From Thermus brockianus (lineage in GTDB: Bacteria; Deinococcota; Deinococci; Deinococcales; Thermaceae): 64,000 bases of DNA. This document shows positions 1 through 64,000 of the stretch, piece by piece. The stretch is from positions 124,001 to 188,000 of the forward strand of contig NZ_CP016312.1 in NCBI RefSeq assembly GCF_001880325.1. Direction: 5' to 3'. A model generated the notes under the pieces. That model had not been told where the DNA came from. It saw nothing but the letters and a program-made list of their open reading frames with translations, and did not search any database. Both the position numbers and the translations under genes were made by a program. Positions within the stretch are counted from its first letter, which is position 1, and each line of letters starts with the position of its first letter.

Positions 1-1431
1 CCCCCCGAAGGGGGTGGGCAGGTGGCGCACGTTGTGGCTATTCAGGTAGACCATCCCCGCCTCCAACTCCAGGGCCAGGCGGTGGGCCCGCTCCAGGTCC
101 CGGGTAAAGACATAGGCGGCGAGGCCGTACCTGGTATCGTTGGCCTTCCTGAGGGCGTCCTCCTCGTCCTTGAAAGGGATGGCCAGGAGCACCGGCCCGA
201 AGATCTCCTCCTGGGCGATTTTCATGTGGTTCTCCCCCACGAAGAGGGTGGGCTCCAGGTAGTTGCCCCGGGAGAGGTCCTCCCCCCGGAAGGAGCGGGT
301 GGCCCGCTTCCCCCCCACGAGGAGCCTCGCCCCCTCCTCGAGGCCCGAGCGGATGTACCCCAGGACGCGTTCCAGGTGCTCGGGATGGATGAGGGGCCCC
401 ACCTCCGTCTCGGGGTCCAAGGGGTGGCCCACGCGGATGGCCCTGGCCCTTTCCGCCACCCGGGCCACGAAGTCCTCAAAGATGCCCTCCTCCACCAGGA
501 GGCGGGAGCTTGCCGTGCACCTTTCCCCGTTGAAGGAGTAGATCTGGAAGACCACGGCGTCCAGGGCCCTTTCCAGGTCGGCGTCGGCGAAGACCAAGGC
601 CGGGCTCTTCCCCCCGAGCTCCAGGGAAAGCCGCTTGAGGTGGCGGGCGGCGTTTTGCATCACCACCTTCCCCGTCTCCGTCTCCCCGGTGAGGGTGATG
701 AGGGGCACCAGGGGATGGGCCACCAGGGCCGCCCCCGCCTCCTCCCCAAAGCCCTGGACCAGGTTGAAGACCCCAGGGGGTAGGTCCGCCTCCTGGAAGA
801 TCTCCGCCAACTTGCTGGCGGTGAAGGGGCTCCACTCCGCCGGCTTCAGGACCACGGTATCCCCGAAGGCCAAGGCGGGGGCGATGCGCCAGGTGGAGAG
901 CATCAGGGGGGCGTTCCAGGGGGTGATGATGCCCACGGGGCCCACGGGGACCCGGAGGGCGTAGTAGAGCCAGTCCCGGTCCACGGGGTAGGTGCGGTCC
1001 TCCATGGCGTGCTCGGCGTACTCGGCGTAGAAGGCGAAGTTCTCGGCGGCGCGGGCCACCTGGGCCCGCACGATGCGCAGGACCTGCCCCGCATCCAGGC
1101 ACTCCATCACGGCGAGCTCGTCGGCGTGCTTCTCTATGAGCTCCGCCACCTTGAGGAGGTAGCGCTTCCTCTCCTTGGCCTTGGTCCGGCTCCAGCGGGC
1201 GAAGGCCTCGTGGGCCGCCCGGGCGGCGCGGTCCACCTCCCTTGCCCCGCCCCTCGCCGCATGGCCCAGGACCTCGTTGCTGGCGGGGTCCAGGCTGGGG
1301 AAGGTCTCCCCGCTTTCCGAGGGGAGGAACGCCCCCCCGATGAAGTGGAGGGCGGGCTTCTCCTTAAGGCGTTGCCGCACCGCCTCAATGGTTTCCCAAG
1401 GGATTCCCGCCACGGCGTCGGCGTACCTCAT
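1..1431 (-). CDS. hpaE: 5-carboxymethyl-2-hydroxymuconate semialdehyde dehydrogenase-like (partial)
   Basis: This NAD(P)-dependent aldehyde dehydrogenase is expected to oxidise the ring-cleavage semialdehyde of the homoprotocatechuate pathway in the cytoplasm. 477 residues are visible and the C-terminus runs off the window edge. The sequence shows the Rossmann region (GIITPWNAP), the general-base motif LELGGKSP near residue 270, and catalytic Cys305 in FNGERCTASS. The last visible residues (VRHLPTPFGG) match the usual C-terminal region of the family. The ATG overlaps the stop of the upstream FAH-family gene (ATGA), so the two are probably translationally coupled. The family is certain. The exact substrate is inferred from the FAH and aldolase-like neighbours, because ALDH subfamilies are hard to separate by eye. 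Confidence 0.85.
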   Translation of the reverse strand, partial: MRYADAVAGIPWETIEAVRQRLKEKPALHFIGGAFLPSESGETFPSLDPASNEVLGHAARGGAREVDRAARAAHEAFARWSRTKAKERKRYLLKVAELIEKHADELAVMECLDAGQVLRIVRAQVARAAENFAFYAEYAEHAMEDRTYPVDRDWLYYALRVPVGPVGIITPWNAPLMLSTWRIAPALAFGDTVVLKPAEWSPFTASKLAEIFQEADLPPGVFNLVQGFGEEAGAALVAHPLVPLITLTGETETGKVVMQNAARHLKRLSLELGGKSPALVFADADLERALDAVVFQIYSFNGERCTASSRLLVEEGIFEDFVARVAERARAIRVGHPLDPETEVGPLIHPEHLERVLGYIRSGLEEGARLLVGGKRATRSFRGEDLSRGNYLEPTLFVGENHMKIAQEEIFGPVLLAIPFKDEEDALRKANDTRYGLAAYVFTRDLERAHRLALELEAGMVYLNSHNVRHLPTPFGG

Positions 1432-2168
1432 GCTTCCTCCTCTATGGGGTTTTCCAGGGCCCCCAGGCCCTCAATCTCCAGGCGCATCACGTCCCCCGGG
1501 TGGACCTGGCTGATCCCCTTGGGGGTGCCGGTGAGGAGGACATCGTAGGGTTCCAGGGTCATGAACTCGGAGATGAAGGCCAAAAGCTCGGCCACGGGGT
1601 AGAGCATCCTCGAGGTGTGCCCCTCCTGCCGGAGTTCCCCGTTCACGTAGGCCCGGAGCCAGAGGTTCTGGGGGTCCTCCACCTCCCCCACCACCAGGAA
1701 GGGCCCGAGGGGCAAAAAGGTGTCCCGCCCCTTGGCCCGGATGGGGGGGCGGAAGGTGTTCGTCACGTAGTCCCGGGCCACCAGGTCGTTGGCGATGGTG
1801 TAGCCGAGGACGTAGCCCAGGGCGTCCTTGGCCTTCACCCGCTTCATGGGCCTCCCCACCACCACGGCGAGCTCCACCTCGTAGTGGACGAACCGCGCCC
1901 CCTTGGGGTAGAGCACCACCCCCTTGTGGGGGAGGAGGCTCGTGTTGGGCTTCCAGAAAAGGGCGGGCTCCTCGGGGCGGGCGAGGCCCAGCTCCTCGGC
2001 GTGGTCGGCGTAGTTCAGGGCCACCCCCAGAACCTTCCCCGGGGTGAAGGGGAGGAGCCAGGTGACCCCCTCGGGGTCGTGGGCCTCCCCCGCCTCGTCC
2101 AGGAGGAGGCCGTCCCGAAAGACCCCCTGGTGCACCCTCCCCTTGGCGAGGAAGCGGGCGAGCTTCAT
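1428..2168 (-). CDS. Fumarylacetoacetate hydrolase-family protein (HpaG-like isomerase/decarboxylase)
   Basis: The 246-residue protein has the FAH fold. It probably acts as a 2-hydroxyhepta-2,4-diene-1,7-dioate isomerase or 5-oxopent-3-ene-tricarboxylate decarboxylase, downstream of HpaE. The metal-binding pattern is visible as VHYEVELAVVVG (two Glu) followed by GYTIANDLVARD (Asp). The C-terminal LLTGTPKGISQVHPGD is typical. The reading frame stays open upstream, but the ATG at 2168 overlaps the stop of the upstream lyase gene (ATGA) and begins the usual MKLARF N-terminus, so it was chosen. Pathway assignment rests on the neighbours. Confidence 0.85.
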   Translation of the reverse strand: MKLARFLAKGRVHQGVFRDGLLLDEAGEAHDPEGVTWLLPFTPGKVLGVALNYADHAEELGLARPEEPALFWKPNTSLLPHKGVVLYPKGARFVHYEVELAVVVGRPMKRVKAKDALGYVLGYTIANDLVARDYVTNTFRPPIRAKGRDTFLPLGPFLVVGEVEDPQNLWLRAYVNGELRQEGHTSRMLYPVAELLAFISEFMTLEPYDVLLTGTPKGISQVHPGDVMRLEIEGLGALENPIEEEA

Positions 2169-3058
2169 GCCGCCTCCACGGGGACGAGGCCGTAGCGCTC
2201 CGCCATCCGGCGAAGCCGCGCCTCTATCTCGGGGGTGGTGGGGCCCAAGGGGGGCCGCCACTCCTTCTCCAAAAGCCCCATCCAGGCCAGCACGGTCTTG
2301 AGGGGGATGGGGTTCGTGTCCCAGAAGATGGCCTCGTTGGCCTCGAGGAGATAGTAGTGCAGCTCCCGTGCCCCCTCGTAGTCCCCCGCCAGGGCCTTCT
2401 CGCAGAGGAGGGCCACCTCCTTGGGGAGCCAGTTGGCGGTGGCGGCGATGGTGCCCACCGCCCCCAGGCTCATCATGGGCAGGGTGAGGCTTTCCAGGCC
2501 GCAGAAGACGAGGAAGTCCCGCCCCGCCTCGGCGAAGAGCTGGGAGAGATACTCCAGGTCCTTGGAGGAGTGCTTGAGGCCCACGATGTTGGGGAAGTCC
2601 CGCCGGAGGCGGGCCACGGTCTTCGGGGCGATCTCCACCCCCGCCCGCCCGGGGATGTTGTAGATGAGGAGGGGGAAGTCGGGCACCGCCTTGGCCACCT
2701 CGGCGAAGTAGCGGTAAAGCCCCTCCTGGTTAGGCTTCACGTAGTAGGGGACGATGACCATGGCCCCTTGCGCCCCCGCTTCCTGGGCGAAGCGGGTGAG
2801 CTCCAGGGTCTCCTCCAGGCGCAGGGCCCCGGTTCCGGGGATGACGGGCACCCTCCCCGCCACCTGGTCCAGGACCACCTCTATGGCCCGTTTTCGCTCC
2901 TCGAGGGTCTGGGTGCCGGGCTCTCCCGTGGTCCCCCCCACGCTCACCCCGTGGGACCCTCCCTGCACCACCCGCTCCACCAGGCGGCGCAGGGCCTCCT
3001 CGTCCAGCTTGCCCCTGCGAAAGGGTGTGGGTAAGGGCGGTATGGAACCCTGGAACAT
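2165..3058 (-). CDS. DapA/NAL-family class I lyase in the aromatic-degradation operon
   Basis: This 297-residue (beta/alpha)8 lyase belongs to the dihydrodipicolinate synthase / N-acetylneuraminate lyase family. GGTTGE holds the paired Thr, LLIYNIPGR the catalytic Tyr and GLKHSS the Schiff-base Lys. Classical DapA would serve lysine synthesis, but this gene is the first of an operon with FAH-family and hpaE genes. I infer that it may do the aldolase step, releasing pyruvate, in place of an HpaI-type enzyme. The ATG at 3058 has an AAAGGAG ribosome site about 6 nt upstream; the longer open frame upstream lacks one. The substrate is unproven. Confidence 0.75.
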   Translation of the reverse strand: MFQGSIPPLPTPFRRGKLDEEALRRLVERVVQGGSHGVSVGGTTGEPGTQTLEERKRAIEVVLDQVAGRVPVIPGTGALRLEETLELTRFAQEAGAQGAMVIVPYYVKPNQEGLYRYFAEVAKAVPDFPLLIYNIPGRAGVEIAPKTVARLRRDFPNIVGLKHSSKDLEYLSQLFAEAGRDFLVFCGLESLTLPMMSLGAVGTIAATANWLPKEVALLCEKALAGDYEGARELHYYLLEANEAIFWDTNPIPLKTVLAWMGLLEKEWRPPLGPTTPEIEARLRRMAERYGLVPVEAA

Positions 3059-3118
3059 GGGCTTCTCCTTTCGCCCCCCAGGATGCCCGGGGGAAGGGCG
3101 CTTGGGCAATCGTGCGGA

Positions 3119-3146
3119 TAAACAACCTTTCCCAAATCTTTGTTTA
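3119..3146. promoter_or_regulatory. Inverted repeat in the divergent lyase / pucR-type promoter region
   Basis: TAAACAA (3119-3125) and TTGTTTA (3140-3146) are perfect inverted repeats with a 14-nt spacer, about two helical turns centre to centre. They sit between the divergent aromatic operon and the PucR-type regulator gene. A TACACT box at about 3152 could be the -10 of the regulator. I infer an operator for the adjacent regulator; binding is not shown. Confidence 0.5.
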
Positions 3147-3194
3147 GATATACACTCCTACCCTGCTTGCCCCGGATGGGGAGAGATGGTATTG

Positions 3195-4580
3195 GTGAAC
3201 TACACAATGTCAGAAGCCCTATTTGGTCAAGACCCCATCTCCTTCACCGCCCTGGTGGAGGACCTGGGCCTCACCCTCCAGGTCCCCACCTCCCGGCCCG
3301 CCCTCTTCCTCCTCCCCGAACCCCGCCCGCTCCTTCCCCTGGAGGGGGCCCTCCTCCTCTTCCGCCCCGAGGGGAACCTCTTCCGTTACCGGGCGGCCAC
3401 GGGCTTCCTCCTCCCCGAGCCCGACGCCGAGGTGGAGGCCTTTGCCCGGAGGGAGGGCTTAGGCCTCGCCCTCTACCCCCCTTGGCTCAAGCGGGAGGAG
3501 GTGGAAAAGGCCCTCGCCCTCCGCCTCTTTGCCCTGGGGCCGGGCCTGGCCTTGGCGAGCCTCGTGGACCTCCTCCTGAAGCTTCCGGACCGCCCCTTCC
3601 TGGGGGTCTTGCACCAGGCCACGGGCCTGCCCCTGGCCCGGGTGGCCCCCTGGGGGGAGGTCCTGGGCTTCGCCGGGCCCGTGCCCCCTAGGCATCCCGA
3701 GGCCCCAGGGGAGGGGCGGGGCTGGCTTGCCCTCGAGGCCGGGGAGGGGGTGCTCGTGGCCTACGGGGAGGAGGGGGCCCTGAGGCGGGCCAGGGGGCTT
3801 CTGGAGGTGGCGGCCCGGCTCCTCAAGGTGCGGGCCTTGGAGCGGAGCCTGGAGAGGATGCGGGAAGAGTCCTTGGGGGCGGCGCTTCTAGAGGGCCTCA
3901 TCCTAGGGGAGGCGGAGGCGGAGAGGCTTTTCGCCTTCGGCTTCGCCGAGGGGGTGGAGTGGGTCCTGGCCCTGGCCGAGCCCCCCGAGGTCCCGGGCCG
4001 CCACCGCCTGGCGGAGGAAAGGCGGCGGGAGGCCACCCTGGAACTGAGGCGTCAGGCGGGGGCCTACCTGGACCGGCTTGGGGTCCCCTACCTCCTCGCC
4101 ACCCGGGGGAACCGGGTGGCGGCCATGTGGCAGGTGCATAGCCCCAAGAAGGAGGCGGAAGGCCTCCTCAAGGCCCTCATCCCGGGAAGCCGCCTGGGCT
4201 ACTCCGCCGTCCACGCCGACCGGGCGGTGCAGGAGGCCTACCGCGAGGCCCTCATCGCCCTCAAGGCGGCGCGGGCGGGGGAGGCCCTCTCCTTCACGGG
4301 CCTGGACCCCGTGGCCTTTGTCCTCCTGCAACAGTCCCCGGAGGACCTAAAGGCCCTGGTGGAGCGTTACCTTCCCCTTCCCCCCAAGCTCCTTAAGACC
4401 CTCGAGGCCTACATGGCCTCGGGCGGCGTGGAGGAGGCGGCGAACAGGCTCCACGTCCACCCCAACACCCTGCGCTACCGCCTAAGGCGCATTGAGGCGG
4501 TGGTGGGCCCCTTGGGCCAGCCGGAAACCCTGGCCCGGGTCCACCTGGCCCTCCGGGCCCGCGACCTCCTTTTGGGCTAA
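3195..4580 (+). CDS. PucR-family transcriptional regulator
   Basis: The protein is cytoplasmic and probably controls the divergent aromatic-degradation operon. The C-terminal ~60 residues contain the PucR-type helix-turn-helix (SGGVEEAANRLHVHPNTLRYRLRRIE), and the middle region resembles the GGDEF-like segment of this family. The N-terminal ~250 residues are a sensory region without a motif I recognise. Three in-frame starts are close together: ATG 3186, GTG 3195 and ATG 3207. I chose GTG 3195 because GGGGAGA lies about 10 nt upstream, but the ATG at 3207 (MSEALF) is equally possible. Its stop codon overlaps the -10 box of the next gene. Confidence 0.85.
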   Translation: MNYTMSEALFGQDPISFTALVEDLGLTLQVPTSRPALFLLPEPRPLLPLEGALLLFRPEGNLFRYRAATGFLLPEPDAEVEAFARREGLGLALYPPWLKREEVEKALALRLFALGPGLALASLVDLLLKLPDRPFLGVLHQATGLPLARVAPWGEVLGFAGPVPPRHPEAPGEGRGWLALEAGEGVLVAYGEEGALRRARGLLEVAARLLKVRALERSLERMREESLGAALLEGLILGEAEAERLFAFGFAEGVEWVLALAEPPEVPGRHRLAEERRREATLELRRQAGAYLDRLGVPYLLATRGNRVAAMWQVHSPKKEAEGLLKALIPGSRLGYSAVHADRAVQEAYREALIALKAARAGEALSFTGLDPVAFVLLQQSPEDLKALVERYLPLPPKLLKTLEAYMASGGVEEAANRLHVHPNTLRYRLRRIEAVVGPLGQPETLARVHLALRARDLLLG

Positions 4581-4583
4581 GAT
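4578..4583 (+). promoter_or_regulatory. -10 box for leaderless start of 4590 gene
   Basis: TAAGAT lies exactly 6 nt before the ATG and overlaps the stop codon of the upstream regulator gene. No convincing -35 box is visible. Confidence 0.4.
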
Positions 4584-4589
4584 GCCCTT

Positions 4590-5015
4590 ATGGGAAAGCT
4601 TAAGGTTTTGCTCCTCTTCCTGGCGTTGGGGGTAGGCTTGGCCCAAACCCTGGTGGAGGTGACGGCGGTGGCCGCCCTAAGCGCGGGCCTGGACCCCGCC
4701 GTGCGGCTCCCCGCAGGCTCCTACAAGGCCCGAAGCCCCGAACCCCTCCTCGCCCGCTTTCCCGAGGCCAAAGGGTATGCCCTCGAGGCCTTCGCCGCCA
4801 AGGGCGTCGCCGCCAGGCTCCACGCCGCCTTCGTCCAGCAGGTCCTCACCGCCTTCGCCGCCGCCGGGTACCTCCTGGAGAGCCAGGAGGAACGGGTGGT
4901 GGACGGGGAGGTGCGTACCAAGTACGTGCTCAAGGACAGCCTAGGCCGGCCGGCCCTCCTTTTGGTGGTGCGGAAGGGGGATGAACTGGTGTATGGGTTT
5001 GGGAAGCGTAAGTGA
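4590..5015 (+). CDS. Small secreted protein of unknown function
   Basis: The 141-residue protein starts with a clear Sec signal peptide (charged start, LLLFLALGVGLAQ, likely cleavage after the AQ). The mature part is a single domain of about 120 residues rich in Ala, Leu and Lys, ending in a predicted beta-rich segment. I do not recognise the family. It has no Shine-Dalgarno; TAAGAT (4578-4583) lies 6 nt before the ATG, which suggests a leaderless mRNA of its own although it starts 9 nt after the pucR-type gene. A 14-bp palindrome overlaps its stop codon. Confidence 0.65.
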   Translation: MGKLKVLLLFLALGVGLAQTLVEVTAVAALSAGLDPAVRLPAGSYKARSPEPLLARFPEAKGYALEAFAAKGVAARLHAAFVQQVLTAFAAAGYLLESQEERVVDGEVRTKYVLKDSLGRPALLLVVRKGDELVYGFGKRK

Positions 5016-5064
5016 ACATGTTCACGATGAAACCCGCTTGTGCTAAAACTCTCCCCTAATCGCC
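5011..5064. repeat. Dyad element A at the 3' end of the exporter operon
   Basis: The element begins with the perfect 14-bp palindrome GTGAACATGTTCAC (5012-5025) and continues with TTCACGAT and ACCCGCT. A similar element in the same orientation occurs at 10062-10115. It lies between two convergent genes, so it could act as a terminator or as a protein-binding site. Confidence 0.5.
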
Positions 5065-5798
5065 AAGCCCCACGCCCACATTCCCGCTACCCGGCCCACC
5101 CTCACCCAAAACCTCTCCCCCTCCAAGGCCAGCGAAGCCCCCCATCCCGCCCCATATCCCAAGGTGCCCGCAAGCCTCAGGCCCTCCAGGGGCCAGACCA
5201 CCCCCAAGGCCCCGCCCCAGGGGTAGGTGCCCTCGAGGGTCACCATCCCCTCTCCCAGAGCCAGGCTCGCCCCCACGAGCGCCGAGGGACTCGTCCCCCG
5301 GAACCGGCCCTCCCCGTAGGCCACCACCTCGCCCAGCCGCACGCTCCCCGCCATGCCCCCGCCCTCCTTCTCCCACCAAACCCGCACCTCGGGCCACGCC
5401 GCCTCCACAAAACCTCCCCGCTCCCAGGCGTAGCCCAGGCGCAGGCGCAAGGGGCCGTACCAGGTGAGCGCCCCGCCCCATACCCCCTCCTCGCCCCCCG
5501 CAGGGCCCAGGGTGTTCCAGGTGTAGGGAAGAAGCCGCCCCTCCCCCAGCGTCAAGGGAAAACGCCCCAGCAGGAGCCCCCACTCCCCCTCCCCCACCGC
5601 CAAGTAAAGCCTTTCCAGGGAAACCCCACCCTCTCCCTCCCGCAGGTAGGGAGCGAGGGCGTAGGAAACCCGAGGGCCCTCCCCGACTTCCCCCGAAAGG
5701 CGCAGGAAAAGGGTGGGCGCAGGCCCCAGGCCATGCACCCCCACCTCCCACCCTTGGCCCAGGGCGGAAAGGAGCAAAAAGGGCCAAAGCCAACGCAC
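5043..5798 (-). CDS. Probable outer-membrane beta-barrel protein, last gene of the exporter operon
   Basis: The 251-residue protein has a short signal peptide (MRWLWPFLLLSALGQG) and then alternating polar/hydrophobic strands rich in Gly, Trp, Tyr and Arg (for example LRLRLGYAWERGG). It ends in an aromatic residue (IRGEF), as outer-membrane barrels do. The GTG start directly follows the TAG stop of the ATPase gene, so it is the fifth and last gene downstream of the MarR-like regulator gene. I infer it is the outer-membrane partner or a substrate of that ABC system. No known family was recognised. Two other frames are open across the same DNA but are shadows. Confidence 0.6.
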   Translation of the reverse strand: MRWLWPFLLLSALGQGWEVGVHGLGPAPTLFLRLSGEVGEGPRVSYALAPYLREGEGGVSLERLYLAVGEGEWGLLLGRFPLTLGEGRLLPYTWNTLGPAGGEEGVWGGALTWYGPLRLRLGYAWERGGFVEAAWPEVRVWWEKEGGGMAGSVRLGEVVAYGEGRFRGTSPSALVGASLALGEGMVTLEGTYPWGGALGVVWPLEGLRLAGTLGYGAGWGASLALEGERFWVRVGRVAGMWAWGLAIRGEF

Positions 5799-6482
5799 CT
5801 AGCGCACCTCCTCCCCCACGATGCGCCCGTCCTCCAGGCGCACCACCCGGCGCACGTGCTCTAGCAGCCTGGGGTCGTGGGTGGAAAAGAGAAAGGTGAC
5901 CCCCTGGACCTCGTTCAGGGCCTTCATCCGCTCAATGAGGGCGAGGCCCGTCCGGGAGTCCAGGTTGGCGGTGGGCTCGTCCGCCAAGACGATGACGGGC
6001 TCGGCCGCCAAGGCCCGCGCCACCGCCACCCGTTGCTGCTCCCCGCCGGAAAGCTGCCGGGGGAAGCGGTGGGCCTTGTCCTTTAGGCCGAGGGCCGCCA
6101 GGGCTTCCAAAGCCCTCTTCTCCCGCTCGCCCTTGGGGACTCCACGGAGCTCCAAGACAAAGGCGGCGTTCTCCAAGGCGGTGAGGACGGGCAGCAAGTT
6201 GTAGGCTTGAAAGACGAGGCCGATGCGTTCCAGGCGGAAACGGGCCCGGGCGGAGCGGCCCAAGCGGTCCAGGCGCACCCCGCCCACATAGACCTCCCCT
6301 TCCGTGGGCAGGTCCAGGCCCGCCAGGATGTGGAGGAGGGTGCTCTTGCCGCTCCCCGAGGGCCCCACCAAGGCGGTGAACTCCCCCTTTTCCACCGCCA
6401 GGCTCACCCCCCGCAGGGCCTCGGTTTCCACCCCATCCCCCCGGTACACCTTCCGCACTCCCTTGGCTTCCACGATGGCCAT
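5799..6482 (-). CDS. ABC transporter ATP-binding protein (LolD/MacB type)
   Basis: This cytoplasmic ATPase of 227 residues powers the two FtsX-type permeases in the same operon. Walker [10 protein letters not shown] is near residue 40, the Q-loop is in [18 protein letters not shown], the signature is [15 protein letters not shown], and Walker B is [13 protein letters not shown]. The FQ.YNLLP and TALEN features are typical of the LolD/MacB/FtsE class, which extrudes lipoproteins, peptides or drugs or controls envelope enzymes. The cargo is not evident. It starts 9 nt after the permease gene. Confidence 0.9.
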
Positions 6483-6491
6483 ACCACCCTC

Positions 6492-7688
6492 CTACGGCAC
6501 GTAGCGCATGGCGTCCACGGGCTCCAGCCTCGAGGCCAGCCACCCCGGCCACAAGGCGGCCAAAAGCGCCACCCCCACGGCGTAGCCCAGGGTGAGGAGG
6601 ACCTCCTTCACCCCAAGCCGCCCGTAGAGGACCTCCGGCAGGCCGAACTCCCTATACTGCTCCAAGATCCAGGCGGGTAGCGGCAAGCGGAAGCCATCGG
6701 CAAGCTCCAGGTGGAGAAGTAGCCCCGCCGCCGTCCCCACCAGGGCCGCCACCCCCACGAGGAGGAAGCTTTCCCAAAAGACCAAGGCCATGAGCCGCCT
6801 CCCCGTGAGCCCCAGGGCTGCAAGGAGCCCAAACTCCCTTACCCGCTCCACCAGGGAAAGGTAGAGGGCGTTGAGGAGGATAAGCCCCCCTAGGGCGAAG
6901 AAAATCCCCACATAGACGCCCATCACCGTGTCGTAAAGGGGCAGGAGGGCGGCATAAAGGGGGTTGGCCTCGAGCCAGGTTTCCACCTGAAGCCCGGGAA
7001 GCCCGGACGCCAGGCACGCCTTCAGGTCTTCCAGGGGCTTCAGGTCGTAAAGGCCCACCCCCGGAAGCCGGATCTCCAGCCGGCTCACCCGCCCCGGGGC
7101 CAAAAGGGCTTGGGCGTCCTCCAAGAGGACCATGAGGGTGCGGGCCTCCAGGTGCGTTTCCGGCAGGTCCAGTAGCCCCACCACCCGGAAGGCGTACACC
7201 CCAAGCCCCAGGCCCCCGGGAGCGTAGGCCACCACCTCGCCCCCCACACCCACCTTCAAGGCCCGGGCCAAGGCCTCGCCCACAAGGGCCTCCCCCGAGG
7301 CCTCGGGAAGGCGGCCTTCCTTTAGGAGGTTTTTCTGCCTTGCAAAACCTTCCCGGGTAAGCCCCGTGAGGACCACCGCCCGGCTCCTTTCCCCGGCGAG
7401 GAGAAGCCCACCCCCTTCCAAAACCCCCTCCGCCTTGGCCCCTTCCGGCAGGGAAAGGGCGGGGGGCACGAAGGTGAGGCTTTCCAGGTCCTCCTTCGCC
7501 TGGTAGCCCTCTACCCGCACCACCAGGTGCCCCGTGCGGTCCAGGGTGGCCTGGAAGAAGGCGTCAAAGGCTCCCGCGTACACCGAGAGGAAGACCAAGG
7601 AGAGGAAGACCACGAGGGCCACCACCCCGCCCGTGACGAGGTTCCGCCCCGGGGTTCTTAGGAGGTTGCGCCAGGCGAGGCGCAGCAC
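6492..7688 (-). CDS. FtsX/MacB-type ABC permease
   Basis: The 398-residue membrane protein has an N-terminal transmembrane helix (residues ~18-40, after [16 protein letters not shown]), a large extracytoplasmic domain (residues ~45-265), and three C-terminal helices. This is the FtsX/LolC/LolE/MacB topology. It pairs with the homologous permease at 8384-9562. GTG starts it directly next to the stop of the LolA-like gene. The two permeases share the N-terminal LRLAWRN(L/V) motif, so they probably arose by duplication and act as a heterodimer. Confidence 0.85.
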
Positions 7689-8381
7689 CTAGCACCCCCT
7701 TTCCAGGTAAAGCGGGTTAAAGCACCGCTCCGGCACCGGCCCCACCTTCACCTCCCCGATCTCCATCCGCGTGCGGTACCCCTCCTTGAGAAGGTCCCGC
7801 ACCTCCATGGCCTTGGGCAAAAAGGCCCCATCCAGGCGCTGGTAACCCATGAGGACGAGCTCCCGAACCGCCTGGCCCCGTTGGTCGTAGTAGCGCACCC
7901 GCTCTATCAGGCCCTGGTTCAAGTGGACCTCCACCCGCCCGTAAGGGGTGGCCGCCTGCGGTTTAGGGGTGAGGACCAAGACCCCATCCGCTTCCGAGAC
8001 CGCAAAGAGATCCTCCAGGTCCCGGCCCATGAGGTCTTGGTAGGTGAGGTCGGAACCCAGGAAGCGCTCCGTGCGGCCCGTGGAAGGCAGGCGCAGGGTC
8101 CGCCCCAAGCGGGGGTCAAAGAGGTAGAGGTCCTGCCCCAAGGAGAGGTAGGCCTGCCCCGCCTCGGCCTTGGGTTCTAAAACCCGGATGTGGGCCCGCT
8201 CCCCATCCGTGTACACCCGAAGCCGGTAGGTCTTGGTGCTCCCGGGGCGCTCCACCTGGACCAGGTAGACCCCCTGGTGGGCGGGACCCCGCAGGAGGTC
8301 CAAAGCCGCCTTGAGCTTGGCCAAAGGGCTTTGCGCCAGGGCCAAAACCAGGAAGACCGCCAGGGCTAGGACACGTTTCAT
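7689..8381 (-). CDS. LolA-like outer-membrane lipoprotein-sorting family protein
   Basis: The 230-residue protein has a signal peptide (MKRVLALAVFLVLALAQ) and a beta-rich domain with the features of the LolA/LolB-like family: LYLFDPRLGRTLRLPSTGR, a LTYQDLMGRDLEDL segment, and a C-terminal YRTRMEIGEVKVG strand. It probably acts between inner and outer membranes and carries a hydrophobic ligand or assists the adjacent ABC exporter. It lies between the two permease genes. Two C-terminal Cys (RCFNPLYLERGC) could form a disulfide. Confidence 0.75.
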   Translation of the reverse strand: MKRVLALAVFLVLALAQSPLAKLKAALDLLRGPAHQGVYLVQVERPGSTKTYRLRVYTDGERAHIRVLEPKAEAGQAYLSLGQDLYLFDPRLGRTLRLPSTGRTERFLGSDLTYQDLMGRDLEDLFAVSEADGVLVLTPKPQAATPYGRVEVHLNQGLIERVRYYDQRGQAVRELVLMGYQRLDGAFLPKAMEVRDLLKEGYRTRMEIGEVKVGPVPERCFNPLYLERGC

Positions 8382-8383
8382 CC

Positions 8384-9562
8384 TCACTCCCCCTTTAGGT
8401 AGCGCGGAAGGTCCAACCGCAACACCAGCCGCCCCGGGAAAAGCCAAGCGAGGAGGCCCGAAAAGGCCACCACCAAGAAGGCGTAAAGGGCGTACACCGG
8501 GCGCACGGCGGTGTACAGGTGCTCGGAAAGCCCGGACTCCGGCAAGAGCTCCACGCTAAGCCGCATGAGCGGTCCGAAGACATCGTGGGTGGCGGTGTAG
8601 GTGAGGAGGGCATAGCCCAAAAGGAGTCCCAGCGCCAGGCCCACCCCGCTGGCCAAGGCGGCCTCGAGGGCCACCCCCACGGCAAGGCGGACCGGTGTGA
8701 GGCCCAGGCTTTCGCTCACGGCGAACTCCCTAAGCCTTTCCCGCACGCTCACGTACGTGGTGCTCACCACGGCCACCGCGGCGAGGAGCATGAAAAGGCC
8801 CATAAGGGGAAAGTAGAAGAGGCGGCTTCCCTCGTAATCGGCCCGGATGGGCCCCATGAGGTCCCACACCCCTTTGGCCCTTAGACCCTGGGGCAACCGG
8901 GCGTTGAGCGCCTCGGCGGTGGCCTCGTCCCGCCCCCGGGGGGCCCACACCGCCAGGTGGGTGGCGAGGATGCCAAGCCCCGCCAGGCGCCGGGCGTCCT
9001 CCAGGTGCACGTACACCCCAGCGAAGTCCACGTTGGAAACCCCGGAACGCACGACCCCCACCACGCTTAGGCCCAAGGCCGCCTTTCCCGTTTCCAGCAC
9101 AAGCCTTTCCCCAAGCCGCACGTCCAGCCGCTCCGCCAAGCGGTACCCCAGGACCACCTCTCCCGGGCCCGAAAGCCACCTTCCCTCCTTCACCTTGGCG
9201 GGAACCCGGGAAAGCCTCGTTTCCCCCGCCGGGTCCACCCCCAGCGCCACACCCCCTTCGGAACGGTAGGGGGAGCGCAGGAGGGCGTAGAGGGAAAGCC
9301 TGGGGGTGTAGGGGTGGGGCAGGGAGGGAAGCGCCACGAGGCCGTTTTCCGGATCAGGGTCCTCCCACCACGCCTCCTTGGCCACCACCACCGGGGCCTC
9401 CACATAGCCGGCGTAGGCGTCCACCAGGCTCTCCCCGTAGCCGTCCAGGAAACCGAAAAGAAAAAGGGTGGCCACGGTGACATAGACCACCACCAAGGAA
9501 AGGAGGGCGGTGCGCCGCCTTTGCCGCCACACGTTCCGCCAGGCCAGGCGCAAGAGGGTCAT
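8384..9562 (-). CDS. FtsX/MacB-type ABC permease
   Basis: The 392-residue membrane protein has the MacB topology: an N-terminal helix (LLSLVVVYVTVATLFLFGF), an extracytoplasmic domain of about 230 residues, then three C-terminal helices. Its ATG overlaps the stop of the MarR-like regulator gene (ATGA), and its own stop is 2 nt before the start of the LolA-like gene. Together with the permease at 6492-7688 and the ATPase it should form one exporter complex. Confidence 0.85.
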   Translation of the reverse strand: MTLLRLAWRNVWRQRRRTALLSLVVVYVTVATLFLFGFLDGYGESLVDAYAGYVEAPVVVAKEAWWEDPDPENGLVALPSLPHPYTPRLSLYALLRSPYRSEGGVALGVDPAGETRLSRVPAKVKEGRWLSGPGEVVLGYRLAERLDVRLGERLVLETGKAALGLSVVGVVRSGVSNVDFAGVYVHLEDARRLAGLGILATHLAVWAPRGRDEATAEALNARLPQGLRAKGVWDLMGPIRADYEGSRLFYFPLMGLFMLLAAVAVVSTTYVSVRERLREFAVSESLGLTPVRLAVGVALEAALASGVGLALGLLLGYALLTYTATHDVFGPLMRLSVELLPESGLSEHLYTAVRPVYALYAFLVVAFSGLLAWLFPGRLVLRLDLPRYLKGE

Positions 9563-10002
9563 GCCTCCTCCTCAAAGCGGGCGAGGAGCTGGGGAAGCTC
9601 CCGCTCCAGAAAGGCGTAGAAAGCCCCCATCTCCCTTAGCCGCCCTCCCTGCTCCTGCCCCACCAAGCGTAGCCCCCGCTCCGCCTGCTCCCGGTAGCGC
9701 CCCAAGACCCGGATCTGTTCGCCCAGGAGGCGGCGCCAGGTCCCCGGACGGACGCTATAGCGGTGGGAGCGCTCCCCGGGGCGGCGCTGGCGCTCTACCA
9801 GGTGCAGGCGGGTGAGGAGGTGTAGGGCGGGGCTTAAGGCGCCCTTGCTCGCCCCCAGGGCCTCGGCCATCTCTCTGGCCGTCTGCTCCGGGGGTTCCGC
9901 CACCAGGAGCCAGGCCAGAACCCGGCCCGCCATGCGGGGCAGGCCCGCTTCCTCAAAGAGGAGGGCGGTTTCCTCCAGCCAACCCTTGAGCTCAGGGTCC
10001 AC
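9559..10002 (-). CDS. MarR/GbsR-like transcriptional regulator, first gene of the exporter operon
   Basis: The 147-residue protein carries a winged helix (residues ~20-85: PRMAGRVLAWLLV, ASKGALSPALHLLTRLHLVERQRRPGERSHRYSV) and C-terminal helices for dimerisation, as in the GbsR/MarR group. GTG is the start. A canonical promoter with an overlapping dyad lies directly upstream and predicts a leaderless mRNA, so autorepression of the whole operon is likely. The ligand is unknown; the controlled genes suggest envelope stress or an amphiphilic compound. Confidence 0.8.
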   Translation of the reverse strand: MDPELKGWLEETALLFEEAGLPRMAGRVLAWLLVAEPPEQTAREMAEALGASKGALSPALHLLTRLHLVERQRRPGERSHRYSVRPGTWRRLLGEQIRVLGRYREQAERGLRLVGQEQGGRLREMGAFYAFLERELPQLLARFEEEA

Positions 10003-10008
10003 AGGTTT

Positions 10009-10037
10009 AAGCTATGGGGTTCTGAAGGTTCAGTCAA
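10009..10037 (-). promoter_or_regulatory. Promoter of the regulator-exporter operon
   Basis: On the minus strand, TTGACT (10037-10032) and TAGCTT (10014-10009) are separated by exactly 17 nt. The GTG start follows the -10 by 6 nt, so transcription should begin at or next to the start codon. Confidence 0.7.
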
Positions 10038-10045
10038 GTCTGAAC
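10028..10045. promoter_or_regulatory. Operator-like dyad over the -35 box
   Basis: GTTCAG (10028-10033) and CTGAAC (10040-10045) form a perfect inverted repeat with a 6-nt spacer that covers the -35 hexamer. This is the position expected for a repressor site of the MarR-like protein encoded downstream. Confidence 0.6.
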
Positions 10046-10061
10046 TGAGGGGGTGGGTATA

Positions 10062-10115
10062 AGTGAGTCTATTCACGATATCACCCGCTCGTGATATCTC
10101 TCTCGCCTAGATGGC
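10062..10115. repeat. Dyad element B upstream of the exporter operon
   Basis: The element shares AGTGA, TTCACGAT, ACCCGCT and a CTCTC stretch with element A at 5011-5064, in the same order and orientation. Inside it, GATATCAC (10077-10084) and GTGATATC (10091-10098) are perfect inverted repeats with a 6-nt loop. An alternative pairing, TCACGA with TCGTGA, overlaps it. It lies just after the serA stop, so it may be a serA terminator, a protein-binding site, or both. Confidence 0.5.
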
Positions 10116-10123
10116 CCTCCCGG

Positions 10124-11692
10124 CTACCCCATCTCCGCCAGGTCCACCCGCTCCAACACCGGCAAGGAACGAAGCGCCTCCAGGACCTCCGCCGAGGGCT
10201 TCTGGTCCACGGAGAGCACGAAAAGCGCCCTCCCCCCGGGCACATCCCGCCCGAGCTGCATCCCGGCGATGTTCACTCCCGCCTCGCCCAAAAGCGTCCC
10301 CACCTGGCCCACCACGCCCGGGCGGTCGTAGTTCACGCAGACCAGCATGTACCCCTCGGGCACCACCTCCAGGGCGTAGTCGTCTATCCCCACGAGCCTC
10401 GGCTTCCCCCCCATCACCACCCCCCGGGCCCGGCGCTCCTCCTGGTCGGTGGTGAGGCGCACCTCCACCAGGCGGGCGTACTCCCCCGCCTCCTCCGAGC
10501 GGCGGGTCACGAGGCGGATCCCCCGGTCCTTGAGGAGGGGCCTGGCGGAAACCAGGTTCACCGCTTCGCCCCCGAGGACCCGGGAGAGGAAACCCTTGGC
10601 CACGGCGTTGGCGATGGGGTCGGGGTCCTTCTCAAACTGGCCGAGGAAGCTCACCTCCAAGGCCTCGGGGCGGCCTTTGGTGATCTGGGCGAGGAGCTTG
10701 CCCAAAGCCTCGCCCAGCGGCAAAAAGCCCCGCAGGGCGGCCAGGGCCTCCGGGTCAAAGCCCGTGTTCAGGGCGTAGGAGAGGTCCCCCTCGAGGGTGC
10801 GCACCACCCGTTCCAAAATGGCCTCCCCCACCCGCTCCTGGGCCTCCAGGGTGTTGGCCCCCAGGTGGGCGGTGAGGACCACCTTGGGGTGGGAAAGGAG
10901 GGGGTGGTCCTTGGGGGGCGGCTCCTCGCTATAGACGTCCAGACCGGCGGCGAAGAGGTGGCCTTCCTCCAGGACCTCCAACAGGGCCTTCTCGTCCACG
11001 ATCCCGCCCCGGGCGGCGTTCACCACCACGGCCCCTCGGGGCAAAAGGTAAAGCTCCCGCCGCCCAATCATCCCCCGGGTTTCCTCGGTGAGGGGGGTGT
11101 GCACCGTGAGGAAGTGGCTTTGGCGGAGGAGGTCCTCCAGGTGCTCCAGTAGCTCCACCCCGAGGCTTTCCGCCCGGGTCCTGGGGATATAGGGGTCGTA
11201 GGCCAGGACGCGCATCTCAAACCCCTTGGCGAAGCGGGCCACCTGGCCTCCAATCCGGCCCAGGCCCACGATGCCCAGGGTTTTCCCCTTGAGCTCAATC
11301 CCCAAAAACTTCCGGTCCCACTCCCCCTGGCGGATCTTGCGGTCGGAAAGGGCGATGCCCCGGGCGGCGGCCAAAAGGAGGCCGAAGGCGAGCTCGGCGG
11401 CCGAGCGGGTGTTGGCCTCGGGCACGTTCACCACCAGGATGCCCAGGCGGCTTGCCGCCTCGAGGTCCACGTTGTCCACCCCCACCCCGCCCCGGCCCAC
11501 CACCTTAAGCCGCTTGCCCCGCTTCAAGAGCTCGGCGTCCACCTGGGTACGGCTCCGGGTGATGAGGGCGTCGTAGGCGGGAATCACCTCCAAAAGCTCC
11601 TCCCGGGAGATCCCCGGCCGGTAGTCCAGGAGAACCCCGGGGTATTTCACGTCCCCAAGCCGCATGTCATCGGAAACCAGGACCCGCCACAT
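10124..11692 (-). CDS. serA: D-3-phosphoglycerate dehydrogenase
   Basis: The 522-residue cytoplasmic enzyme makes 3-phosphohydroxypyruvate, the first step of serine synthesis. It has the long SerA layout: an N-terminal 2-hydroxyacid dehydrogenase part with NAD motif GLGRIGGQVARF, catalytic Arg in NAARGGIVDE and catalytic His in LTAHLGANT, then an intervening ASB domain (residues ~315-445) and a C-terminal ACT domain (VNYDRPGVVGQVGTLLGEAGVNIAGMQLGR), which usually mediates serine feedback. A TTGTCC/TAGGGT promoter lies directly upstream and gives a very short or no leader. Confidence 0.95.
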   Translation of the reverse strand: MWRVLVSDDMRLGDVKYPGVLLDYRPGISREELLEVIPAYDALITRSRTQVDAELLKRGKRLKVVGRGGVGVDNVDLEAASRLGILVVNVPEANTRSAAELAFGLLLAAARGIALSDRKIRQGEWDRKFLGIELKGKTLGIVGLGRIGGQVARFAKGFEMRVLAYDPYIPRTRAESLGVELLEHLEDLLRQSHFLTVHTPLTEETRGMIGRRELYLLPRGAVVVNAARGGIVDEKALLEVLEEGHLFAAGLDVYSEEPPPKDHPLLSHPKVVLTAHLGANTLEAQERVGEAILERVVRTLEGDLSYALNTGFDPEALAALRGFLPLGEALGKLLAQITKGRPEALEVSFLGQFEKDPDPIANAVAKGFLSRVLGGEAVNLVSARPLLKDRGIRLVTRRSEEAGEYARLVEVRLTTDQEERRARGVVMGGKPRLVGIDDYALEVVPEGYMLVCVNYDRPGVVGQVGTLLGEAGVNIAGMQLGRDVPGGRALFVLSVDQKPSAEVLEALRSLPVLERVDLAEMG

Positions 11693-11701
11693 ATACCCTT
11701 G

Positions 11702-11730
11702 ACCCTAGCAAAAACCCCGCCCAAGGACAA
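11702..11730 (-). promoter_or_regulatory. Predicted serA promoter
   Basis: On the minus strand, TTGTCC (11730-11725) and TAGGGT (11707-11702) are 17 nt apart. The ATG lies 9 nt after the -10 box. Confidence 0.45.
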
Positions 11731-11790
11731 CTTCCCCGCTACACTACACCGCTCCTGTGGTATCCTGGGCCGGACAACAAGGAGGCGTTG

Positions 11791-12633
11791 ATGAAGGTAG
11801 CCTTGGTAACGGATTCCACCGCCGACCTGCCCAGGCCCCTACGGCAAAGCCTGGGCGTCCGGGTGGTGCCCCTTTACGTGCACCTGGGGGGACGGGTCTA
11901 CCGCGACTGGGAGGAGATTACCCCCGAGGAGATCTTCCAGAAGGTGCGGGAGGGCACCGCCTTCCCCACCACCAGCCAGCCCTCCCCCGAGGACTTCATG
12001 AAGGCCTACCAGGAGGCCCTGGAGGGGGCGGACCACGTGCTTTCCATCCACATCTCCAGCCGGCTTTCCGGCACCGTGCAGTCGGCGGAGCTTGCCGCCA
12101 GCGAGTTCCCCGGCCGGGTGACGGTCTTTGACTCCCTGGCCGCCTCCTTGGGCATCGGCATGATGGTCTTGAGGGCCCACGAGCTCCTAGAGGAAGGCCA
12201 GCCGCTCCCCTCCGTTTTGGACGAGCTCAAGCGCATCCGCCAGGACCACTTCGTGCGCTTTAGCGTGGCCACCCTGGAGTTCTTGCGGCGGGGCGGGCGG
12301 ATCGGCGGAGCGCAAGCCCTTTTGGGTACCCTCCTCGGCATCAAGCCCATCCTCACCCTGAAGGAGGGCCGGGTGGAGGCGGCGGGCCGGGCCCGGGGGG
12401 AAAGGAAGGCCAGGGAAGAAATCATCAAGGACTTCCGCACCTGGGGCCAAGGCCGAGGGCGCATCCGGGCCTTCTTCCTCTATAGCGCCGAGGAGGACGC
12501 CGTGCGGGAACTCAAGGAGATGGTCCTCGCCTCGGGCCTTCCCGTGGAAGAGGCCTTGGTGAGCGAACTGGGAGCGGTCATCGCCAGCCACACGGGGCCG
12601 GGAACCTATGGCTTTTACGCCTATAGCCTCTAG
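11791..12633 (+). CDS. DegV-family fatty-acid-binding protein (FakB-like), copy 1
   Basis: The 280-residue cytoplasmic protein has DegV hallmarks: ALVTDSTADLP at the N-terminus, TSQPSPEDF near residue 70, SIHISSRLSGT near residue 90, and the C-terminal [13 protein letters not shown]. Family members bind a fatty acid and present it to FakA kinase; no FakA is in the window. GGAGG lies 5 nt before the ATG. The gene overlaps a second DegV gene by 26 nt and sits near a desaturase gene, suggesting a role in fatty-acid handling. Confidence 0.9.
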   Translation: MKVALVTDSTADLPRPLRQSLGVRVVPLYVHLGGRVYRDWEEITPEEIFQKVREGTAFPTTSQPSPEDFMKAYQEALEGADHVLSIHISSRLSGTVQSAELAASEFPGRVTVFDSLAASLGIGMMVLRAHELLEEGQPLPSVLDELKRIRQDHFVRFSVATLEFLRRGGRIGGAQALLGTLLGIKPILTLKEGRVEAAGRARGERKAREEIIKDFRTWGQGRGRIRAFFLYSAEEDAVRELKEMVLASGLPVEEALVSELGAVIASHTGPGTYGFYAYSL

Positions 12634-13459
12634 CGTCGCCTTCGTGGCCGACTCCACCGTGGGCCTTTCCCCGGAGGCGGCCAAGGCCCGGGGCATCCAC
12701 CTGGTGCCCCAGCAGGTGGTGTGGAAGGAGCGCACCTTCCGGGACCTCCTGGAAATCACCCCGGAGGAGGTGGTCCGGCTTTTGGAAAGGGGCGAACACC
12801 TCACCACGAGCCAGGTGGCCCCCGAGGACCTGAGAAAGGCCTACGAGGCGCTCCTCAAGACCCACGAGCGGGTGGTTTCCGTCCACGTCTCCGGGAAACT
12901 CTCCGGCACCGTGGCCACCGCCTTGAGCGTGGCCCAGGATTTTGGCGGGCGGGTGAAGGTGGTGGATTCCTGGTCCCTAAACGGCGGCCTGCTTTTGGTG
13001 TTGGAGGAGGCGAGGCGGCTTCTCGCCACCGGGACCCCTTGGGAACGTTTGGAGGAGGCCTTGGCCCCCTACCGGGAGCGGGTTTTGGGCTTCGTCCTCC
13101 CCAGGACCCTCACCTACCTGCACCGCTCGGGGCGGATTTCCGGGATGAAGCACCTGGTGGGAAGCCTGCTTCGGATCCTGCCGGTCCTCGAGGTCCGGGG
13201 GGGAGAGGTGGTGCCAGGCCCCCGGGTCCGGGGCTTCGCCGAGGGGCTCAAGAAGGTGGCCGAGCTCTTCCGCCGCCAGTTCCCTAAAGGAGCGCTGGCC
13301 TACGTGGCCCACGTGGGGAACCCCGAAGGGGCGAGGGCCTTAGCGGAGGCGGTAAGGGCGGAAGGCGTAGAACTCCAAGGCACCCTCTTCGCCGGGGCGG
13401 CGGTGAGCGTTCACGCCGGCCCCGGCACCGTGGCCCTTTTCGCCGGGGAAAGGAGGTAA
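12608..13459 (+). CDS. DegV-family fatty-acid-binding protein (FakB-like), copy 2
   Basis: The 283-residue paralogue of the preceding gene has the matching motifs: [31 protein letters not shown], and [10 protein letters not shown] at the C-terminus. Identity to copy 1 is moderate, so the duplication is old and the pair may bind different acyl chains, as FakB1 and FakB2 do in other bacteria. The ATG lies inside the end of copy 1. The stop codon overlaps the AGGAGGTAAGG ribosome site of dtd. Confidence 0.88.
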
Positions 13460-13461
13460 GG

Positions 13462-13920
13462 GTGCGGGCGGTGGTGCAACGGGTTACGGAGGCCTTCGTG
13501 GAGGTGGAAGGGGAGGTGGTGGGAAGGATTGGCCTAGGCCTACTGGTCCTGCTGGGGGTGGGGCAAAGGGATACCCGGGAGGACGCCCACTACCTGGCCC
13601 GCAAGATCGTCCACCTCCGGGTATTCCCCGACGCCGAGGGCAAGATGAACCTCTCCCTTAAGGACGTGGGCGGGGAGGTGCTTTTGGTGAGCCAGTTCAC
13701 CCTCTACGCCGATACCCGGAAGGGCCACCGCCCCTCCTTCCTCCAGGCCGCCCCGCCCGACCTTGGGAAAAGGCTTTACGAGGAGGCCATTGAGGCCTTC
13801 CTGGCCCAAGGGGTCCACGTGGAAACGGGGGTCTATGGGGCCCATATGCGCGTCCACCTGGTGAACGATGGCCCCGTGACCCTCCTCCTGGACTCGGAAG
13901 ACCGCCTAAAACCCCGGTAG
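13462..13920 (+). CDS. dtd: D-aminoacyl-tRNA deacylase
   Basis: The 152-residue cytoplasmic enzyme hydrolyses D-aminoacyl-tRNAs and mischarged Gly-tRNA(Ala). Motif [12 protein letters not shown] (residues ~75-86) is the conserved active-site segment, and [14 protein letters not shown] near the C-terminus is the family's cross-subunit GP-containing motif. Length is normal. GTG starts it 2 nt after the DegV stop with a strong AGGAGG site. Confidence 0.95.
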
Positions 13921-13980
13921 CCTCATCCCTCTCATCCTTTTCCCGTGTAGGGTAAGGCACTCCCCGAAAGAGGAGCGCCT

Positions 13981-15015
13981 ATGCATAAGGTAGAACCCAA
14001 AGACTGGATCCCCCTCATCAAGCCCTACGCCAAGCCCAACACCCTGCGAAGCCTCCGCCAGGTGGCGGACACCCTCCTCCCCCTCCTCGCCCTCTTCCTC
14101 CTCGCCCACAAGGCGCTTTCTGTTTCCCTCCTCCTCACCCTGGCCCTGGACTTCGTGGCGGCGCTTTTCCTGGTGCGGCTTTTTATCCTGCAGCACGACG
14201 CCGGACACGGCTCCTTCTTCCCCAAGAAGTGGATGAACGACCTCTTGGGCTTCTTCGCCGGGGTCCTCACCCTGGTGCCCTACCACCACTGGCAGCTTTC
14301 CCACGCCCGGCACCACGCCACGAGCGGCAACCTGGACAAACGGGGTGTGGGGGACATCTACACCATGACCCTGGAGGAGTACCTGCGGGCCACCCCCAGG
14401 GAGCGCCTCGCCTACCGCCTCTACCGCAACCCCTTCGTCATGTTCTTCTTGGGACCCATCTACGTCTTTATGCTCTCCTACCGCCTGCCCTTGGGTTACG
14501 GATCGGAACGCCCCTCCGTGCGCAACAGCGTGGCCCTCACCAACCTGGCCTTGGTCCTTCTCCTTCTCGGCATCGGGACCCTCTTGGGCTGGAAAACCCT
14601 CCTTTTCGTCTACCTCCCCATCCAGTACCTGGCGGGGATGGTGGGCATCTTCCTCTTCTACGTGCAACACCAGTTTGAAGACGCCTACTGGGAGCACGAC
14701 CCCCGCTGGGAGCACCTGAAGGCGGCCATGGAGGGCAGCACCTACCTCAAGCTCCCCAAGGTCCTCCAGTGGCTCACGGGGAACATCGGCTTCCACCACA
14801 TCCACCACCTGGCCCCCAAGATCCCCAACTACCACCTGCCCAAGGTGCAGGAGGAGGTGGACCTGGTGAAGGTGGCCCCCACCGTGACCCTAAAGGACGC
14901 CTTCCAGATCGCCTTCGCCGACCTGCACCTTCACGACGAGGAAAGCCGCAAGCTGGTGGGGTTTAGGGAGGCGCACCGGCGGCTTAACGCCGCCCGGGGT
15001 AAGCTTTCCGCCTAA
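13981..15015 (+). CDS. Membrane fatty-acid desaturase family protein
   Basis: The 344-residue membrane di-iron enzyme should introduce a double bond into membrane acyl chains. Histidine boxes are present: HDAGH near residue 77, HARHH near residue 107, and HHIHH near residue 264. Two helical hairpins (residues ~30-65 and ~185-220) flank the cytoplasmic active site. The arrangement resembles bacterial delta-12/delta-9 acyl-lipid desaturases. GAGGAG precedes the ATG. Its stop codon overlaps the stop of convergent purH by 2 nt. Confidence 0.88.
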   Translation: MHKVEPKDWIPLIKPYAKPNTLRSLRQVADTLLPLLALFLLAHKALSVSLLLTLALDFVAALFLVRLFILQHDAGHGSFFPKKWMNDLLGFFAGVLTLVPYHHWQLSHARHHATSGNLDKRGVGDIYTMTLEEYLRATPRERLAYRLYRNPFVMFFLGPIYVFMLSYRLPLGYGSERPSVRNSVALTNLALVLLLLGIGTLLGWKTLLFVYLPIQYLAGMVGIFLFYVQHQFEDAYWEHDPRWEHLKAAMEGSTYLKLPKVLQWLTGNIGFHHIHHLAPKIPNYHLPKVQEEVDLVKVAPTVTLKDAFQIAFADLHLHDEESRKLVGFREAHRRLNAARGKLSA

Positions 15016-16502
15016 TGGCGGAAGTGGCGCACCCCCGTGAAGACCATGGCCATCCCCGCCTCGTCCGCCGCCTGGATGGAGTCCTTGTCCCGCACGCTCC
15101 CTCCAGGCTGGATGATGGCGGCGATGCCGAACTCCGCCGCCAGGCGCACCACGTCGTCAAAGGGGAAGAAGGCGTCCGAGGCCAAAACCGCTCCCTTCGC
15201 CCCTTCCTTTGCGGTCTTGAGGGCGTGCTTGGCGGCGGCGTAGCGGTTGGTCTGGCCCACCCCGATGCCCAAGGTCATCCCTTCCTTGGCCACCACGATG
15301 GCATTGGAGCGCACGTGCTTCACCACCTTCCAAGCGAAGAGGAGGTCGCGCCACTCCGCCTCCCCCGGGGCCCTTTGCGTCACCACCTGGGGCGCCATGG
15401 GGTCTTGGGTATCGGCGTCCTGGAGGAGGACCCCGCCCCGGATGCGCCTTAGGTCCAGGTAGGGGCCCTGGGCCAAGGTGGGGACCTCGAGGAGGCGCAG
15501 GTTCTTCTTCCTGGCGAAGACCCTCAGGGCCTCCTCGCTAAAGCCCGGGGCCAGGACCACCTCCAGGAAGACCTCCGCCATGGCCTCGGCCGTGGGGCCA
15601 TCCACCTCCCGGTTGAAGGCCACAATGCCCCCGAAGATGGAAACCGGGTCCGCCCGGTAGGCCTTTTGGTAGGCCTCCAGGGGGGTTTCCCCCAAGGCCA
15701 CCCCGCAGGGGTTTTGGTGCTTCACCGCCACGCAGGCGGGCTCGGCGAACTCGGAAACCAGGTTCCAGGCGGCCTCGGCGTCCAGGTAGTTGTTGAAGCT
15801 CATGGCCTTACCCTGGAGGACCCGGGCCTCGAGGAGGGGCCCCTCCTCCCCCGCCACCCGGTAAAGCGCCGCCTCCTGGTGGGGGTTTTCCCCGTAGCGC
15901 AAGGGCGAAACCCGTTCCAGGACCAAGAACTTCTCCTCGGGGAACTTCTCCCCGGAAAGCCACTCGGCGATGGCGGCGTCGTAACGGGCGGTGTGGGCGA
16001 AGGCCTTGCGGGCAAGGGCCCGGCGGAACTCGGGGCTTGGCCCTTCCCGGAGAGCTTCCAAGACGGCGGGGTAGTCCGCGGGGTCGCAGACGGGAAGGAC
16101 CGCCATGTGGTTCTTGGCGGCCGCCCGGAGCATGGCGGGCCCCCCGATGTCAACCTGCTCCAGGGCCTCCTCGTAGGAGGCCCCCCGGGCCACGGTCTCC
16201 CGGAAGGGGTAGAGGTTCACCGCCAAGACCCCAATCCGCTCCAGGCCCAAGGCCCGAAGCTCCGCCTCCTGGTCCGGCCGGGCGAGAAGCCCCGCGTGCA
16301 CCTTGGGGTGCAGGGTCTTCACCCGGCCCTCCAGGATCTCGGGGAAGCCCGTGAACTCGGAGATGTAGGTGACGGGAAGCCCCGCCTCGGCCAAGGCCCT
16401 ATGGGTTCCCCCGGTGGCGAGGAGGCGGAACCCTAAGCCCAAAAGCCCCCGGGCGAAGTCCACGATCCCCCGCTTATCGGAAACGGAAAGGAGCGCCCAC
16501 AT
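15012..16502 (-). CDS. purH: Bifunctional AICAR transformylase / IMP cyclohydrolase
   Basis: The 496-residue cytoplasmic enzyme performs the last two steps of de novo IMP synthesis. The N-terminal ~195 residues are the cyclohydrolase (MGS-like) domain ([36 protein letters not shown]). The C-terminal part is the transformylase with the catalytic Lys-His in VKHQNPCG and the [13 protein letters not shown] segment. The frame is open further upstream, but the ATG at 16502 begins the conserved N-terminus and TACAAT lies 7 nt before it. Confidence 0.95.
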
Positions 16503-16509
16503 GAGAGGG

Positions 16510-16526
16510 ATTGTACCCGCTAGACT
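16510..16526. promoter_or_regulatory. Overlapping -10 boxes of divergent purH and yqeY-type genes
   Basis: TACAAT on the minus strand (16515-16510) lies 7 nt before the purH ATG. TAGACT on the plus strand (16521-16526) lies 7 nt before the YqeY-type ATG. Both predict leaderless or near-leaderless transcripts from a 31-nt intergenic region, so the two polymerases should compete. Confidence 0.5.
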
Positions 16527-16533
16527 GGAGGGG

Positions 16534-16920
16534 ATGACCATCTACGAGGCCATCAAGGAGACCATCAAGGAGGCCATGAAGGCCCGGGACCAGAGGACCC
16601 TGGACTTCGCCCGGGTGGTGAAGGCGGAGATGGACCGCAAGGGGGACGGCAAGCCCCTCCCCGACGCCGAGGCGGTGAAGGTCTTAAGGGCGCTTCGGGA
16701 AATCGCCCTGGAGCAAGGGAACGCCTTTGAGGTGGCGTTTCTGGACCGCTTCCTGCCCCAGGAGATGACCGAGGAGGAGATAGAGGCCTGGATTAGGGAA
16801 AACCTGGACCTCTCCCAGTTCAAAAACCCCCTGGCGGCCATCGGGGCCGTGACCAAGGCCTTGGGCCCCAGGGCCCCCGGGGAAAAGGTGCGGCGGGTCA
16901 TTGAGCGCCTGGCCTCATGA
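16534..16920 (+). CDS. GatB/YqeY domain protein
   Basis: The 128-residue cytoplasmic protein matches the stand-alone YqeY family, related to the tRNA-binding tail of GatB. Visible features are the helical N-terminus (IKETIKEAMKARDQRTLDFARVVKAEM), the FLPQEMTEEEIEAWI segment and the C-terminal PGEKVRRVIERL. Usual family length is about 148; here the start is fixed by divergent purH and by GGAGGGG directly before ATG. It is coupled to the Nudix gene by an ATGA overlap. Function is not established. Confidence 0.85.
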   Translation: MTIYEAIKETIKEAMKARDQRTLDFARVVKAEMDRKGDGKPLPDAEAVKVLRALREIALEQGNAFEVAFLDRFLPQEMTEEEIEAWIRENLDLSQFKNPLAAIGAVTKALGPRAPGEKVRRVIERLAS

Positions 16921-17465
16921 GCCCTTGGAAGCGGCTTTCCCTGGAGGAAATCCTTTCCGAGCCCGTGCGCCTGGTGCGGGAACGGGTGAGGACCCACACG
17001 GGCAAGGAGCTCACCTACATCTACCGCCCGGGGCCGGTGGCGGCAAGCTTCGTCCTGCCGGTGACGGAAAGGGCCACCGCCCTCCTCATCCGCCAGTACC
17101 GGCACCCCACGGGAAAGTTCCTCCTGGAGGTGCCGGCGGGCAAGGTGGACGCCGGGGAAACCCCCGAGGAGGCGGCGCGGCGGGAGCTTTTGGAGGAGGT
17201 GGGCGCGCGGGCCAAGGAGGTCATCCCCCTGCCCCCCTTCCACCCCCAACCCTCCTTCACCGCCGTGGTCTTCCACCCCTTCCTGGCCCTGGGGGCGGAG
17301 GTGGTGGCGGCCCCGCGCCTCGAGGACGGCGAGCTCCTAGAACCCCTAGAGCTCTCCCTGGGCGAGCTCTATGCCCTCCTGGAGAGGGGCGAGGTCCAGG
17401 ACGCCGCCACCGCCCTCACCCTCTTCTACGCCAAGCCCCACCTGCACTCCCTGGGCCTCCTTTAG
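16917..17465 (+). CDS. Nudix hydrolase (ADP-ribose pyrophosphatase-like)
   Basis: The 182-residue enzyme should hydrolyse a nucleoside diphosphate linked to another moiety. The Nudix box GKVDAGETPEEAARRELLEEVGA is complete with the REL.EE.GA core (residues ~80-102). The preceding LLIRQYRHPTGKFLLEVPAGK is typical of ADP-ribose pyrophosphatases. Start overlaps the yqeY-type stop. Substrate specificity cannot be read from the sequence. Confidence 0.88.
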   Translation: MSPWKRLSLEEILSEPVRLVRERVRTHTGKELTYIYRPGPVAASFVLPVTERATALLIRQYRHPTGKFLLEVPAGKVDAGETPEEAARRELLEEVGARAKEVIPLPPFHPQPSFTAVVFHPFLALGAEVVAAPRLEDGELLEPLELSLGELYALLERGEVQDAATALTLFYAKPHLHSLGLL

Positions 17466-17476
17466 GCATAGCCTTG

Positions 17477-17501
17477 CACCCGCCCGCATAAAGAGCGGGT
17501 G
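17477..17501 (+). terminator. Possible hairpin after the Nudix gene
   Basis: CACCCGC (17477-17483) pairs with GCGGGTG (17495-17501) around an 11-nt loop. A short CCTTTTC tract follows a few bases later. The T-tract is weak, so this is tentative. Confidence 0.35.
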
Positions 17502-17536
17502 GGAAGTCCTTTTCTGGATTGGTAGACTGGCGCCGT

Positions 17537-18835
<1,299 letters not shown>

Positions 18836-18863
18836 AAAAGGGGCCGGGCCCATGCCCGGCCCC
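18836..18863 (-). terminator. Terminator of the BMP-type transporter operon
   Basis: GGGGCCGGGC (18840-18849) and GCCCGGCCCC (18854-18863) form a perfect 10-bp stem with a CCAT loop. On the minus strand the hairpin is followed by TTTT (18839-18836), just after the stop of the binding-protein gene. It may also serve the convergent aminotransferase gene. Confidence 0.8.
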
Positions 18864-18876
18864 CAAAAGTCTTTCC

Positions 18877-20016
18877 CTACTTGGGCTCCCCCGGCCAGTC
18901 CCCCACCACCCCCGGGGCGGCCCACTCCATGGTGAGGAGCTCCTCCAAGGTGGCCTTGCGCCCGGCGGGGATGCGCACCACCCCTTTCCGGTCCCGGATG
19001 GGCCCGGTGAAGGGGTCAAAGGTGGGCTTGGGGCTAGACATGTCCTTGAGGAGGGCCATGATGCGGTCGTAGACCGCGACCTCCTTCCCCGCCACCTGCA
19101 TCTTGGCCTTCTGCAACAGGGGCACGTGCTTGGGGTTGATGGGGACCCCGTAATCCGCCCCCATCTCCACGGCCTTGTGCTGCAGGAGCCAGAAGTAGTC
19201 CACGTTCTGCAGGTTCTTGGCGGTGTAGGTACCCTCCTTCACCTTCTTGAGGAAGTCAATGTAGATCACGTCCCAGTGGACGATCTGCCCGGAAACCACG
19301 TGGTCGGGGGCGAACTTGAGCATGGGGGTGTAGTGGCCGAAGGAGTAGGCCCCTTTCTTGGCGGCGGTTTGGATCACCGTGGGGGTGTCCTCGGTGAAGG
19401 CGAATACGTCCGCCCCTTGGGAAAGGAGCGCCTCCGTGGCTTCCCGGGCCTTGGCCGGGTCGTACCAGGCGTTGATCCAACGCACCAGGACCTGGGCCTT
19501 GGGGTTCACCGCCCGCACCCCCAGGGCGAAGGCGTTGATGTGCCGCTTCACCTCAGGGATAGGGAAGGCGGCCACGTACCCCACCTTGCCCGTCTTGGTG
19601 AGGGCCCCGGCGGCGAGGCCATTGAGGTAGTAGACCTGGTAGAAGTCCGCCATGTAGGTGGCCACGTTGGGGGCCCGCTTAACCCCGGTGGCGTGGGCGA
19701 AGAGGACGTTCGGGTACTTCCGGGCGCCCTCGAGGACCGCCTCCATATAGCCGAAGCTGGTGGCGAAGATGACCTGGCACCCCTCTTTCACGAAGCGGTC
19801 AATGACGGGCAACGCCTGAGCCTCCGGAACGCTTTCCACATAGCGGGTCTCCAGCCAGGGGAGCGCCGCCTCCGCCTTCTTCCGCCCGATATCGTGGGCG
19901 TAGGTCCAGCCGGCGTCCCCCACGGGGCCCACGTAGATGAAACAGGCCTTGAGCTTCTCCCCTTGCGCCAGGCCCATCCCCAAAAGGAGGGCCAAAAGCC
20001 AAACCAGTCTCCGCAT
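18877..20016 (-). CDS. BMP-family ABC substrate-binding protein (nucleoside-type)
   Basis: The 379-residue periplasmic protein belongs to the Med/BMP/PnrA family, whose characterised members bind nucleosides. A signal peptide (MRRLVWLLALLLGMGLAQ) is present without a lipobox Cys. Conserved segments include FIYVGPVGDAGWTYAHD, VIFATSFGYMEAV and VSGQIVHWDVIY. It is the last gene of a four-gene importer operon: ATPase, two permeases, binding protein. Purine or pyrimidine preference is not clear from the sequence. Confidence 0.88.
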   Translation of the reverse strand: MRRLVWLLALLLGMGLAQGEKLKACFIYVGPVGDAGWTYAHDIGRKKAEAALPWLETRYVESVPEAQALPVIDRFVKEGCQVIFATSFGYMEAVLEGARKYPNVLFAHATGVKRAPNVATYMADFYQVYYLNGLAAGALTKTGKVGYVAAFPIPEVKRHINAFALGVRAVNPKAQVLVRWINAWYDPAKAREATEALLSQGADVFAFTEDTPTVIQTAAKKGAYSFGHYTPMLKFAPDHVVSGQIVHWDVIYIDFLKKVKEGTYTAKNLQNVDYFWLLQHKAVEMGADYGVPINPKHVPLLQKAKMQVAGKEVAVYDRIMALLKDMSSPKPTFDPFTGPIRDRKGVVRIPAGRKATLEELLTMEWAAPGVVGDWPGEPK

Positions 20017-20019
20017 CCT

Positions 20020-20853
20020 TCACCTCCCCCGCTCAAAGGGCTGGCCTAGGGCCTTGGGGGCCCGGGACCGGCCCGAGAGGGCCAGGACCAGGATAACCAG
20101 AAGGTAGGGCATGGCGGCGAAGGCCTCGGACGGTATAGGTACACTGCCCTGGAGCCTAAACTGCAGGAAGAAGAGGAGGCCGAAGAGGTAAGCCCCAAAG
20201 ACCGCCCGCAGGGGCTCCCAGGCGGCCAGGATGACCAAGGCGATGGCCACCCAGCCAAGCCCCGAGGTCATCCCGTCCGTCCACGAAGGGCGGTAGGCCA
20301 AGGAGAGGTACGCCCCGCCCAGGCCGATCAGCCCACCCCCAAGCCCCAAGGCCAGGTAGCGTACCCCCTCCACCCCCACCCCGAAGAGGTCCGCCGCCTT
20401 GGGGTTCTCCCCCACGCTCCGCAGGTAAAGGCCAAACCGGCTCCGGTAGAGGAGGAGGTGCAGAAAAAAGGCCAAGAGGAGGGCAAGGAGGGCCAAAGGC
20501 ACCTCGGGCAAGGGGTTTTCCAAGGGCACCCCCTCGTAGCGCTTGCCCAAAATCCCCGAAGCCCCAAGCCCCAAGGCGGCCACCGCCAGGCCGGCCACGA
20601 AGGGGTTGGCCCTTAGGGTGATGGCGAAAAGCCCCAGGAAAAGGGCAAGGAGTACCCCCGCCCCCAGCCCGGCCACCACCCCCACCCAAGGCCCCGCCCC
20701 CAAGGCGGCGGCGAAGGCGGCGAGGGCCGAAAGGGCCATCATGCCCTCCACCCCTAGGTTCACCACCCCGCTCCGCTCGGCCATAAGGGCCCCCAAGGCG
20801 GCGAGGAGGATGGGCGTACCGAAAAGCACCGCGCGCACCAAGGCCTCTTCCAT
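20020..20853 (-). CDS. ABC importer permease, nucleoside/branched-chain type, second subunit
   Basis: The 277-residue membrane protein has eight or more hydrophobic helices and the motifs AERSGVVNLGVEGMM and VGENPKAADLFGVGV, typical of permeases that pair with BMP binding proteins. The ATG at 20853 overlaps the stop of the first permease (ATGA); an upstream in-frame TTG is less likely. Confidence 0.88.
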   Translation of the reverse strand: MEEALVRAVLFGTPILLAALGALMAERSGVVNLGVEGMMALSALAAFAAALGAGPWVGVVAGLGAGVLLALFLGLFAITLRANPFVAGLAVAALGLGASGILGKRYEGVPLENPLPEVPLALLALLLAFFLHLLLYRSRFGLYLRSVGENPKAADLFGVGVEGVRYLALGLGGGLIGLGGAYLSLAYRPSWTDGMTSGLGWVAIALVILAAWEPLRAVFGAYLFGLLFFLQFRLQGSVPIPSEAFAAMPYLLVILVLALSGRSRAPKALGQPFERGR

Positions 20854-21902
20854 CAGCGCCTCCAAAGGATCCGGTGGCGGCTTGCCGCCTCCGCCCCAAT
20901 CCAGGCCAGGAGCAAAAGCCCCGCCACCACGTCCACCACCCGAAAGGGCATGGAGAAGGCGAGCTTCAAGGCATCCCCCCCCGCCAGGACGAGCCCGAGG
21001 AGGGGGGCGGTGAGGAGGGTAAGCCCCGGCCTACCCCGGGCCAGCCAGGCCACCAGGATGGCGGTGAAGCCGTAACCCAAGGAGATTTGGGCGGGCTCCA
21101 AAAGCCTCCCGTGGATTCCCGCCACCTCCCCCACCCCGGCAAACCCCGAAAGGAGCCCCGAGGCCAAGGCCACCAGGAGGAGAAGCCGCCCCTCCTTAAG
21201 CCCCAGGTACCGCGCCGCCTCCCGGTTCTCCCCCAGGATGCGCCAGGAGAAGCCTAAGGGGGTGCGGAAGAGGAGGAGGTGGAGGCCAAGCGCTACCCCC
21301 ACCCCCAGGAGCAGGGTGGGCCAGTGGACGAGGGTATCCCCAAGCCGGGGAAGCCGGGCGGCCTCGGGGAAGCGGTCCGTGTAGAGGAAGCCGAAGACGA
21401 ACTGGCCCTTCCAGGGCCCCGCCACCAAGAAGACCACCAGGTAGTAGGCCAGGTAGTTCTGCATCAGGGTGGTGAGGATCTCGTTCGCCCCAAAGCGCAC
21501 CCGAAGCCAGGCGGCCAACCCCGCCCACAAGGCCCCAAGCGCCCCCCCGAGGAAGAACATGAGGAGGAGGGTATGGGGCCCAGGGGGGAGGAAAAGGGCC
21601 ACGTATGCCGCCCCCACCGCCCCCATGAGGAGCTGCCCCTCGGCCCCGATGTTGAAGAAGCCCACCCGGAAGGCGAGGCTGAGCCCGGCCCCGATAAGGA
21701 GGAGAGGGATGGTCCTGCGGGCCACCTCGGCCAGGCCCACGGGGTCCAAGAGGGGGGAGAGGAGGAGGCCATAGGCCCTAAGGGGGGAAACCCCATAGGC
21801 CAGGAAGAGGAGGCCCAAAAGGGCCAGCGCCAAGAGGAGGAAGGCCCCGTAGGCCAAGGCCACCTTCCTGAGGGTGGGGGCGGGATCCAGCTCCAGCCTC
21901 AT
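20853..21902 (-). CDS. ABC importer permease, nucleoside/branched-chain type, first subunit
   Basis: The 349-residue inner-membrane protein has about eight to ten helices. It shows FRVGFFNIGAEGQLLMGAVGAA and ILGENREAARYLGLKEG, the EAA-like coupling loops of this class. It overlaps the ATPase gene upstream (ATGA) and the second permease downstream, so stoichiometric translation is likely. Confidence 0.9.
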   Translation of the reverse strand: MRLELDPAPTLRKVALAYGAFLLLALALLGLLFLAYGVSPLRAYGLLLSPLLDPVGLAEVARRTIPLLLIGAGLSLAFRVGFFNIGAEGQLLMGAVGAAYVALFLPPGPHTLLLMFFLGGALGALWAGLAAWLRVRFGANEILTTLMQNYLAYYLVVFLVAGPWKGQFVFGFLYTDRFPEAARLPRLGDTLVHWPTLLLGVGVALGLHLLLFRTPLGFSWRILGENREAARYLGLKEGRLLLLVALASGLLSGFAGVGEVAGIHGRLLEPAQISLGYGFTAILVAWLARGRPGLTLLTAPLLGLVLAGGDALKLAFSMPFRVVDVVAGLLLLAWIGAEAASRHRILWRR

Positions 21903-23368
21903 GCCCGCCCCTCCGCCATCATCCGGCCCAGCCGTACCCGGTCCGCCTCCTCCCGGGGAACGGGCCCCACCAGCCTTCCGTGGTACAAGGCGGCCACCCG
22001 GTGGGATAGGGCCAGGATCTCGTCCAGGTCCTCACTCACCAGGAGGATGGCGGCCCCTTGCCGGGCCAGGTCCAAAAGCCTCCCGTGCACCTCCTCCGCC
22101 GCCCCCACGTCCACCCCGTAGGTGGGGTGCATGGCCAGGATGAGGCGGGGGCCCCCCTTGAGTTCCCGGGCGAGGATCACCTTTTGCACGTTGCCCCCGG
22201 AGAGGAACCGCACCGGGGTCCTAGGGGAAGGGGCCTTGATGGCGTAGGTGGCCATGAGGGCCTTGGCCTCCTCCTCCAGGGTCCGATAGTCCAGTAGCCC
22301 AAACCGGGCATAGGCGGGATAGGTCCTAAGGGCCAGGTTCTCCGCCACGCTCATCCCCCCCACCACCCCCATGGCCCGCTCCTCGGGGATGTGGGCCACG
22401 CCCAGGGGGAAAACCTGGGCGGGGTCCTTGGGCAGGGGCCTGCCCAAAAAGCGAACCTTCCCCCGGTAAGGCCTTAGCCCCGCCAGGGCCTCCACGAGCT
22501 CTTTCTGGCCGCTTCCCGCCACCCCGGCAACCCCCAAGACCTCCCCCGCCCGGAGGGCGAAGGAAACCCCTTGGACGGGGAAGCCGTGCCGGGGGACCAA
22601 AAGGTCTTCCACCTCCAAGACCACCTCCTCCCGGGGTGGCGGGGCCTTGGGCGGGGGGCTAGGACTTCGGCCCACCATGAGGCGCACCAGGCGCTCCTTG
22701 TCCGCCTCTTGCCGGAGGAGTTCCCCCACCTTCTCCCCCGCCCGGAGCACGGCGATGCGGTCGGCGATGGCCAGGACCTCGTCCAGCTTGTGGCTAATGA
22801 AGATGACGGCGAGGCCCGACGCCTTTAAACGGGCGATCTCCTGAAAAAGCTCGTCCGCCTCCTTGGGGGTGAGGACGCTGGTGGGCTCGTCCAGGATGAG
22901 GACCCGGGGGCGGTTGAGGAGGGCCCTGAGGAGCTCCACCCGTTGCTTTTCCCCGGCGGAAAGCCGCTCCACCTTGGCCTCGAGGTCCACCGCCAAAGGG
23001 TGGTCCTGAAGCAGGGCTTTGAGCTGCGCCACCAAGGCCCGCCGGGTGAAAAAGGGAGGGAGGTCCAGCCCAAGGGCCAGGTTCTCCGCCACGGTGTGGG
23101 CCTCAATGAGTTCGGGGTGCTGGGGCACGAGGGCGATGCCAAGCCGCTGGGCGGCCTTGGGCGAGGGGATGCGCACCTCTTTCCCGTCCAGGAGGATCCG
23201 GCCCTCGTCGGGGGCGTAGAGCCCATAGAGGAGGCTCACCAAGGTGGTCTTCCCCGCCCCGTTCTCCCCAAGGAGGGCGAGGATCTCGCCCCGGCCCACC
23301 TCGAGGGTGATGCCCCGGTTGGCCACCACGGGTCCAAAGCGCTTCGTGATGTTCTCCAGTCGCAGCAT
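21899..23368 (-). CDS. ABC importer ATPase with two ATP-binding domains (nucleoside type)
   Basis: The 489-residue cytoplasmic protein holds two fused ABC domains. Domain 1 has Walker A GENGAGKTT, signature LSAGEKQRVELLRAL and Walker B LILDEPTSVL. Domain 2 has a degenerate Walker A (GVAGSGQKE) and signature LSGGNVQKVILAREL, as in sugar/nucleoside importers of the RbsA/BmpC type. The frame is open for about 50 codons upstream, but MLRLENITKRFG at 23368 is the normal start. The strongest -10 candidate is TATTCT some 30 nt upstream. Confidence 0.9.
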   Translation of the reverse strand: MLRLENITKRFGPVVANRGITLEVGRGEILALLGENGAGKTTLVSLLYGLYAPDEGRILLDGKEVRIPSPKAAQRLGIALVPQHPELIEAHTVAENLALGLDLPPFFTRRALVAQLKALLQDHPLAVDLEAKVERLSAGEKQRVELLRALLNRPRVLILDEPTSVLTPKEADELFQEIARLKASGLAVIFISHKLDEVLAIADRIAVLRAGEKVGELLRQEADKERLVRLMVGRSPSPPPKAPPPREEVVLEVEDLLVPRHGFPVQGVSFALRAGEVLGVAGVAGSGQKELVEALAGLRPYRGKVRFLGRPLPKDPAQVFPLGVAHIPEERAMGVVGGMSVAENLALRTYPAYARFGLLDYRTLEEEAKALMATYAIKAPSPRTPVRFLSGGNVQKVILARELKGGPRLILAMHPTYGVDVGAAEEVHGRLLDLARQGAAILLVSEDLDEILALSHRVAALYHGRLVGPVPREEADRVRLGRMMAEGRA

Positions 23369-23557
23369 GGGAGGGGTCCAGGCCCCGGGGCAAGAATACC
23401 ACGGAAAGGGCATCCCAGGGGGCAGCGAAGGAATCGCCCTCCGGGGAGGACGCCATCCCCAAGGCCCAAGGAAGGGAAGGCCGCACCCCCTACGTAAGGG
23501 GCCGTAACCCGCCCCCAAGCGGGCCCTTCCCAGCCCCGACCCGGGAGGCAGGAGGAT
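23369..23557. other. Intergenic leader of the nucleoside-type importer operon
   Basis: This ~190-nt G/C-rich stretch lies between the tRNA terminator and the importer ATPase. It contains a possible CCCGC/GCGGG stem near 23509-23524 and a minus-strand TATTCT box. I see no riboswitch that I can name. Confidence 0.3.
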
Positions 23558-23595
23558 AAAAAGCTTCCGCCCCCAATTCCGAGGGCGGAAGCTTT
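23558..23595 (-). terminator. Terminator of the tRNA operon
   Basis: AAAGCTTCCGCCC (23560-23572) and GGGCGGAAGCTTT (23583-23595) form a 13-bp stem with a 10-nt loop. On the minus strand it is followed by further T residues (23559-23558), directly downstream of tRNA-Arg. Confidence 0.85.
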
Positions 23596-23607
23596 GCGTT
23601 CTGGAGC

Positions 23608-23683
23608 TGGCGGGCCCGGAGGGATTCGAACCCCCGACCTACCGCTTAGAAGGCGGCTGCTCTGTCCCCTGAGCTACGGGCCC
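23608..23683 (-). tRNA. tRNA-Arg (anticodon TCT)
   Basis: The 76-nt minus-strand cloverleaf has acceptor stem GGGCCCG/CGGGCCC, anticodon stem GCCGC/GCGGT with loop CTTCTAA, T-loop TTCGAAT and an encoded CCA end. It is the last of three tRNAs in the operon. Confidence 0.95.
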
Positions 23684-23720
23684 ATAGGAGAAAGCCGGGG
23701 TTACCTTCACCCCGGCCGTC

Positions 23721-23796
23721 TGGAGCGGGAGACGGGACTCGAACCCGCGACCCTCGGCTTGGAAGGCCGATGCTCTACCAACTGAGCTACTCCCGC
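23721..23796 (-). tRNA. tRNA-Gly (anticodon TCC)
   Basis: The 76-nt cloverleaf has acceptor stem GCGGGAG/CTCCCGC, anticodon loop CTTCCAA, T-loop TTCGAGT and an encoded CCA end. It is the middle gene of the operon and begins 1 nt after the CCA of tRNA-Pro. Confidence 0.95.
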
Positions 23797-23797
23797 A

Positions 23798-23874
23798 TGG
23801 TCGGGGCGGCCCGATTTGAACGGGCGACCCCCTGCTCCCAAAGCAGGTGCGCTACCGGCCTGCGCTACGCCCCG
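23798..23874 (-). tRNA. tRNA-Pro (anticodon TGG)
   Basis: The 77-nt cloverleaf has acceptor stem CGGGGCG/CGCCCCG, anticodon loop TTTGGGA in a CTGC/GCAG stem, T-loop TTCAAAT and an encoded CCA end. It is the first gene of the tRNA operon. Confidence 0.95.
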
Positions 23875-23895
23875 GGGCGCGCCACCCCAGAGGCC

Positions 23896-23924
23896 ACGAT
23901 AGCATCTGCCCTAAGGAGGGTCAA
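23896..23924 (-). promoter_or_regulatory. Promoter of the tRNA operon
   Basis: On the minus strand, TTGACC (23924-23919) and TATCGT (23901-23896) are separated by exactly 17 nt and lie about 22 nt before the mature 5' end of tRNA-Pro. It overlaps the upstream region of divergent tatA. Confidence 0.75.
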
Positions 23925-23931
23925 GGTGTGC

Positions 23932-23937
23932 TAAGAT
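23932..23937 (+). promoter_or_regulatory. -10 box for leaderless tatA
   Basis: TAAGAT lies 6 nt before the tatA ATG. No clear -35 box is visible at 17 nt. Confidence 0.4.
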
Positions 23938-23943
23938 GGCCCC

Positions 23944-24108
23944 ATGCGCTTAGGTCCGGTGGAAATTCTCCTCATCCTCCTGGTCATCCTCCTCCTCTTT
24001 GGCGCCAAGAAGCTTCCCGAGCTCGCCCGGGGCATCGGCCAGTCGGCCCGGGAGTTCAAGAAAGGCCTGCAGGAGGGCGAGGAAAAGAAGGAAGAGCCCA
24101 AGGCCTAG
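23944..24108 (+). CDS. tatA: Sec-independent translocase TatA-type subunit
   Basis: This 54-residue membrane protein is too short for common ORF cut-offs but has the TatA/E plan: an N-terminal helix ([15 protein letters not shown]), the hinge [23 protein letters not shown], and a short charged tail. It forms the pore-like assembly of the twin-arginine pathway, which exports folded cofactor proteins. Its stop overlaps the stop of convergent fdhD, whose product matures formate dehydrogenase; such enzymes are often Tat substrates. TatC is not in the window. Confidence 0.9.
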
Positions 24109-24851
24109 GGGGCCTTCTCCTCCAGGAGCATCCCCCCGGGGGCGTAGAGCCGGTAGCCCGTGGGACGCACGTAGGTTGCCAGGGCTAAACCGTACTCGTT
24201 CGCCAAGGCCACGGCAGGAGCCGTGGCCCCGGTACGGCTGGCCAGGAGCACCGCTCCCATGCCCACCACCTTGGCCGCCATCTCCAGGCTCACCCGCCCC
24301 GTGGAGGCCACGAGCACGGGCGGGGCAACACCCTCCGCCAGCATGAACCCCGCCAGGCGGTCCACGGCGTTGTGGCGGCCGATGTCCTCGTTAAGGTACA
24401 GGAGCCGCCCTTCCCGGTCAAAGAGGGCGGCTCCGTGGATGCCCCGGGTACGAGCATACCCTTGGGTTCGGGCCCGAAGCTCGGCAAGGAGGGTGATGGG
24501 AAGCTTGGGGTCCAAGGGCACCCTGGGCAAGGGGGCTAGCCTGGGCTCCCCGTAGCGAAGCCCGGCGGCGCACCCGCTATCCCGCACCCCCAGGCCCCGC
24601 TTGGGGGCCTGGGGAAGGTCCACCAAAACCATCCCTTCGGCCACACGGACCTTGACCCCTTCCAAGCCCGGGAGAACTCCGCTTAGGTAGAGGTGGCCCA
24701 AGGCCAGGTAGGCTTCGTCCCCCGGTGTGTAGCTCAGAGAGGTCCAGGGCTCGCCGTTCACCACGAGGAGGAGGCGGGCCTCTTCGGGCAGGGGGAAAGC
24801 TTCCTCGGTGAAGCACCCCCTTTCGTACCGCCACATAGACCCCCTCACCAT
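24105..24851 (-). CDS. fdhD: Formate dehydrogenase accessory sulfurtransferase
   Basis: The 248-residue FdhD protein passes sulfur to the Mo-bis-MGD cofactor of formate dehydrogenase-type enzymes. Family motifs are [17 protein letters not shown], the DSGCAAG active-site loop with a single Cys in place of the CxxC of E. coli Fdh[22 protein letters not shown], and [14 protein letters not shown]. Starts at 24851 and 24836 are both possible. The terminator of the upstream TPR gene lies in its 5' region. Confidence 0.9.
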
Positions 24852-24871
24852 AGCCCTCCCTTGGCCAATGG

Positions 24872-24902
24872 AAAAGCCCTGGGAGCACAAAGCCCCCAGG
24901 GC
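24872..24902 (-). terminator. Terminator of the TPR protein gene
   Basis: GCCCTGGG (24876-24883) and CCCAGGGC (24895-24902) form an 8-bp stem. On the minus strand the hairpin is followed by TTTT (24875-24872), just after the TPR stop at 24914. Confidence 0.7.
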
Positions 24903-24913
24903 CTAGGGCCTCG

Positions 24914-25981
24914 CTAAAGCCGGCGCAGGACCTCCTCCGCCTCCTTGTAGCCTGGTTTGAGCTTAACGGCCTCCTGGCACTGGTAACGCGCCCCTTCCTT
25001 GTCCCCGAGCCTCTCGTTGGCCAGGCAGAGCTGGTAGCGGTACTCGGGCCGCTTGGGCTCGAGGCGCACCGCCACCGTGAGGCGGCTTTTGGCCTTCTGC
25101 GCATCCCCTAGGGCCAGGTAGACCTGGCCCAGGTAGTAATAGGCGGCGGGGAAGCGCAAGGGGGCCAGGGCGATGGCGTTTTCCAAGGCCACCCCCGCCT
25201 CCCTCATCCTGCCCAAGAGCACGTAGGCTTGGCCCAGGGTGTACCAACCCTCGGCGTCCAGGGGCTTTAGCTTGTGCCCCTCCTCCAAGACTCTGGCCGC
25301 TTCCTCCGCCCGGCCCTTGAGGAGGAGGGCGGAGGCGTAGCGTAGGCGCACGCCGCTGTCCTTGGGGGCGAGCTGGAGGGCGCGGGCGTACTGCCCCAAG
25401 GCCTCGTCCAACCGCCCCGCCGCCAGGTACAGCTCCGCCATGGCCACCCGCACCTCGGGGGTATCTTCCAGGGAAAGGGCTCTCCTAAAGGCCTCCTCGG
25501 CCCTATCCATCTGGCCCAACAGGGCATAGACGAGGCCCCGTTGGGCAAAGAGGGGAGCGTAACGGGGGTTCACCCGCTCCCCGTCCCGCAGGACGCTTAA
25601 GGCCTGGTCCAGGTAGGCCCTTGCCTTCTCCCGGTCCTCGCTCGCCCGGTAAAGGGCGATGTAGGCCTCGGCGAGCACCATGTACCCCCCGATGTACCGG
25701 GGGTTTCTCGCCACCAGGCCCTTGGCGTTCTCCAGGGCCGGGTTCAGGAGGCCCACCTTGAGCTGGGCCCGGGCCAGCCAGTAGAGGACATCGGGGTCCT
25801 GGGGCTTTTCCTTGGCCGCCCGCTCCAAGGCCTCGAGGGCCGCCTCGTACCGCCCCAGGGCGTAAAGCTGCACCCCCAGCTTCAGGGCATCCTGCGTGGC
25901 CGTCTGCCCCGCCGGGGGCGGGGGGGTCTGGGCCAAGGCCGGAACCGCCAACAAGCCTAAGGTCAAGAGAAACCAGCGCAT
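24914..25981 (-). CDS. Exported TPR-repeat protein
   Basis: The 355-residue protein has a signal peptide (MRWFLLTLGLLAVPALAQ), a Pro-rich linker, then about nine tetratricopeptide repeats (for example LGVQLYALGRYEAALEALERAAKEKP). It should act as a periplasmic scaffold. It lies 21 nt after hslU in the same direction, so it may share its transcript; a hairpin terminator follows it. The partners are unknown. Confidence 0.85.
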   Translation of the reverse strand: MRWFLLTLGLLAVPALAQTPPPPAGQTATQDALKLGVQLYALGRYEAALEALERAAKEKPQDPDVLYWLARAQLKVGLLNPALENAKGLVARNPRYIGGYMVLAEAYIALYRASEDREKARAYLDQALSVLRDGERVNPRYAPLFAQRGLVYALLGQMDRAEEAFRRALSLEDTPEVRVAMAELYLAAGRLDEALGQYARALQLAPKDSGVRLRYASALLLKGRAEEAARVLEEGHKLKPLDAEGWYTLGQAYVLLGRMREAGVALENAIALAPLRFPAAYYYLGQVYLALGDAQKAKSRLTVAVRLEPKRPEYRYQLCLANERLGDKEGARYQCQEAVKLKPGYKEAEEVLRRL

Positions 25982-26002
25982 GCCATCCTCCTCGGGGCGA
26001 TT

Positions 26003-27253
26003 CTAAAGCACAAAACGCGTCAAGTCAGGGGAAGCGAAGACCTCCCCCAACCGTTTTTCCACATAGGCCCGGGTGATCTCCACCCGGCCCAGGTCCGTCT
26101 GGAAGCTCACCTCCTCCAGCACCCTCTCCAACACGGTGGCAAGCCTCCGGGCCCCGATGTCCTCCAGTTCCTGGTTGGCCCGGTGGGCCGCCTCCGCAAT
26201 GGCCCAAAGGGCGTCCTCGTGGAAGACAAGCTCCGTGCCGTCCGCCCGAAGGAGCTCGGTGTACTGGCGGATGAGGGAGTTTTCCGGCTCCTTCAGGATG
26301 CGGAAAAACTCCTCCGGGCCCAAGGGGGAAAGCTCCACGCGGATGGGAAACCGCCCCTGGAGCTCCGGGATCAGGTCCGAGGGCTTGGCCACGTGGAAAG
26401 CCCCGGCGGCAATGAAGAGCACGTGCTCCGTGGAGATGGGGCCGATGCGGGTGGAGACCACCGTACCCTCCACGATGGGCAGGAGGTCCCGCTGCACCCC
26501 TTCCCCGGACACGTCGGGCCCCACGGTCCCTTCCCGCCTCGCCACCTTGTCTATCTCGTCAATGAAGACGATTCCCTCCTCCTGGGCGCGGCGCCTGGCC
26601 TCCTCCTTGAGCTCTTCCTTGTCAATGAGGCGCTCGGCGTGCTGGTTCTTGAGCACCTCCCGGGCCTCCCGCACCGCCATGCGCTTGCGCACAGGCCGCT
26701 TCGGGAGAAGCCCTTTGAGCATCTCCCCCATGCCGCCAAACCCCTCGCCCCCCAGGACCCCCATAAAGGGCAGGCCCACCTCCTCCTCCACCTGCACCTC
26801 CACCAGGTGGTGGTCCAGGCGGCCCGAGCGCACCTCGGCCACGGAGGCGCGGAGGAGGGTGGCGAGCTCCTCCTCGGCGAAGGCCAGGGCCCTTTCCTCC
26901 ACCTTCTTCTTCATCTCCTCCAGGACCAGTTGGTAGCTGGCCTCCGCCAGGTCCCGTACGATGGAGTCCACGTCCCGGCCCACATAGCCCACCTCCGTGA
27001 ACTTGGTGGCCTCCACCTTGACGAAGGGGGCCCCGGCCAGGCGGGCAAGGCGGCGGGCGATCTCCGTCTTCCCCACCCCCGTGGGCCCGATCATGAGGAT
27101 GTTTTTGGGCGTCACCTCCCGGGCGATCTCCGGGGGGAGTTTCTTCCTGCGGTAGCGGTTCCTCAGGGCCACGGCCACCGCCCGCTTGGCCGCCTCCTGG
27201 CCCACGATGTGCTTGGAAAGCTCCCGGACGATTTCCGCCGGCGTGAGGTTCAT
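26003..27253 (-). CDS. hslU: HslU (ClpY) ATPase of the HslVU protease
   Basis: The 416-residue AAA+ unfoldase feeds substrates into HslV. Walker [10 protein letters not shown] is near residue 60, Walker [10 protein letters not shown] near residue 225, and the C-terminal [20 protein letters not shown] tail is the segment that docks into HslV. The intermediate domain (residues ~110-215) is present. The frame is open upstream, but the ATG at 27253 overlaps the hslV stop (ATGA) and begins the conserved [19 protein letters not shown]. Confidence 0.95.
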
Positions 27254-27792
27254 GCTTCCCCCAAGGTTAGCACCGTCACCTGGCCCGAGGTGTAAAGGTC
27301 CACCTCGGCGGCGATCCTGAGCGCCTCCTCGGCGATCTCCCGGGCGGCAAGGCCCGAGTGGCGGTAAAGGGCCTTGGCAGCGGCCAGGGCGTAGGGCCCC
27401 CCTGAGCCCACCGCCAAAAGGGGCTCTTCCGGGGTGATGACCTCGCCGCTTCCCGAAAGGAGGACCATGCTCTCCCGGTCGGCGGCCACGATCATGGCCT
27501 GGAGGTGGCGGAGGACCCGGTCCGTGCGCCATAGCTTGGCGGTTTCCACCGCCCCCTTCAGGAGGGACCCCTTGGCCTCCCTAAGCTTCTCCTCAAAGCG
27601 CTCCAGAAGGGCCAAGGCGTCGGCCACGCCCCCGGCGAAGCCCACCAAGACGCCCTCCCCCACCTCGAGCCTCCGCACCTTCACCGCGCCGCGCTTCAAA
27701 ACGGTTTGGCCGAAGGTCACCTGGCCGTCCCCGGCCAGGGCGGTGACCCCGTCCTTCCGGACGGCCAGGATGGTGGTGCCGTGAATCTCCAC
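27250..27792 (-). CDS. hslV: HslV (ClpQ) peptidase of the HslVU protease
   Basis: The ~180-residue threonine peptidase forms the proteolytic double ring. The catalytic Thr follows a short propeptide in HGTTILAV, and [13 protein letters not shown] and [15 protein letters not shown] are conserved. I chose the GTG at 27792, which gives a five-residue propeptide (MEIHG) like that of Thermotoga HslV; TATCTT lies 6 nt before it. The alternative ATG at 27816 would add eight residues. Confidence 0.92.
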
Positions 27793-27826
27793 GCCGCCAA
27801 GATACCCCTCTGGCATGAGAAGGGCG

Positions 27827-28216
27827 TTAGGCGAAGGGGGAAAGGACCTTGGCCATCTCCCCAAAACGCCTCCAAGCTCCCTCCCGCTCCCAAAGGGGCC
27901 TTCCCTCCCGAAGGGCGGCCAACACCGGCCCGTGCCCCTCTATGGCGCCCCGCAGGGCCTCCTCCCAGGTGTAGGGGAAGACCTCCACCCCCCTCACCCC
28001 TTCGGGGCGGTAGCGCACCAGGCGCTCCGGGAAAGGAAAAGGGCTTTGGGACAGGAGGAGGAAAAGGTCGGCGTCGCTCATGGCGGTGGCCTCGCCGCGG
28101 GCCAGGGAACCGAAAAGGACCACCGCCAGGACCTCGGGCCGCTCCCCCAGGGCTTGGGCGGCCCCCTTCAGGACTTGCACGCGGGCCTCTTGGTCAAAGG
28201 AAAAGATCCGCGTCAC
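27827..28216 (-). CDS. Minimal nucleotidyltransferase (MNT, antitoxin-like)
   Basis: The 129-residue protein has the nucleotidyltransferase core GSLARGEATAMSDAD, a full GSX10DXD motif (Gly36, Asp48, Asp50). In HEPN-MNT modules such proteins modify and neutralise the HEPN ribonuclease. Its GTG overlaps the stop of the HEPN gene, the classical coupled arrangement. It lies just upstream of hslVU on the same strand. The antitoxin role is inferred from family and context. Confidence 0.85.
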   Translation of the reverse strand: MTRIFSFDQEARVQVLKGAAQALGERPEVLAVVLFGSLARGEATAMSDADLFLLLSQSPFPFPERLVRYRPEGVRGVEVFPYTWEEALRGAIEGHGPVLAALREGRPLWEREGAWRRFGEMAKVLSPFA

Positions 28217-28593
28217 AGGTGCGCCTCTACAAAGGCCAAAAAATCCTCCGCAAGCCGAACCGCCTCCACCGCCTCCGACCGGGTGTAGTGCCTGGCCGCC
28301 GGCCCCGCCGGGTGGGCGTCGGGATAGCGCGTGGGGATGTAGTACTTGTCCAGGATCTTGGCAGCCTCCACCAAACCCTCGGGCACGCTGATGCCGGAGG
28401 GGAGGTCCGCCAAGAGGTCTAGAATGGAATGTCCCCAGGCCACCTGGCCCCGGGAGAGATGGAGCCCTTTGAGGGCCGCTTCCGCTGCCTGTTGCGGGCA
28501 AGAGGCCCAGGCATAATCCCCCAGGTCCAGGCTCCCCCGGGCGTGGCGCAGGTTGTAGCGGGCCTGCTCCAGCCAATCCCTAGCCCGGTTCAC
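28213..28593 (-). CDS. HEPN-domain protein (toxin-like partner of MNT)
   Basis: The 126-residue helical protein is a HEPN-family member: [15 protein letters not shown] at the N-terminus, [16 protein letters not shown] in the second helix pair, and RYPDAH at residues 89-94, an RX4H ribonuclease motif. The intact motif suggests an active RNase. The GTG is preceded by CATAAT with a 6-nt gap, suggesting a leaderless mRNA divergent from the MoxR gene. Confidence 0.85.
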
Positions 28594-28659
28594 GCCCCCA
28601 TTATGGCATGGCAAGGAAGGGCACATATTCCGCCCCCCTTTCCGCCTAAACTGGAAAGG

Positions 28660-30054
28660 GTGAAGGCCAAGACCCTAGGCGAGCTCAAGCGCACCTACCC
28701 CCTGGAAAAGCTCAGGCGCACCGTGAAGGACGAGGCGCGGGAGAACCTCCGGGAAAAGCTAAGGCGGGGGGAAAGGCTCTTCCCCGGCATCCACGGCTAC
28801 GAGGACACGGTCATCCCCGCCCTGGTCCAGGCTATCCTGGCCAAGCAGAACTTCATCCTCCTGGGCACCCGGGGCCAGGCGAAAAGCCGCATCCTGCGGA
28901 GCCTGGTTTCGCTTTTAGACGAGGAGATCCCCGCCTTGCCCACCGAGCTAAGGGACAACCCCCTCCACCCCATCTCCCCCGAGGGGAAACGGCTTTTGGA
29001 GGAGGCGGGGGAGGACGCCCCCATCCTTTGGGTGAGCCGGGAGGAAAGGTACGTGGAAAAGCTCGCCACCCCCGACACCACCGTGGCCGACCTCCTAGGG
29101 GACATGGACCCCATTAAGGCGGCCCGGCGGGGCACGGGGATGGCCGACCTGGAGAGCATCCACTATGGCCTCCTCCCCCGGGCCAACCGGGGCATCTTCG
29201 CCGTGAACGAGCTGGCCGACCTGGCGCCCAAGGTGCAGGTGGCGCTTTTCAACATCCTCGAGGAGGGCGACGTGCAGATCCGGGGCTACCCCATCCGCCT
29301 CCCCTTGGACGTCTGGCTCGTCTTCACCGCCAACCCCCAGGACTACACCGCCCGGGGCCGCATCGTCACGCCCCTCAAGGACCGCATCGGGAGCGAGATC
29401 CGCACCCACTATCCCAAAAGCCTGGAGGAAGGGGCCAGGATCAGCGCCCAGGAGGCCTACGTCCCTGAAGGGGTGGAGGTCCCGGAGTGGGTGCGGCTTT
29501 CCGTGGAGGCGGTGGCCTTCGCCGCCCGGGAGGACCGCCGGGTGGACCAGACGGCGGGGGTTTCCCAAAGGCTTCCCATCAGCCTCCTGGAGGTAGTGGC
29601 GGCGAGCGCCGAACGCCGGGCCCTCCTCCAGGGCATCCGGCCCGTGGCCCGGCCCCTGGACCTCTACCAAGGGCTTTCCGCCATCACGGGAAAGCTGGAA
29701 TTGGAGTACGAGGGGGAGCTTCAGGGGGCGGAACGGGTGGCCAAGGAGATCGTCCAAAGGGCCTTCGGCCTCGTCCTCCCCCGCTACCGCCTGAAGACCG
29801 AGGCCATCGTGGCCTATTTTGAGGAGGGCAACCTCCTCACCCTGCCCGAGGGGGACCTGGAAGGGGCCCTAAGCGCCCTGGCCGGGGTGCCGGGGCTTCT
29901 GGAGGCGGCGCGGACCCTGGCGGGAGGGGATGCCCCCGAGCTTCTCCTCTCCGCTGGGGAGTTCGTGCTGGAAGGCCTCGTGGGCCGCAGGAAGCTCGCC
30001 CGGGGCGAGGCGAGCTACCAGGCGGCGGAAAGGGCGCGGGGCTATGGCAACTGA
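28660..30054 (+). CDS. MoxR-type AAA ATPase (ChlI-like)
   Basis: The 464-residue cytoplasmic ATPase is related to magnesium-chelatase subunit I and MoxR proteins, which work with VWA proteins to insert metals or remodel complexes. Visible: [10 protein letters not shown] at the P-loop position (Walker A variant), [31 protein letters not shown] (helix-2 insert region) and [27 protein letters not shown] (sensor region). GTG with TAAACT 7 nt before it is the chosen start; the long upstream open frame is antisense to the HEPN gene. The substrate is unknown. Confidence 0.88.
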
Positions 30055-30093
30055 GCCCGCCCGGAAGAAGGGGGCGCACCTGGAGGAGGCCCG

Positions 30094-31317
30094 ATGAAGG
30101 CCATCCGGTATAGCCGCTACGAGGGAAGCCTAGACGAGCTCTCCCCCGAGGAGATCCTGAGCCTTCTGGAAGACTTCCTCCTGGACTCGGGCTTCTCCGA
30201 CCCCTTCCAGCGCTACGACCCCGACCCGAACCGGACCCCCACCCTGGAGGACCTTTACGACGCCCTCCTCGAGGCCCTCCTCAAAAACGAGCTCGTCCCC
30301 GAGGACTGGCTACGGGAGGCCCGTTTCGCCAACCGCAAGGAGGAAACCCGGCTTTACCAGGCCATCCAGCGCATGATCCAGCGCCTCCAAGAGGCGGGCT
30401 ACCTCCGCCTCCCCGGCGAGGACCCCACCAGCCCCAGTCCAGGGGGGTATCGGGGGGAAGCGGGGGAAACCCGCCTGGAGCTCACGGAGAAGGCCTCGGA
30501 TTTCCTGGGGCTCAAAAGCCTCCGGGAGCTCCTCGGGGCCCTGGGCCGCAACCCCCCGGGCCTCCACCCCACCCCCCACCACGCCCCCGGGGTGGAAAAG
30601 ACCGGGGAGACCAAGCCCTGGGCCTGGGGCGACCCCCTGGAGCTCAACGTCCCGGAAACCCTGAAGAAGGTGGCGGCCAAGGGGCTAACGGGCCTTAGCC
30701 ACGAGGACCTGGTGATAGACCTGGCGGAGTACACCGCCAGCATGAGCACCGTGGTCCTCCTGGACTGCTCCCACTCCATGATCCTCTACGGGGAAGACCG
30801 CTTCACCCCGGCCAAAAAGGTGGCCCTGGCCCTGGCCCACCTCATCCGCACCCAGTACCCCGGGGACCGGGTGCGCTTCGTCCTCTTCCACGACACCGCC
30901 GAGGAAATCCCCTTGGCCAAGCTCCCCCTGGCCCAGGTGGGCCCCTACCACACCAACACCAAGGCGGGGTTGGAGCTTGCCCGCACCCTCCTGCGGAAGA
31001 TGGGCGGGGAGATGAAGCAGATCATCCTCATCACGGATGGCAAGCCCTCGGCCCTCACCCTCCCGAGCGGGGAAATCTACAAGAACGCCTGGGGCCTGGA
31101 CCCCCTGATCCTGGCGGAAACCCTCAAAGAGGCCACCCTGGCCCGGCGGGAGGGCATCCCCATCCACACCTTCATGCTGGCCCGGGAGCCCGAGCTTTTG
31201 GCCTTCGTGAAGAAGCTCTCCCAAATCACCCGGGGGAAGGCCTACCTGACAAGCCCCAGGAACATCGGCAAGTACCTCCTCCTGGACTTCCTCAACAAGA
31301 AGGTGCGGGCCAACTGA
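30094..31317 (+). CDS. VWA-domain protein, partner of the MoxR-type ATPase
   Basis: The 407-residue protein has a helical N-terminal part (~200 residues) and a C-terminal von Willebrand A domain with the MIDAS motif DCSHS ([10 protein letters not shown]), Thr in HTNTKAG and Asp in ILITDGKPS. MoxR/VWA pairs act as metal chelatase-like or chaperone systems. GGAGGAGG precedes the ATG. It follows the ATPase gene by 39 nt and precedes a small gene by 5 nt, so the three are probably one operon. Confidence 0.88.
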
Positions 31318-31322
31318 CCGTC

Positions 31323-31592
31323 ATGGGGAATCGGCAAGCGATGCCCAAGCATGCCCGGCGCCTTGGCCTCGCCTTCCGGCTAAGCCTCCTCTTGGAACGC
31401 CTCAGGGGGCCAAGGCTTCTTCCTAGACCCCCCACCGCCCTGGTGCGGGCGTACGCCGAGGTGCGGGTCCCGGTGGGCCTCGAGGGTTCCTACTACCCGG
31501 CCCGCCAGGTGGAGGGCTACGCCCTCATCCCCTGGGACCGCTACATGCAGGAAGCCGAGGAGGCCCTGGTCGAAGCGACAAGGAGCCCCTAA
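31323..31592 (+). CDS. Small hypothetical protein after the MoxR-VWA pair
   Basis: The 89-residue product is basic in the first half and acidic in the second (YMQEAEEALVEA). No family was recognised. Codon use is normal for the genome, and it begins 5 nt after the VWA gene, so it is probably co-transcribed. A second ATG at 31341 is possible. It ends at the border of the atypical region. Confidence 0.5.
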   Translation: MGNRQAMPKHARRLGLAFRLSLLLERLRGPRLLPRPPTALVRAYAEVRVPVGLEGSYYPARQVEGYALIPWDRYMQEAEEALVEATRSP

Positions 31593-31921
31593 GCCGCTTG
31601 AAATCCAAGGCTGCGTCTGAAACAAGGTTGCGTCTGGAAATGGCTCGCTACTCCTAGTAAAGGCGTATGAAAGGTGGGTGCCAAGGACACGGAGGAGTCA
31701 CCCCATAGACGGGAGCACCCCCAGGCGACGCTGAAGAAAGCGGTGAAGGAAACAATGGCCGTGGCTAATCCAGCTTCCTCCAAGGCCCTCCACCCCGCCG
31801 GCGTCAAGCGAGCGCAAGGCTGCGGAACCGATGCGCTTCCCCCTAAGTCACCGCCACACCCACGAGCTCCTCAGCACCTTAGCGGTGCAAACAACCCTCC
31901 TCCACTAGAATCAGAGAGAAC
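31593..31921. other. Non-coding border region with a short tandem repeat
   Basis: No convincing gene was found in these 329 nt; the open frames on both strands have poor codon use. Two 17-bp units starting AAGG(C/T)TGCGTCTG repeat in tandem at 31607-31640. It marks the switch from core operons to the polysaccharide island. TAGAAT near 31906 may be the -10 of the following gene. Confidence 0.4.
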
Positions 31922-32407
31922 ATGGCAAGGACCTGGCTAGCTCTGCTTGCGCTCCTCCTTCCCCTGGCCCAAGCGGAGGGATGGCGGCTTACCCGGAGCC
32001 AAAGCCTCACCCAGGAGGGCGCCACAGCCTGGCGGTACACCCTAAGCCCCGTGGGCAAAGAAGCCAGGGAACTCTGGCAAAGGCTCGCCCTCCAGTACCA
32101 GGACCACCTGCGGGCCGGGTACCGGGTGGACCTGGGAAGCTGGCGGCTCTACTTCCTTGGGGGGAGGCTCAGGCTAGAGCCCCACTGCCCAAAGGTAAAC
32201 CCCGCCTGCCTCACCTTCGGCGCTTTGCCTGTGGAAAAAACGGTTCAAGACCGCTTCCTCCTAGAGCTAAGCGACCTCCTGGACCAGGCCCTCGCCCAAG
32301 CCCGGGCCACGGGGGGCACCCTCACCCTCTCCGGGCTTTTCCGGGTAGAGGTCAAGCGAGGCCAGACCCCACCCTACCCGGCAAGGCCCTCGGGCTGGCA
32401 ACCTTAG
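31922..32407 (+). CDS. Secreted protein of unknown function, copy 1 (direct repeat)
   Basis: The 161-residue protein has a signal peptide (MARTWLALLALLLPLAQA) and a mature domain with two Cys (HCPKVNPACLTF) that could form a disulfide. Nearly the whole mature region is repeated at 43044-43529; only the signal peptides and a few residues differ. The function is unknown. Copy 2 sits next to an LptD-like gene, which suggests envelope biogenesis. This copy borders the polysaccharide island on its left side. Confidence 0.7.
   Translation: MARTWLALLALLLPLAQAEGWRLTRSQSLTQEGATAWRYTLSPVGKEARELWQRLALQYQDHLRAGYRVDLGSWRLYFLGGRLRLEPHCPKVNPACLTFGALPVEKTVQDRFLLELSDLLDQALAQARATGGTLTLSGLFRVEVKRGQTPPYPARPSGWQP
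31982..32398 (+). repeat. Left copy of the 417-bp direct repeat flanking the island
   Basis: This 417-bp block matches 43104-43520 in the same orientation without gaps; I count about 15 mismatches by eye (about 96% identity). Similarity stops sharply in the signal-peptide codons. Confidence 0.9.
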
Positions 32408-32516
32408 CCCGGCATACCCTGGGCCTTGAAGCAGCCCCTCTTCGCCCGGTCCAGGGCTATAGAACAGCACAACGCCTAACCCCCTAAGGCTTCGGTTTGC
32501 GCCAAGGAACCAAACA

Positions 32517-32534
32517 CCGGGGTTTTAGCCCCGG
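32517..32534 (-). terminator. Possible hairpin at the end of the wzz-like gene
   Basis: CCGGGG (32517-32522) and CCCCGG (32529-32534) pair around a loop that contains the stop codon of the minus-strand Wzz-like gene. The following T-tract is weak. Confidence 0.3.
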
Positions 32535-33322
32535 AAAAGCTCCCTTGAAAATACCCAAAGGCTTCCAAAGAGCCCAAAGGTTAGGGCGGCCACGAGGCCA
32601 TACCGCAGGGAGTGCCTCTCCTCGGGCCTTTCAGGCTTCTGGGCAGGCTGGAGGAGGAACAGGCCCGAGGCTAAGGTCTCTTCCGTCAACGCCTCTAAGG
32701 ACTGTTCCTCCTGGTACGCCTTAAGTTGCTGGAGCCTAAGCTCCATGAGGGAAGCCGTCGTGCGAAGGCGCTGGCGGATCGTGGGGTCATAATCGTCCTG
32801 GGCCAACACCCTTAGGGCTTCCCTTATGTCCCGCAACCCCTGGCGGAGTACCATCTCCTCACCCTTAAAATAACTGTCCCAGAAAACTTGGAGCTTCCCC
32901 CTCAGTCGCTCCTTCAGGCGTGCGTAGCCCTCGAGCACCTTCCCCTGGGCTTCCTCGGGGGTAGCCCCATAGCCTCTTATTTTCAAGATTCCTCCCTCCT
33001 CCTCCAGCACAAAACGGAATCCCCCACCTTGCTGTACTGCATACGACTTGACCCAACTGACCCAAGGTAACTGCGCCGGATGGGGGAGGAGGAAAAGGTC
33101 AACGCCTAGCCCAGAAAAACGGTATTCCAAAACAGGGGGGATTTCTCTCTCAACCTCACCGTTTATTTGAAGCACTATCTCGCTACTATAGCGAGGCGGC
33201 AAAAGGCTTCCAACTACCCCCGCCAATATCCCGACAGCCAAGGTACCTATCAAAAGCCAACGCCAGCTGCGCCGCAAGGCGCCAAGGAGATCCAAGAGGG
33301 TCACGTCGGTCTCAGGAGCCAT
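32525..33322 (-). CDS. Wzz-like polysaccharide chain-length/co-polymerase protein
   Basis: The 265-residue inner-membrane protein has two terminal helices (residues ~20-42 and ~240-258) enclosing a large periplasmic helical domain, the Wzz topology. The N-terminal DVTLLDLLGALRRSWRWLL matches the start of Wzz domains. It lacks the C-terminal tyrosine-kinase domain of Wzc. It is the last gene of the island, after the sugar-transferase gene, and should set chain length for the Wzy polymerase. Confidence 0.75.
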   Translation of the reverse strand: MAPETDVTLLDLLGALRRSWRWLLIGTLAVGILAGVVGSLLPPRYSSEIVLQINGEVEREIPPVLEYRFSGLGVDLFLLPHPAQLPWVSWVKSYAVQQGGGFRFVLEEEGGILKIRGYGATPEEAQGKVLEGYARLKERLRGKLQVFWDSYFKGEEMVLRQGLRDIREALRVLAQDDYDPTIRQRLRTTASLMELRLQQLKAYQEEQSLEALTEETLASGLFLLQPAQKPERPEERHSLRYGLVAALTFGLFGSLWVFSRELFRG

Positions 33323-33331
33323 AAGGTAAGC

Positions 33332-34564
33332 CTAACGGGCACCAAACCCAGTCCCTATAACCCAAAGGGTCTTCACCAGTATCCGAAGGTCAAGCCAAAA
33401 GGAAAGGTGCTTGATGTAGTAAAGGTCATAGCTAAGCTTCAACCGGGTTCCCTCCACACCTTCCGTGTAACCTTGCTGCACCTGCGCCCACCCTGTGAGC
33501 CCAGGGCGCACGCTATGGCGCAAGGGGTAAAGGGGGATTTCCTTGGCGTACACCTCTGCCAAAACACGCTGTTCCGGCCGCGGTCCCACCAGGCTCATAT
33601 CCCCCTTCAAAATATTCCAAAACTGAGGCAACTCGTCCAACCGGTAGCGCCGGAGAAACCGGCCCAAGGGGGTTAACCTAGCCTCCTCCTCCCCCACATA
33701 TACACCCTCCCGGGGCGCGCCCCGCATGGTACGAAACTTGTACGCCTTAAAAGGACGCCCCCCCAAACCCACGCGCTCCTGCGCGAAAATCACAGGCCGG
33801 CCAAGGTCCCAATACACAAGAAGGGCCACCAAAACGCCCAGGACAAGGATTAGGGGAGATAGGAAAAGGACCAGCCCTACTTCCCACAAACGCTTGAACC
33901 AAGGGTAAAGCCCCCGGTCCATCTCCGCCAAGGCCATAAGCCCTTCGTTAAAGTGTGGCCCCAAAGGGACTCTACCCGTATACCCCTCATACACGCTCGC
34001 CGCATGGAGGATGGGGATCCCCCTCAGGGAAGCCTCCGCCAAGAGGGGTAAGGCCTTGGGATCCAGGTGATGCAAGTCCGCCACCACCCCCTCCACCTCA
34101 TCCAGGCGGGCGATGGGAAGTTTTTCCCCAACATGCGCCCGCAGCCAATCTGCTACCCCACCAGGAACGAGCGCAAGCCGCACAGGGGGCACGCGGGTGA
34201 GGTAAAACACCAAGAGGGGAAAGCAAAGGAAAGTGGCCGATAGGAGATAGCCCCTGGAGTAGTAAAGCCGCCCCAGGGCCAACACCGCCACCAAAAGAAG
34301 GCTAAAGAGCAAAAGGTTGAAGGCCGCAATCCCCCAGGACTCCTTCCCAGGATAGCGGGCCATTCGGTCGGTGGAGAGAAAGGCGAGAAGGTGGGCGAGG
34401 GCCGTAAGGAGCACCAGCACACCCTCCTCCCAACCCCAAGGAGGCGGCCCAAAGAAAAGGAGAGCCCCCAGGAATGCAGGGAGCACCCCTAAGGCCAGCC
34501 AGGGACTGGGCCAGCTCCTCGGTCTGATAAGCCTGTAAGGCAACCTTAGCTCCAACGCACCCAT
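33332..34564 (-). CDS. Initiating sugar-phosphate transferase (polyprenyl-phosphate glycosylphosphotransferase)
   Basis: The 410-residue membrane enzyme transfers the first sugar-1-phosphate to undecaprenyl phosphate. Four N-terminal helices (residues ~20-130) and a degenerate CoA-binding-like segment precede the catalytic C-terminal domain: ERVGLGGRPFKAYKFRTM, RRYRLDELPQFWNILKGDMSLVGPRPE, and SVRPGLTGWAQVQ. This is the WbaP/CpsE class. The first sugar is not predictable. TAGCAT 7 nt before the ATG may give it its own promoter. Confidence 0.9.
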   Translation of the reverse strand: MGALELRLPYRLIRPRSWPSPWLALGVLPAFLGALLFFGPPPWGWEEGVLVLLTALAHLLAFLSTDRMARYPGKESWGIAAFNLLLFSLLLVAVLALGRLYYSRGYLLSATFLCFPLLVFYLTRVPPVRLALVPGGVADWLRAHVGEKLPIARLDEVEGVVADLHHLDPKALPLLAEASLRGIPILHAASVYEGYTGRVPLGPHFNEGLMALAEMDRGLYPWFKRLWEVGLVLFLSPLILVLGVLVALLVYWDLGRPVIFAQERVGLGGRPFKAYKFRTMRGAPREGVYVGEEEARLTPLGRFLRRYRLDELPQFWNILKGDMSLVGPRPEQRVLAEVYAKEIPLYPLRHSVRPGLTGWAQVQQGYTEGVEGTRLKLSYDLYYIKHLSFWLDLRILVKTLWVIGTGFGAR

Positions 34565-34574
34565 GGCCTCTATG

Positions 34575-35699
34575 CTACTCCAGCGACGTCTGAACAAGGG
34601 ATGAACCCCCCGCCAAAAGCTCCTCATAGGTAGCCCAAACCTGGCTAAGCATCCTCTCTAGCGTAAAGTGGGTTTCATACCTCCTCCGTCCCTCGCTGCC
34701 TAGGGCCACCCTCAAATGGGGGTCCTGGAGCAATAGGGCGAGGCGTTCCCTTAAAAGGCCCTCGTCGCCCCGGGGTACCAGGTAACCCGTCCTGCCCTCT
34801 AACACTGCTTCCCTTACCCCCCCTACGTCGCTCGCCACCACGGGAAGCCCCGCCCGCATGGCTTCCAGCACCGAAAGGGGCAGGCCCTCCCAGTTGGAGG
34901 CCAGGACAAAAACCTGCGCGTCAGCCAAGATCCGGTCCACATCCAGCCGCTTCCCGAGGAAACGCACCCGCTCCCCCAGGCCCAAGCGCTCCGCCAGGGC
35001 CCGGACCTCGGGCAAAAGAGACCCCTGGCCCACCAGGTCTAAGCGCCAAGGTAGCGCTCGCAGTCCTGCAAGGGCTCTCAGCAAAAGGGCGTGATCTTTT
35101 GGAGGCGCAAACCGCCCCACCATGACGATCCGGGGCGGATACCGCCCGGGACTGGCCCGCAATGGGGTATCCGGAACCCCGTTCCACACTACCCGTATCC
35201 TTTCCGGGGGAACCACCCGGTAGCGTAGGGCAAGCTCCCGGTCCCTTTCGGAAACGGCAAGGACGAGGTCACCTACCCGGCCAGCCAAACGTTCTAGGGT
35301 AAGCGCCAAAGCCCTCCGTGCAGGGCTTACCCCATCCGTGAACGCCCACCCGTGGGCTGTAAAAACGCTCCTCACCCCCAGGCTCCTCGCCGCAAGCCGG
35401 CCTAGGAAGCCCGCCTTGGAAGAGTGGGCGTGGACCAGATCGGGGCGCAATCTCCTGATGAGGTCCCTTACCTCCCTGAGTCCCCGCAGATCCGACGCAG
35501 GCCTGATGGGTTGCACCATGTGAGCGAACAAGTGGGTTTCCACCCCAAGCTCCCGGGCAGCTTTCACCAGGAAATCCTCTTCGTCCTGCCCCACGGCCAG
35601 GTGTAGCTCAGCCCTGTCCCGGAAGGCCCTCAGGAGCTCCAGAAGATGCATCTGGGCCCCCCCTGGCTCGGCTCGGGTGATCAGATAAAGCACACGCAT
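34575..35699 (-). CDS. GT4-family glycosyltransferase
   Basis: The 374-residue cytoplasmic GT-B enzyme adds a sugar during repeat-unit assembly. It shows the N-terminal YLITRAEPGGAQMHLLELL, the HAHSSKAGFLGRLAAR segment, and the donor-site motif SNWEGLPLSVLEAMRAGLPVVASDVGGVREAV. The ATG at 35699 begins the canonical N-terminus, so the first 92 nt overlap the end of the polymerase gene in another frame. Confidence 0.9.
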   Translation of the reverse strand: MRVLYLITRAEPGGAQMHLLELLRAFRDRAELHLAVGQDEEDFLVKAARELGVETHLFAHMVQPIRPASDLRGLREVRDLIRRLRPDLVHAHSSKAGFLGRLAARSLGVRSVFTAHGWAFTDGVSPARRALALTLERLAGRVGDLVLAVSERDRELALRYRVVPPERIRVVWNGVPDTPLRASPGRYPPRIVMVGRFAPPKDHALLLRALAGLRALPWRLDLVGQGSLLPEVRALAERLGLGERVRFLGKRLDVDRILADAQVFVLASNWEGLPLSVLEAMRAGLPVVASDVGGVREAVLEGRTGYLVPRGDEGLLRERLALLLQDPHLRVALGSEGRRRYETHFTLERMLSQVWATYEELLAGGSSLVQTSLE

Positions 35700-36816
35700 A
35701 CCCCGACCATGCTAAGCCAAGCATGATCCACATATGCCGCCAATGGAGCGTATCGATGACGAAGCTTTCTGCGAGAATACCGGCGAGGCTCGCGAATATG
35801 ATCTCGTGCAATAAACTGCCCTGCTTGAGTCCACACCTCAGTGCATAAGCCATGCTAAGGCCTACAAAAGCAAGCCAGAAGCAAAGGCTGACCCAACCGG
35901 TTTCAAAGGCTAAGCGCACATAGGAGTTGTGGGTGGCATACTCCAAAAAGTACTCGGCCGATCCCGGCCCCTTCCCTATGGGGTCCTCCCAGGACGCAAC
36001 TAGGGCCTCCACCTGCTTGCTGAACCTATCGCGGTCATAGGGCTGGAAACCCAAGCGCGAGGAGAAAGTGTCGCCTAGCAGGAGTGTTGCATAAAGAAAA
36101 GTTGCTATAAACAACGAAAACATCAGCAGTGTCAAAGGGCATCTGGCCTTTGGACGCAAAAATGTCCATGCCACCAGCGCAACGAGGAAGTTAACCCAAG
36201 CCCCCCTTGAGAGAGATAACAGCAAAGCGGCTAGGAGTAGCAAAAAGCCAAGCAACCAAAGTGGCTTGCGCCTGGAGCTTTCGGCAAGCGAAAAGAGCAA
36301 TGCTGGTACTAAAAAAGCTCCAAAAACGTTAGGGTCCTTAAACAAACCCACCAACCTTGACCCACCCCAAAGTAATGACTCGAGGCCCGGCATGCCGAGA
36401 AAGGCGAAGATACCTAAAAGAGAAAACAATAAGGCACCCACAAAATAACCTGCAAGAAAATAATAAATAGAAACCTTTTCCTTTAACCCCATGAATACAA
36501 CCGAAATCAAACTCACATAAAAGGTGACAAGCATATAAAACACCATCCTATCCCATGGCACCACTTCATCAAAATCCCTACCTAAGGCCAAAAACAAAGA
36601 AAGCAATTGACTTAACATGAAAAGGCCAATTAAAACAAGGGCTAAAACATGTCCCGGACTCCAAGAAAAGTATCTATATCCCAACAATATCGCTATGGGC
36701 AGAACCAAATCAAAAAACGATGGCTCCCAACGAACAACAGATAAGGAAAGCCCCAAAATAAGAGACGCAAGGAGCTTCATTTTGAAATCCACTTTTTGTT
36801 CCAAAGATTGCCACAT
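35608..36816 (-). CDS. O-antigen polymerase/ligase-type membrane protein (Wzy-like)
   Basis: The 402-residue protein has ten or more hydrophobic helices and a large loop before the last helices that contains the THNSYVRLAFETGWVSL motif of the Wzy/WaaL family (Wzy_C). With a Wzx flippase and Wzz in the same cluster it is most likely the repeat-unit polymerase. GC is clearly lower than in flanking genes, with A/T-rich codons, suggesting transfer. Its 3' end overlaps the next gene by 92 nt. Confidence 0.8.
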   Translation of the reverse strand: MWQSLEQKVDFKMKLLASLILGLSLSVVRWEPSFFDLVLPIAILLGYRYFSWSPGHVLALVLIGLFMLSQLLSLFLALGRDFDEVVPWDRMVFYMLVTFYVSLISVVFMGLKEKVSIYYFLAGYFVGALLFSLLGIFAFLGMPGLESLLWGGSRLVGLFKDPNVFGAFLVPALLFSLAESSRRKPLWLLGFLLLLAALLLSLSRGAWVNFLVALVAWTFLRPKARCPLTLLMFSLFIATFLYATLLLGDTFSSRLGFQPYDRDRFSKQVEALVASWEDPIGKGPGSAEYFLEYATHNSYVRLAFETGWVSLCFWLAFVGLSMAYALRCGLKQGSLLHEIIFASLAGILAESFVIDTLHWRHMWIMLGLAWSGYACALSDHPSRARGGPDASSGAPEGLPGQG

Positions 36817-36949
36817 CTATTCCTCCAACCTACTCCCCCAAAGATAAAGCAACCAAGAAAAACAAGCTCTGGAGCACCCCAGCAGGTTCATTATAAGTGA
36901 CTTCCCCCTGAGCCATAAAGAACGAGCCCCAAACTCCCTCCAGCGCCAT

Positions 36950-37130
36950 TCTCGCCCCCGCCACCTCCCTCAGCAACCCAACCACCACGCCACTCGCGGA
37001 ACAGGCCCACCAGGGCTACAGTCCCAGGGGGCGCATCAACCTCCACGGCTACAAGCTGCACCTTTTGGTGGACGACGGTTCCTCAGAGCACGCGGAGCAC
37101 TCACCCCTGGGAGTGTGCACGGTCGTATAA
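36950..37130 (+). mobile_element. Transposase fragment (DDE type, remnant)
   Basis: In one plus-strand frame the translation contains QGYSPRGRINLHGYKLHLLVDDG, resembling the central region of IS4/IS5-type DDE transposases, and then stops. No start codon, full domain or terminal repeats are visible. The family assignment is tentative. Confidence 0.45.
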
Positions 37131-37336
37131 AAAGTGCCACTTCCTCCTCAAATCTCCACCCCCACCCTCCTGAGAAGCATCCAACTTCATACGAAGTTGT
37201 GCACCAGGTAAATGAGGTTCACCCGCGCCACCAACCCTCACCCACGCCCGCACCTCTATCCAGTGAAACCCAAGCGAAGGCCTAAACCCACTAAGCTGCA
37301 CCTCCATCCCTTCCTCGCCCACCCCACACATCCCTC

Positions 37337-37848
37337 TCACCCCCTCTCCTCCCCACTCCTCCTACGCAAACCGGTAATGCAGCGTCTTGACCCCCTACAC
37401 CCACCGAAACCCTCGGTTCCGCAGCACAGCAGGCAAGCCTTCCAAGGGTTCCTCGCTCCTATTCGCCAAATGTTCCCTGGTACAAGGGCGAAGCGTAAGG
37501 GAAGTCCCCGCTCGTTCCTCACCGCCACCGGGACATGACCCGCGGTCAGGCAGCAGCGTAGCTTGCAAGCCCCAAGAGGACCTACCCTGATAGCGACATG
37601 CCTTGCCCTTGGATCGGGCCCAAAGGCCAAATTCAGTGGGAGAAGAAGAGGGCGAGGCATTCGGCGAAAGTAGCTATTGGGGTCTTGGACGTTTGCAACC
37701 TTGGGCTTGGAGCGCTTTGAGGGTGTCACTTCCCCAGGCGTAAATGGACACCAAAAAGATTGCAGAGTCAAGAGGGTAAGGACGGTACCCACGGTCAAGC
37801 TTCATGGCACCCCCTCTTCTTGCGCATCTGCGCCTAGAAATCTGGGCA
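37337..37848 (-). mobile_element. Degenerate insertion-sequence remnant A
   Basis: The minus strand encodes MKLDRGYRPYPLDSAIFLVSIYAW, then a frameshift, then a second frame with GLPLRFALVPGN, a phrase typical of transposases. The 37690-37843 part matches remnant B at 39951-40100 with many mismatches and one indel; both share CGCCTAGAAAT at the 5' side. It is no longer able to code for an intact transposase. Confidence 0.6.
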
Positions 37849-37905
37849 ATCGCTAAGGAATAGCATAAACTGCTGGTCCCTAACACACCAGTCTAGACGA
37901 ATAGG

Positions 37906-38742
37906 CTAGTAAAAGCAGGATCCGCTTCGCCATTTGCGTTGCACCCAACTGAGCAGGTACCTCCGGGAAAACTTCGCCAATGACCACGCCGCAAGGATAG
38001 GGAACGCCGCCCAAGGTATCATCTTCTCACGAGCTAACAACATATACGTGTCTAACTCCCCCAGTTCCATCTTCCAAAGGTTAGCTGAAAGACCTGCCCA
38101 TCCCCAAGGAGGTTTTAGCCCGAACGCTAGGCCTTCTTTGAAATAATATGGCGTAAATCCGCTTAGCGCTATTCGGAGCCAGAGTGCGTAATCCTCTGCA
38201 TACCTCTTCTCTGGAAAACGGAAGGATAAGCATCTTCGCAAAACAACAGTTGGGGTTGCAATGAAATTGCGCCACAATAGAGAATACGGCGAAAGAGCTT
38301 TAGGTTCAGAAAAGCTTCTGGGGAGAAAAGTCCCTCCTTTCAGACAGGGCACATAGGCATGTGCCGTAAAAGCAACTGAAGGGTGAGTTGTCATCCAACC
38401 AACCTGTCGCTCCACCTTTTCAGGATGCCACATGTCGTCCGCATCTAGAAAAGCCACATACTCTTCACTAGCTTGCTCCCAACCCCTGTTCCTTGCAGCC
38501 CCCGGCCCCCGGTTTTCAGAAAGAATCACAAAGCGAATATTTAGAGAACTGCTTTGTACGACTCGCCGTACGGCATCTTCGAGCAGAGCAACTGCTTCTG
38601 CAGGATTGCCGTCACTCACAATGATAACTTCTGCTGGAAGCCACGTTTGTAAAGCCACTGACTCCAAAGCCCTCTCCAATGTCCCCTCACATCTGTAGCA
38701 AGGAATAATCACACTTACAGGTGCTCTTCCACTCCGCCTCAT
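37906..38742 (-). CDS. GT2-family glycosyltransferase
   Basis: The 278-residue GT-A enzyme shows VSVIIPCYRCEGTLERALESVALQT at the N-terminus, GPGAARNRGWEQASEEYVAFLDADDMWHPEK with the metal-binding DAD, and a C-terminal AEDYALWLRIAL segment. It should add a sugar to the lipid-linked repeat unit. A hydrophobic stretch near residue 243 may touch the membrane. GC is low compared with the core genome. Its ATG overlaps the stop of the next GT2 gene. Confidence 0.88.
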   Translation of the reverse strand: MRRSGRAPVSVIIPCYRCEGTLERALESVALQTWLPAEVIIVSDGNPAEAVALLEDAVRRVVQSSSLNIRFVILSENRGPGAARNRGWEQASEEYVAFLDADDMWHPEKVERQVGWMTTHPSVAFTAHAYVPCLKGGTFLPRSFSEPKALSPYSLLWRNFIATPTVVLRRCLSFRFPEKRYAEDYALWLRIALSGFTPYYFKEGLAFGLKPPWGWAGLSANLWKMELGELDTYMLLAREKMIPWAAFPILAAWSLAKFSRRYLLSWVQRKWRSGSCFY

Positions 38743-39647
38743 ATACGCCTTTTCCCTCTCACCAACCCTGTAAAGCCCTCGATAGTACCCTTAAGAGCTT
38801 CCCAGCGCCAGGTTGTTTCCTCCCACTTCCCCATCAACATATAGAACAACAAAGCCACACCCCGACGAGCCATAATCCACACAAACTTCATCCATGCTCC
38901 GTGCTTTCTAAGAACATACCCGTTACCCCTTCCATACCTCCTAGCTTTTTCAGCCCCTGGTAATTTGTTCGGATGTGCCACACTCAAAGTCGGCTCATAC
39001 CACACCGAAAACCCGGCCTTTAAAACCCTCAGTCCAAAGTCCGTATCCTCCCCAGCGCCCCAAGGCGTCTCAGAACCAACCCCCAAATGCTCGTCAAAGA
39101 ACACCTTCTCAGTAACGCGGCGCAAGGCAAACAAAACCCAACTTATGGAAAGATGCCACATCTGCCATGGAGAAACCTTTCCCGGCGTTTTCCGCTGCAA
39201 GGGGAAATCCCGGCCTCCTAAATCTGTTGCCCTCACAATCAAAAGGTCTATGTCCGATCTCTTTTCCAAAAAGTCACTTATCTTACTCAGAAAATATGGA
39301 TCGTTATACACACAATCATCATCTGGAAAGGCAACGATCTCTCCTTTTGCATAACGAAGTCCAAAATTACGAGCTCTAGAAAGCCCCTTCCAGCGAACCT
39401 TGAGGTGTCGAACTGGGAAAGAAAAACTAAACCGGCTCAAAACTTCCTTAATCCTTTCATCTGGATTCTGATCTATCAAAATCACTTCAAAGTTTCGATA
39501 TGTTTGGGCTTCTAAAGACAGTAGAAATTTTTCCAATTCCACCGTTCGGTCTACTGTGGCTAAAACCAGCGAAAACCTGATCTTTCTACCCTCCAAGGCG
39601 AGTTTGCTATCCGACACCACATCAGCCCCACGCCTACTCACACTCAC
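38739..39647 (-). CDS. GT2-family glycosyltransferase
   Basis: The ~302-residue GT-A enzyme has FSLVLATVDRTVELEKFLLSLEAQT, SRARNFGLRYAKGEIVAFPDDDCVY with the DDD metal site, and GAGEDTDFGLRVLKAG. The start is uncertain: GTG at 39647 or 39643 follows GGTGGAGGT, while an upstream TTG at 39668 is also in frame. It is low in GC and, with its neighbour, is bracketed by insertion-sequence remnants A and B. Confidence 0.85.
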   Translation of the reverse strand: MSVSRRGADVVSDSKLALEGRKIRFSLVLATVDRTVELEKFLLSLEAQTYRNFEVILIDQNPDERIKEVLSRFSFSFPVRHLKVRWKGLSRARNFGLRYAKGEIVAFPDDDCVYNDPYFLSKISDFLEKRSDIDLLIVRATDLGGRDFPLQRKTPGKVSPWQMWHLSISWVLFALRRVTEKVFFDEHLGVGSETPWGAGEDTDFGLRVLKAGFSVWYEPTLSVAHPNKLPGAEKARRYGRGNGYVLRKHGAWMKFVWIMARRGVALLFYMLMGKWEETTWRWEALKGTIEGFTGLVRGKRRI

Positions 39648-39886
39648 ACCTCCACCCTTGCCAGCCAAGTTATACCCAGCGCATTATAACGCGACGTGGT
39701 ATAGACGCCCCTGATGCCTATGCCAGACTTGCCGATTCTTCCGGATACACTCCAGGAACCTAGGGTAAAAGGCAACACCATGTCCCCCATACCACCCTCT
39801 CATGCTCTTACGCGCCGCACCTGGTCCCATCCTCACGCAAAAGCACACGCCACCCCAGAAGGAAGCGTTCTGAAGCGTTCTGTTGT

Positions 39887-39910
39887 ATCCCCCTTTTGGC
39901 AAAGGGGGAT
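39887..39910. repeat. Perfect 10-bp stem hairpin
   Basis: ATCCCCCTTT (39887-39896) and AAAGGGGGAT (39901-39910) pair around TGGC. No T-tract follows on either strand, so it may be an element end rather than a terminator. Confidence 0.5.
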
Positions 39911-39950
39911 TAAGCCCTACGGTTACCTAGCTGCGACGCGCGTGGGATTG

Positions 39951-40100
39951 ATGCAGCCTTGGACTCGGAGGGCTTCGAGGGTATCGCCTACCCAGGCGTA
40001 AATCGATACCAAAAGGGCTGCAGAGTCTAGAGGGTAAAGGAAGTGCTAACGGTCAAGCTTCACTTGACCCCCTACTTTGCGCATTTACGCCTAGAAATAA
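39951..40100 (-). mobile_element. Degenerate insertion-sequence remnant B
   Basis: The minus strand encodes VKLDR, a stop, then YPLDSAALLVSIYAWVGDTLEALRVQGC, clearly homologous to remnant A (YPLDSAIFLVSIYAWGSDTLKALQAQGC). CCAGGCGTAAAT and CGGTCAAGCTTCA are shared with the same spacing. Only the N-terminal part of the transposase remains. Confidence 0.65.
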
Positions 40101-40192
40101 AGCAAGGGGCACATTAGTTAAGAGAATCCTTCTCGTTCACGTACCACTTTCGATAGCCCTTTCACGCGGAACCAGTTCCCCCTAAGTCCGAA

Positions 40193-41074
40193 CTAGGCGG
40201 CCCTAGCCCAGAGGACAAGACCCCTCGAATCCCAGCGGCGTATCACGGGGTAGTTCACTGTCCCCACCTCCTGGGCCCAAGGCACCGGCCTCCCTTCCAA
40301 CCGGAAGCGCAGGGAGCGGTAGGGCAAGGGGCCATGCGCGTACCCGAAGAACTCGTCTATAGGCCCCGTGTAGATGAGGTACCGGTACCGCACCTCCCCC
40401 TCCACCTCCCGCCAGTCCGCCCCCAGGAGCACCTTGATGTTGGGGTGCCGGAGCATCCGCCGGAAAAGGGCCGTGTACCCCTCCTTGGGCATAGCTTGGT
40501 AGGCGTCCTGGAAGTAGCGGGTATCGTAGCTCACAAGAACAGGCACCCGCGCCGTCACGGAAGGGGAAAGCTCCTCGGGGCGCATTCCCCACTGCTTCAG
40601 GGTGTACCCCTCAAAGACGTTTTTGTACACGTAGTCCGCCAGGAAGCGAAGGTCAGGGTCGTCCTCCTGTTTGAGCCGAAGGATGGGCACCCGGGCCCCG
40701 TAGCCAAAGCGCCCTATGAGTTTCTCCTCCAGGCGGTCCGCTACCCGATTGGAGAAGAGGGCTCGCAGGGAGGCCAGGCTAAAGGGCAGGGGAATCTCCT
40801 TCCCCTCCACCACCGCCCGCACCCGGTGGAAGTAGGGGCGCCACTCGGTGAAGCGGGAGAGGTATTCAAACACCTTCCGGCTCTCCGTGTGGAAGATATG
40901 GGGACCGTAGCGGTGGACCAAAACCCCCCGCTCGTCCATCTCATCGTAGGCGTTCCCCCCGATGTGGTCCCGCCTCTCCACCACCAGGACCCGCTTCCCC
41001 AGCTCCGAGGCGATCCGCTCCGCCAAGGTGGCCCCGGTGAAACCCGCGCCCACGATGAGGTAGTCCGCTTTCAC
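40193..41074 (-). pseudogene. glf: UDP-galactopyranose mutase, 3'-truncated
   Basis: Glf converts UDP-galactopyranose to UDP-galactofuranose using FAD. The first ~275 residues look intact: FAD motif DYLIVGAGFTGATLAERIA, GGNAYDEMDERGVLVHRYGPHIFHT, VFEGYTLKQWG and YTGPIDEFFGY. After VGTVNYP, where other Glf proteins continue about 70-90 residues with a TRITEFK-type motif, this sequence diverges and stops at 293 residues. The lost part carries conserved substrate-site residues, so activity is doubtful. The break lies about 90 nt from IS remnant B. The GTG start overlaps the flippase stop. Confidence 0.75.
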
Positions 41075-42342
41075 CGAGCTACCTCCCATGGAAGACGTCG
41101 CCGCACGTGTAAGTACCACAACATGCTTCCTGTGACCAAAGCCTCCACCAAGACCACCGCCCACGCAAGCCCCTGGGGGCCCCAGAGATAGCTAAATACA
41201 CTCGCCGAGGCCAGGTTCACCAACCCAGCCCCTACAATAATAGCGTGGAAGGCCCGGTCCATCCCCCAAGCCAACATCCACTGGATTCCCAGAAGGTTGG
41301 ATAGGGCAATAAGAGGAAGCAAGAAGACCAAGGTGCGCATAAGCGGGACCGCCCCCTCATAACCTGGGCCCAAAAGGAGGCGGACCACCCATGGGGCAAG
41401 AAGGCCAAGCAGCAAGGCGCCCCCCATTCCTATTCCCCCCATAAGAAGGAAAACCCGGCTGGCCAAACGCCCCGCTTCCTTGGGATCCTCCCTAACCCCA
41501 TGGGCAAAGCGGGGGAAAAAAACCCGGCTAAAAGGATCCACCATGGCTAAAAAGGCCTTAGTAATTCGCTCCGCTCCCCCGTAAAGACCCACCTGGGCCG
41601 GAGGAGCAAAAAAGCTCAGGATTAAAGGATTCGCCGCTGTATACAGGCTAACAGCCAAGCGAAAAAAGAAGAGGCCAAAACCCAAACGGAGGAAACGCCA
41701 ACCATCCCCTAAGTTTGGTAAACGGATGGGGAAATCTCTCTTCAACCAAAAGGTACCCATAATCGTCGCCACTAAGGCCCCCGCCCCGTTCAGAAAAAGG
41801 GGCCAGTGGACCTGCTCCGGCGAACGCACCCACACAAGCACACCTGCCGTAGCCAAGGCCCGGGTAAGCACCTCTAAGAGAGCCACCTCCCGCATCCTCT
41901 CCAACCCCTGGAAAAACCACACCGGGCTAAATCCCCAAGCCACCGCCCAAAAGAAAGCGGCTAAAACCACCTCCTCCTTACCCTTCAGGCTTGGAAGCCC
42001 TTGGACCAGTAGGGCCAAAGACAATGCGGGGACCGCTAAGAGGGCCTTCGCACCTAAAACCCCGGCGAAGATGTGGGCGAGGGCTTCCCTGTCCTCTCGA
42101 TGGCGGGCTACCTCACGCGTCCCGGAAAGGGTAAACCCATACTCCACCACGAGCTGCAGGTAAACCGCCAAGGACTGCCCCAGCGCTAAAACGCCAAACC
42201 CCTCCGGCCCAAGGACTCGGGCTAGGTAAGGGAGAGTAACCAGGGGAAACAAATAGTTGGCTCCTTGAGCCAGGTAAAGGTAAAGGAGGTTCCGTCCCGT
42301 GCGGGAACCTAGCAACGCAACAAGGCGGCGCACATGGCGCAA
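41071..42342 (-). CDS. Wzx-type polysaccharide flippase
   Basis: The 423-residue membrane protein has about twelve helices and belongs to the PST/MOP family that moves lipid-linked repeat units across the inner membrane. The N-terminal NLLYLYLAQGANYLFPLVTLPYLARVLGPEGFG is highly typical. TTG at 42342 or GTG at 42333 may be the start, directly after the stop of the epimerase fragment. GC is intermediate. Confidence 0.88.
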   Translation of the reverse strand: MRHVRRLVALLGSRTGRNLLYLYLAQGANYLFPLVTLPYLARVLGPEGFGVLALGQSLAVYLQLVVEYGFTLSGTREVARHREDREALAHIFAGVLGAKALLAVPALSLALLVQGLPSLKGKEEVVLAAFFWAVAWGFSPVWFFQGLERMREVALLEVLTRALATAGVLVWVRSPEQVHWPLFLNGAGALVATIMGTFWLKRDFPIRLPNLGDGWRFLRLGFGLFFFRLAVSLYTAANPLILSFFAPPAQVGLYGGAERITKAFLAMVDPFSRVFFPRFAHGVREDPKEAGRLASRVFLLMGGIGMGGALLLGLLAPWVVRLLLGPGYEGAVPLMRTLVFLLPLIALSNLLGIQWMLAWGMDRAFHAIIVGAGLVNLASASVFSYLWGPQGLAWAVVLVEALVTGSMLWYLHVRRRLPWEVAR

Positions 42343-42343
42343 G

Positions 42344-42922
42344 CTAACGATCGCCCATCACCTCCCTAAAGTACGCAATGGTCCGCATCAAGCCCTCTCG
42401 CACCGGAACCCGCGGCTCCCACCCCAGGAGGCGCCTCGCCAAGGAGATGTCCGGCCGGCGTTGCTTGGGGTCGTCCTCCGGCAGGGGGCGGAAGACAATG
42501 GGAGAAGGGCTTCCCGTAAGCTCCTTTACCAACTGGGCGAGCTCCAGAACCCGGTACTCCTCCGGGTTCCCCAGGTTCACCGGGTAGGGGTAGTCCACCT
42601 CCATAAGGCGCCGGATTCCCTCTATTAGGTCGTCCACGTAGCAGAAGGACCGGGTCTGGCTCCCGTCGCCAAACACCGTGAGGGGCTCCCCTCTGAGGGC
42701 TTGAACGATGAAGGCGGACACCACCCGCCCGTCCTTCGGGTCCATGCAGAGGCCGTAGGTGTTCTGGCAGAAAACCCCGTTGCCCGCCACAAAGTTCTCG
42801 CCCCCCGGCACAGAGAAATCACAGACTGTGGCCATTGCCAAATAAGGCTGCACCTCCTCTACCCGACTCCAAACGATATCCTCTCCTAGCCTTGCAGTTC
42901 TTAAAAAGAATCTGCGCTCACA
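42344..42922 (-). pseudogene. Intein C-terminus fused to the C-terminal half of a UDP-glucuronate decarboxylase-like epimerase
   Basis: The downstream part (from [26 protein letters not shown] to the end, ~144 residues) is the C-terminal half of a UXS-type extended [21 protein letters not shown] is conserved. The N-terminal Rossmann half is absent. Directly upstream, in frame, the sequence reads [14 protein letters not shown], then [14 protein letters not shown] and GNGVFCQN, which match intein blocks F and G with the terminal Asn and a Thr +1 residue; the penultimate His is Gln. The junction lies exactly where other UXS proteins have IFN-TYG. The frame stays open to a TAG at 42923-42925. Only a GTG (42853) offers a start, so this is most likely a relic; a split-intein C-half cannot be excluded. 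Confidence 0.8.
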
Positions 42923-42925
42923 CTA

Positions 42926-43043
42926 CACCCCGCCCACACGGGCACCATCCCCACCAAACTATAACACCTTGCAGGACCCCCTAAAAACCCTCGGGAAGCA
43001 CATAACCAAAACCTGGGCCAATGGTCAGGGAGAATAAGAGGGT
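42926..43043. other. Junction between the epimerase-intein fragment and repeat copy 2
   Basis: The 118 nt are A/C-rich and hold no gene. The breakpoint that removed the N-extein and the rest of the intein must lie here or at 42923. AGAATAAG just before 43044 may be part of the promoter of the next gene. Confidence 0.4.
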
Positions 43044-43529
43044 ATGCGAAGAGTTTGGCTAAGCTTCTTCATACTCCTCCTCCCCTTGGCCCGCGCCCAA
43101 GAGTGGCGGCTCACCCGGAGCCAAAGCCTCACCCAGGAGGGCGCCACAGCCTGGCGGTACACCCTAAGCCCCGTGGGCAAAGAAGCCAGGGAACTCTGGC
43201 AAAGGCTCGCCCTCCAGTACCAGGACCACCTGCGGGCCGGGTACCGAGTAGACCTGGGAAGCTGGCGGCTCTACTTCCTTGGGGGGAGGCTCAGACTAGA
43301 GCCCCACTGCCCAAAGGTAAACCCCGCCTGCCTCACCTTCGGCGCCTTGCCCGTGGAGAAGACGGTACAAGACCGCTTCCTCCTAGAGCTAAGCGGCCTC
43401 CTGGACCAGGCCCTGGCCCAGGCCCGGGCCACGAGGGGCACCCTCACCCTCTCCCAGCTTTTCCGGGTAGAGGTCAAGCGAGGCCAGACCCCACCCTACC
43501 CGGCAAGGCCCTCGGGCTGGGCCCCCTAG
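43044..43529 (+). CDS. Secreted protein of unknown function, copy 2 (direct repeat)
   Basis: The 161-residue protein has a signal peptide (MRRVWLSFFILLLPLARA) followed by a mature domain almost identical to the 31922-32407 product. Differences include S/G, G/R and G/Q changes near the C-terminus. It lies 18 nt before the LptD-like gene in the same direction, so this is probably the original location and the partner in function. No known family recognised. Confidence 0.7.
   Translation: MRRVWLSFFILLLPLARAQEWRLTRSQSLTQEGATAWRYTLSPVGKEARELWQRLALQYQDHLRAGYRVDLGSWRLYFLGGRLRLEPHCPKVNPACLTFGALPVEKTVQDRFLLELSGLLDQALAQARATRGTLTLSQLFRVEVKRGQTPPYPARPSGWAP
43104..43520 (+). repeat. Right copy of the 417-bp direct repeat flanking the island
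   Basis: It matches 31982-32398 without gaps. The distance between copies is about 11.1 kb, and the DNA between is the polysaccharide cluster. Confidence 0.9.
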
Positions 43530-43534
43530 TCTGG

Positions 43535-43540
43535 TATCGT
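43535..43540 (+). promoter_or_regulatory. -10 box before the LptD-like gene
   Basis: TATCGT lies 7 nt before the ATG, predicting a leaderless transcript. Confidence 0.4.
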
Positions 43541-43547
43541 CTTAGCC

Positions 43548-45170
43548 ATGAGGCGCCTACTCCCCCTCTTAGCCCTTTGGGGAAGCTTGGCCTTGGCGGG
43601 CCCTTGCGCCCAAAGGCCCTACACCTTGGAAACGGAAGAGGGACTACTGGGCGGAGAAGAACTCACCTACGATGGGGAAGAGCTCGTTTTTGAGGGACGC
43701 GCTTGTCTAGAACGGGAAGGCCTTCTCCTCGAGGCCCCCCTCATCCGCTACCGCGAGGAGGCCAGGGCCTTTTTCGCCGAGGGGCTCACCGGGGAGGCCG
43801 AGGGGTGGCGCCTCCAGGCGGAGCGCCTCGAGGGCAAGGCCCTAAAGGGCGTTAGGCTTGCGCGGGGGAAGCTTCGGGCGGAAGCGGAAAGCGTCCTCCT
43901 GGAAACCCCCCCCTTGGGCCAAGGGATCCTCCTAGAGTCCCCCGCCTACCGGGTAAAGGCGGAAGAGGCCCGCTTCGGCCAAAAGGAAGCCCTCCTCAGA
44001 GGGTTCTTGGCCACGCCCTGCCCCTGCGGGGAGGACGTGCGCCTTTCCATGGAGGAGGCGCGGTTTGACGTGGCCACCGGGGAGCTCGTGGGGGAAGCGA
44101 GCCTGGGCCTCTGGGCGCTGGACATCCCCCTGGGCGAGGCCCGGGCAAACGCCAACCGCAGACCCCCCTTGGAAAGCCCCCTGGTCCTGGGGAGCACCGC
44201 AGACGGGGGGTGGAGCGTAGGGGTTAAGGGCTTCCCCCTCCCCAGGCCTGGGGAGGAAATCGGCCGCTGGGAGCGGCGCTTCACCCTCCTGGCCACGGGC
44301 CTTGGGACCGAAAAGGCGGCCCTTCTCGTGGGCTACCGGGAGGGAAACCGGGGCATGGAGGCCCAGCTGGGCTACGCCCCCGGGGTGAGGGCCTTCTTTG
44401 ACGACCTCTTCTTCGCCGCAAGCCCCAAGCCCCCCGATGCCGACACCCCCCGCCTCGAGGTCCGCTACCGCCCCACCTTCCGCCTGGAAGGCCTGACCCT
44501 GAACCCCCTTCTCCGCTACGCGGAAACGGGTAGGAGCCAAGGCTGGACCTTGGGGCTCGAGGCCGCCTACCGGGCCACCCTGGAGGAAGGTCCCTTCCGC
44601 TTAACCTTTACGCCCTCCCTCCTCGCTACCCTCTACCCTGGGAGCGCCTACGCGCCCTACCTGGCCCTAGGCGGAAGCGTGGAAGGAAGCTTCCGGGAAG
44701 GGGAGCTTTCCCTAAGGGCAGGGTACGCCGGGAGGCTAGAACCCTTGGGCCAGACCCCACCCTTCACCTACGAGAACCGGGACGAATTCCAGCGGTTTTT
44801 CCTGGAGGGAACCTATGGCCCCTTGGGCCTCGGCTACACCCTGGAAAACCCCCTGGGGGACCGGCTGGAGCGCCTGGAAGGGCGCTTCCAAGACCCAAAC
44901 CTAGGAGGCTTCCGGGTAGCCTACGTGCGGGGGAGCCTGGAGGAGGTCCGCCTCGCCTACGCCATGCCCCTCCCCGACCGGACCTGCTGCCAGGCCCTGT
45001 GGCTTGCCCCAGAGGTAGGCTTGGGCGGCGGGGAACTCACCCGCTATGGCCTCACCCTCCGCCTCTACGATGGCTGCATGGCCTACGAGCTTCGGGCGCA
45101 AAACGTCCTTAAGGGGCAGTACAGCGAAACCACAGGGTGGAGCCTCACCTTCGGCCTTTCCCTGCGCTAG
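43548..45170 (+). CDS. LptD/OstA-like outer-membrane protein
   Basis: The 540-residue protein has a signal peptide, an OstA-like beta-jellyroll region (residues ~20-190, with repeats such as GLLLEAPLIRYREEARAFFAEG and a LLRGFLATPCPCGEDVRL segment with two Cys) and a C-terminal beta-barrel region ending in an aliphatic/Arg tail (LTFGLSLR). This layout resembles LptD, which inserts lipopolysaccharide in other bacteria. Length is shorter than the ~780 residues of E. coli LptD. The cargo in a Thermus-type envelope is not known. Confidence 0.7.
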   Translation: MRRLLPLLALWGSLALAGPCAQRPYTLETEEGLLGGEELTYDGEELVFEGRACLEREGLLLEAPLIRYREEARAFFAEGLTGEAEGWRLQAERLEGKALKGVRLARGKLRAEAESVLLETPPLGQGILLESPAYRVKAEEARFGQKEALLRGFLATPCPCGEDVRLSMEEARFDVATGELVGEASLGLWALDIPLGEARANANRRPPLESPLVLGSTADGGWSVGVKGFPLPRPGEEIGRWERRFTLLATGLGTEKAALLVGYREGNRGMEAQLGYAPGVRAFFDDLFFAASPKPPDADTPRLEVRYRPTFRLEGLTLNPLLRYAETGRSQGWTLGLEAAYRATLEEGPFRLTFTPSLLATLYPGSAYAPYLALGGSVEGSFREGELSLRAGYAGRLEPLGQTPPFTYENRDEFQRFFLEGTYGPLGLGYTLENPLGDRLERLEGRFQDPNLGGFRVAYVRGSLEEVRLAYAMPLPDRTCCQALWLAPEVGLGGGELTRYGLTLRLYDGCMAYELRAQNVLKGQYSETTGWSLTFGLSLR

Positions 45171-45325
45171 GATGGCCCTATACCGGGAGGAGACCCAGAC
45201 ACCTGGCCGGGCGCCCAAAGAAGCTGGAGGGGCGCATTCCAGGGCAGGAAGGGGCCTTCCACAAGGCCATGCTGGTCTTTCCCGCCATAGGGGTGGTCTT
45301 GGCCCTTATTAGCCTCCTGCGCTAG
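45137..45325 (+). CDS. Possible small membrane protein
   Basis: The frame ends with RPKKLEGRIPGQEGAFHKAM followed by a hydrophobic helix (LVFPAIGVVLALISLLR). Third codon positions are G/C-rich as in real genes. The start is unresolved: the GTG at 45137 lies inside the LptD-like gene, and GGGAGGAG near 45185 suggests a later non-standard start. It may be a tail-anchored protein of about 40-50 residues. Confidence 0.35.
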   Translation: MEPHLRPFPALGWPYTGRRPRHLAGRPKKLEGRIPGQEGAFHKAMLVFPAIGVVLALISLLR

Positions 45326-45328
45326 GCC

Positions 45329-45739
45329 CTAGGGCTCTACCCGTAGCCTCCGCAAGAAAAGGTTCCGGTCCTCAGGGGGGAGGTACAGGTCGTCGGTGAA
45401 GGCCACAACCACCATCCCCTCGCCCGAGGTGCGGAACCTGAGCTCCCGAAGGCCCAGCACCTCCCCCTCAAAGAGGAGGCGGCTTCCCTCCGCCACCAAA
45501 ACGTGCGGGCCCTTGCCCCGGGCGGGGGTACCCTCCAGGAGGAGGACCAAGGTGGCCCTGCGGCAAAGGGGGATCTCCACCACCCCGTTCGTCCAAAGCT
45601 CCGCCCGCTCGGGCACGGAGCCCGGCTGGCAAGAAACAGCCTTACCCCCTAGCGGCCGTAAGGTAAAAGCTTCCTTTAGGCCCGCCACCCCTAGCCCCAG
45701 GGCACCCAAGAGGAGGCCAAGAAACCAAGCCCCCCTCAC
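45329..45739 (-). CDS. Membrane-anchored hypothetical protein paired with the ligase
   Basis: The 136-residue protein has one N-terminal helix (AWFLGLLLGALGLGVAGL) and an exported beta-rich domain with phrases such as WTNGVVEIPL and GLRELRFRTSGEGMVVVAFTDDLYLPPEDRNLFLRRL, reminiscent of jelly-roll carbohydrate-binding domains. The GTG overlaps the stop of the O-antigen-ligase-type gene (GTGA), so they are coupled. I infer a role in polysaccharide handling at the outer face of the membrane. Confidence 0.6.
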   Translation of the reverse strand: MRGAWFLGLLLGALGLGVAGLKEAFTLRPLGGKAVSCQPGSVPERAELWTNGVVEIPLCRRATLVLLLEGTPARGKGPHVLVAEGSRLLFEGEVLGLRELRFRTSGEGMVVVAFTDDLYLPPEDRNLFLRRLRVEP

Positions 45740-47169
45740 CGCTCCACCTCCCTTTCCAGGACATAAAGGGGCTTCTGCACGGAACGCGAAGGGGCAAAGA
45801 GCAAGACCCGTAGGCGGTAGCGCCCGGGAGGAAGATCCCCAGGAAGGCTAAAGGCGATGGGTTTAGACCCATCCCACTCCCAACCCACACGGCGGCAGGC
45901 CTTGGCGCAGAGCCACACCTGGACCCGGTACCCCTCGCCCCCCTGAAGGCGCACCACCCCGCCCTCTTGCCCCAAGGCGGCGTAGGCCAATCCGGGGGGT
46001 GGAGGGGCAGGGCTTAGGGCAAGCTGCCAAAAGGGAAGGGCCCAAAGGAGAATGACCCCCGTGGCCAAGGCCATGAGGCGGTTTAACGGAATCCAACCCC
46101 GGGCCAGGGCCATCCCCCCAGCCAAAAAGAAAATCTCCCCGCGGAAGGGGCTCGGGACGCTGAAGGGGTTGTCCACCATGCCCATGGCGGCGTAGGCCAG
46201 GAGGAGGGAAAAGAGAAGCCCATCCCCCCAGGCCGCCGCCAAAAAACCACCTACCAACAAGGCAAGTCCCAAAGCGCCCCAAAGCCCGCTTTCCCCTAGG
46301 GCTTGGAGAAGATGGTTGTGGGCGAACTGCCAAAATCCCCCAAGAGGCCCAAGCCAAGCGGGGCAGGTCAGGCCGCGCGCTTCCACAAGGGAAAAGAGAA
46401 AGCAGTCCCCAAAGAGCGTTCCCTTCAGGTGGTCCCCAAGAAGGTAGGGCCCCACCCCGGTCCAGGGGTGGGCAGCGTAGACCTCGTACGCCCTAAGCCA
46501 AAGCCCTTCCCGCCCGGAAAGCTGGGTCTGGAAAAAGCGTTCGGTAACCGGGGTGTCCAGGAAGCCCGCAACCCCCAGGAGAAGCCCCGAAAGCCCTAGG
46601 GCCCAAAACCCCCGCCGGCGGAAGAGAAGCCCCCCCGCCCCGCCCAGGAGAAACCCTAGCATCCCCCCCCGGCTCCCGGAAAGGAGGAGGACCGCTCCCC
46701 CAAGGAGCCCAAGGAGAAGGCGAAAGGGCCATGGGTAGCGGAGGTAAAGGGCCAGGAAGACGCCCACCGCCCCCATGAGGCCAAGCCCCACGGGGTTGTG
46801 AAAGGGGTGGGCCAGGCGCTCCCCCACCGCCCTGTCCCCATAGACCAGGTAGGTGGCGAAAAAGGCGGACAGGTAAAGGAAGGCTAGGCCATACCCCAGG
46901 GGCGCTAACGCCTCCGGGGAAAGGCGCCTAGCCAAGACCACCCCCGCCCCCACGAGGCCGAGGACGTAAAGCACCCGGAAGAGGGCCAAGGGCAAGGCCA
47001 GGGACTCGGGGGCGAACAGGGCAGGCACGAGGAGGGAGAAGGCGTAGAACCCCAAGAGGCCCAGAACCGGGCGGGGAAGCCCCCGAAGCCCGGGCAGGAA
47101 GAGGGGGGCAAGCCACCCCAGGAAGGGGAAAAGGGGCGCAAGAGCCAGGCCCAAGGCGAGAAGGCGCAC
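45736..47169 (-). CDS. O-antigen ligase-type membrane protein (WaaL family)
   Basis: The 477-residue protein has about eleven helices and the Wzy_C/WaaL hallmarks: SGSRGGMLGFLLG and the large loop with HPWTGVGPYLLGD and FAHNHLLQALGESGL, where a His is catalytic in ligases. The C-terminal ~110 residues form an extra beta-rich extracytoplasmic domain that resembles the small protein encoded next. GTG starts it 7 nt after TAAAGT. It may attach polysaccharide to a lipid or protein anchor. Confidence 0.8.
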   Translation of the reverse strand: MRLLALGLALAPLFPFLGWLAPLFLPGLRGLPRPVLGLLGFYAFSLLVPALFAPESLALPLALFRVLYVLGLVGAGVVLARRLSPEALAPLGYGLAFLYLSAFFATYLVYGDRAVGERLAHPFHNPVGLGLMGAVGVFLALYLRYPWPFRLLLGLLGGAVLLLSGSRGGMLGFLLGGAGGLLFRRRGFWALGLSGLLLGVAGFLDTPVTERFFQTQLSGREGLWLRAYEVYAAHPWTGVGPYLLGDHLKGTLFGDCFLFSLVEARGLTCPAWLGPLGGFWQFAHNHLLQALGESGLWGALGLALLVGGFLAAAWGDGLLFSLLLAYAAMGMVDNPFSVPSPFRGEIFFLAGGMALARGWIPLNRLMALATGVILLWALPFWQLALSPAPPPPGLAYAALGQEGGVVRLQGGEGYRVQVWLCAKACRRVGWEWDGSKPIAFSLPGDLPPGRYRLRVLLFAPSRSVQKPLYVLEREVER

Positions 47170-47176
47170 GGGCTAA

Positions 47177-47226
47177 ACTTTACCAAAAGGCGCGTTAACG
47201 CGGGGCTAAGGGAAATGGGGTAAAGT
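47177..47226. promoter_or_regulatory. Divergent promoters with a central 12-bp palindrome
   Basis: TAAAGT occurs on the minus strand (47182-47177), 7 nt before the ligase GTG, and on the plus strand (47221-47226), 7 nt before the LptA/C-like ATG. Between them lies the perfect palindrome CGCGTTAACGCG (47191-47202), a good operator candidate. Confidence 0.55.
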
Positions 47227-47233
47227 GCCTTCC

Positions 47234-47854
47234 ATGAAGAGGCTATTGCCCCTTCTCTTCCTAGGGGTAGCCCTGGCTGCCCGCTTCGCCACCTTCAGCG
47301 TGGAACCCTTTGGCCCCCAACGGGTGAACCTGGACACGGGGGTCACCACCCTTCCCCAAGGGGGCGTCCTGGTGGACAACGAAAACGGGCTCCGCTTGAA
47401 GGGGAGCTACATTGAGTACAAGGAGGGAAGCTTCGTGCGGGCGAAAGGGGTAGAGCTCCTCTCCGGAAAGGAAACCTTCGTCGCCCAGAGCCTGGAGCAC
47501 GATATTCCCAAACAGGAAGCCCGCTTCCAAGGGCTTACCTTCAGCAACGCCGATTTCAAGGGGCTAAAGGCGGAAAGGGCTTTGGCCCTTTTCGGCGAGG
47601 ACGTGGTGGTGCTCAAGGGCAAGGTGCAGGCGGAAAGCCCCAGGCTTCAGGCGGAGACCCTGGTGGTAGACCTTCAGGGAAGGGAGGCCTTGGCCCTGGG
47701 AAGCTTCACCTACCAAGAGGGCAAAGCCACCCTGAAAGGGCAAGGGGCTTCCGCCCGGCTCCACCTTCGCTTCCAGGGCGGGAAGGTCGTGGCTTCCACC
47801 AAGGTGCCCCAGGGGGCCTTGCCCCTCGCCGCCTACGCTAGCCGCCTCCCATGA
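47234..47854 (+). CDS. LptA/LptC-like periplasmic bridge protein
   Basis: The 206-residue protein has a signal peptide (MKRLLPLLFLGVALA) and OstA-type beta repeats (GLRLKGSYIEYKEGSFVRAKGVELLSG; VVLKGKVQAESPRLQAETLVVDLQGREALALG). It probably binds a lipid or polysaccharide between membranes. The stop overlaps the start of the LptF/G-like permease (ATGA). A GTG 9 nt upstream is in frame, but TAAAGT with a 7-nt gap supports ATG 47234. Confidence 0.75.
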   Translation: MKRLLPLLFLGVALAARFATFSVEPFGPQRVNLDTGVTTLPQGGVLVDNENGLRLKGSYIEYKEGSFVRAKGVELLSGKETFVAQSLEHDIPKQEARFQGLTFSNADFKGLKAERALALFGEDVVVLKGKVQAESPRLQAETLVVDLQGREALALGSFTYQEGKATLKGQGASARLHLRFQGGKVVASTKVPQGALPLAAYASRLP

Positions 47855-48957
47855 CCCTCTACCGCTACGTCCTTCGGGAAAGCCTCCCCGTCCTCCTCCT
47901 GGCCCTGGCCTTCCTCACCACCGTCTACCTTTTTGGGTTCTTCTACGCCGGGGCCCGGTGGTTGGAGGGGGTACCCCTTGTTAAGGTGCTCCGCTGGCTT
48001 TCCTACCACGTGCCCGGGGTCTTGGTACAGGTCTTCCCCATCGCCACGGTGGTGACCACGGTGCTCGTCTTCGGGCGGCTTTCGGCGGAAGGGGCCCAGT
48101 TTGCCCTCCTTTCCGGGGGGATACCCCTTTACCGGGCCGCCTTACCCCTTCTCGCCGTGGGCGGGGTGCTCTCGGGGGTGGCCCTGTACCTCCAGGAGTA
48201 CGTGGTACCCCACTACAACGAACGGGTGCGGGTGGCCTGGTGGGACGAGATCCATACCCAAGGGGCTGGTCTTCACCGGCTCGTGGGGCTCCAAATCCCC
48301 ATCGGCCAAGGGAAAAGCCTCTATTTTTCCGGATTTGACTGGGAGAGGAAGGAGATGCTGGGGGTAAGGATCTCCGCCTTCCAGGGGGATGAGGGTACCT
48401 TCCTCTTTGCCGAGCGGGGCCGGTGGGAGGATAAGGTCATCACCCTGGAGAACTACCGCTACTACCGGGTGGACTTCAAGGAGGTGCCGGGCCTCGAGGG
48501 GGCGAAGGACCTCCTCGGCCAGGTGCGCCGGGTCTTCAAGGTGGTGAGCCAAGGCCCCCTCGTGGAGGTGGAGTCGGACCTGTCCCGCGCCCGGGCCATC
48601 GCCGACTACGCCGACACCTTTAGCTTCGGCCAGGATAGCCTCTCCGAGGCCTGGCGGAAGGCCAAAGACCCCTTCCTGGCCCCCCTGGAACGCTTCCGGG
48701 CCCGGCTGGAGTTCCACTCCAAGTTGGCCCTGCCCCTCGCCAACCTGGTCCTGGTCCTCCTGGCGGCGGCCATGGCCCTCCGCTATGGCCGGAGCACGGG
48801 GCTCGCCTTGGGGATGAGCGTGGTCCTGGCCCTGGCCTACTACGGGGCCTTCTTCCTGGGGCGCTCCCTGGCCGGCATCGGGGCCTTGCCCCCGGAGCTT
48901 GGGGCCTGGGGGGCCAACCTCCTCTTCCTCGGCCTGGGAGCCAGGGCCCTGCGCTAG
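47851..48957 (+). CDS. LptF/LptG-family permease
   Basis: The 368-residue membrane protein has three N-terminal helices, a periplasmic jellyroll domain (residues ~125-265) and three C-terminal helices, the YjgP/YjgQ layout. The start TLYRYVLRESLPVLLLALAFLTTVYLFGFF and KVLRWLSYHVPGVLVQVFPIATVVTTVLVFGRL are diagnostic. It extracts lipid-type cargo with an LptB ATPase, which is not in the window. Only one such permease is encoded here. Confidence 0.88.
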   Translation: MTLYRYVLRESLPVLLLALAFLTTVYLFGFFYAGARWLEGVPLVKVLRWLSYHVPGVLVQVFPIATVVTTVLVFGRLSAEGAQFALLSGGIPLYRAALPLLAVGGVLSGVALYLQEYVVPHYNERVRVAWWDEIHTQGAGLHRLVGLQIPIGQGKSLYFSGFDWERKEMLGVRISAFQGDEGTFLFAERGRWEDKVITLENYRYYRVDFKEVPGLEGAKDLLGQVRRVFKVVSQGPLVEVESDLSRARAIADYADTFSFGQDSLSEAWRKAKDPFLAPLERFRARLEFHSKLALPLANLVLVLLAAAMALRYGRSTGLALGMSVVLALAYYGAFFLGRSLAGIGALPPELGAWGANLLFLGLGARALR

Positions 48958-49013
48958 ACTGGGGGCATGGCCTTCGCTAGACCCGTAGGGGAAAAAGGAG
49001 GAGGGCGCCAGGG

Positions 49014-50111
49014 GTGAGGCCCCTAAGGCTTGGCCTCGTGGCCTACCCGGGCCTAGGGGGAAGCGGCATCGTGGCCACGGAGCTCGCCCACCGCCTGGCC
49101 CAGATGGGACACGAGGTCTTCCTCTTCGCCACGGAACGCCCTTTCCGCCTGCCCAAGGAAAGCCCCGTCCGCTTCGTCCCCGTGGACCTCCCCTTCTACC
49201 CCGTCTTCCCTGGGCCCCTGTACACCCTGTCCCTGGCCGGGACCCTGGAGCGGGAAGCGGGGCGCCTGGGCCTAGAACTCATCCACACCCACTACGCCAT
49301 CCCCCACGCCGCCGCCAGCTACCTGGCCTTCGGCGAGGGCTTCCCCCTGGTCCACACCCTCCACGGCACGGACGTTTCCGTCCTGGGCATGGACCCCGCC
49401 TTCCACGGGCCCACCCGAAGGGCCCTGAAGAATGCCCGGGCCACCACGGCGGTGAGCCAGGCTTTGGCGCTGGAGGCGGAGAGGGCTTTTGGGGTTAGGC
49501 CCACGGTGATCCCCAACGCCGTGGACCCGGAGCGCTTCCACCCAAGGCCGGAGCGGAAAAGCCTTTACGCCGAGGAAGGGGAGTGGCTTTTGGTGCACGC
49601 CTCCAACTTCCGGCCCATCAAGCGGGTGCCGGATATCGTGCGGGCCTTTGCCAAGGTGCGCCAAAAGGTGCGGGCCCGCCTCCTCCTCCTGGGAAAAGGC
49701 CCCGAGGAAGCGGAGGCCCGGCGGGTGGCGCGGGAGCTTGGGGTGGAGGCCTGGGTCACCTTCCACCCCCCCACGCCCCACCCGGAGGAGGTTCTGGGGG
49801 CGGCGGACCTCTTCCTCCTGGCCTCGGAGGAGGAGTCCTTCGGCCAGGCGGCCCTCGAGGCCCTGGCCTGTGGCGTGCCCGTGGTGGCCACGGCGGTGGG
49901 GGGGGTGCCGGAGCTGGTCCGCCCGGAGGTGGGGCGGCTCGTGGAGCTCGGGGACCTGGAGGGCTTCGCCGAGGCGGTCTTGGAACTCCTCGCCCACCCC
50001 GAGCTCCCCAAGATGCGGCAGCGGGCCCGGGCCTACGCCCAAGAGCACTTCCACCCGGAGCGCATCACCCGGCAGTACCTGGAGGTGTACGCGAAGGCCC
50101 TGGGGGGCTAG
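49014..50111 (+). CDS. bshA: N-acetyl-alpha-D-glucosaminyl L-malate synthase (bacillithiol synthesis)
   Basis: The 365-residue GT4 enzyme joins N-acetylglucosamine to L-malate, the first step of bacillithiol synthesis. The BshA signature YPGLGGSGIVATELAHRLA is at the N-terminus, followed by HTHYAIPHAAASYLA, HGTDVSVLG and the donor-site EESFGQAALEALACGVPVVATAVGG. GTG follows a GGAGGAGGG site by about 8 nt. It is convergent with lon, 9 nt apart. Confidence 0.92.
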   Translation: MRPLRLGLVAYPGLGGSGIVATELAHRLAQMGHEVFLFATERPFRLPKESPVRFVPVDLPFYPVFPGPLYTLSLAGTLEREAGRLGLELIHTHYAIPHAAASYLAFGEGFPLVHTLHGTDVSVLGMDPAFHGPTRRALKNARATTAVSQALALEAERAFGVRPTVIPNAVDPERFHPRPERKSLYAEEGEWLLVHASNFRPIKRVPDIVRAFAKVRQKVRARLLLLGKGPEEAEARRVARELGVEAWVTFHPPTPHPEEVLGAADLFLLASEEESFGQAALEALACGVPVVATAVGGVPELVRPEVGRLVELGDLEGFAEAVLELLAHPELPKMRQRARAYAQEHFHPERITRQYLEVYAKALGG

Positions 50112-50120
50112 AGGGGCCCC

Positions 50121-52532
50121 TTAGGCGTGGGCCACGAGCTCCTTCTTGGCCCGCTTGGGCTTGGCCTTCCCCCGGGCCTCGAGGGCCTTCAACCCCCCCA
50201 CCAGGGCCAGGTCCAGGACCTCGTCCAGGTGCTCCACGAAGTGGAAGGTCATGTTCTGGCGCAAGGGAGCGGGGATGTCCGCGAGGTCCGCCTGGTTGGG
50301 CTTGGGCAGGATCACCTCGCGGATCCCCGCCCGCCTCGCCCCCAGCACCTTCTCCTTCACGCCCCCGATGGGCAGGACCCGCCCCGTGAGGGTGATCTCC
50401 CCGGTCATGGCGATGTCGTGCCGCACGGGCACCTCCGTGAGGGCGGAAACCAAGGCGCTCACGATGGCCACCCCAGCGGAGGGCCCCTCCTTGGGGATGG
50501 CCCCGGCGGGCACGTGGATGTGGATGTCCGACTTCTCAAAGCGCTCCAAGGGGATGCCGAAGCGCACGGCGTTCTTCTTGGCGTAGGAAAGGGCCGCCCG
50601 CGCCGACTCCTTCATCACATCCCCCAGTTGCCCGGTAAGGATCAGGTTCCCCTTGCCGGGCATGACGGAAACCTCCACGAACATGATGTCCCCGCCCACG
50701 GGGGTGTAGTACATGCCCGTGGCCACGCCCACCTGGGGCTCCCGGGCCTCGGTTTCGGGGAGGAAGCGGGGCGGGCCCAGGTACTTCTCCAGGTCCTTTT
50801 CCGTGATGCGCACCCGCTTCTTGCCCTCCTCCAGGATCTGCCGGGCCGCCTTGCGCAAAAGGGCCCCGATCTCCCTCTCCAGCTGCCGGACCCCCGCCTC
50901 CCGGGTGTAGTGGGTGATGAGGCGCATGAGGGCCGCTTCCGTCACCACCACCTGTCCCTCCGCGAGGCCCGTCTCCTTGAGTTGCCGGGGCAGGAGGTAG
51001 CGCTTGGCGATCTCCAGCTTCTCCTGCTCAATGTAGCTGGTGAACTCAATGGCCTCCATGCGGTCCCAGAGGGGGGCGGGGATGTTCTGGGGGAAGTTGG
51101 CGGTGCAGATGAACATCACCTCGCTCAGGTCAAAGGGCACGCCCAGGTAGTGGTCCACGAACTCCTTGTTCTGGGCGGGGTCCAAGACCTCCAGCAGGGC
51201 CGCCGCCGGGTCCCCTTGGTAGGAGATGCCGAGCTTATCCACCTCGTCCAGGAGGAAGACGGGGTTCTTGGTGCCCGCCTGCCGGAGGCCTTGGATGATC
51301 CTGCCGGGCATGGCCCCGATGTAGGTGCGGCGGTGGCCCCTTATGTCCGACTCGTCCCGCACCCCGCCCAAGGAGATACGCACGTACTTGCGGCCTAAGG
51401 CCTCGGCGATGCTCTTGGCGATGGAGGTCTTCCCCACCCCGGGCGGCCCCACGAAGAGGAGGATGGGCCCCTTGTTGACCTCCTCCTCGGGAATCTCGCC
51501 CCGCTTGGCCCGCTCGGCCTTGAGCTTGCGCACCGCCAAGAACTCCAGGACCCGGTCCTTCACCTTCTCCAGGCCGTAGTGGTCCCTTTCCAGGATCTCC
51601 TTGGCCCGCTTGAGGTCCAGGTTGTCCTCCGTGCGCTTGTTCCAGGGGAGGTTGACGATCCAGTCCAGGTAGGTGCGGATGACGCTGGCCTCGGCGGAGT
51701 CGGGGTGCATGCGGGCAAAGCGGTTGAGCTCCCGCTCCACCTCCTGGCGCACCACGGGGGGCAGGTTGAGCTCCTCCACCTTCCTGCGGAACTCCTCCAC
51801 CTCCTGCTCGCCCTCTTCCCCGTGGAGCTCCCGCTGGATGGCCTTCATCTGCTCCCTTAGGAAGTACTCCCGCTGGTTGCGGTCAATCTCCTCCTTGACC
51901 TGTTGCTGGATGCGCTTTTGCGTTTCAATGAGGTCCAGCTCCGCCTGCAAAAGGACGAGAACCCGCTTGAGCCTTTCCGCCACCTCCGCCGTTTCCAGGA
52001 CCTTTTGCTTGTCCTCCAGGCGGAAGTCCATGTGGAAGGCGATGTAGTCGGCGAGCTGGGAGGGGTCCTCCAGGTTCAGGACGAACTGGACCACCTCCGG
52101 CGGCAGGTACTTGCCCTCCTTAAGGAGAGCCTGGAACTTGTCCTTCACCTCCCGCACCAGGGCCTTGACCAAGGTGGGGTCGCCGGGCTCGTCCGCCAGG
52201 ACCTCCCCCTTGGCCTCGAGGTGGTCCCCCAGGTCCAGCCATTCCACCACCCGGACCCGGGCGAAGGCCTGCACCAAGACCTGCACGGAGCCGTCCGGGT
52301 TCTTGCGCATCTTGAGGATATTGCAGGCGGTGCCCACCTCGTAGAGGTCGGAGGGCTTGGGGACCTCCACCTCCTTGTCCTTCTGGCTCACGATGAGGAG
52401 CACCCGCTCCCGGGTGAGGGCCTCGTCAATGGCCCGGATGGAGATGGGGCGGCCGGCATCTATGGGCATGACCATGGTGGGGTAGATGACCGACCCCCGC
52501 ACGGGGCAGACGGGCAAGGTTTCTGGCAGCAT
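50121..52532 (-). CDS. lon: ATP-dependent Lon protease
   Basis: The ~803-residue cytoplasmic protease degrades misfolded and regulatory proteins. It contains the N-terminal substrate domain ([18 protein letters not shown]), a coiled-coil middle (residues ~190-260), Walker [10 protein letters not shown], Walker B FLLDEVDK, and the C-terminal peptidase domain with the catalytic Ser in [10 protein letters not shown] and Lys in [17 protein letters not shown] 52532 has AAAGGAGGG about 6 nt upstream; the in-frame ATG at 52562 lacks a site. Promoter and dyad lie upstream. Confidence 0.96.
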
Positions 52533-52583
52533 GGTTTCCCTCCTTTGGCTTTTCTCGTCCATAGTCTAAGCCTACCTATATCA

Positions 52584-52615
52584 AGTTTACTGCGAACCTT
52601 TGTTTAGCGCAAAGG
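52584..52615 (-). promoter_or_regulatory. Predicted lon promoter with overlapping dyad
   Basis: On the minus strand TTGCGC (52612-52607) and TAAACT (52589-52584) are 17 nt apart. CCTTTG (52597-52602) and CAAAGG (52610-52615) form an inverted repeat over the -35 box. It is not the CIRCE sequence of HrcA. Confidence 0.5.
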
Positions 52616-52634
52616 GGCCCCGGGCACAAAGGCT

Positions 52635-52640
52635 TATGCT
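52635..52640 (+). promoter_or_regulatory. -10 box for the DUF1517-like gene
   Basis: TATGCT lies 6 nt before the GTG start at 52647; no Shine-Dalgarno is present. Confidence 0.4.
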
Positions 52641-52646
52641 ATAGCG

Positions 52647-53471
52647 GTGGCGCGGCTTTGGGTGCTGGTCCTCCTCCTGGGTCTGGCCTTGGGCCAGAAA
52701 AGCGGGGGCGGGGTAGGAGGGCGCCCCTATAGCCCCAGTCCCCCACCCATGGCCCCCGGGCCCGTCCCCACCTACCCCATGCCCGTGCCCACCTACCCGG
52801 GCCCCGTGGTGGTCTACCCCGGGGGCGGGGGAGGCTTCGGCCTGGTGCCGGTGGTGGTCTTCCTGGGCCTCGCCCTGGTGGCCTTCCTCATGGTGCGGGG
52901 CCTAAAGGGGGCGGGGGAAGGCCCAGGGGCGAGCGCCGCCCGCTTGCGCCTCGCCCTCCTAAAGGGCCCTGGGGTGCAAGGGGCCCTGAGGCGCCTCGCC
53001 GAGGGAGCCGACACCACCACGGCCAAAGGGCTTGCGGACCTTCTGGACGAGGCCGCCCTGCTCCTCCTAAGGGAAGAACCCGGCTGGCGCTTCGCCAGCT
53101 ACGAGGTGGAACACGGCTCCGAGGCCGAGGCCTTGGCCCGGTTTGACGCCTGGATGCTGGAGGAAAGGAGCAAGTACCGGGAAACCTTCCGCCACTTTGA
53201 GGGGAAAAGGCAAGTGGACCCAAGCTATGGGGCCAGGCCCGAGCCCGGGGGGCGCTACCTCTTGGTGAGCCTCATCCTAGCGGACCGGAGGCCCCTCCCC
53301 CCCAGGCGCCCCCTCACCCTCGAGGCGGCCAAGGAAGCCCTTCTGGACCTGGCGGGGTCAAGCCCCTTCACCCTCCTCGCCTTTTACCTCTCCTGGACGC
53401 CCGAAAAGGAAGAGGAGGCGCTTACGGAGGAGGAACTCCTCCTCCTCTACCCCAACCTGGAAAAGCTCTAA
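52647..53471 (+). CDS. DUF1517-like exported/membrane protein
   Basis: The 274-residue protein has a signal peptide (MARLWVLVLLLGLALG), a Gly/Pro-rich linker (residues ~18-65), one helix (VVVFLGLALVAFLMVRGL) and a C-terminal alpha/beta domain (residues ~95-274) similar to DUF1517 proteins of cyanobacteria and chloroplasts: DLLDEAALLLLR, YLLVSLILADR. The function is unknown. It is divergent from lon. Confidence 0.7.
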   Translation: MARLWVLVLLLGLALGQKSGGGVGGRPYSPSPPPMAPGPVPTYPMPVPTYPGPVVVYPGGGGGFGLVPVVVFLGLALVAFLMVRGLKGAGEGPGASAARLRLALLKGPGVQGALRRLAEGADTTTAKGLADLLDEAALLLLREEPGWRFASYEVEHGSEAEALARFDAWMLEERSKYRETFRHFEGKRQVDPSYGARPEPGGRYLLVSLILADRRPLPPRRPLTLEAAKEALLDLAGSSPFTLLAFYLSWTPEKEEEALTEEELLLLYPNLEKL

Positions 53472-53496
53472 TCCCGCCTGGGATAGAGTAGAGGGC

Positions 53497-54435
53497 GTGG
53501 TCCGGATCGGCAGGCGCACCGCAACCTTTTTTCCCCCTAGCGGGGCTTGGGCCCTCATCGGGGACTTCACCGACTGGGAGCGGAACCCCATCCCCTTGGA
53601 TGGCCCCCTCACCTTGGAGTTCCCGGAAGGGGCCTACGTGGAGTACGCCTTCCTAGACCGGGAAGGCCAACCCTTTCCTGACCCGGACAACCCCGAACGG
53701 GCGGATAACCCCTGGTGGAGCTACCCCCGGGCCATCCGGCTTCCGGGGTTCCGCTACGAGGCCCCTCCCGAGCCCCAAGAGGAGCCCAAGGTGGCGCGGC
53801 ACCGCCTAGGGGAAAGGCGCTACTACGTGGCGGAGACAGGGGAAGCCCCCAAGGCCACGGTGGTGGCCCAGGACGGGGTGGCCTTTTACCGCACCGCCGG
53901 GCTCCACAAGGTGGCCAAAGCCCTCCTGGAGCGAGGGGAGATCCCCCCTGTGCGCCTCGTCTTCGTGGAGCCCATAGACCGGAACCGGGAATACCGCTTC
54001 TCCGAGGCGTACGAGGGGGAGTTCCACGGGATACTGGCCGAGGTGGAAAGGGCCTACGGCCCCCTGGGGGAGGTGGTCCTGGTGGGGGCCTCCCTGGGAG
54101 GGCTTTTCTCCTTGTGGCAGGCCTGGCGCCACCCCGGGCGCTTCCCCAAGGTCCTCGCCCTCTCCCCCGCCCTCAAGGCCCACCCCGGGGGGATGGACGC
54201 CTACCGGGACGAGGAGTGGCTTCTTGAACGCTACCGGGAAGCGGAGGCCTTGCCCCGCATCTACCTGGAGGTGGGGCTTCTGGAGTGGCTCCTGGGGCCT
54301 AACCGCCGCTTCGCCGCCCTCCTCGCCGACAGGAAGGCCCCCCACGCCTACAAGGAGCGCCCCTCGGGGCACAACTGGGTCACCTGGAAGCAGGCCTTGG
54401 CCCCTGGGCTTCGGTACTTGCTGGGGGAAGGGTGA
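53497..54435 (+). CDS. Esterase-D-type alpha/beta hydrolase with N-terminal E-set domain
   Basis: The 312-residue protein has an N-terminal glycogen-binding/E-set-like domain (ATFFPPSGAWALIGDFTDWERNPIPLDGP) and a C-terminal esterase domain like enterochelin esterase: nucleophile motif GASLGG, and the catalytic His probably in SGHNWVTWK. No signal peptide is seen, so it should be cytoplasmic. GTG follows TAGAGT by 7 nt. The substrate is unknown. Confidence 0.8.
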   Translation: MVRIGRRTATFFPPSGAWALIGDFTDWERNPIPLDGPLTLEFPEGAYVEYAFLDREGQPFPDPDNPERADNPWWSYPRAIRLPGFRYEAPPEPQEEPKVARHRLGERRYYVAETGEAPKATVVAQDGVAFYRTAGLHKVAKALLERGEIPPVRLVFVEPIDRNREYRFSEAYEGEFHGILAEVERAYGPLGEVVLVGASLGGLFSLWQAWRHPGRFPKVLALSPALKAHPGGMDAYRDEEWLLERYREAEALPRIYLEVGLLEWLLGPNRRFAALLADRKAPHAYKERPSGHNWVTWKQALAPGLRYLLGEG

Positions 54436-55106
54436 GCCTCGAGGCCTTCCTTGTCCTCCTCTCCGTGGCCGCCCTGGAGGCCCTCCTCTCCGGGGACAAC
54501 GCCTTGGTCCTGGCGGTAATGGTGAAGCCCCTCCCGCCCCACCTAAGGCGGCGGGCCCTCTTCTACGGGATCCTCGGGGCCTACCTCCTCCGGGGCCTCG
54601 CCCTCCTCTTCGCCATCTACCTCATCCAGCTCTGGTGGGTGGAGGTCCTGGGGGGGCTTTACCTCCTCTACCTCATGGTTCGGCACTTCCAGGACGCCGC
54701 GGAGGCCAAGCCCCTCCCGGAGGCCACGGCCCGGACGTTTTGGCGGGTGGTCCTCCTCATCAACCTGGTGGACCTGGCCTTCGCCGTGGACTCCATCCTG
54801 GCGGTGGTGGCCTTCTCCAAGGACCTCCTTCTGGTCTTCCTGGGGGTGGCCTTGGGCATCCTCTTCATCCGCCTCTTGGCCAGCAGCGTCGTGCTCCTTA
54901 TGGAGCGCTTTCCTGGGCTGGAGAAGGTGGCCTACGCCCTGGTGGGCTGGGCGGGGGTGAAGCTTTTCCTGGAGGGGGAAGCCACCCTCGCCCACCTCCT
55001 CCACCGCCCCGAGCTCGCCCTCGTGCTCCCCAAGGCGCTCTTTTGGACCGGCACCCTCCTCATCCTCCTCCTGGGAAGCCTCCTCGCCTTCCGCCGCCAT
55101 GCCTAG
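54432..55106 (+). CDS. TerC-family integral membrane protein
   Basis: The 224-residue protein has seven predicted helices and the TerC motifs LSGDNALVLAVMV (first helix) and LAFAVDSILAVVA with acidic residues in the membrane. The family is linked to metal (Mn) efflux and to cation loading of secreted proteins. GTG overlaps the esterase stop (GTGA), and its 3' end overlaps the methyltransferase gene by 8 nt. Confidence 0.85.
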   Translation: MSLEAFLVLLSVAALEALLSGDNALVLAVMVKPLPPHLRRRALFYGILGAYLLRGLALLFAIYLIQLWWVEVLGGLYLLYLMVRHFQDAAEAKPLPEATARTFWRVVLLINLVDLAFAVDSILAVVAFSKDLLLVFLGVALGILFIRLLASSVVLLMERFPGLEKVAYALVGWAGVKLFLEGEATLAHLLHRPELALVLPKALFWTGTLLILLLGSLLAFRRHA

Positions 55107-55615
55107 GGACTGGGACGCCTTCTACCAAGGGGAAACCCTGGACCGCCCTCCCGCCTTCGTGGTGCGGGCCTACGGGCCCTTCGTGCCGGAGGGCCCCGTC
55201 CTGGACCTGGCGGGGGGCCTCGGGCGGAACGCCCGCTACTTCCTCGGGCGGGGCCACCCCGTGGTCCTCTTGGAAAGGAGCCGGGTGGCCCTAGAGCGCC
55301 TCGAGGGCACCCCCGGCCTCACCCTGGTGGAACGGGACCTCGAGGCCGACCCCACCCTCCCCCCAGGCCCCTTCGCCGGCATCCTCCTCTCTTACTACGT
55401 GCACCGCCCCCTCCTGCGCTCCCTCGCCCCCCTCCTCCGCCCCGGGGGGCTTCTCCTGGTGGAGGGCTTCACCCGGGAGGAGGCGAGGCGCCGGGGAAGG
55501 GAGGGTAGCCCCTTCTACTGGGAACGCTACGAGCTTTTAACCCCTCCCCCCGGCCTCGCCCTAAGGGCCTACGGGGAGGGGTGGCGGGAAGGCCATAGGG
55601 CCTTCGCCGTCTACG

Positions 55616-55626
<11 letters not shown>
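55099..55626 (+). CDS. Class I SAM-dependent methyltransferase
   Basis: The 175-residue cytoplasmic enzyme has motif I VLDLAGGLGRNARYF, then VVLLERSRVALERL (motif II region) and PLLRPGGLLLVEGF (motif post-III). It resembles small tellurite-resistance TehB-like methyltransferases, and its coupling to a TerC gene fits that theme. The substrate is unknown. It is convergent with the Fe-S oxidoreductase gene and overlaps it by 11 nt. Confidence 0.85.
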
Positions 55627-57601
<1,975 letters not shown>

Positions 57602-57622
57602 GGAAGCACCCTCCTTATACTC

Positions 57623-57636
57623 GGTAAAAGTTTACC
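57623..57636. promoter_or_regulatory. Palindrome in the oxidoreductase promoter
   Basis: GGTAAA and TTTACC flank a 2-nt centre. On the minus strand TAAACT inside it can serve as the -10 with TTGCCA 16 nt upstream, so a bound protein would block transcription. Confidence 0.45.
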
Positions 57637-57675
57637 CCATTCCCCGCCCATGGCAAGAGCGTACAATGGCCCCTT

Positions 57676-57876
57676 GTGGAAACCGTAGCCCTCCTCGTCC
57701 TTCTCCTCTTTGGGCTTCTAAACCTTTTCGTCTTCCACCGCTTCCAAAAGCCCCTGTTGCCCTTGGTCCTGGTCCTTTTGGTGAGCGTGTTCGTCTTCTT
57801 CCTGGCCCCCGTGCTCGGCCTCCTCGTCTTCCTCCTGGGCCAGACCTTGGCCTTCTACGCCGCCGGGAAGAAGTGA
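57676..57876 (+). CDS. Small two-helix membrane protein
   Basis: The 66-residue protein is almost entirely hydrophobic, with two or three helices (LLVLLLFGLLNLFVF; LVLVLLVSVFVFFLAPVLGLLVFLLG). No family recognised. GTG starts it, 8 nt after TACAAT. It is convergent with the PAP2-like gene and overlaps its end by 22 nt. Confidence 0.6.
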   Translation: METVALLVLLLFGLLNLFVFHRFQKPLLPLVLVLLVSVFVFFLAPVLGLLVFLLGQTLAFYAAGKK

Positions 57877-58310
57877 TAGCTGAGGAGGGCCACCAAAGCC
57901 CCGAGGAGAGCCCCCACCAGGACCTCGAGGTAGGTGTGGCCCAGAAGCTCCTTTAGGGGCTCAGGGGCAGGGCCCTTTTCCAAGACCCTCTGGAGTTCCT
58001 GGACGAGCTGGTTCAGGAGCTGGGCGTGAAGCCCAGCCGCCCGGCGGATGCCCGTGGCATCGTACATGACGATGAGGGCCAAAACGGCGGCCACGGCGAA
58101 AAGGGAGCTGCCAAACCCCTCCTCGAGCCCCACCGCCACCGCCAAGGCGCTCACCGTGGCGGAGTGGGAACTCGGCATCCCCCCGGTTTCCAAAAAGCGC
58201 TCCCACTGGAACCGGCCCTCCAGGAGGTAATAGAGGAAAAGCTTTAGGGTCTGGGCCAGAAGGTTGGCCAGGAGGGCGGTCCAGAAGACCTGGTTATAGA
58301 GAAGCTCCAT
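57855..58310 (-). CDS. Divergent PAP2-family (DUF212) membrane protein
   Basis: The 151-residue membrane protein matches the divergent PAP2 family: WTALLANLLAQTLKLFLYYLLEG, GGMPSSHSATVSALAVAVG, and MYDATGIRRAAGLHAQLLN. The acid-phosphatase-like residues (Arg, Ser-His) suggest lipid phosphate hydrolysis, but activity is unproven in the family. It overlaps the end of folD by 17 nt. Confidence 0.88.
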   Translation of the reverse strand: MELLYNQVFWTALLANLLAQTLKLFLYYLLEGRFQWERFLETGGMPSSHSATVSALAVAVGLEEGFGSSLFAVAAVLALIVMYDATGIRRAAGLHAQLLNQLVQELQRVLEKGPAPEPLKELLGHTYLEVLVGALLGALVALLSYHFFPAA

Positions 58311-59145
58311 GCCGCCTCAGGAGGGCCGCTTTCAGGGTGTTGGCCATGAGCATGGCCACGGTCATGGGTCCCACGCCCCCAGGCACAGGGGTGAGGGCGG
58401 AGGCCACCTCCGCCACCTCGGGGTGGACGTCCCCAAGAAGCTTCCCCTCCACCCGGTTCACCCCCACATCCACCACGATGGCCCCGGGCCGGACCCAGTC
58501 CTTCCGCACAAGATGGGCCTTCCCCACAGCCACCACCAGGACCTCTGCCCGGCGCGTCACCTCGGGGAGGGCTTCCGTCTTGGAGTGGGCCACGGTCACC
58601 GTGGCGTCTTCCCGCAGGAGGAGGCCCGCCAAGGGCTTCCCCACGATGTTGGACCGCCCCAGGACCACCACCTCCTTGCCCTTCAGGGCCACGCCGTAGT
58701 GCTTGAGAAGCCGGAGGATGCCCAAGGGGGTGCAGGGGAAAAGCCCCTCTCCCCCGCTCCAAAGCCGGCCCACGTTGAGGGGGTGGAAGCCGTCCACGTC
58801 CTTTAGGGGGTGGATGGCCTCCAAGACCCTGTCGGCCCGGATATGGGGGGGAAGGGGAAGCTGGACCAGGATGCCGTCCACGTCCTCTTGGGCGTTGAGC
58901 TCGGCGATGCGGGAAAGCAGGGCCTCCTCGGGGAAGTCCTCCGGGTAGACCTCCACCTGGCTCCTGAACCCAAGCTCCCGGGCCCGCTTGTCCTTAAGCC
59001 GCACGTAGGACACGGAGGCCGGGTCTTCCCCTAAGCGGAGGACCCGCAAGGAGGGGACAAAGGGCAAGGCCTTTAGCCTCTGGCGGAGTTCGGCGTACAC
59101 CGCCTCCGCCACCTCGTGGCCGGAAAGGGTACGGGCTAGGGTCAT
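58294..59145 (-). CDS. folD: Methylenetetrahydrofolate dehydrogenase/cyclohydrolase
   Basis: The 283-residue cytoplasmic enzyme interconverts one-carbon folates. Catalytic Tyr and Lys are in SYVRLKDKRARELG (YxxxK pattern), DGILVQLPLPPHI is conserved, and the NADP site is VVVLGRSNIVGKPLAGLLL. The C-terminal TPVPGGVGPMTVAML is diagnostic. It follows nusB directly (adjacent stop and start). Confidence 0.95.
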   Translation of the reverse strand: MTLARTLSGHEVAEAVYAELRQRLKALPFVPSLRVLRLGEDPASVSYVRLKDKRARELGFRSQVEVYPEDFPEEALLSRIAELNAQEDVDGILVQLPLPPHIRADRVLEAIHPLKDVDGFHPLNVGRLWSGGEGLFPCTPLGILRLLKHYGVALKGKEVVVLGRSNIVGKPLAGLLLREDATVTVAHSKTEALPEVTRRAEVLVVAVGKAHLVRKDWVRPGAIVVDVGVNRVEGKLLGDVHPEVAEVASALTPVPGGVGPMTVAMLMANTLKAALLRRHGASL

Positions 59146-59601
59146 CTAGGCCTCCTTGGCTACGGTCTTAAGCTCCCCCTCCTGGATCCGCCGGTAAAGG
59201 CGGCCCAGCACCCCGTTGACGAAAGCGCCCGAGTGCTCCCCGCCGTAGCGGTTGGCGATCTTCACCGCCACCTCAATGAGGGGGGCGAAGGGGGTGGGCT
59301 CGTAAAGCATCTCGTAGGTGGCGAGGCGGAGGACGGTGAGGTCGGTCTTGGACATCTGGGCGAAGTCCCAGCCCTCCACTGTTTCCCTAAGAATCCGGTC
59401 CACCTCCTCCTGGTGGGCCGTGTAGCCTTGGAGAAGCCTTCTGGCGAAGGCGATCCCCTCCTCGTCCAGGGCGTCGCCGTAAGGGTCGTCCTCCCCGCCC
59501 ATCTCCTCCAAGGCGTGCCGGAAGGCCTCCTCCAGGTCCACACCCCCCTGGGTGTGGGCGAACAGGGCGCGCATGGCCAATTCCCTCGCCCGCCTAAGCA
59601 T
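59146..59601 (-). CDS. nusB: Transcription antitermination factor NusB
   Basis: The 151-residue helical RNA-binding protein acts in rRNA antitermination. The N-terminal RRARELAMRALFAHTQGG holds the Arg-rich RNA-binding start, and the C-terminal APLIEVAVKIANRYGGEHSGAFVNGVLGRL is diagnostic. The ATG overlaps the end of the Asp23-family gene by 8 nt. Confidence 0.94.
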   Translation of the reverse strand: MLRRARELAMRALFAHTQGGVDLEEAFRHALEEMGGEDDPYGDALDEEGIAFARRLLQGYTAHQEEVDRILRETVEGWDFAQMSKTDLTVLRLATYEMLYEPTPFAPLIEVAVKIANRYGGEHSGAFVNGVLGRLYRRIQEGELKTVAKEA

Positions 59602-59926
59602 GGACCTCCTTGCGGTACTCCACCTGGGCCACGGTGAGGTTTACCGCCTTCACCGCCTCCCCGGTGGCCAGGAAGAGCGCCTCGGCCACCGCCTTTTGTA
59701 CCCTTGGGGCCAGCTCGGGAATGGCCAGGCCATAGTCCACGGAAAGGACCAGGTCCACGCTCAAGCCCTCCGGCGTCCTCTCCACCTTCACGGGTTTGGC
59801 GCGCCGGAAAACCTCTCCCAGGGAGCGGGGGGCGGCCTCGAGGGGCCGCACGCCCTCCAGGCCCTCCAAAGCGTGGAGGACCAGGGCCTCGAGGGCGTGG
59901 TCGCTGATCTCGTAGTCCACCATCAC
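59594..59926 (-). CDS. Asp23/Gls24-family protein
   Basis: The 110-residue protein belongs to the Asp23 (DUF322) family, often encoded between accC and nusB. Conserved parts are SDHALEALVLHALEGLEGV and SVDLVLSVDYGLAIPELAPRVQKAVAEAL. It may relate to envelope or alkaline stress; the molecular role is unknown. GTG 59926 or ATG 59923 starts it; TAGACT lies 6 nt before the GTG. Confidence 0.85.
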   Translation of the reverse strand: MMVDYEISDHALEALVLHALEGLEGVRPLEAAPRSLGEVFRRAKPVKVERTPEGLSVDLVLSVDYGLAIPELAPRVQKAVAEALFLATGEAVKAVNLTVAQVEYRKEVHA

Positions 59927-59935
59927 ATGCCCAGT

Positions 59936-61273
59936 CTACAGCTCCATGCGCCGGGCCACGAAGTTGGTGTAGACCGCCCCCCGGCGGAAGAAGGCGTTCT
60001 GCAGGACCTTTTGGTGGAAGGGGATGGTGGTCTTGAGGCCAGGGCCCTCAATCACCGTTTCGGAAAGGGCCCGCTCCATGCGGCGGATGGCCTCCTCCCG
60101 GGTGGGGGCCCAGGCGATGATCTTGGCGATGAGGCTATCGTAGTGGGGCGGGATCTGGTAGCCGGCGTAGAGGTGGCTGTCCACCCGGATCCCGGGCCCG
60201 CCCGGGAAGAGAAGGGTTTCCACCTTGCCGATGGAGGGCCTGAAGCCCTTCTCGGGGTCCTCGGCGTTGATGCGCACCTCAATGGCGTGGCCCCGCACCG
60301 CGATGTCCTCCTGCTTCAGCCAAAGCTTCTCCCCTTGGGCGATGCGGAACTGGGCCTGCACCAGGTCCACCCCGGTGATCATCTCCGTCACGGGGTGCTC
60401 CACCTGGATGCGGGTGTTCATCTCAATGAAGTAGAAGTTCCCCTCCTTGTCCACCAAAAACTCCAGCGTGCCGGCGGAAACGTAGCCCACGTGGGCCGCC
60501 AGGCGCACCGCCGCCTCGGCGATGGCCTTGCGGGTTTCGTAGGGGAGGACGCTTGGGGCCTCTTCCAAGAGCTTCTGGTGGCGGCGCTGGATGGAGCAGT
60601 CCCTTTCCCAGAGGTGGATGACGCTCTCTCCATCCCCCAGGACCTGGATTTCTATGTGCTTCGGCTCCTCAATGTACTTCTCCAGGTAGATGGCGGGGTT
60701 GCCAAAGGCGGCCCGGGCCTCCTCCTGGGCCTGTTGCACCGCCCGCTCCAGCTCCTCCTCCGTGTGCACCACCCGCATCCCCCGCCCACCCCCGCCCGCG
60801 GAGGCCTTGAGGATCACGGGGTAGCCGATCTCCAGGGCCGCCCGCTTGGCCTCCTCCACGCTGGCGATCTCGTCCGTGCCGGGCACCGTGGGCACGCCCG
60901 CCTCCCGGGCCACCTTGCGGGCCGTGGCCTTATCCCCGAGGGCGCGCATGTTCTCCGGGGTAGGGCCGATGAAGGTGATGCCGTGCTCACGGCACATCTC
61001 GGCGAAGGTGGCGTTCTCCGCCAGGAAGCCGTAGCCCGGGTGGATGGCGTCGGCCCCGGTGACGATGGCGGCGGAGAGGAGGTTTGGGATGTTCAGGTAG
61101 CTCTGCCCCGAAGGGGGCGGACCGATGCAGATGGCCTCGTCCGCCAAAAGGACGGGCAGGCTCTTCTCGTCGGCGGTGGAGTGGGCCACCACCGTCTTGA
61201 TGCCGAGCTCCTTGGCAGCCCGGATAATCCTTAGGGCGATCTCGCCTCGGTTGGCGATGAGGACCTTCTTCAT
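59936..61273 (-). CDS. accC: Acetyl-CoA carboxylase, biotin carboxylase subunit
   Basis: The 445-residue enzyme carboxylates biotin on AccB with ATP and bicarbonate, the first step of fatty-acid synthesis. It shows [21 protein letters not shown], the Gly-rich ATP loop [29 protein letters not shown] and the catalytic [16 protein letters not shown]. The ATG overlaps the accB stop (ATGA). Length is normal. Confidence 0.96.
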
Positions 61274-61761
61274 ACGGGTTGGATGAGGAAGAGGGGCTGG
61301 CCGTACTCCACGGGCTCCCCGTTCTGCACCAGGATCTTCCTCACGATGCCGGAGACCTCGGACTCAATCTCGTTCATGAGCTTCATGGCCTCAATGATGC
61401 AGAGGACCTGGCCCTTCTCCACCCGGTCCCCCTCCTTCACGTAAGGCGGGGCGTCGGGAGCGGGAGCCCGGTAGAAGGTGCCCACGATGGGGGCGCGGAT
61501 CTCCACGCACCCGGCGCACTCGTCCTGGGCAGGGGGCTTGGGCGCCTCCACCGGGGCGGGCGGAGGGGGTGCGGGGGCCTCCGCCTGGGGCAGGGGGGCC
61601 AGGACCGGGGCAGGGGTGGGCACCGTTTGGGGCACCGCCACCACCTGCACCTCTCCCCCACGCCGCACGGTGAGCTTGTAGTCGGGGGTTTCCAGGGTGA
61701 GCTCGCTTACCCCGTGTTCCACCAAGGCTTGCAGGATCTGCTTTAGCTCCTTGGGCGTCAT
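61270..61761 (-). CDS. accB: Biotin carboxyl carrier protein of acetyl-CoA carboxylase
   Basis: The ~163-residue carrier has an N-terminal helical segment ([22 protein letters not shown]), a Pro/Ala linker (residues ~52-88) and the C-terminal biotinyl domain with the modified Lys in [13 protein letters not shown] and the thumb-like [22 protein letters not shown] 61761 has GAGGTG upstream; the ATG at 61779 would add six residues. Confidence 0.95.
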
Positions 61762-61830
61762 AGAAGCACCTCGTGGCATAAAGCTTACCTTATGGGGAGG
61801 GTCTGTCTCCCTTGGACCGGGTCAAAACGT

Positions 61831-61855
61831 AAAGGGGCCCGGATGGCCGGGCCCC
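61831..61855 (-). terminator. Terminator after efp
   Basis: GGGGCCCGG (61834-61842) and CCGGGCCCC (61847-61855) form a 9-bp stem with a 4-nt loop. On the minus strand a short TTT (61833-61831) follows, just after the efp stop. Confidence 0.65.
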
Positions 61856-61870
61856 CAGGCACCCCTTGGG

Positions 61871-62425
61871 CTAGGCCCGGCCCACGTACTGGCCGGTGCG
61901 GGTGTCCACCTTGATGACCTCACCGGGCTCCACGAAAAGGGGCACCTGCACCACCGCCCCCGTTTCCAAGGTGGCGGGCTTAGACCCCCCGGAAACCGTG
62001 TCCCCCCGCACCCCAGGCGGCGTGTCCACCACCTTAAGCTCCACCACCGTGGGCGGGGTGATCTTGAGGGGGCGGCCCTCGTACATGTCCCCCAGGACGG
62101 TCATCCCCTCCTTCAGGAAGCGGGCCGCCTCCACCCGGTCCTTGGGCATGTGGAACTGCTCGTAGGTTTCCAGGTCCATGAAGACGAGCTCGTCCCCTTC
62201 GGGGTAAAGGTACTGGAGCTCGCGGGTTTCCACGTAGATGTCCTCGAGCTTTTCCCCCGAGTTGAAGGTGCGCTCAATGGTGGCCCCGGTTTCCAGGTTC
62301 TTGAACTTGGCCACCACCTTCGCCCCACCGCGGCCGATCTTTTGGTGCTGGTACTCCACGCACTCAAAGAGGCCACCCTCCATCTTCACTTTGGTTCCCG
62401 GTCGCAGGTCGGTCACGCTGATCAT
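61871..62425 (-). CDS. efp: Elongation factor P
   Basis: The 184-residue factor helps ribosomes through polyproline stretches. Three beta domains of normal length are present. The tip loop reads KIGRGGA with Arg32 at the position that carries Lys34 in E. coli, the Arg type. The C-terminal GAVVQVPLFVEPGEVIKVDTRTGQYVGRA is diagnostic. The ATG overlaps the stop of the next upstream gene (ATGA). Confidence 0.96.
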   Translation of the reverse strand: MISVTDLRPGTKVKMEGGLFECVEYQHQKIGRGGAKVVAKFKNLETGATIERTFNSGEKLEDIYVETRELQYLYPEGDELVFMDLETYEQFHMPKDRVEAARFLKEGMTVLGDMYEGRPLKITPPTVVELKVVDTPPGVRGDTVSGGSKPATLETGAVVQVPLFVEPGEVIKVDTRTGQYVGRA

Positions 62426-63324
62426 GCTTCCTCCTCTAGGTCCAAGACCTGGGGCTTAAGCCCTAAGAGGTCAATATACCGGAGGTAGTCGGCCTCGGCG
62501 AGTTCCCGCCCGGCCAAGGCCACCAAGAGGGCCTCCATGACGTTGGTGCCGAAGCTTCGGCCCTTTAGGCGGGGCGTGGTGGTGATGAGGCGCCTCACCC
62601 CCCTGGCCCTGAGGAAGGCCAGGTCCTCCTCGGTGGTGGTGTTCGTGAGGACCGTCTTCCCCCGCATGTCCTCGGGCATGTAGCGGCGGATGTAGTGCCA
62701 GTCCCCAGCGACGAGATCGGCCCAGGCGTAGTACCGGGTCCGCCAGTCCAGGACCTGCTTTTCCTGCGCCTCGCCCGTGGGGTAGAGGAGGCGGAAGGGA
62801 AGCTGGGTGAGGACGGGAAGGAGGAGGTAGGCGAGCTTTTGCAAGAGGGAAAGGCGGTAGAGGGGGATGGGCAGGCCCAGGGCGAAGATGAAGTCCCCGT
62901 AGAGCACCTTGGCCCCCGCCTCCCAGAGGGCCTCCGCCAGGCCAAAGCGGTCCACGGCGGAGGGGAGGAGCACTTTGGTGTTCTTCCAGTCTATTAGGGG
63001 GGCGAGCTCCCCGACGGCCCGCCTCTCCAGGGTGTGCTTGAGCCCGGAGCCGTCCACCACCGGGGTCTTCCGCGCTGCCTCCTTGAGGCGCTTAGCGTCC
63101 TTGATGACGTAGCGCCTCCCCCCCGCCACCAGGTAGAGGTCAATCCCCCCTAGGCCGATGGCGTCCACCTGGCCGTCCAGTTCCCGGATCAGGGCCACCG
63201 CCCGCTCTAGGTCCCCGTCCGTACCCCGCCTTTCCAAAACCACCCTCTCCCCCAGAAGCTCCACCTCCGCCACGGAGTCGCGGCGGCTAGAGCCCAGGGA
63301 AACCGAAACCACGCGCTTGGCCAC
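62422..63324 (-). CDS. Quinate/shikimate-dehydrogenase-named family protein
   Basis: The 300-residue protein resembles proteins called quinate 5-dehydrogenase in Thermus and relatives, but I see no typical shikimate-dehydrogenase NADP motif. It begins KRVVSVSLGSSRRDSVAEVELLGERV and contains KTPVVDGSGLKHTLERR and TNTTTEEDLAFLRARGVRRLITTTP. The activity is therefore uncertain. GTG is the start, 8 nt after TACAAT, and it is coupled to efp. Confidence 0.6.
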   Translation of the reverse strand: MAKRVVSVSLGSSRRDSVAEVELLGERVVLERRGTDGDLERAVALIRELDGQVDAIGLGGIDLYLVAGGRRYVIKDAKRLKEAARKTPVVDGSGLKHTLERRAVGELAPLIDWKNTKVLLPSAVDRFGLAEALWEAGAKVLYGDFIFALGLPIPLYRLSLLQKLAYLLLPVLTQLPFRLLYPTGEAQEKQVLDWRTRYYAWADLVAGDWHYIRRYMPEDMRGKTVLTNTTTEEDLAFLRARGVRRLITTTPRLKGRSFGTNVMEALLVALAGRELAEADYLRYIDLLGLKPQVLDLEEEA

Positions 63325-63330
63325 GGGGGG

Positions 63331-63495
63331 CTATTGTAGCCCAAAACGAAGGCCAAGGGCTAGGAAGAGGGCGGCGAGGAGGAAGAAGGGCCAGACCCGG
63401 CGCACCCCAAGGAGGCGGGCTAGGAGGCCGAAGACCAGGCTCCCAAAGGCCAGGGCCAGGAAGAGGGCCTCCAGGTTACCCAAAAACGCCCCCAT
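63331..63495 (-). CDS. Small two-helix membrane protein (54 residues)
   Basis: This short minus-strand frame starts with ATG and encodes MGAFLGNLEALFLALAFG and then a second helix (VWPFFLLAALFLALGLRFG) joined by a basic loop (ARLLGVRR). Third codon positions are G/C-rich as in real genes. It lies 11 nt after the hydrolase stop and 6 nt before the next start, so it is probably part of that transcript. No family recognised. Confidence 0.6.
   Translation of the reverse strand: MGAFLGNLEALFLALAFGSLVFGLLARLLGVRRVWPFFLLAALFLALGLRFGLQ
63333..63338 (-). promoter_or_regulatory. -10 box before the quinate-dehydrogenase-named gene
   Basis: TACAAT on the minus strand lies 8 nt before the GTG and overlaps the stop of the small upstream gene. 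Confidence 0.4.
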
Positions 63496-63506
63496 ACCCC
63501 TTCCCC

Positions 63507-64000
63507 CTAGCGCAAGACCCGCCCCAAGAAGGCCAGGACCCGCTGGCGAAAGCGCCTGTCCGCCTCCCCCTGGAAGAGGTGGCCCGCCGGGTAGCTAAAG
63601 CACTCCACGGGCTTCCCCAGGGCCTTGAGCCTCCGGCAAAGCTCCCAGGACCACTCGGGCGGCACCTGGGCATCCTTGAGGCCGTGGTGGACGCTGTAGG
63701 GCACAGAGAGCTCCCCCAGGTAGGTCCAGGGGGAGGCCTGGCGCAGGGCCTCAGGGGGGAGGGTAAAAAGCTCCCTCCCCCGGGCACCCCCGGACCACTG
63801 GAGGATCCGCTCCAGGTTCCGCCTTTCGTCCCCGCTCATGCTCCCGTAAAGGACCACCCCCTTGAGCCCGGGGTCCACCAGGCTCACCACCTGGGCGATG
63901 CCGCCCCCCATGGAGTGGCCCAAGAGGGCGATGCGGCCCGCATCCGCCTGGGGGAAGGCCCCTTTGCGCACCTCGGCGAGGAGGTGGAGGACGTCCACGG
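63507..64000 (-). CDS. Alpha/beta hydrolase (dienelactone-hydrolase/peptidase-like), 5' end outside window
   Basis: The visible 164 residues contain the nucleophile elbow LLGHSMGGG, the acid region VHHGLKDAQVPPEWS and the catalytic His in YPAGHLFQGE, giving an intact Ser-Asp-His set. The N-terminal part lies beyond the window. It resembles S9-like or dienelactone-hydrolase-type esterases; the substrate is unknown. Confidence 0.85.
   Translation of the reverse strand, partial: VDVLHLLAEVRKGAFPQADAGRIALLGHSMGGGIAQVVSLVDPGLKGVVLYGSMSGDERRNLERILQWSGGARGRELFTLPPEALRQASPWTYLGELSVPYSVHHGLKDAQVPPEWSWELCRRLKALGKPVECFSYPAGHLFQGEADRRFRQRVLAFLGRVLR

Follow-up and report, generated by a model that had tools for sequence, protein, structure and literature searches.

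A second Lpt-type bridge encoded around a Wzy_C-family enzyme in Thermus brockianus

Genes of the locus and their predicted folds

The window analyzed here is a 64-kb stretch of the Thermus brockianus genome (GCF_001880325.1; NZ_CP016312.1 positions 124,001–188,000, forward strand), and coordinates refer to it unless prefixed C1. Its + strand carries genes for an LptD-type outer-membrane protein (540 aa; 43548–45170), an LptA/LptC-type protein (209 aa; 47225–47854) and an LptF/LptG-type permease (368 aa; 47851–48957), and its − strand carries, between lptD and lptA, a gene for a Wzy_C-family membrane enzyme of the O-antigen ligase or polymerase type (45736–47169). An earlier note had placed LptD/OstA-like, LptA/C-like and LptF/G genes at 43548–48957, near an O-antigen-ligase-type gene. 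The three genes are real, conserved in relatives and under purifying selection, and the ligase-type gene, which matches PF04932, lies inside the interval itself.

Neither the LptD-type nor the LptA/LptC-type protein matched any Pfam or NCBIfam family, so that the names given in the earlier note could not be confirmed by profiles. A whole-genome PF03968 search also missed LptD, searching PDB sequences with the LptD alignment (hmmsearch) returned no matches, and hhalign against E. coli LptD and the standard Thermus LptD gave weak alignments around the Cys motif only. Membership of the LptD family therefore rests on structure, and both proteins were modeled with AlphaFold (AF2) using alignments of 15–16 orthologues. 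The LptD model (pLDDT 81.5, pTM 0.56) comprises a signal peptide, a predicted N-terminal jellyroll and a predicted C-terminal LptD-type β barrel, the architecture expected of LptD. In a Foldseek comparison with the PDB, its 21 best matches were all LptD (E 1.6e-14, probability 1.0), and residues 19–540 aligned full-length to E. coli LptD with a Z score of 14.0; when the barrel was compared alone, TonB-type barrels scored equally well, so that this part is not specific. With regard to the inter-domain disulphides expected of LptD, one pair of cysteines lying near the C-terminus, six cysteines (C20, C53, C158, C160, C480 and C510) were invariant among 15 relatives, and the Meiothermus LptD has a CC pair near its C-terminus; the alignment of the LptD cysteines to the E. 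coli Cys173 region had a probability of only 1.7%. A gene for a 161-aa exported protein of no known family (43044–43529, + strand) immediately precedes lptD; several Thermus genomes share this order, and the gene also lies beside the lptD remnant of genome G037. Its position makes the protein a possible candidate for an LptD partner, in the role of the LptE plug.

The LptA/LptC-type model (pLDDT 87.7, pTM 0.82) matched the LptD jellyroll and LptA, LptH and LptC chains in the PDB (E 2e-5 to 5e-4, probability 1.0), consistent with a predicted periplasmic OstA-type β jellyroll. Models lacking the Lpt jellyroll, the outcome that would have spoken against the original proposal, were thus not obtained. 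The protein is 44–90% conserved in relatives, and a search for related loci with its alignment reached only Thermaceae. Its true start may be an ATG three codons downstream of 47225; its stop codon overlaps the permease start.

The PF04932 match of the Wzy_C protein was barely over the cut-off (32.5 versus 31.7 bits). The protein has many membrane segments and an extra C-terminal domain. Besides ligases, the Wzy_C family comprises polymerases and protein oligosaccharyltransferases, and we infer that this member acts as a ligase. Overlapping the end of its gene is that of a 136-aa exported protein (45329–45739, − strand), which is conserved beside Wzy_C in Thermus and weakly resembles the carbohydrate-binding module CBM60 (PF16841, E 0.033, below cut-off). 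The adjacent polysaccharide island, also on the − strand, encodes a Wzx-type flippase (41071–42342; PF01943), a UDP-galactopyranose mutase that makes the galactofuranose precursor (40193–41164; TIGR00031, over cut-off), two family 2 glycosyltransferases (37906–39668; PF00535), a second Wzy_C-type protein that is probably the island polymerase (35608–36816; PF04932 E 2.7e-6, below cut-off), and an initiating sugar-phosphate transferase (Bac_transf) with a family 4 glycosyltransferase (33332–35699; PF02397 and PF00534). The island is variable: its flippase shows 31–63% identity between species or is absent, while the bridge and Wzy_C are constant. The gene that follows the permease (49014–50111) was considered as an island or surface glycosyltransferase, but its over-cut-off match to TIGR03999 identified it as BshA of bacillithiol synthesis.

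A permease of a separate clade with a changed coupling helix

PF03739 covered the permease over its full length (E 4e-59, 200.8 bits), and the permease profile matched solved LptF and LptG. It scored below the equivalog cut-offs for both LptF (TIGR04407, 91.7 versus 230 bits) and LptG (TIGR04408, 105.1 versus 240 bits). Three permease clades were found in the genome family, and that of the locus, F3b, is confined to genomes without LpxC. The F3b sequences of Thermus fall with those of Oceanithermus-like genomes that lack LpxC (support 99/97), and monophyly of the Thermaceae permeases was rejected (p 6e-11), ruling out vertical orthology between the Thermus and Meiothermus permeases. The LptA and LptD trees followed the Thermaceae pattern or lacked resolution.

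A glutamate in the LptB-coupling helix, E84 in LptF and E88 in LptG, is reported to be strictly conserved (PMC5082905). When the permease is aligned with LptF and LptG of E. coli, its codon 82 (48094–48096, + strand) specifies alanine at this position, as in F3b of Thermus and its nearest kin. Without this glutamate, the permease might couple to LptB weakly or not at all. The change is not a general effect of LpxC loss, because f2 and two f5 genomes without LpxC keep the glutamate. Together with the absence of the set from five species, two of which retain remnants, Ala82 might be taken to mark the locus as a decaying relic of LPS export. We consider this very unlikely, since LptF, LptA, LptD and Wzy_C are under purifying selection (dN/dS 0.03–0.24 against T. 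brockianus, T. composti and T. scotoductus), no other member of the set is as well conserved as the permease, which reaches 97% with T. brockianus, and the changed helix is common to the whole clade, including members outside Thermus.

A standard Lpt set, missing lipid A genes and operon history

A complete standard Lpt set was found elsewhere in the genome, consisting of LptFG (C1:1293074–1295099), LptD, LptC, two LptA-like proteins and LptB (C1:1592606–1593319); the standard LptD (824 aa) likewise matched no curated LptD profile. In this strain the standard lptG and lptD contain apparent frameshifts. The LptB-type ATPase that the earlier note had recommended looking for is therefore present (TIGR04406, 332 bits versus a cut-off of 240), and it may serve the F3b permease too. 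The Lpt-type bridge proposed in that note stands, but as an addition to a complete one and not as the sole bridge of the genome. That the locus encodes a second Lpt-type bridge is well supported.

Among 27 near-complete Thermus-clade genomes, LptD, the permease and Wzy_C were kept together in 22 and lost together in 5, with at least 4 changes, and the genes stay together even in genomes where lptD has moved off (G038, G043, G046 and G048). The co-losses may in part be block deletions of neighboring genes. These patterns bear on whether the second set simply duplicates the standard one, as an accessory copy for exporting the same phosphoglycolipids or glycolipids of the outer membrane, with the ligase being incidental. 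Standard LptFG–LptD occurs in every genome, including G041, which lacks the second set, the second set is dispensable in five species, and the one LptB over cut-off would serve both sets, all of which fit an accessory copy. We nevertheless find this explanation doubtful: Wzy_C is kept or lost with the second set in all 27 genomes, the LptD barrel and permease of the second set are far diverged from their standard counterparts, and the coexistence of two LptD types in more than one family of the order speaks for distinct cargo.

The profile search detected neither LpxC nor LpxB in the T. brockianus genome or in any of the Thermus genomes (27/27), whereas the same profile found LpxC in 21 of 22 genomes of sister genera g2–g4. 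The genome-wide lipid A search covered these two genes. A complete set of lipid A genes elsewhere, which the earlier note had named as evidence against its proposal, was thus not encountered. The lptA–lptD–lptF operon occurs in four families of the order; in LpxC-bearing relatives it forms one operon followed by a DegT sugar aminotransferase gene, for which a lipid A function is probable and of which Thermus has no orthologue. The lpxD–lpxC cluster of the LpxC-bearing genera includes an oxidoreductase gene; among solved structures its product is closest to 7bvj, a GnnA, and this family resemblance suggests that the DegT gene may be gnnB, for a 2,3-diamino-sugar lipid A. The operon of the LpxC-bearing relatives suggests that the ancestral cargo of the second bridge was LPS. 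Wzy_C, located inside the Thermus locus, is absent in all LpxC-bearing genera. Since bridge, Wzx/Wzy and ligase-type genes are all LPS-pathway genes, Thermus could conceivably make LPS by an unrecognised lipid A route and carry it over both bridges, but the genus-wide absence of LpxC and LpxB and the loss of the DegT orthologue make this highly improbable.

Proposed cargo and known systems

Given the lack of genes for normal LPS and yet a second conserved bridge around an O-antigen-ligase-type enzyme, Thermus probably displays a different sugar-lipid at the cell surface. We put at about an even chance that an LPS bridge was re-purposed here to export a polysaccharide on a lipid other than lipid A. 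The locus would descend from an lptA–lptD–lptF operon that is tied to lipid A synthesis in relatives and probably moved LPS; the Thermus line would have lost lipid A synthesis, kept LptA and LptD, taken the F3b paralogue as permease and been joined by Wzy_C. The island, with its initiating transferase, glycosyltransferases, Wzx and Wzy, would build the polysaccharide on undecaprenyl phosphate, and the Wzy_C enzyme at 45736–47169 would transfer it to a membrane lipid other than lipid A. Together with LptB, and perhaps in a pair with either of the two permeases of the standard set, F3b would extract the product from the inner membrane, the LptA jellyroll would take it over the periplasm, and the LptD barrel would put it into the outer leaflet. 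The earlier suggestion that the bridge carries the island polysaccharide gains a link from the retention and loss of Wzy_C with the bridge genes; the cargo itself we infer. A more specific version, possible but tentative, holds that the cargo resembles LPS but has no lipid A: Wzy_C would ligate a Wzx/Wzy polysaccharide to a different membrane lipid, and a dedicated second bridge would move it. The permease of this bridge, from a clade found only in LPS-less genomes and devoid of the coupling glutamate, would then either couple to its energy source in an altered way or work in a mixed dimer.

Alternatively, the bridge could move surface lipoproteins instead of glycolipids, as the Borrelia burgdorferi LptD homologue does according to He et al. 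2023, who, as summarized in PMC13317210, found it to be needed for lipoprotein flipping. We regard this as unlikely for Thermus, because PMC10353723 found no such role for LptD and modeled glycolipids instead, and because the constant partners of the Thermus set are glycan enzymes.

The presence of LptD in both Thermus sets contradicts a 2022 survey, according to which no atypical diderm, Deinococcus-Thermus included, was found to have lptD (PMC8871954). What Lpt systems carry in LPS-free diderms has so far been debated mainly in Borrelia, and LPS-free Thermus offers a clean system for finding the sugar-lipid cargo of a second bridge. Within one order, genera with and without LPS genes share the same operon; nature thus allows the states before and after lipid A gene loss to be compared, and between them the permease paralogue and partner enzymes change. 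Some Thermus strains are genetically tractable, so that cargo and energy coupling are directly testable.

Like the LPS export system (LptB2FG–LptC–LptA–LptDE), the Thermus system has a permease of the same family, a jellyroll protein, a predicted LptD fold and LptB in the genome, but it differs in the absence of LpxC and LpxB, in having a single permease gene and no visible LptC or LptE at the locus, in the alanine that replaces the coupling glutamate, and in an LptD of 540 aa. Diderm Firmicutes clusters likewise contain one LptF/G homologue and OstA-type proteins, but these sit with LPS synthesis genes and lack a recognised LptD (PMC5007114), whereas in Thermus LptD is present and LPS genes are absent. 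The Thermus enzyme shares with the WaaL/Wzy family its Wzy_C domain, many membrane segments and a position beside a Wzx/Wzy island, but it has an extra C-terminal domain and would act as a ligase where there is no lipid A core acceptor. B. burgdorferi also has an Lpt bridge without LPS, with glycolipid and lipoprotein as the contending proposals for its cargo (PMC10353723; He et al. 2023); Thermus, by contrast, has two bridges, the second of which is linked to Wzy_C and to lipid A gene loss.

The window set and the standard Lpt set

The three Lpt-like genes described in the earlier note are present in the window, all on the forward strand: lptD at 43548-45170, an LptA/LptC-type gene at 47225-47854 and an LptF/G permease gene at 47851-48957. 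PF03739 matches the permease over its full length (200.8 bits). Pfam and NCBIfam profile searches matched no family for the 43548-45170 (540 aa) and 47225-47854 (209 aa) products; structure models predicted from orthologue alignments were of usable confidence (pLDDT 81.5 and 87.7, respectively) and bore out both names. For the first protein, including the barrel that the note had wished to see modelled, the best Foldseek matches in the PDB were 21 LptD chains (E 1.6e-14), and for the second they were LptD-jellyroll, LptA, LptH and LptC chains. VIA-align placed residues 19-540 of the 540-aa protein on E. coli LptD (Z 14.0). Because its barrel alone scored equally against TonB-type barrels, its identity as LptD rests on the whole-chain match and the jellyroll. 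It has been stated that lptD was never found in atypical diderms (PMC8871954); the predicted LptD structures contradict this for Thermus.

A 161-aa conserved exported protein without family (43044-43529, forward strand), whose gene directly precedes lptD in several Thermus genomes, is by position a candidate LptE-like partner. BshA, the first enzyme of bacillithiol synthesis (49014-50111, forward strand), adjoins the permease in front of lon, and this position is kept in several Thermus genomes. Thermus sp. 2.9 / G046 (loci L129, L130, L071 and L075) carries the window set in two copies, the LptD of the second copy being ~69% like that of the window.

The window set is the second Lpt set of this genome. 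The standard set, located outside the window, comprises an LptFG pair with an adjoining LptD, whose intact counterparts in three relatives have 822-826 aa, and further an LptC-sized protein and two LptA-like proteins with PF03968 matches; the LptB-type ATPase sought in the genome was found as one LptB over its cut-off. PF03739 permeases occur in 50/50 family genomes, nearly all as an LptFG pair plus a third permease. In the source genome (L005, G000:C1:1286000-1302000), standard lptG and lptD each contain an apparent frameshift (~8980-9000 and 6290-6340) near short G or C runs. The lptD of G029 shows the same break at a C run, and G048, G031 and G041 are intact. The frameshifts may reflect sequencing error, slippage or true loss.

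The permease clade and its coupling glutamate

Within the third permease type (F3), the Thermus window permease falls in a clade, F3b, distinct from that of the LpxC-bearing relatives and shared with the permeases of g13 (Oceanithermus-like; that this group is Oceanithermus itself is a guess from its position), genus-level group g14 and family f2, all LpxC-less. Monophyly of Thermaceae was rejected for this permease (p 6e-11), and LptA and LptD grouped with Thermaceae or were unresolved; thus, the permease alone seems to have been exchanged or differentially retained. The g14 genomes (L136, L137, L138, L150, L153) have four LptF/G permease genes and combine the two F3 clades in one cell.

The glutamates E84 of E. 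coli LptF and E88 of LptG are reported to be strictly conserved, distant homologues included, and a double alanine mutant to have ~0.15% ATPase activity (PMC5082905). At the aligned coupling-helix residue, the F3b proteins of Thermus, g13 and g14 have alanine. Glutamate is kept in all standard permeases checked and in all F3 proteins of LpxC-bearing genomes. Glutamate persists in the LpxC-less f2 genomes and in two f5 genomes that likewise have no LpxC, so loss of LPS does not by itself bring about the change. Nor is the replacement plain decay, because the window set genes are under purifying selection; that the set is a relic we regard as quite improbable. A complex of F3b and a standard permease would be comparable to the single mutants E84A or E88A, which were viable; were F3b to pair with itself, it would have to be energised differently.

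Lipid A genes and the lptA-lptD-lptF operon

Thermus is generally described as devoid of classical LPS. LpxC was absent in 27/27 genomes of the genus, and also in G049; a search of the genus for LpxB found none. LpxC is present in 21/22 genomes of sister genera g2-g4, where most g2 and g4 genomes have a weakly recognisable LpxB. It has already been proposed that Deinococcus-Thermus ancestrally had an LPS outer membrane and lost it later (PMC5007114). We give very little credence to an unknown lipid A route in Thermus.

Meiothermus, Calidithermus, g2 and g12 share the gene order lptA-lptD-lptF, with ends overlapping or nearly touching in most, followed by a DegT sugar aminotransferase gene; families f3, f4 and f5 share the A-D-F order. 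Thermus lacks a close orthologue of this DegT gene (73% or more). One cluster in a Meiothermus-type genome encodes an LpxD-like protein, LpxC, an oxidoreductase and an LpxB-like protein. The closest solved relative of this oxidoreductase is 7bvj, which we take to be GnnA. With a GnnA-like protein in the lpx cluster and DegT after the operon, the simplest reading is that the DegT gene would be gnnB and that the operon would have served LPS in the LpxC-bearing members. An N-acetylmuramoyl-L-alanine amidase gene (PF01520; L085:6655-7731 and kin) is conserved divergently upstream of lptA-lptD-lptF in the LpxC-bearing genera.

Wzy_C, the polysaccharide island and the possible cargo

In Thermus, the Lpt locus departs from the presumed ancestral operon in being split by Wzy_C and a small partner on the opposite strand. 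The Wzy_C gene (45736-47169, reverse strand) is the O-antigen-ligase-type gene noted near the bridge and lies inside its interval; a gene for a 136-aa exported protein with weak CBM60 resemblance overlaps its end on the same strand. With G042 (65% complete) set aside, Wzy_C occurs in all 22 near-complete Thermus-clade genomes having LptD and LptF and is absent from the five without full-length copies of these, a pattern that needs at least four changes on an LptFG tree. In G038, G043, G046 and G048 lptD has been relocated away, yet all parts of the set are retained. The components are members of known families; a literature search found no report of a second bridge combined with a glutamate-less permease clade of LPS-less genomes and a co-inherited Wzy_C.

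As the likeliest working, we propose that Wzy_C would act as a ligase, moving the polysaccharide of the adjacent island onto a membrane lipid other than lipid A, and that F3b, LptA and LptD would export the resulting lipid-linked polysaccharide, presumably using LptB. That the set instead serves as an additional route for ordinary outer-membrane lipids appears rather unlikely, and transport of lipoproteins, as reported in Borrelia, improbable.

The neighbouring island (33332-42342) encodes an initiating sugar transferase, glycosyltransferases, a second Wzy_C protein, a UDP-Galp mutase and a Wzx flippase. Beside it, a reverse-strand gene at 42344-42853 codes for the C-terminal portion of an NDP-sugar epimerase/dehydratase; an intein C-terminal splicing signature, scoring above the TIGR01443 cut-off, stands ahead of this portion. 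Directly upstream of this gene, neither the remaining intein nor the N-terminal half of the epimerase/dehydratase was found. Island members are strongly divergent between species, whereas the bridge and Wzy_C are constant, the signature of an O-polysaccharide that varies while its ligase and exporter do not.
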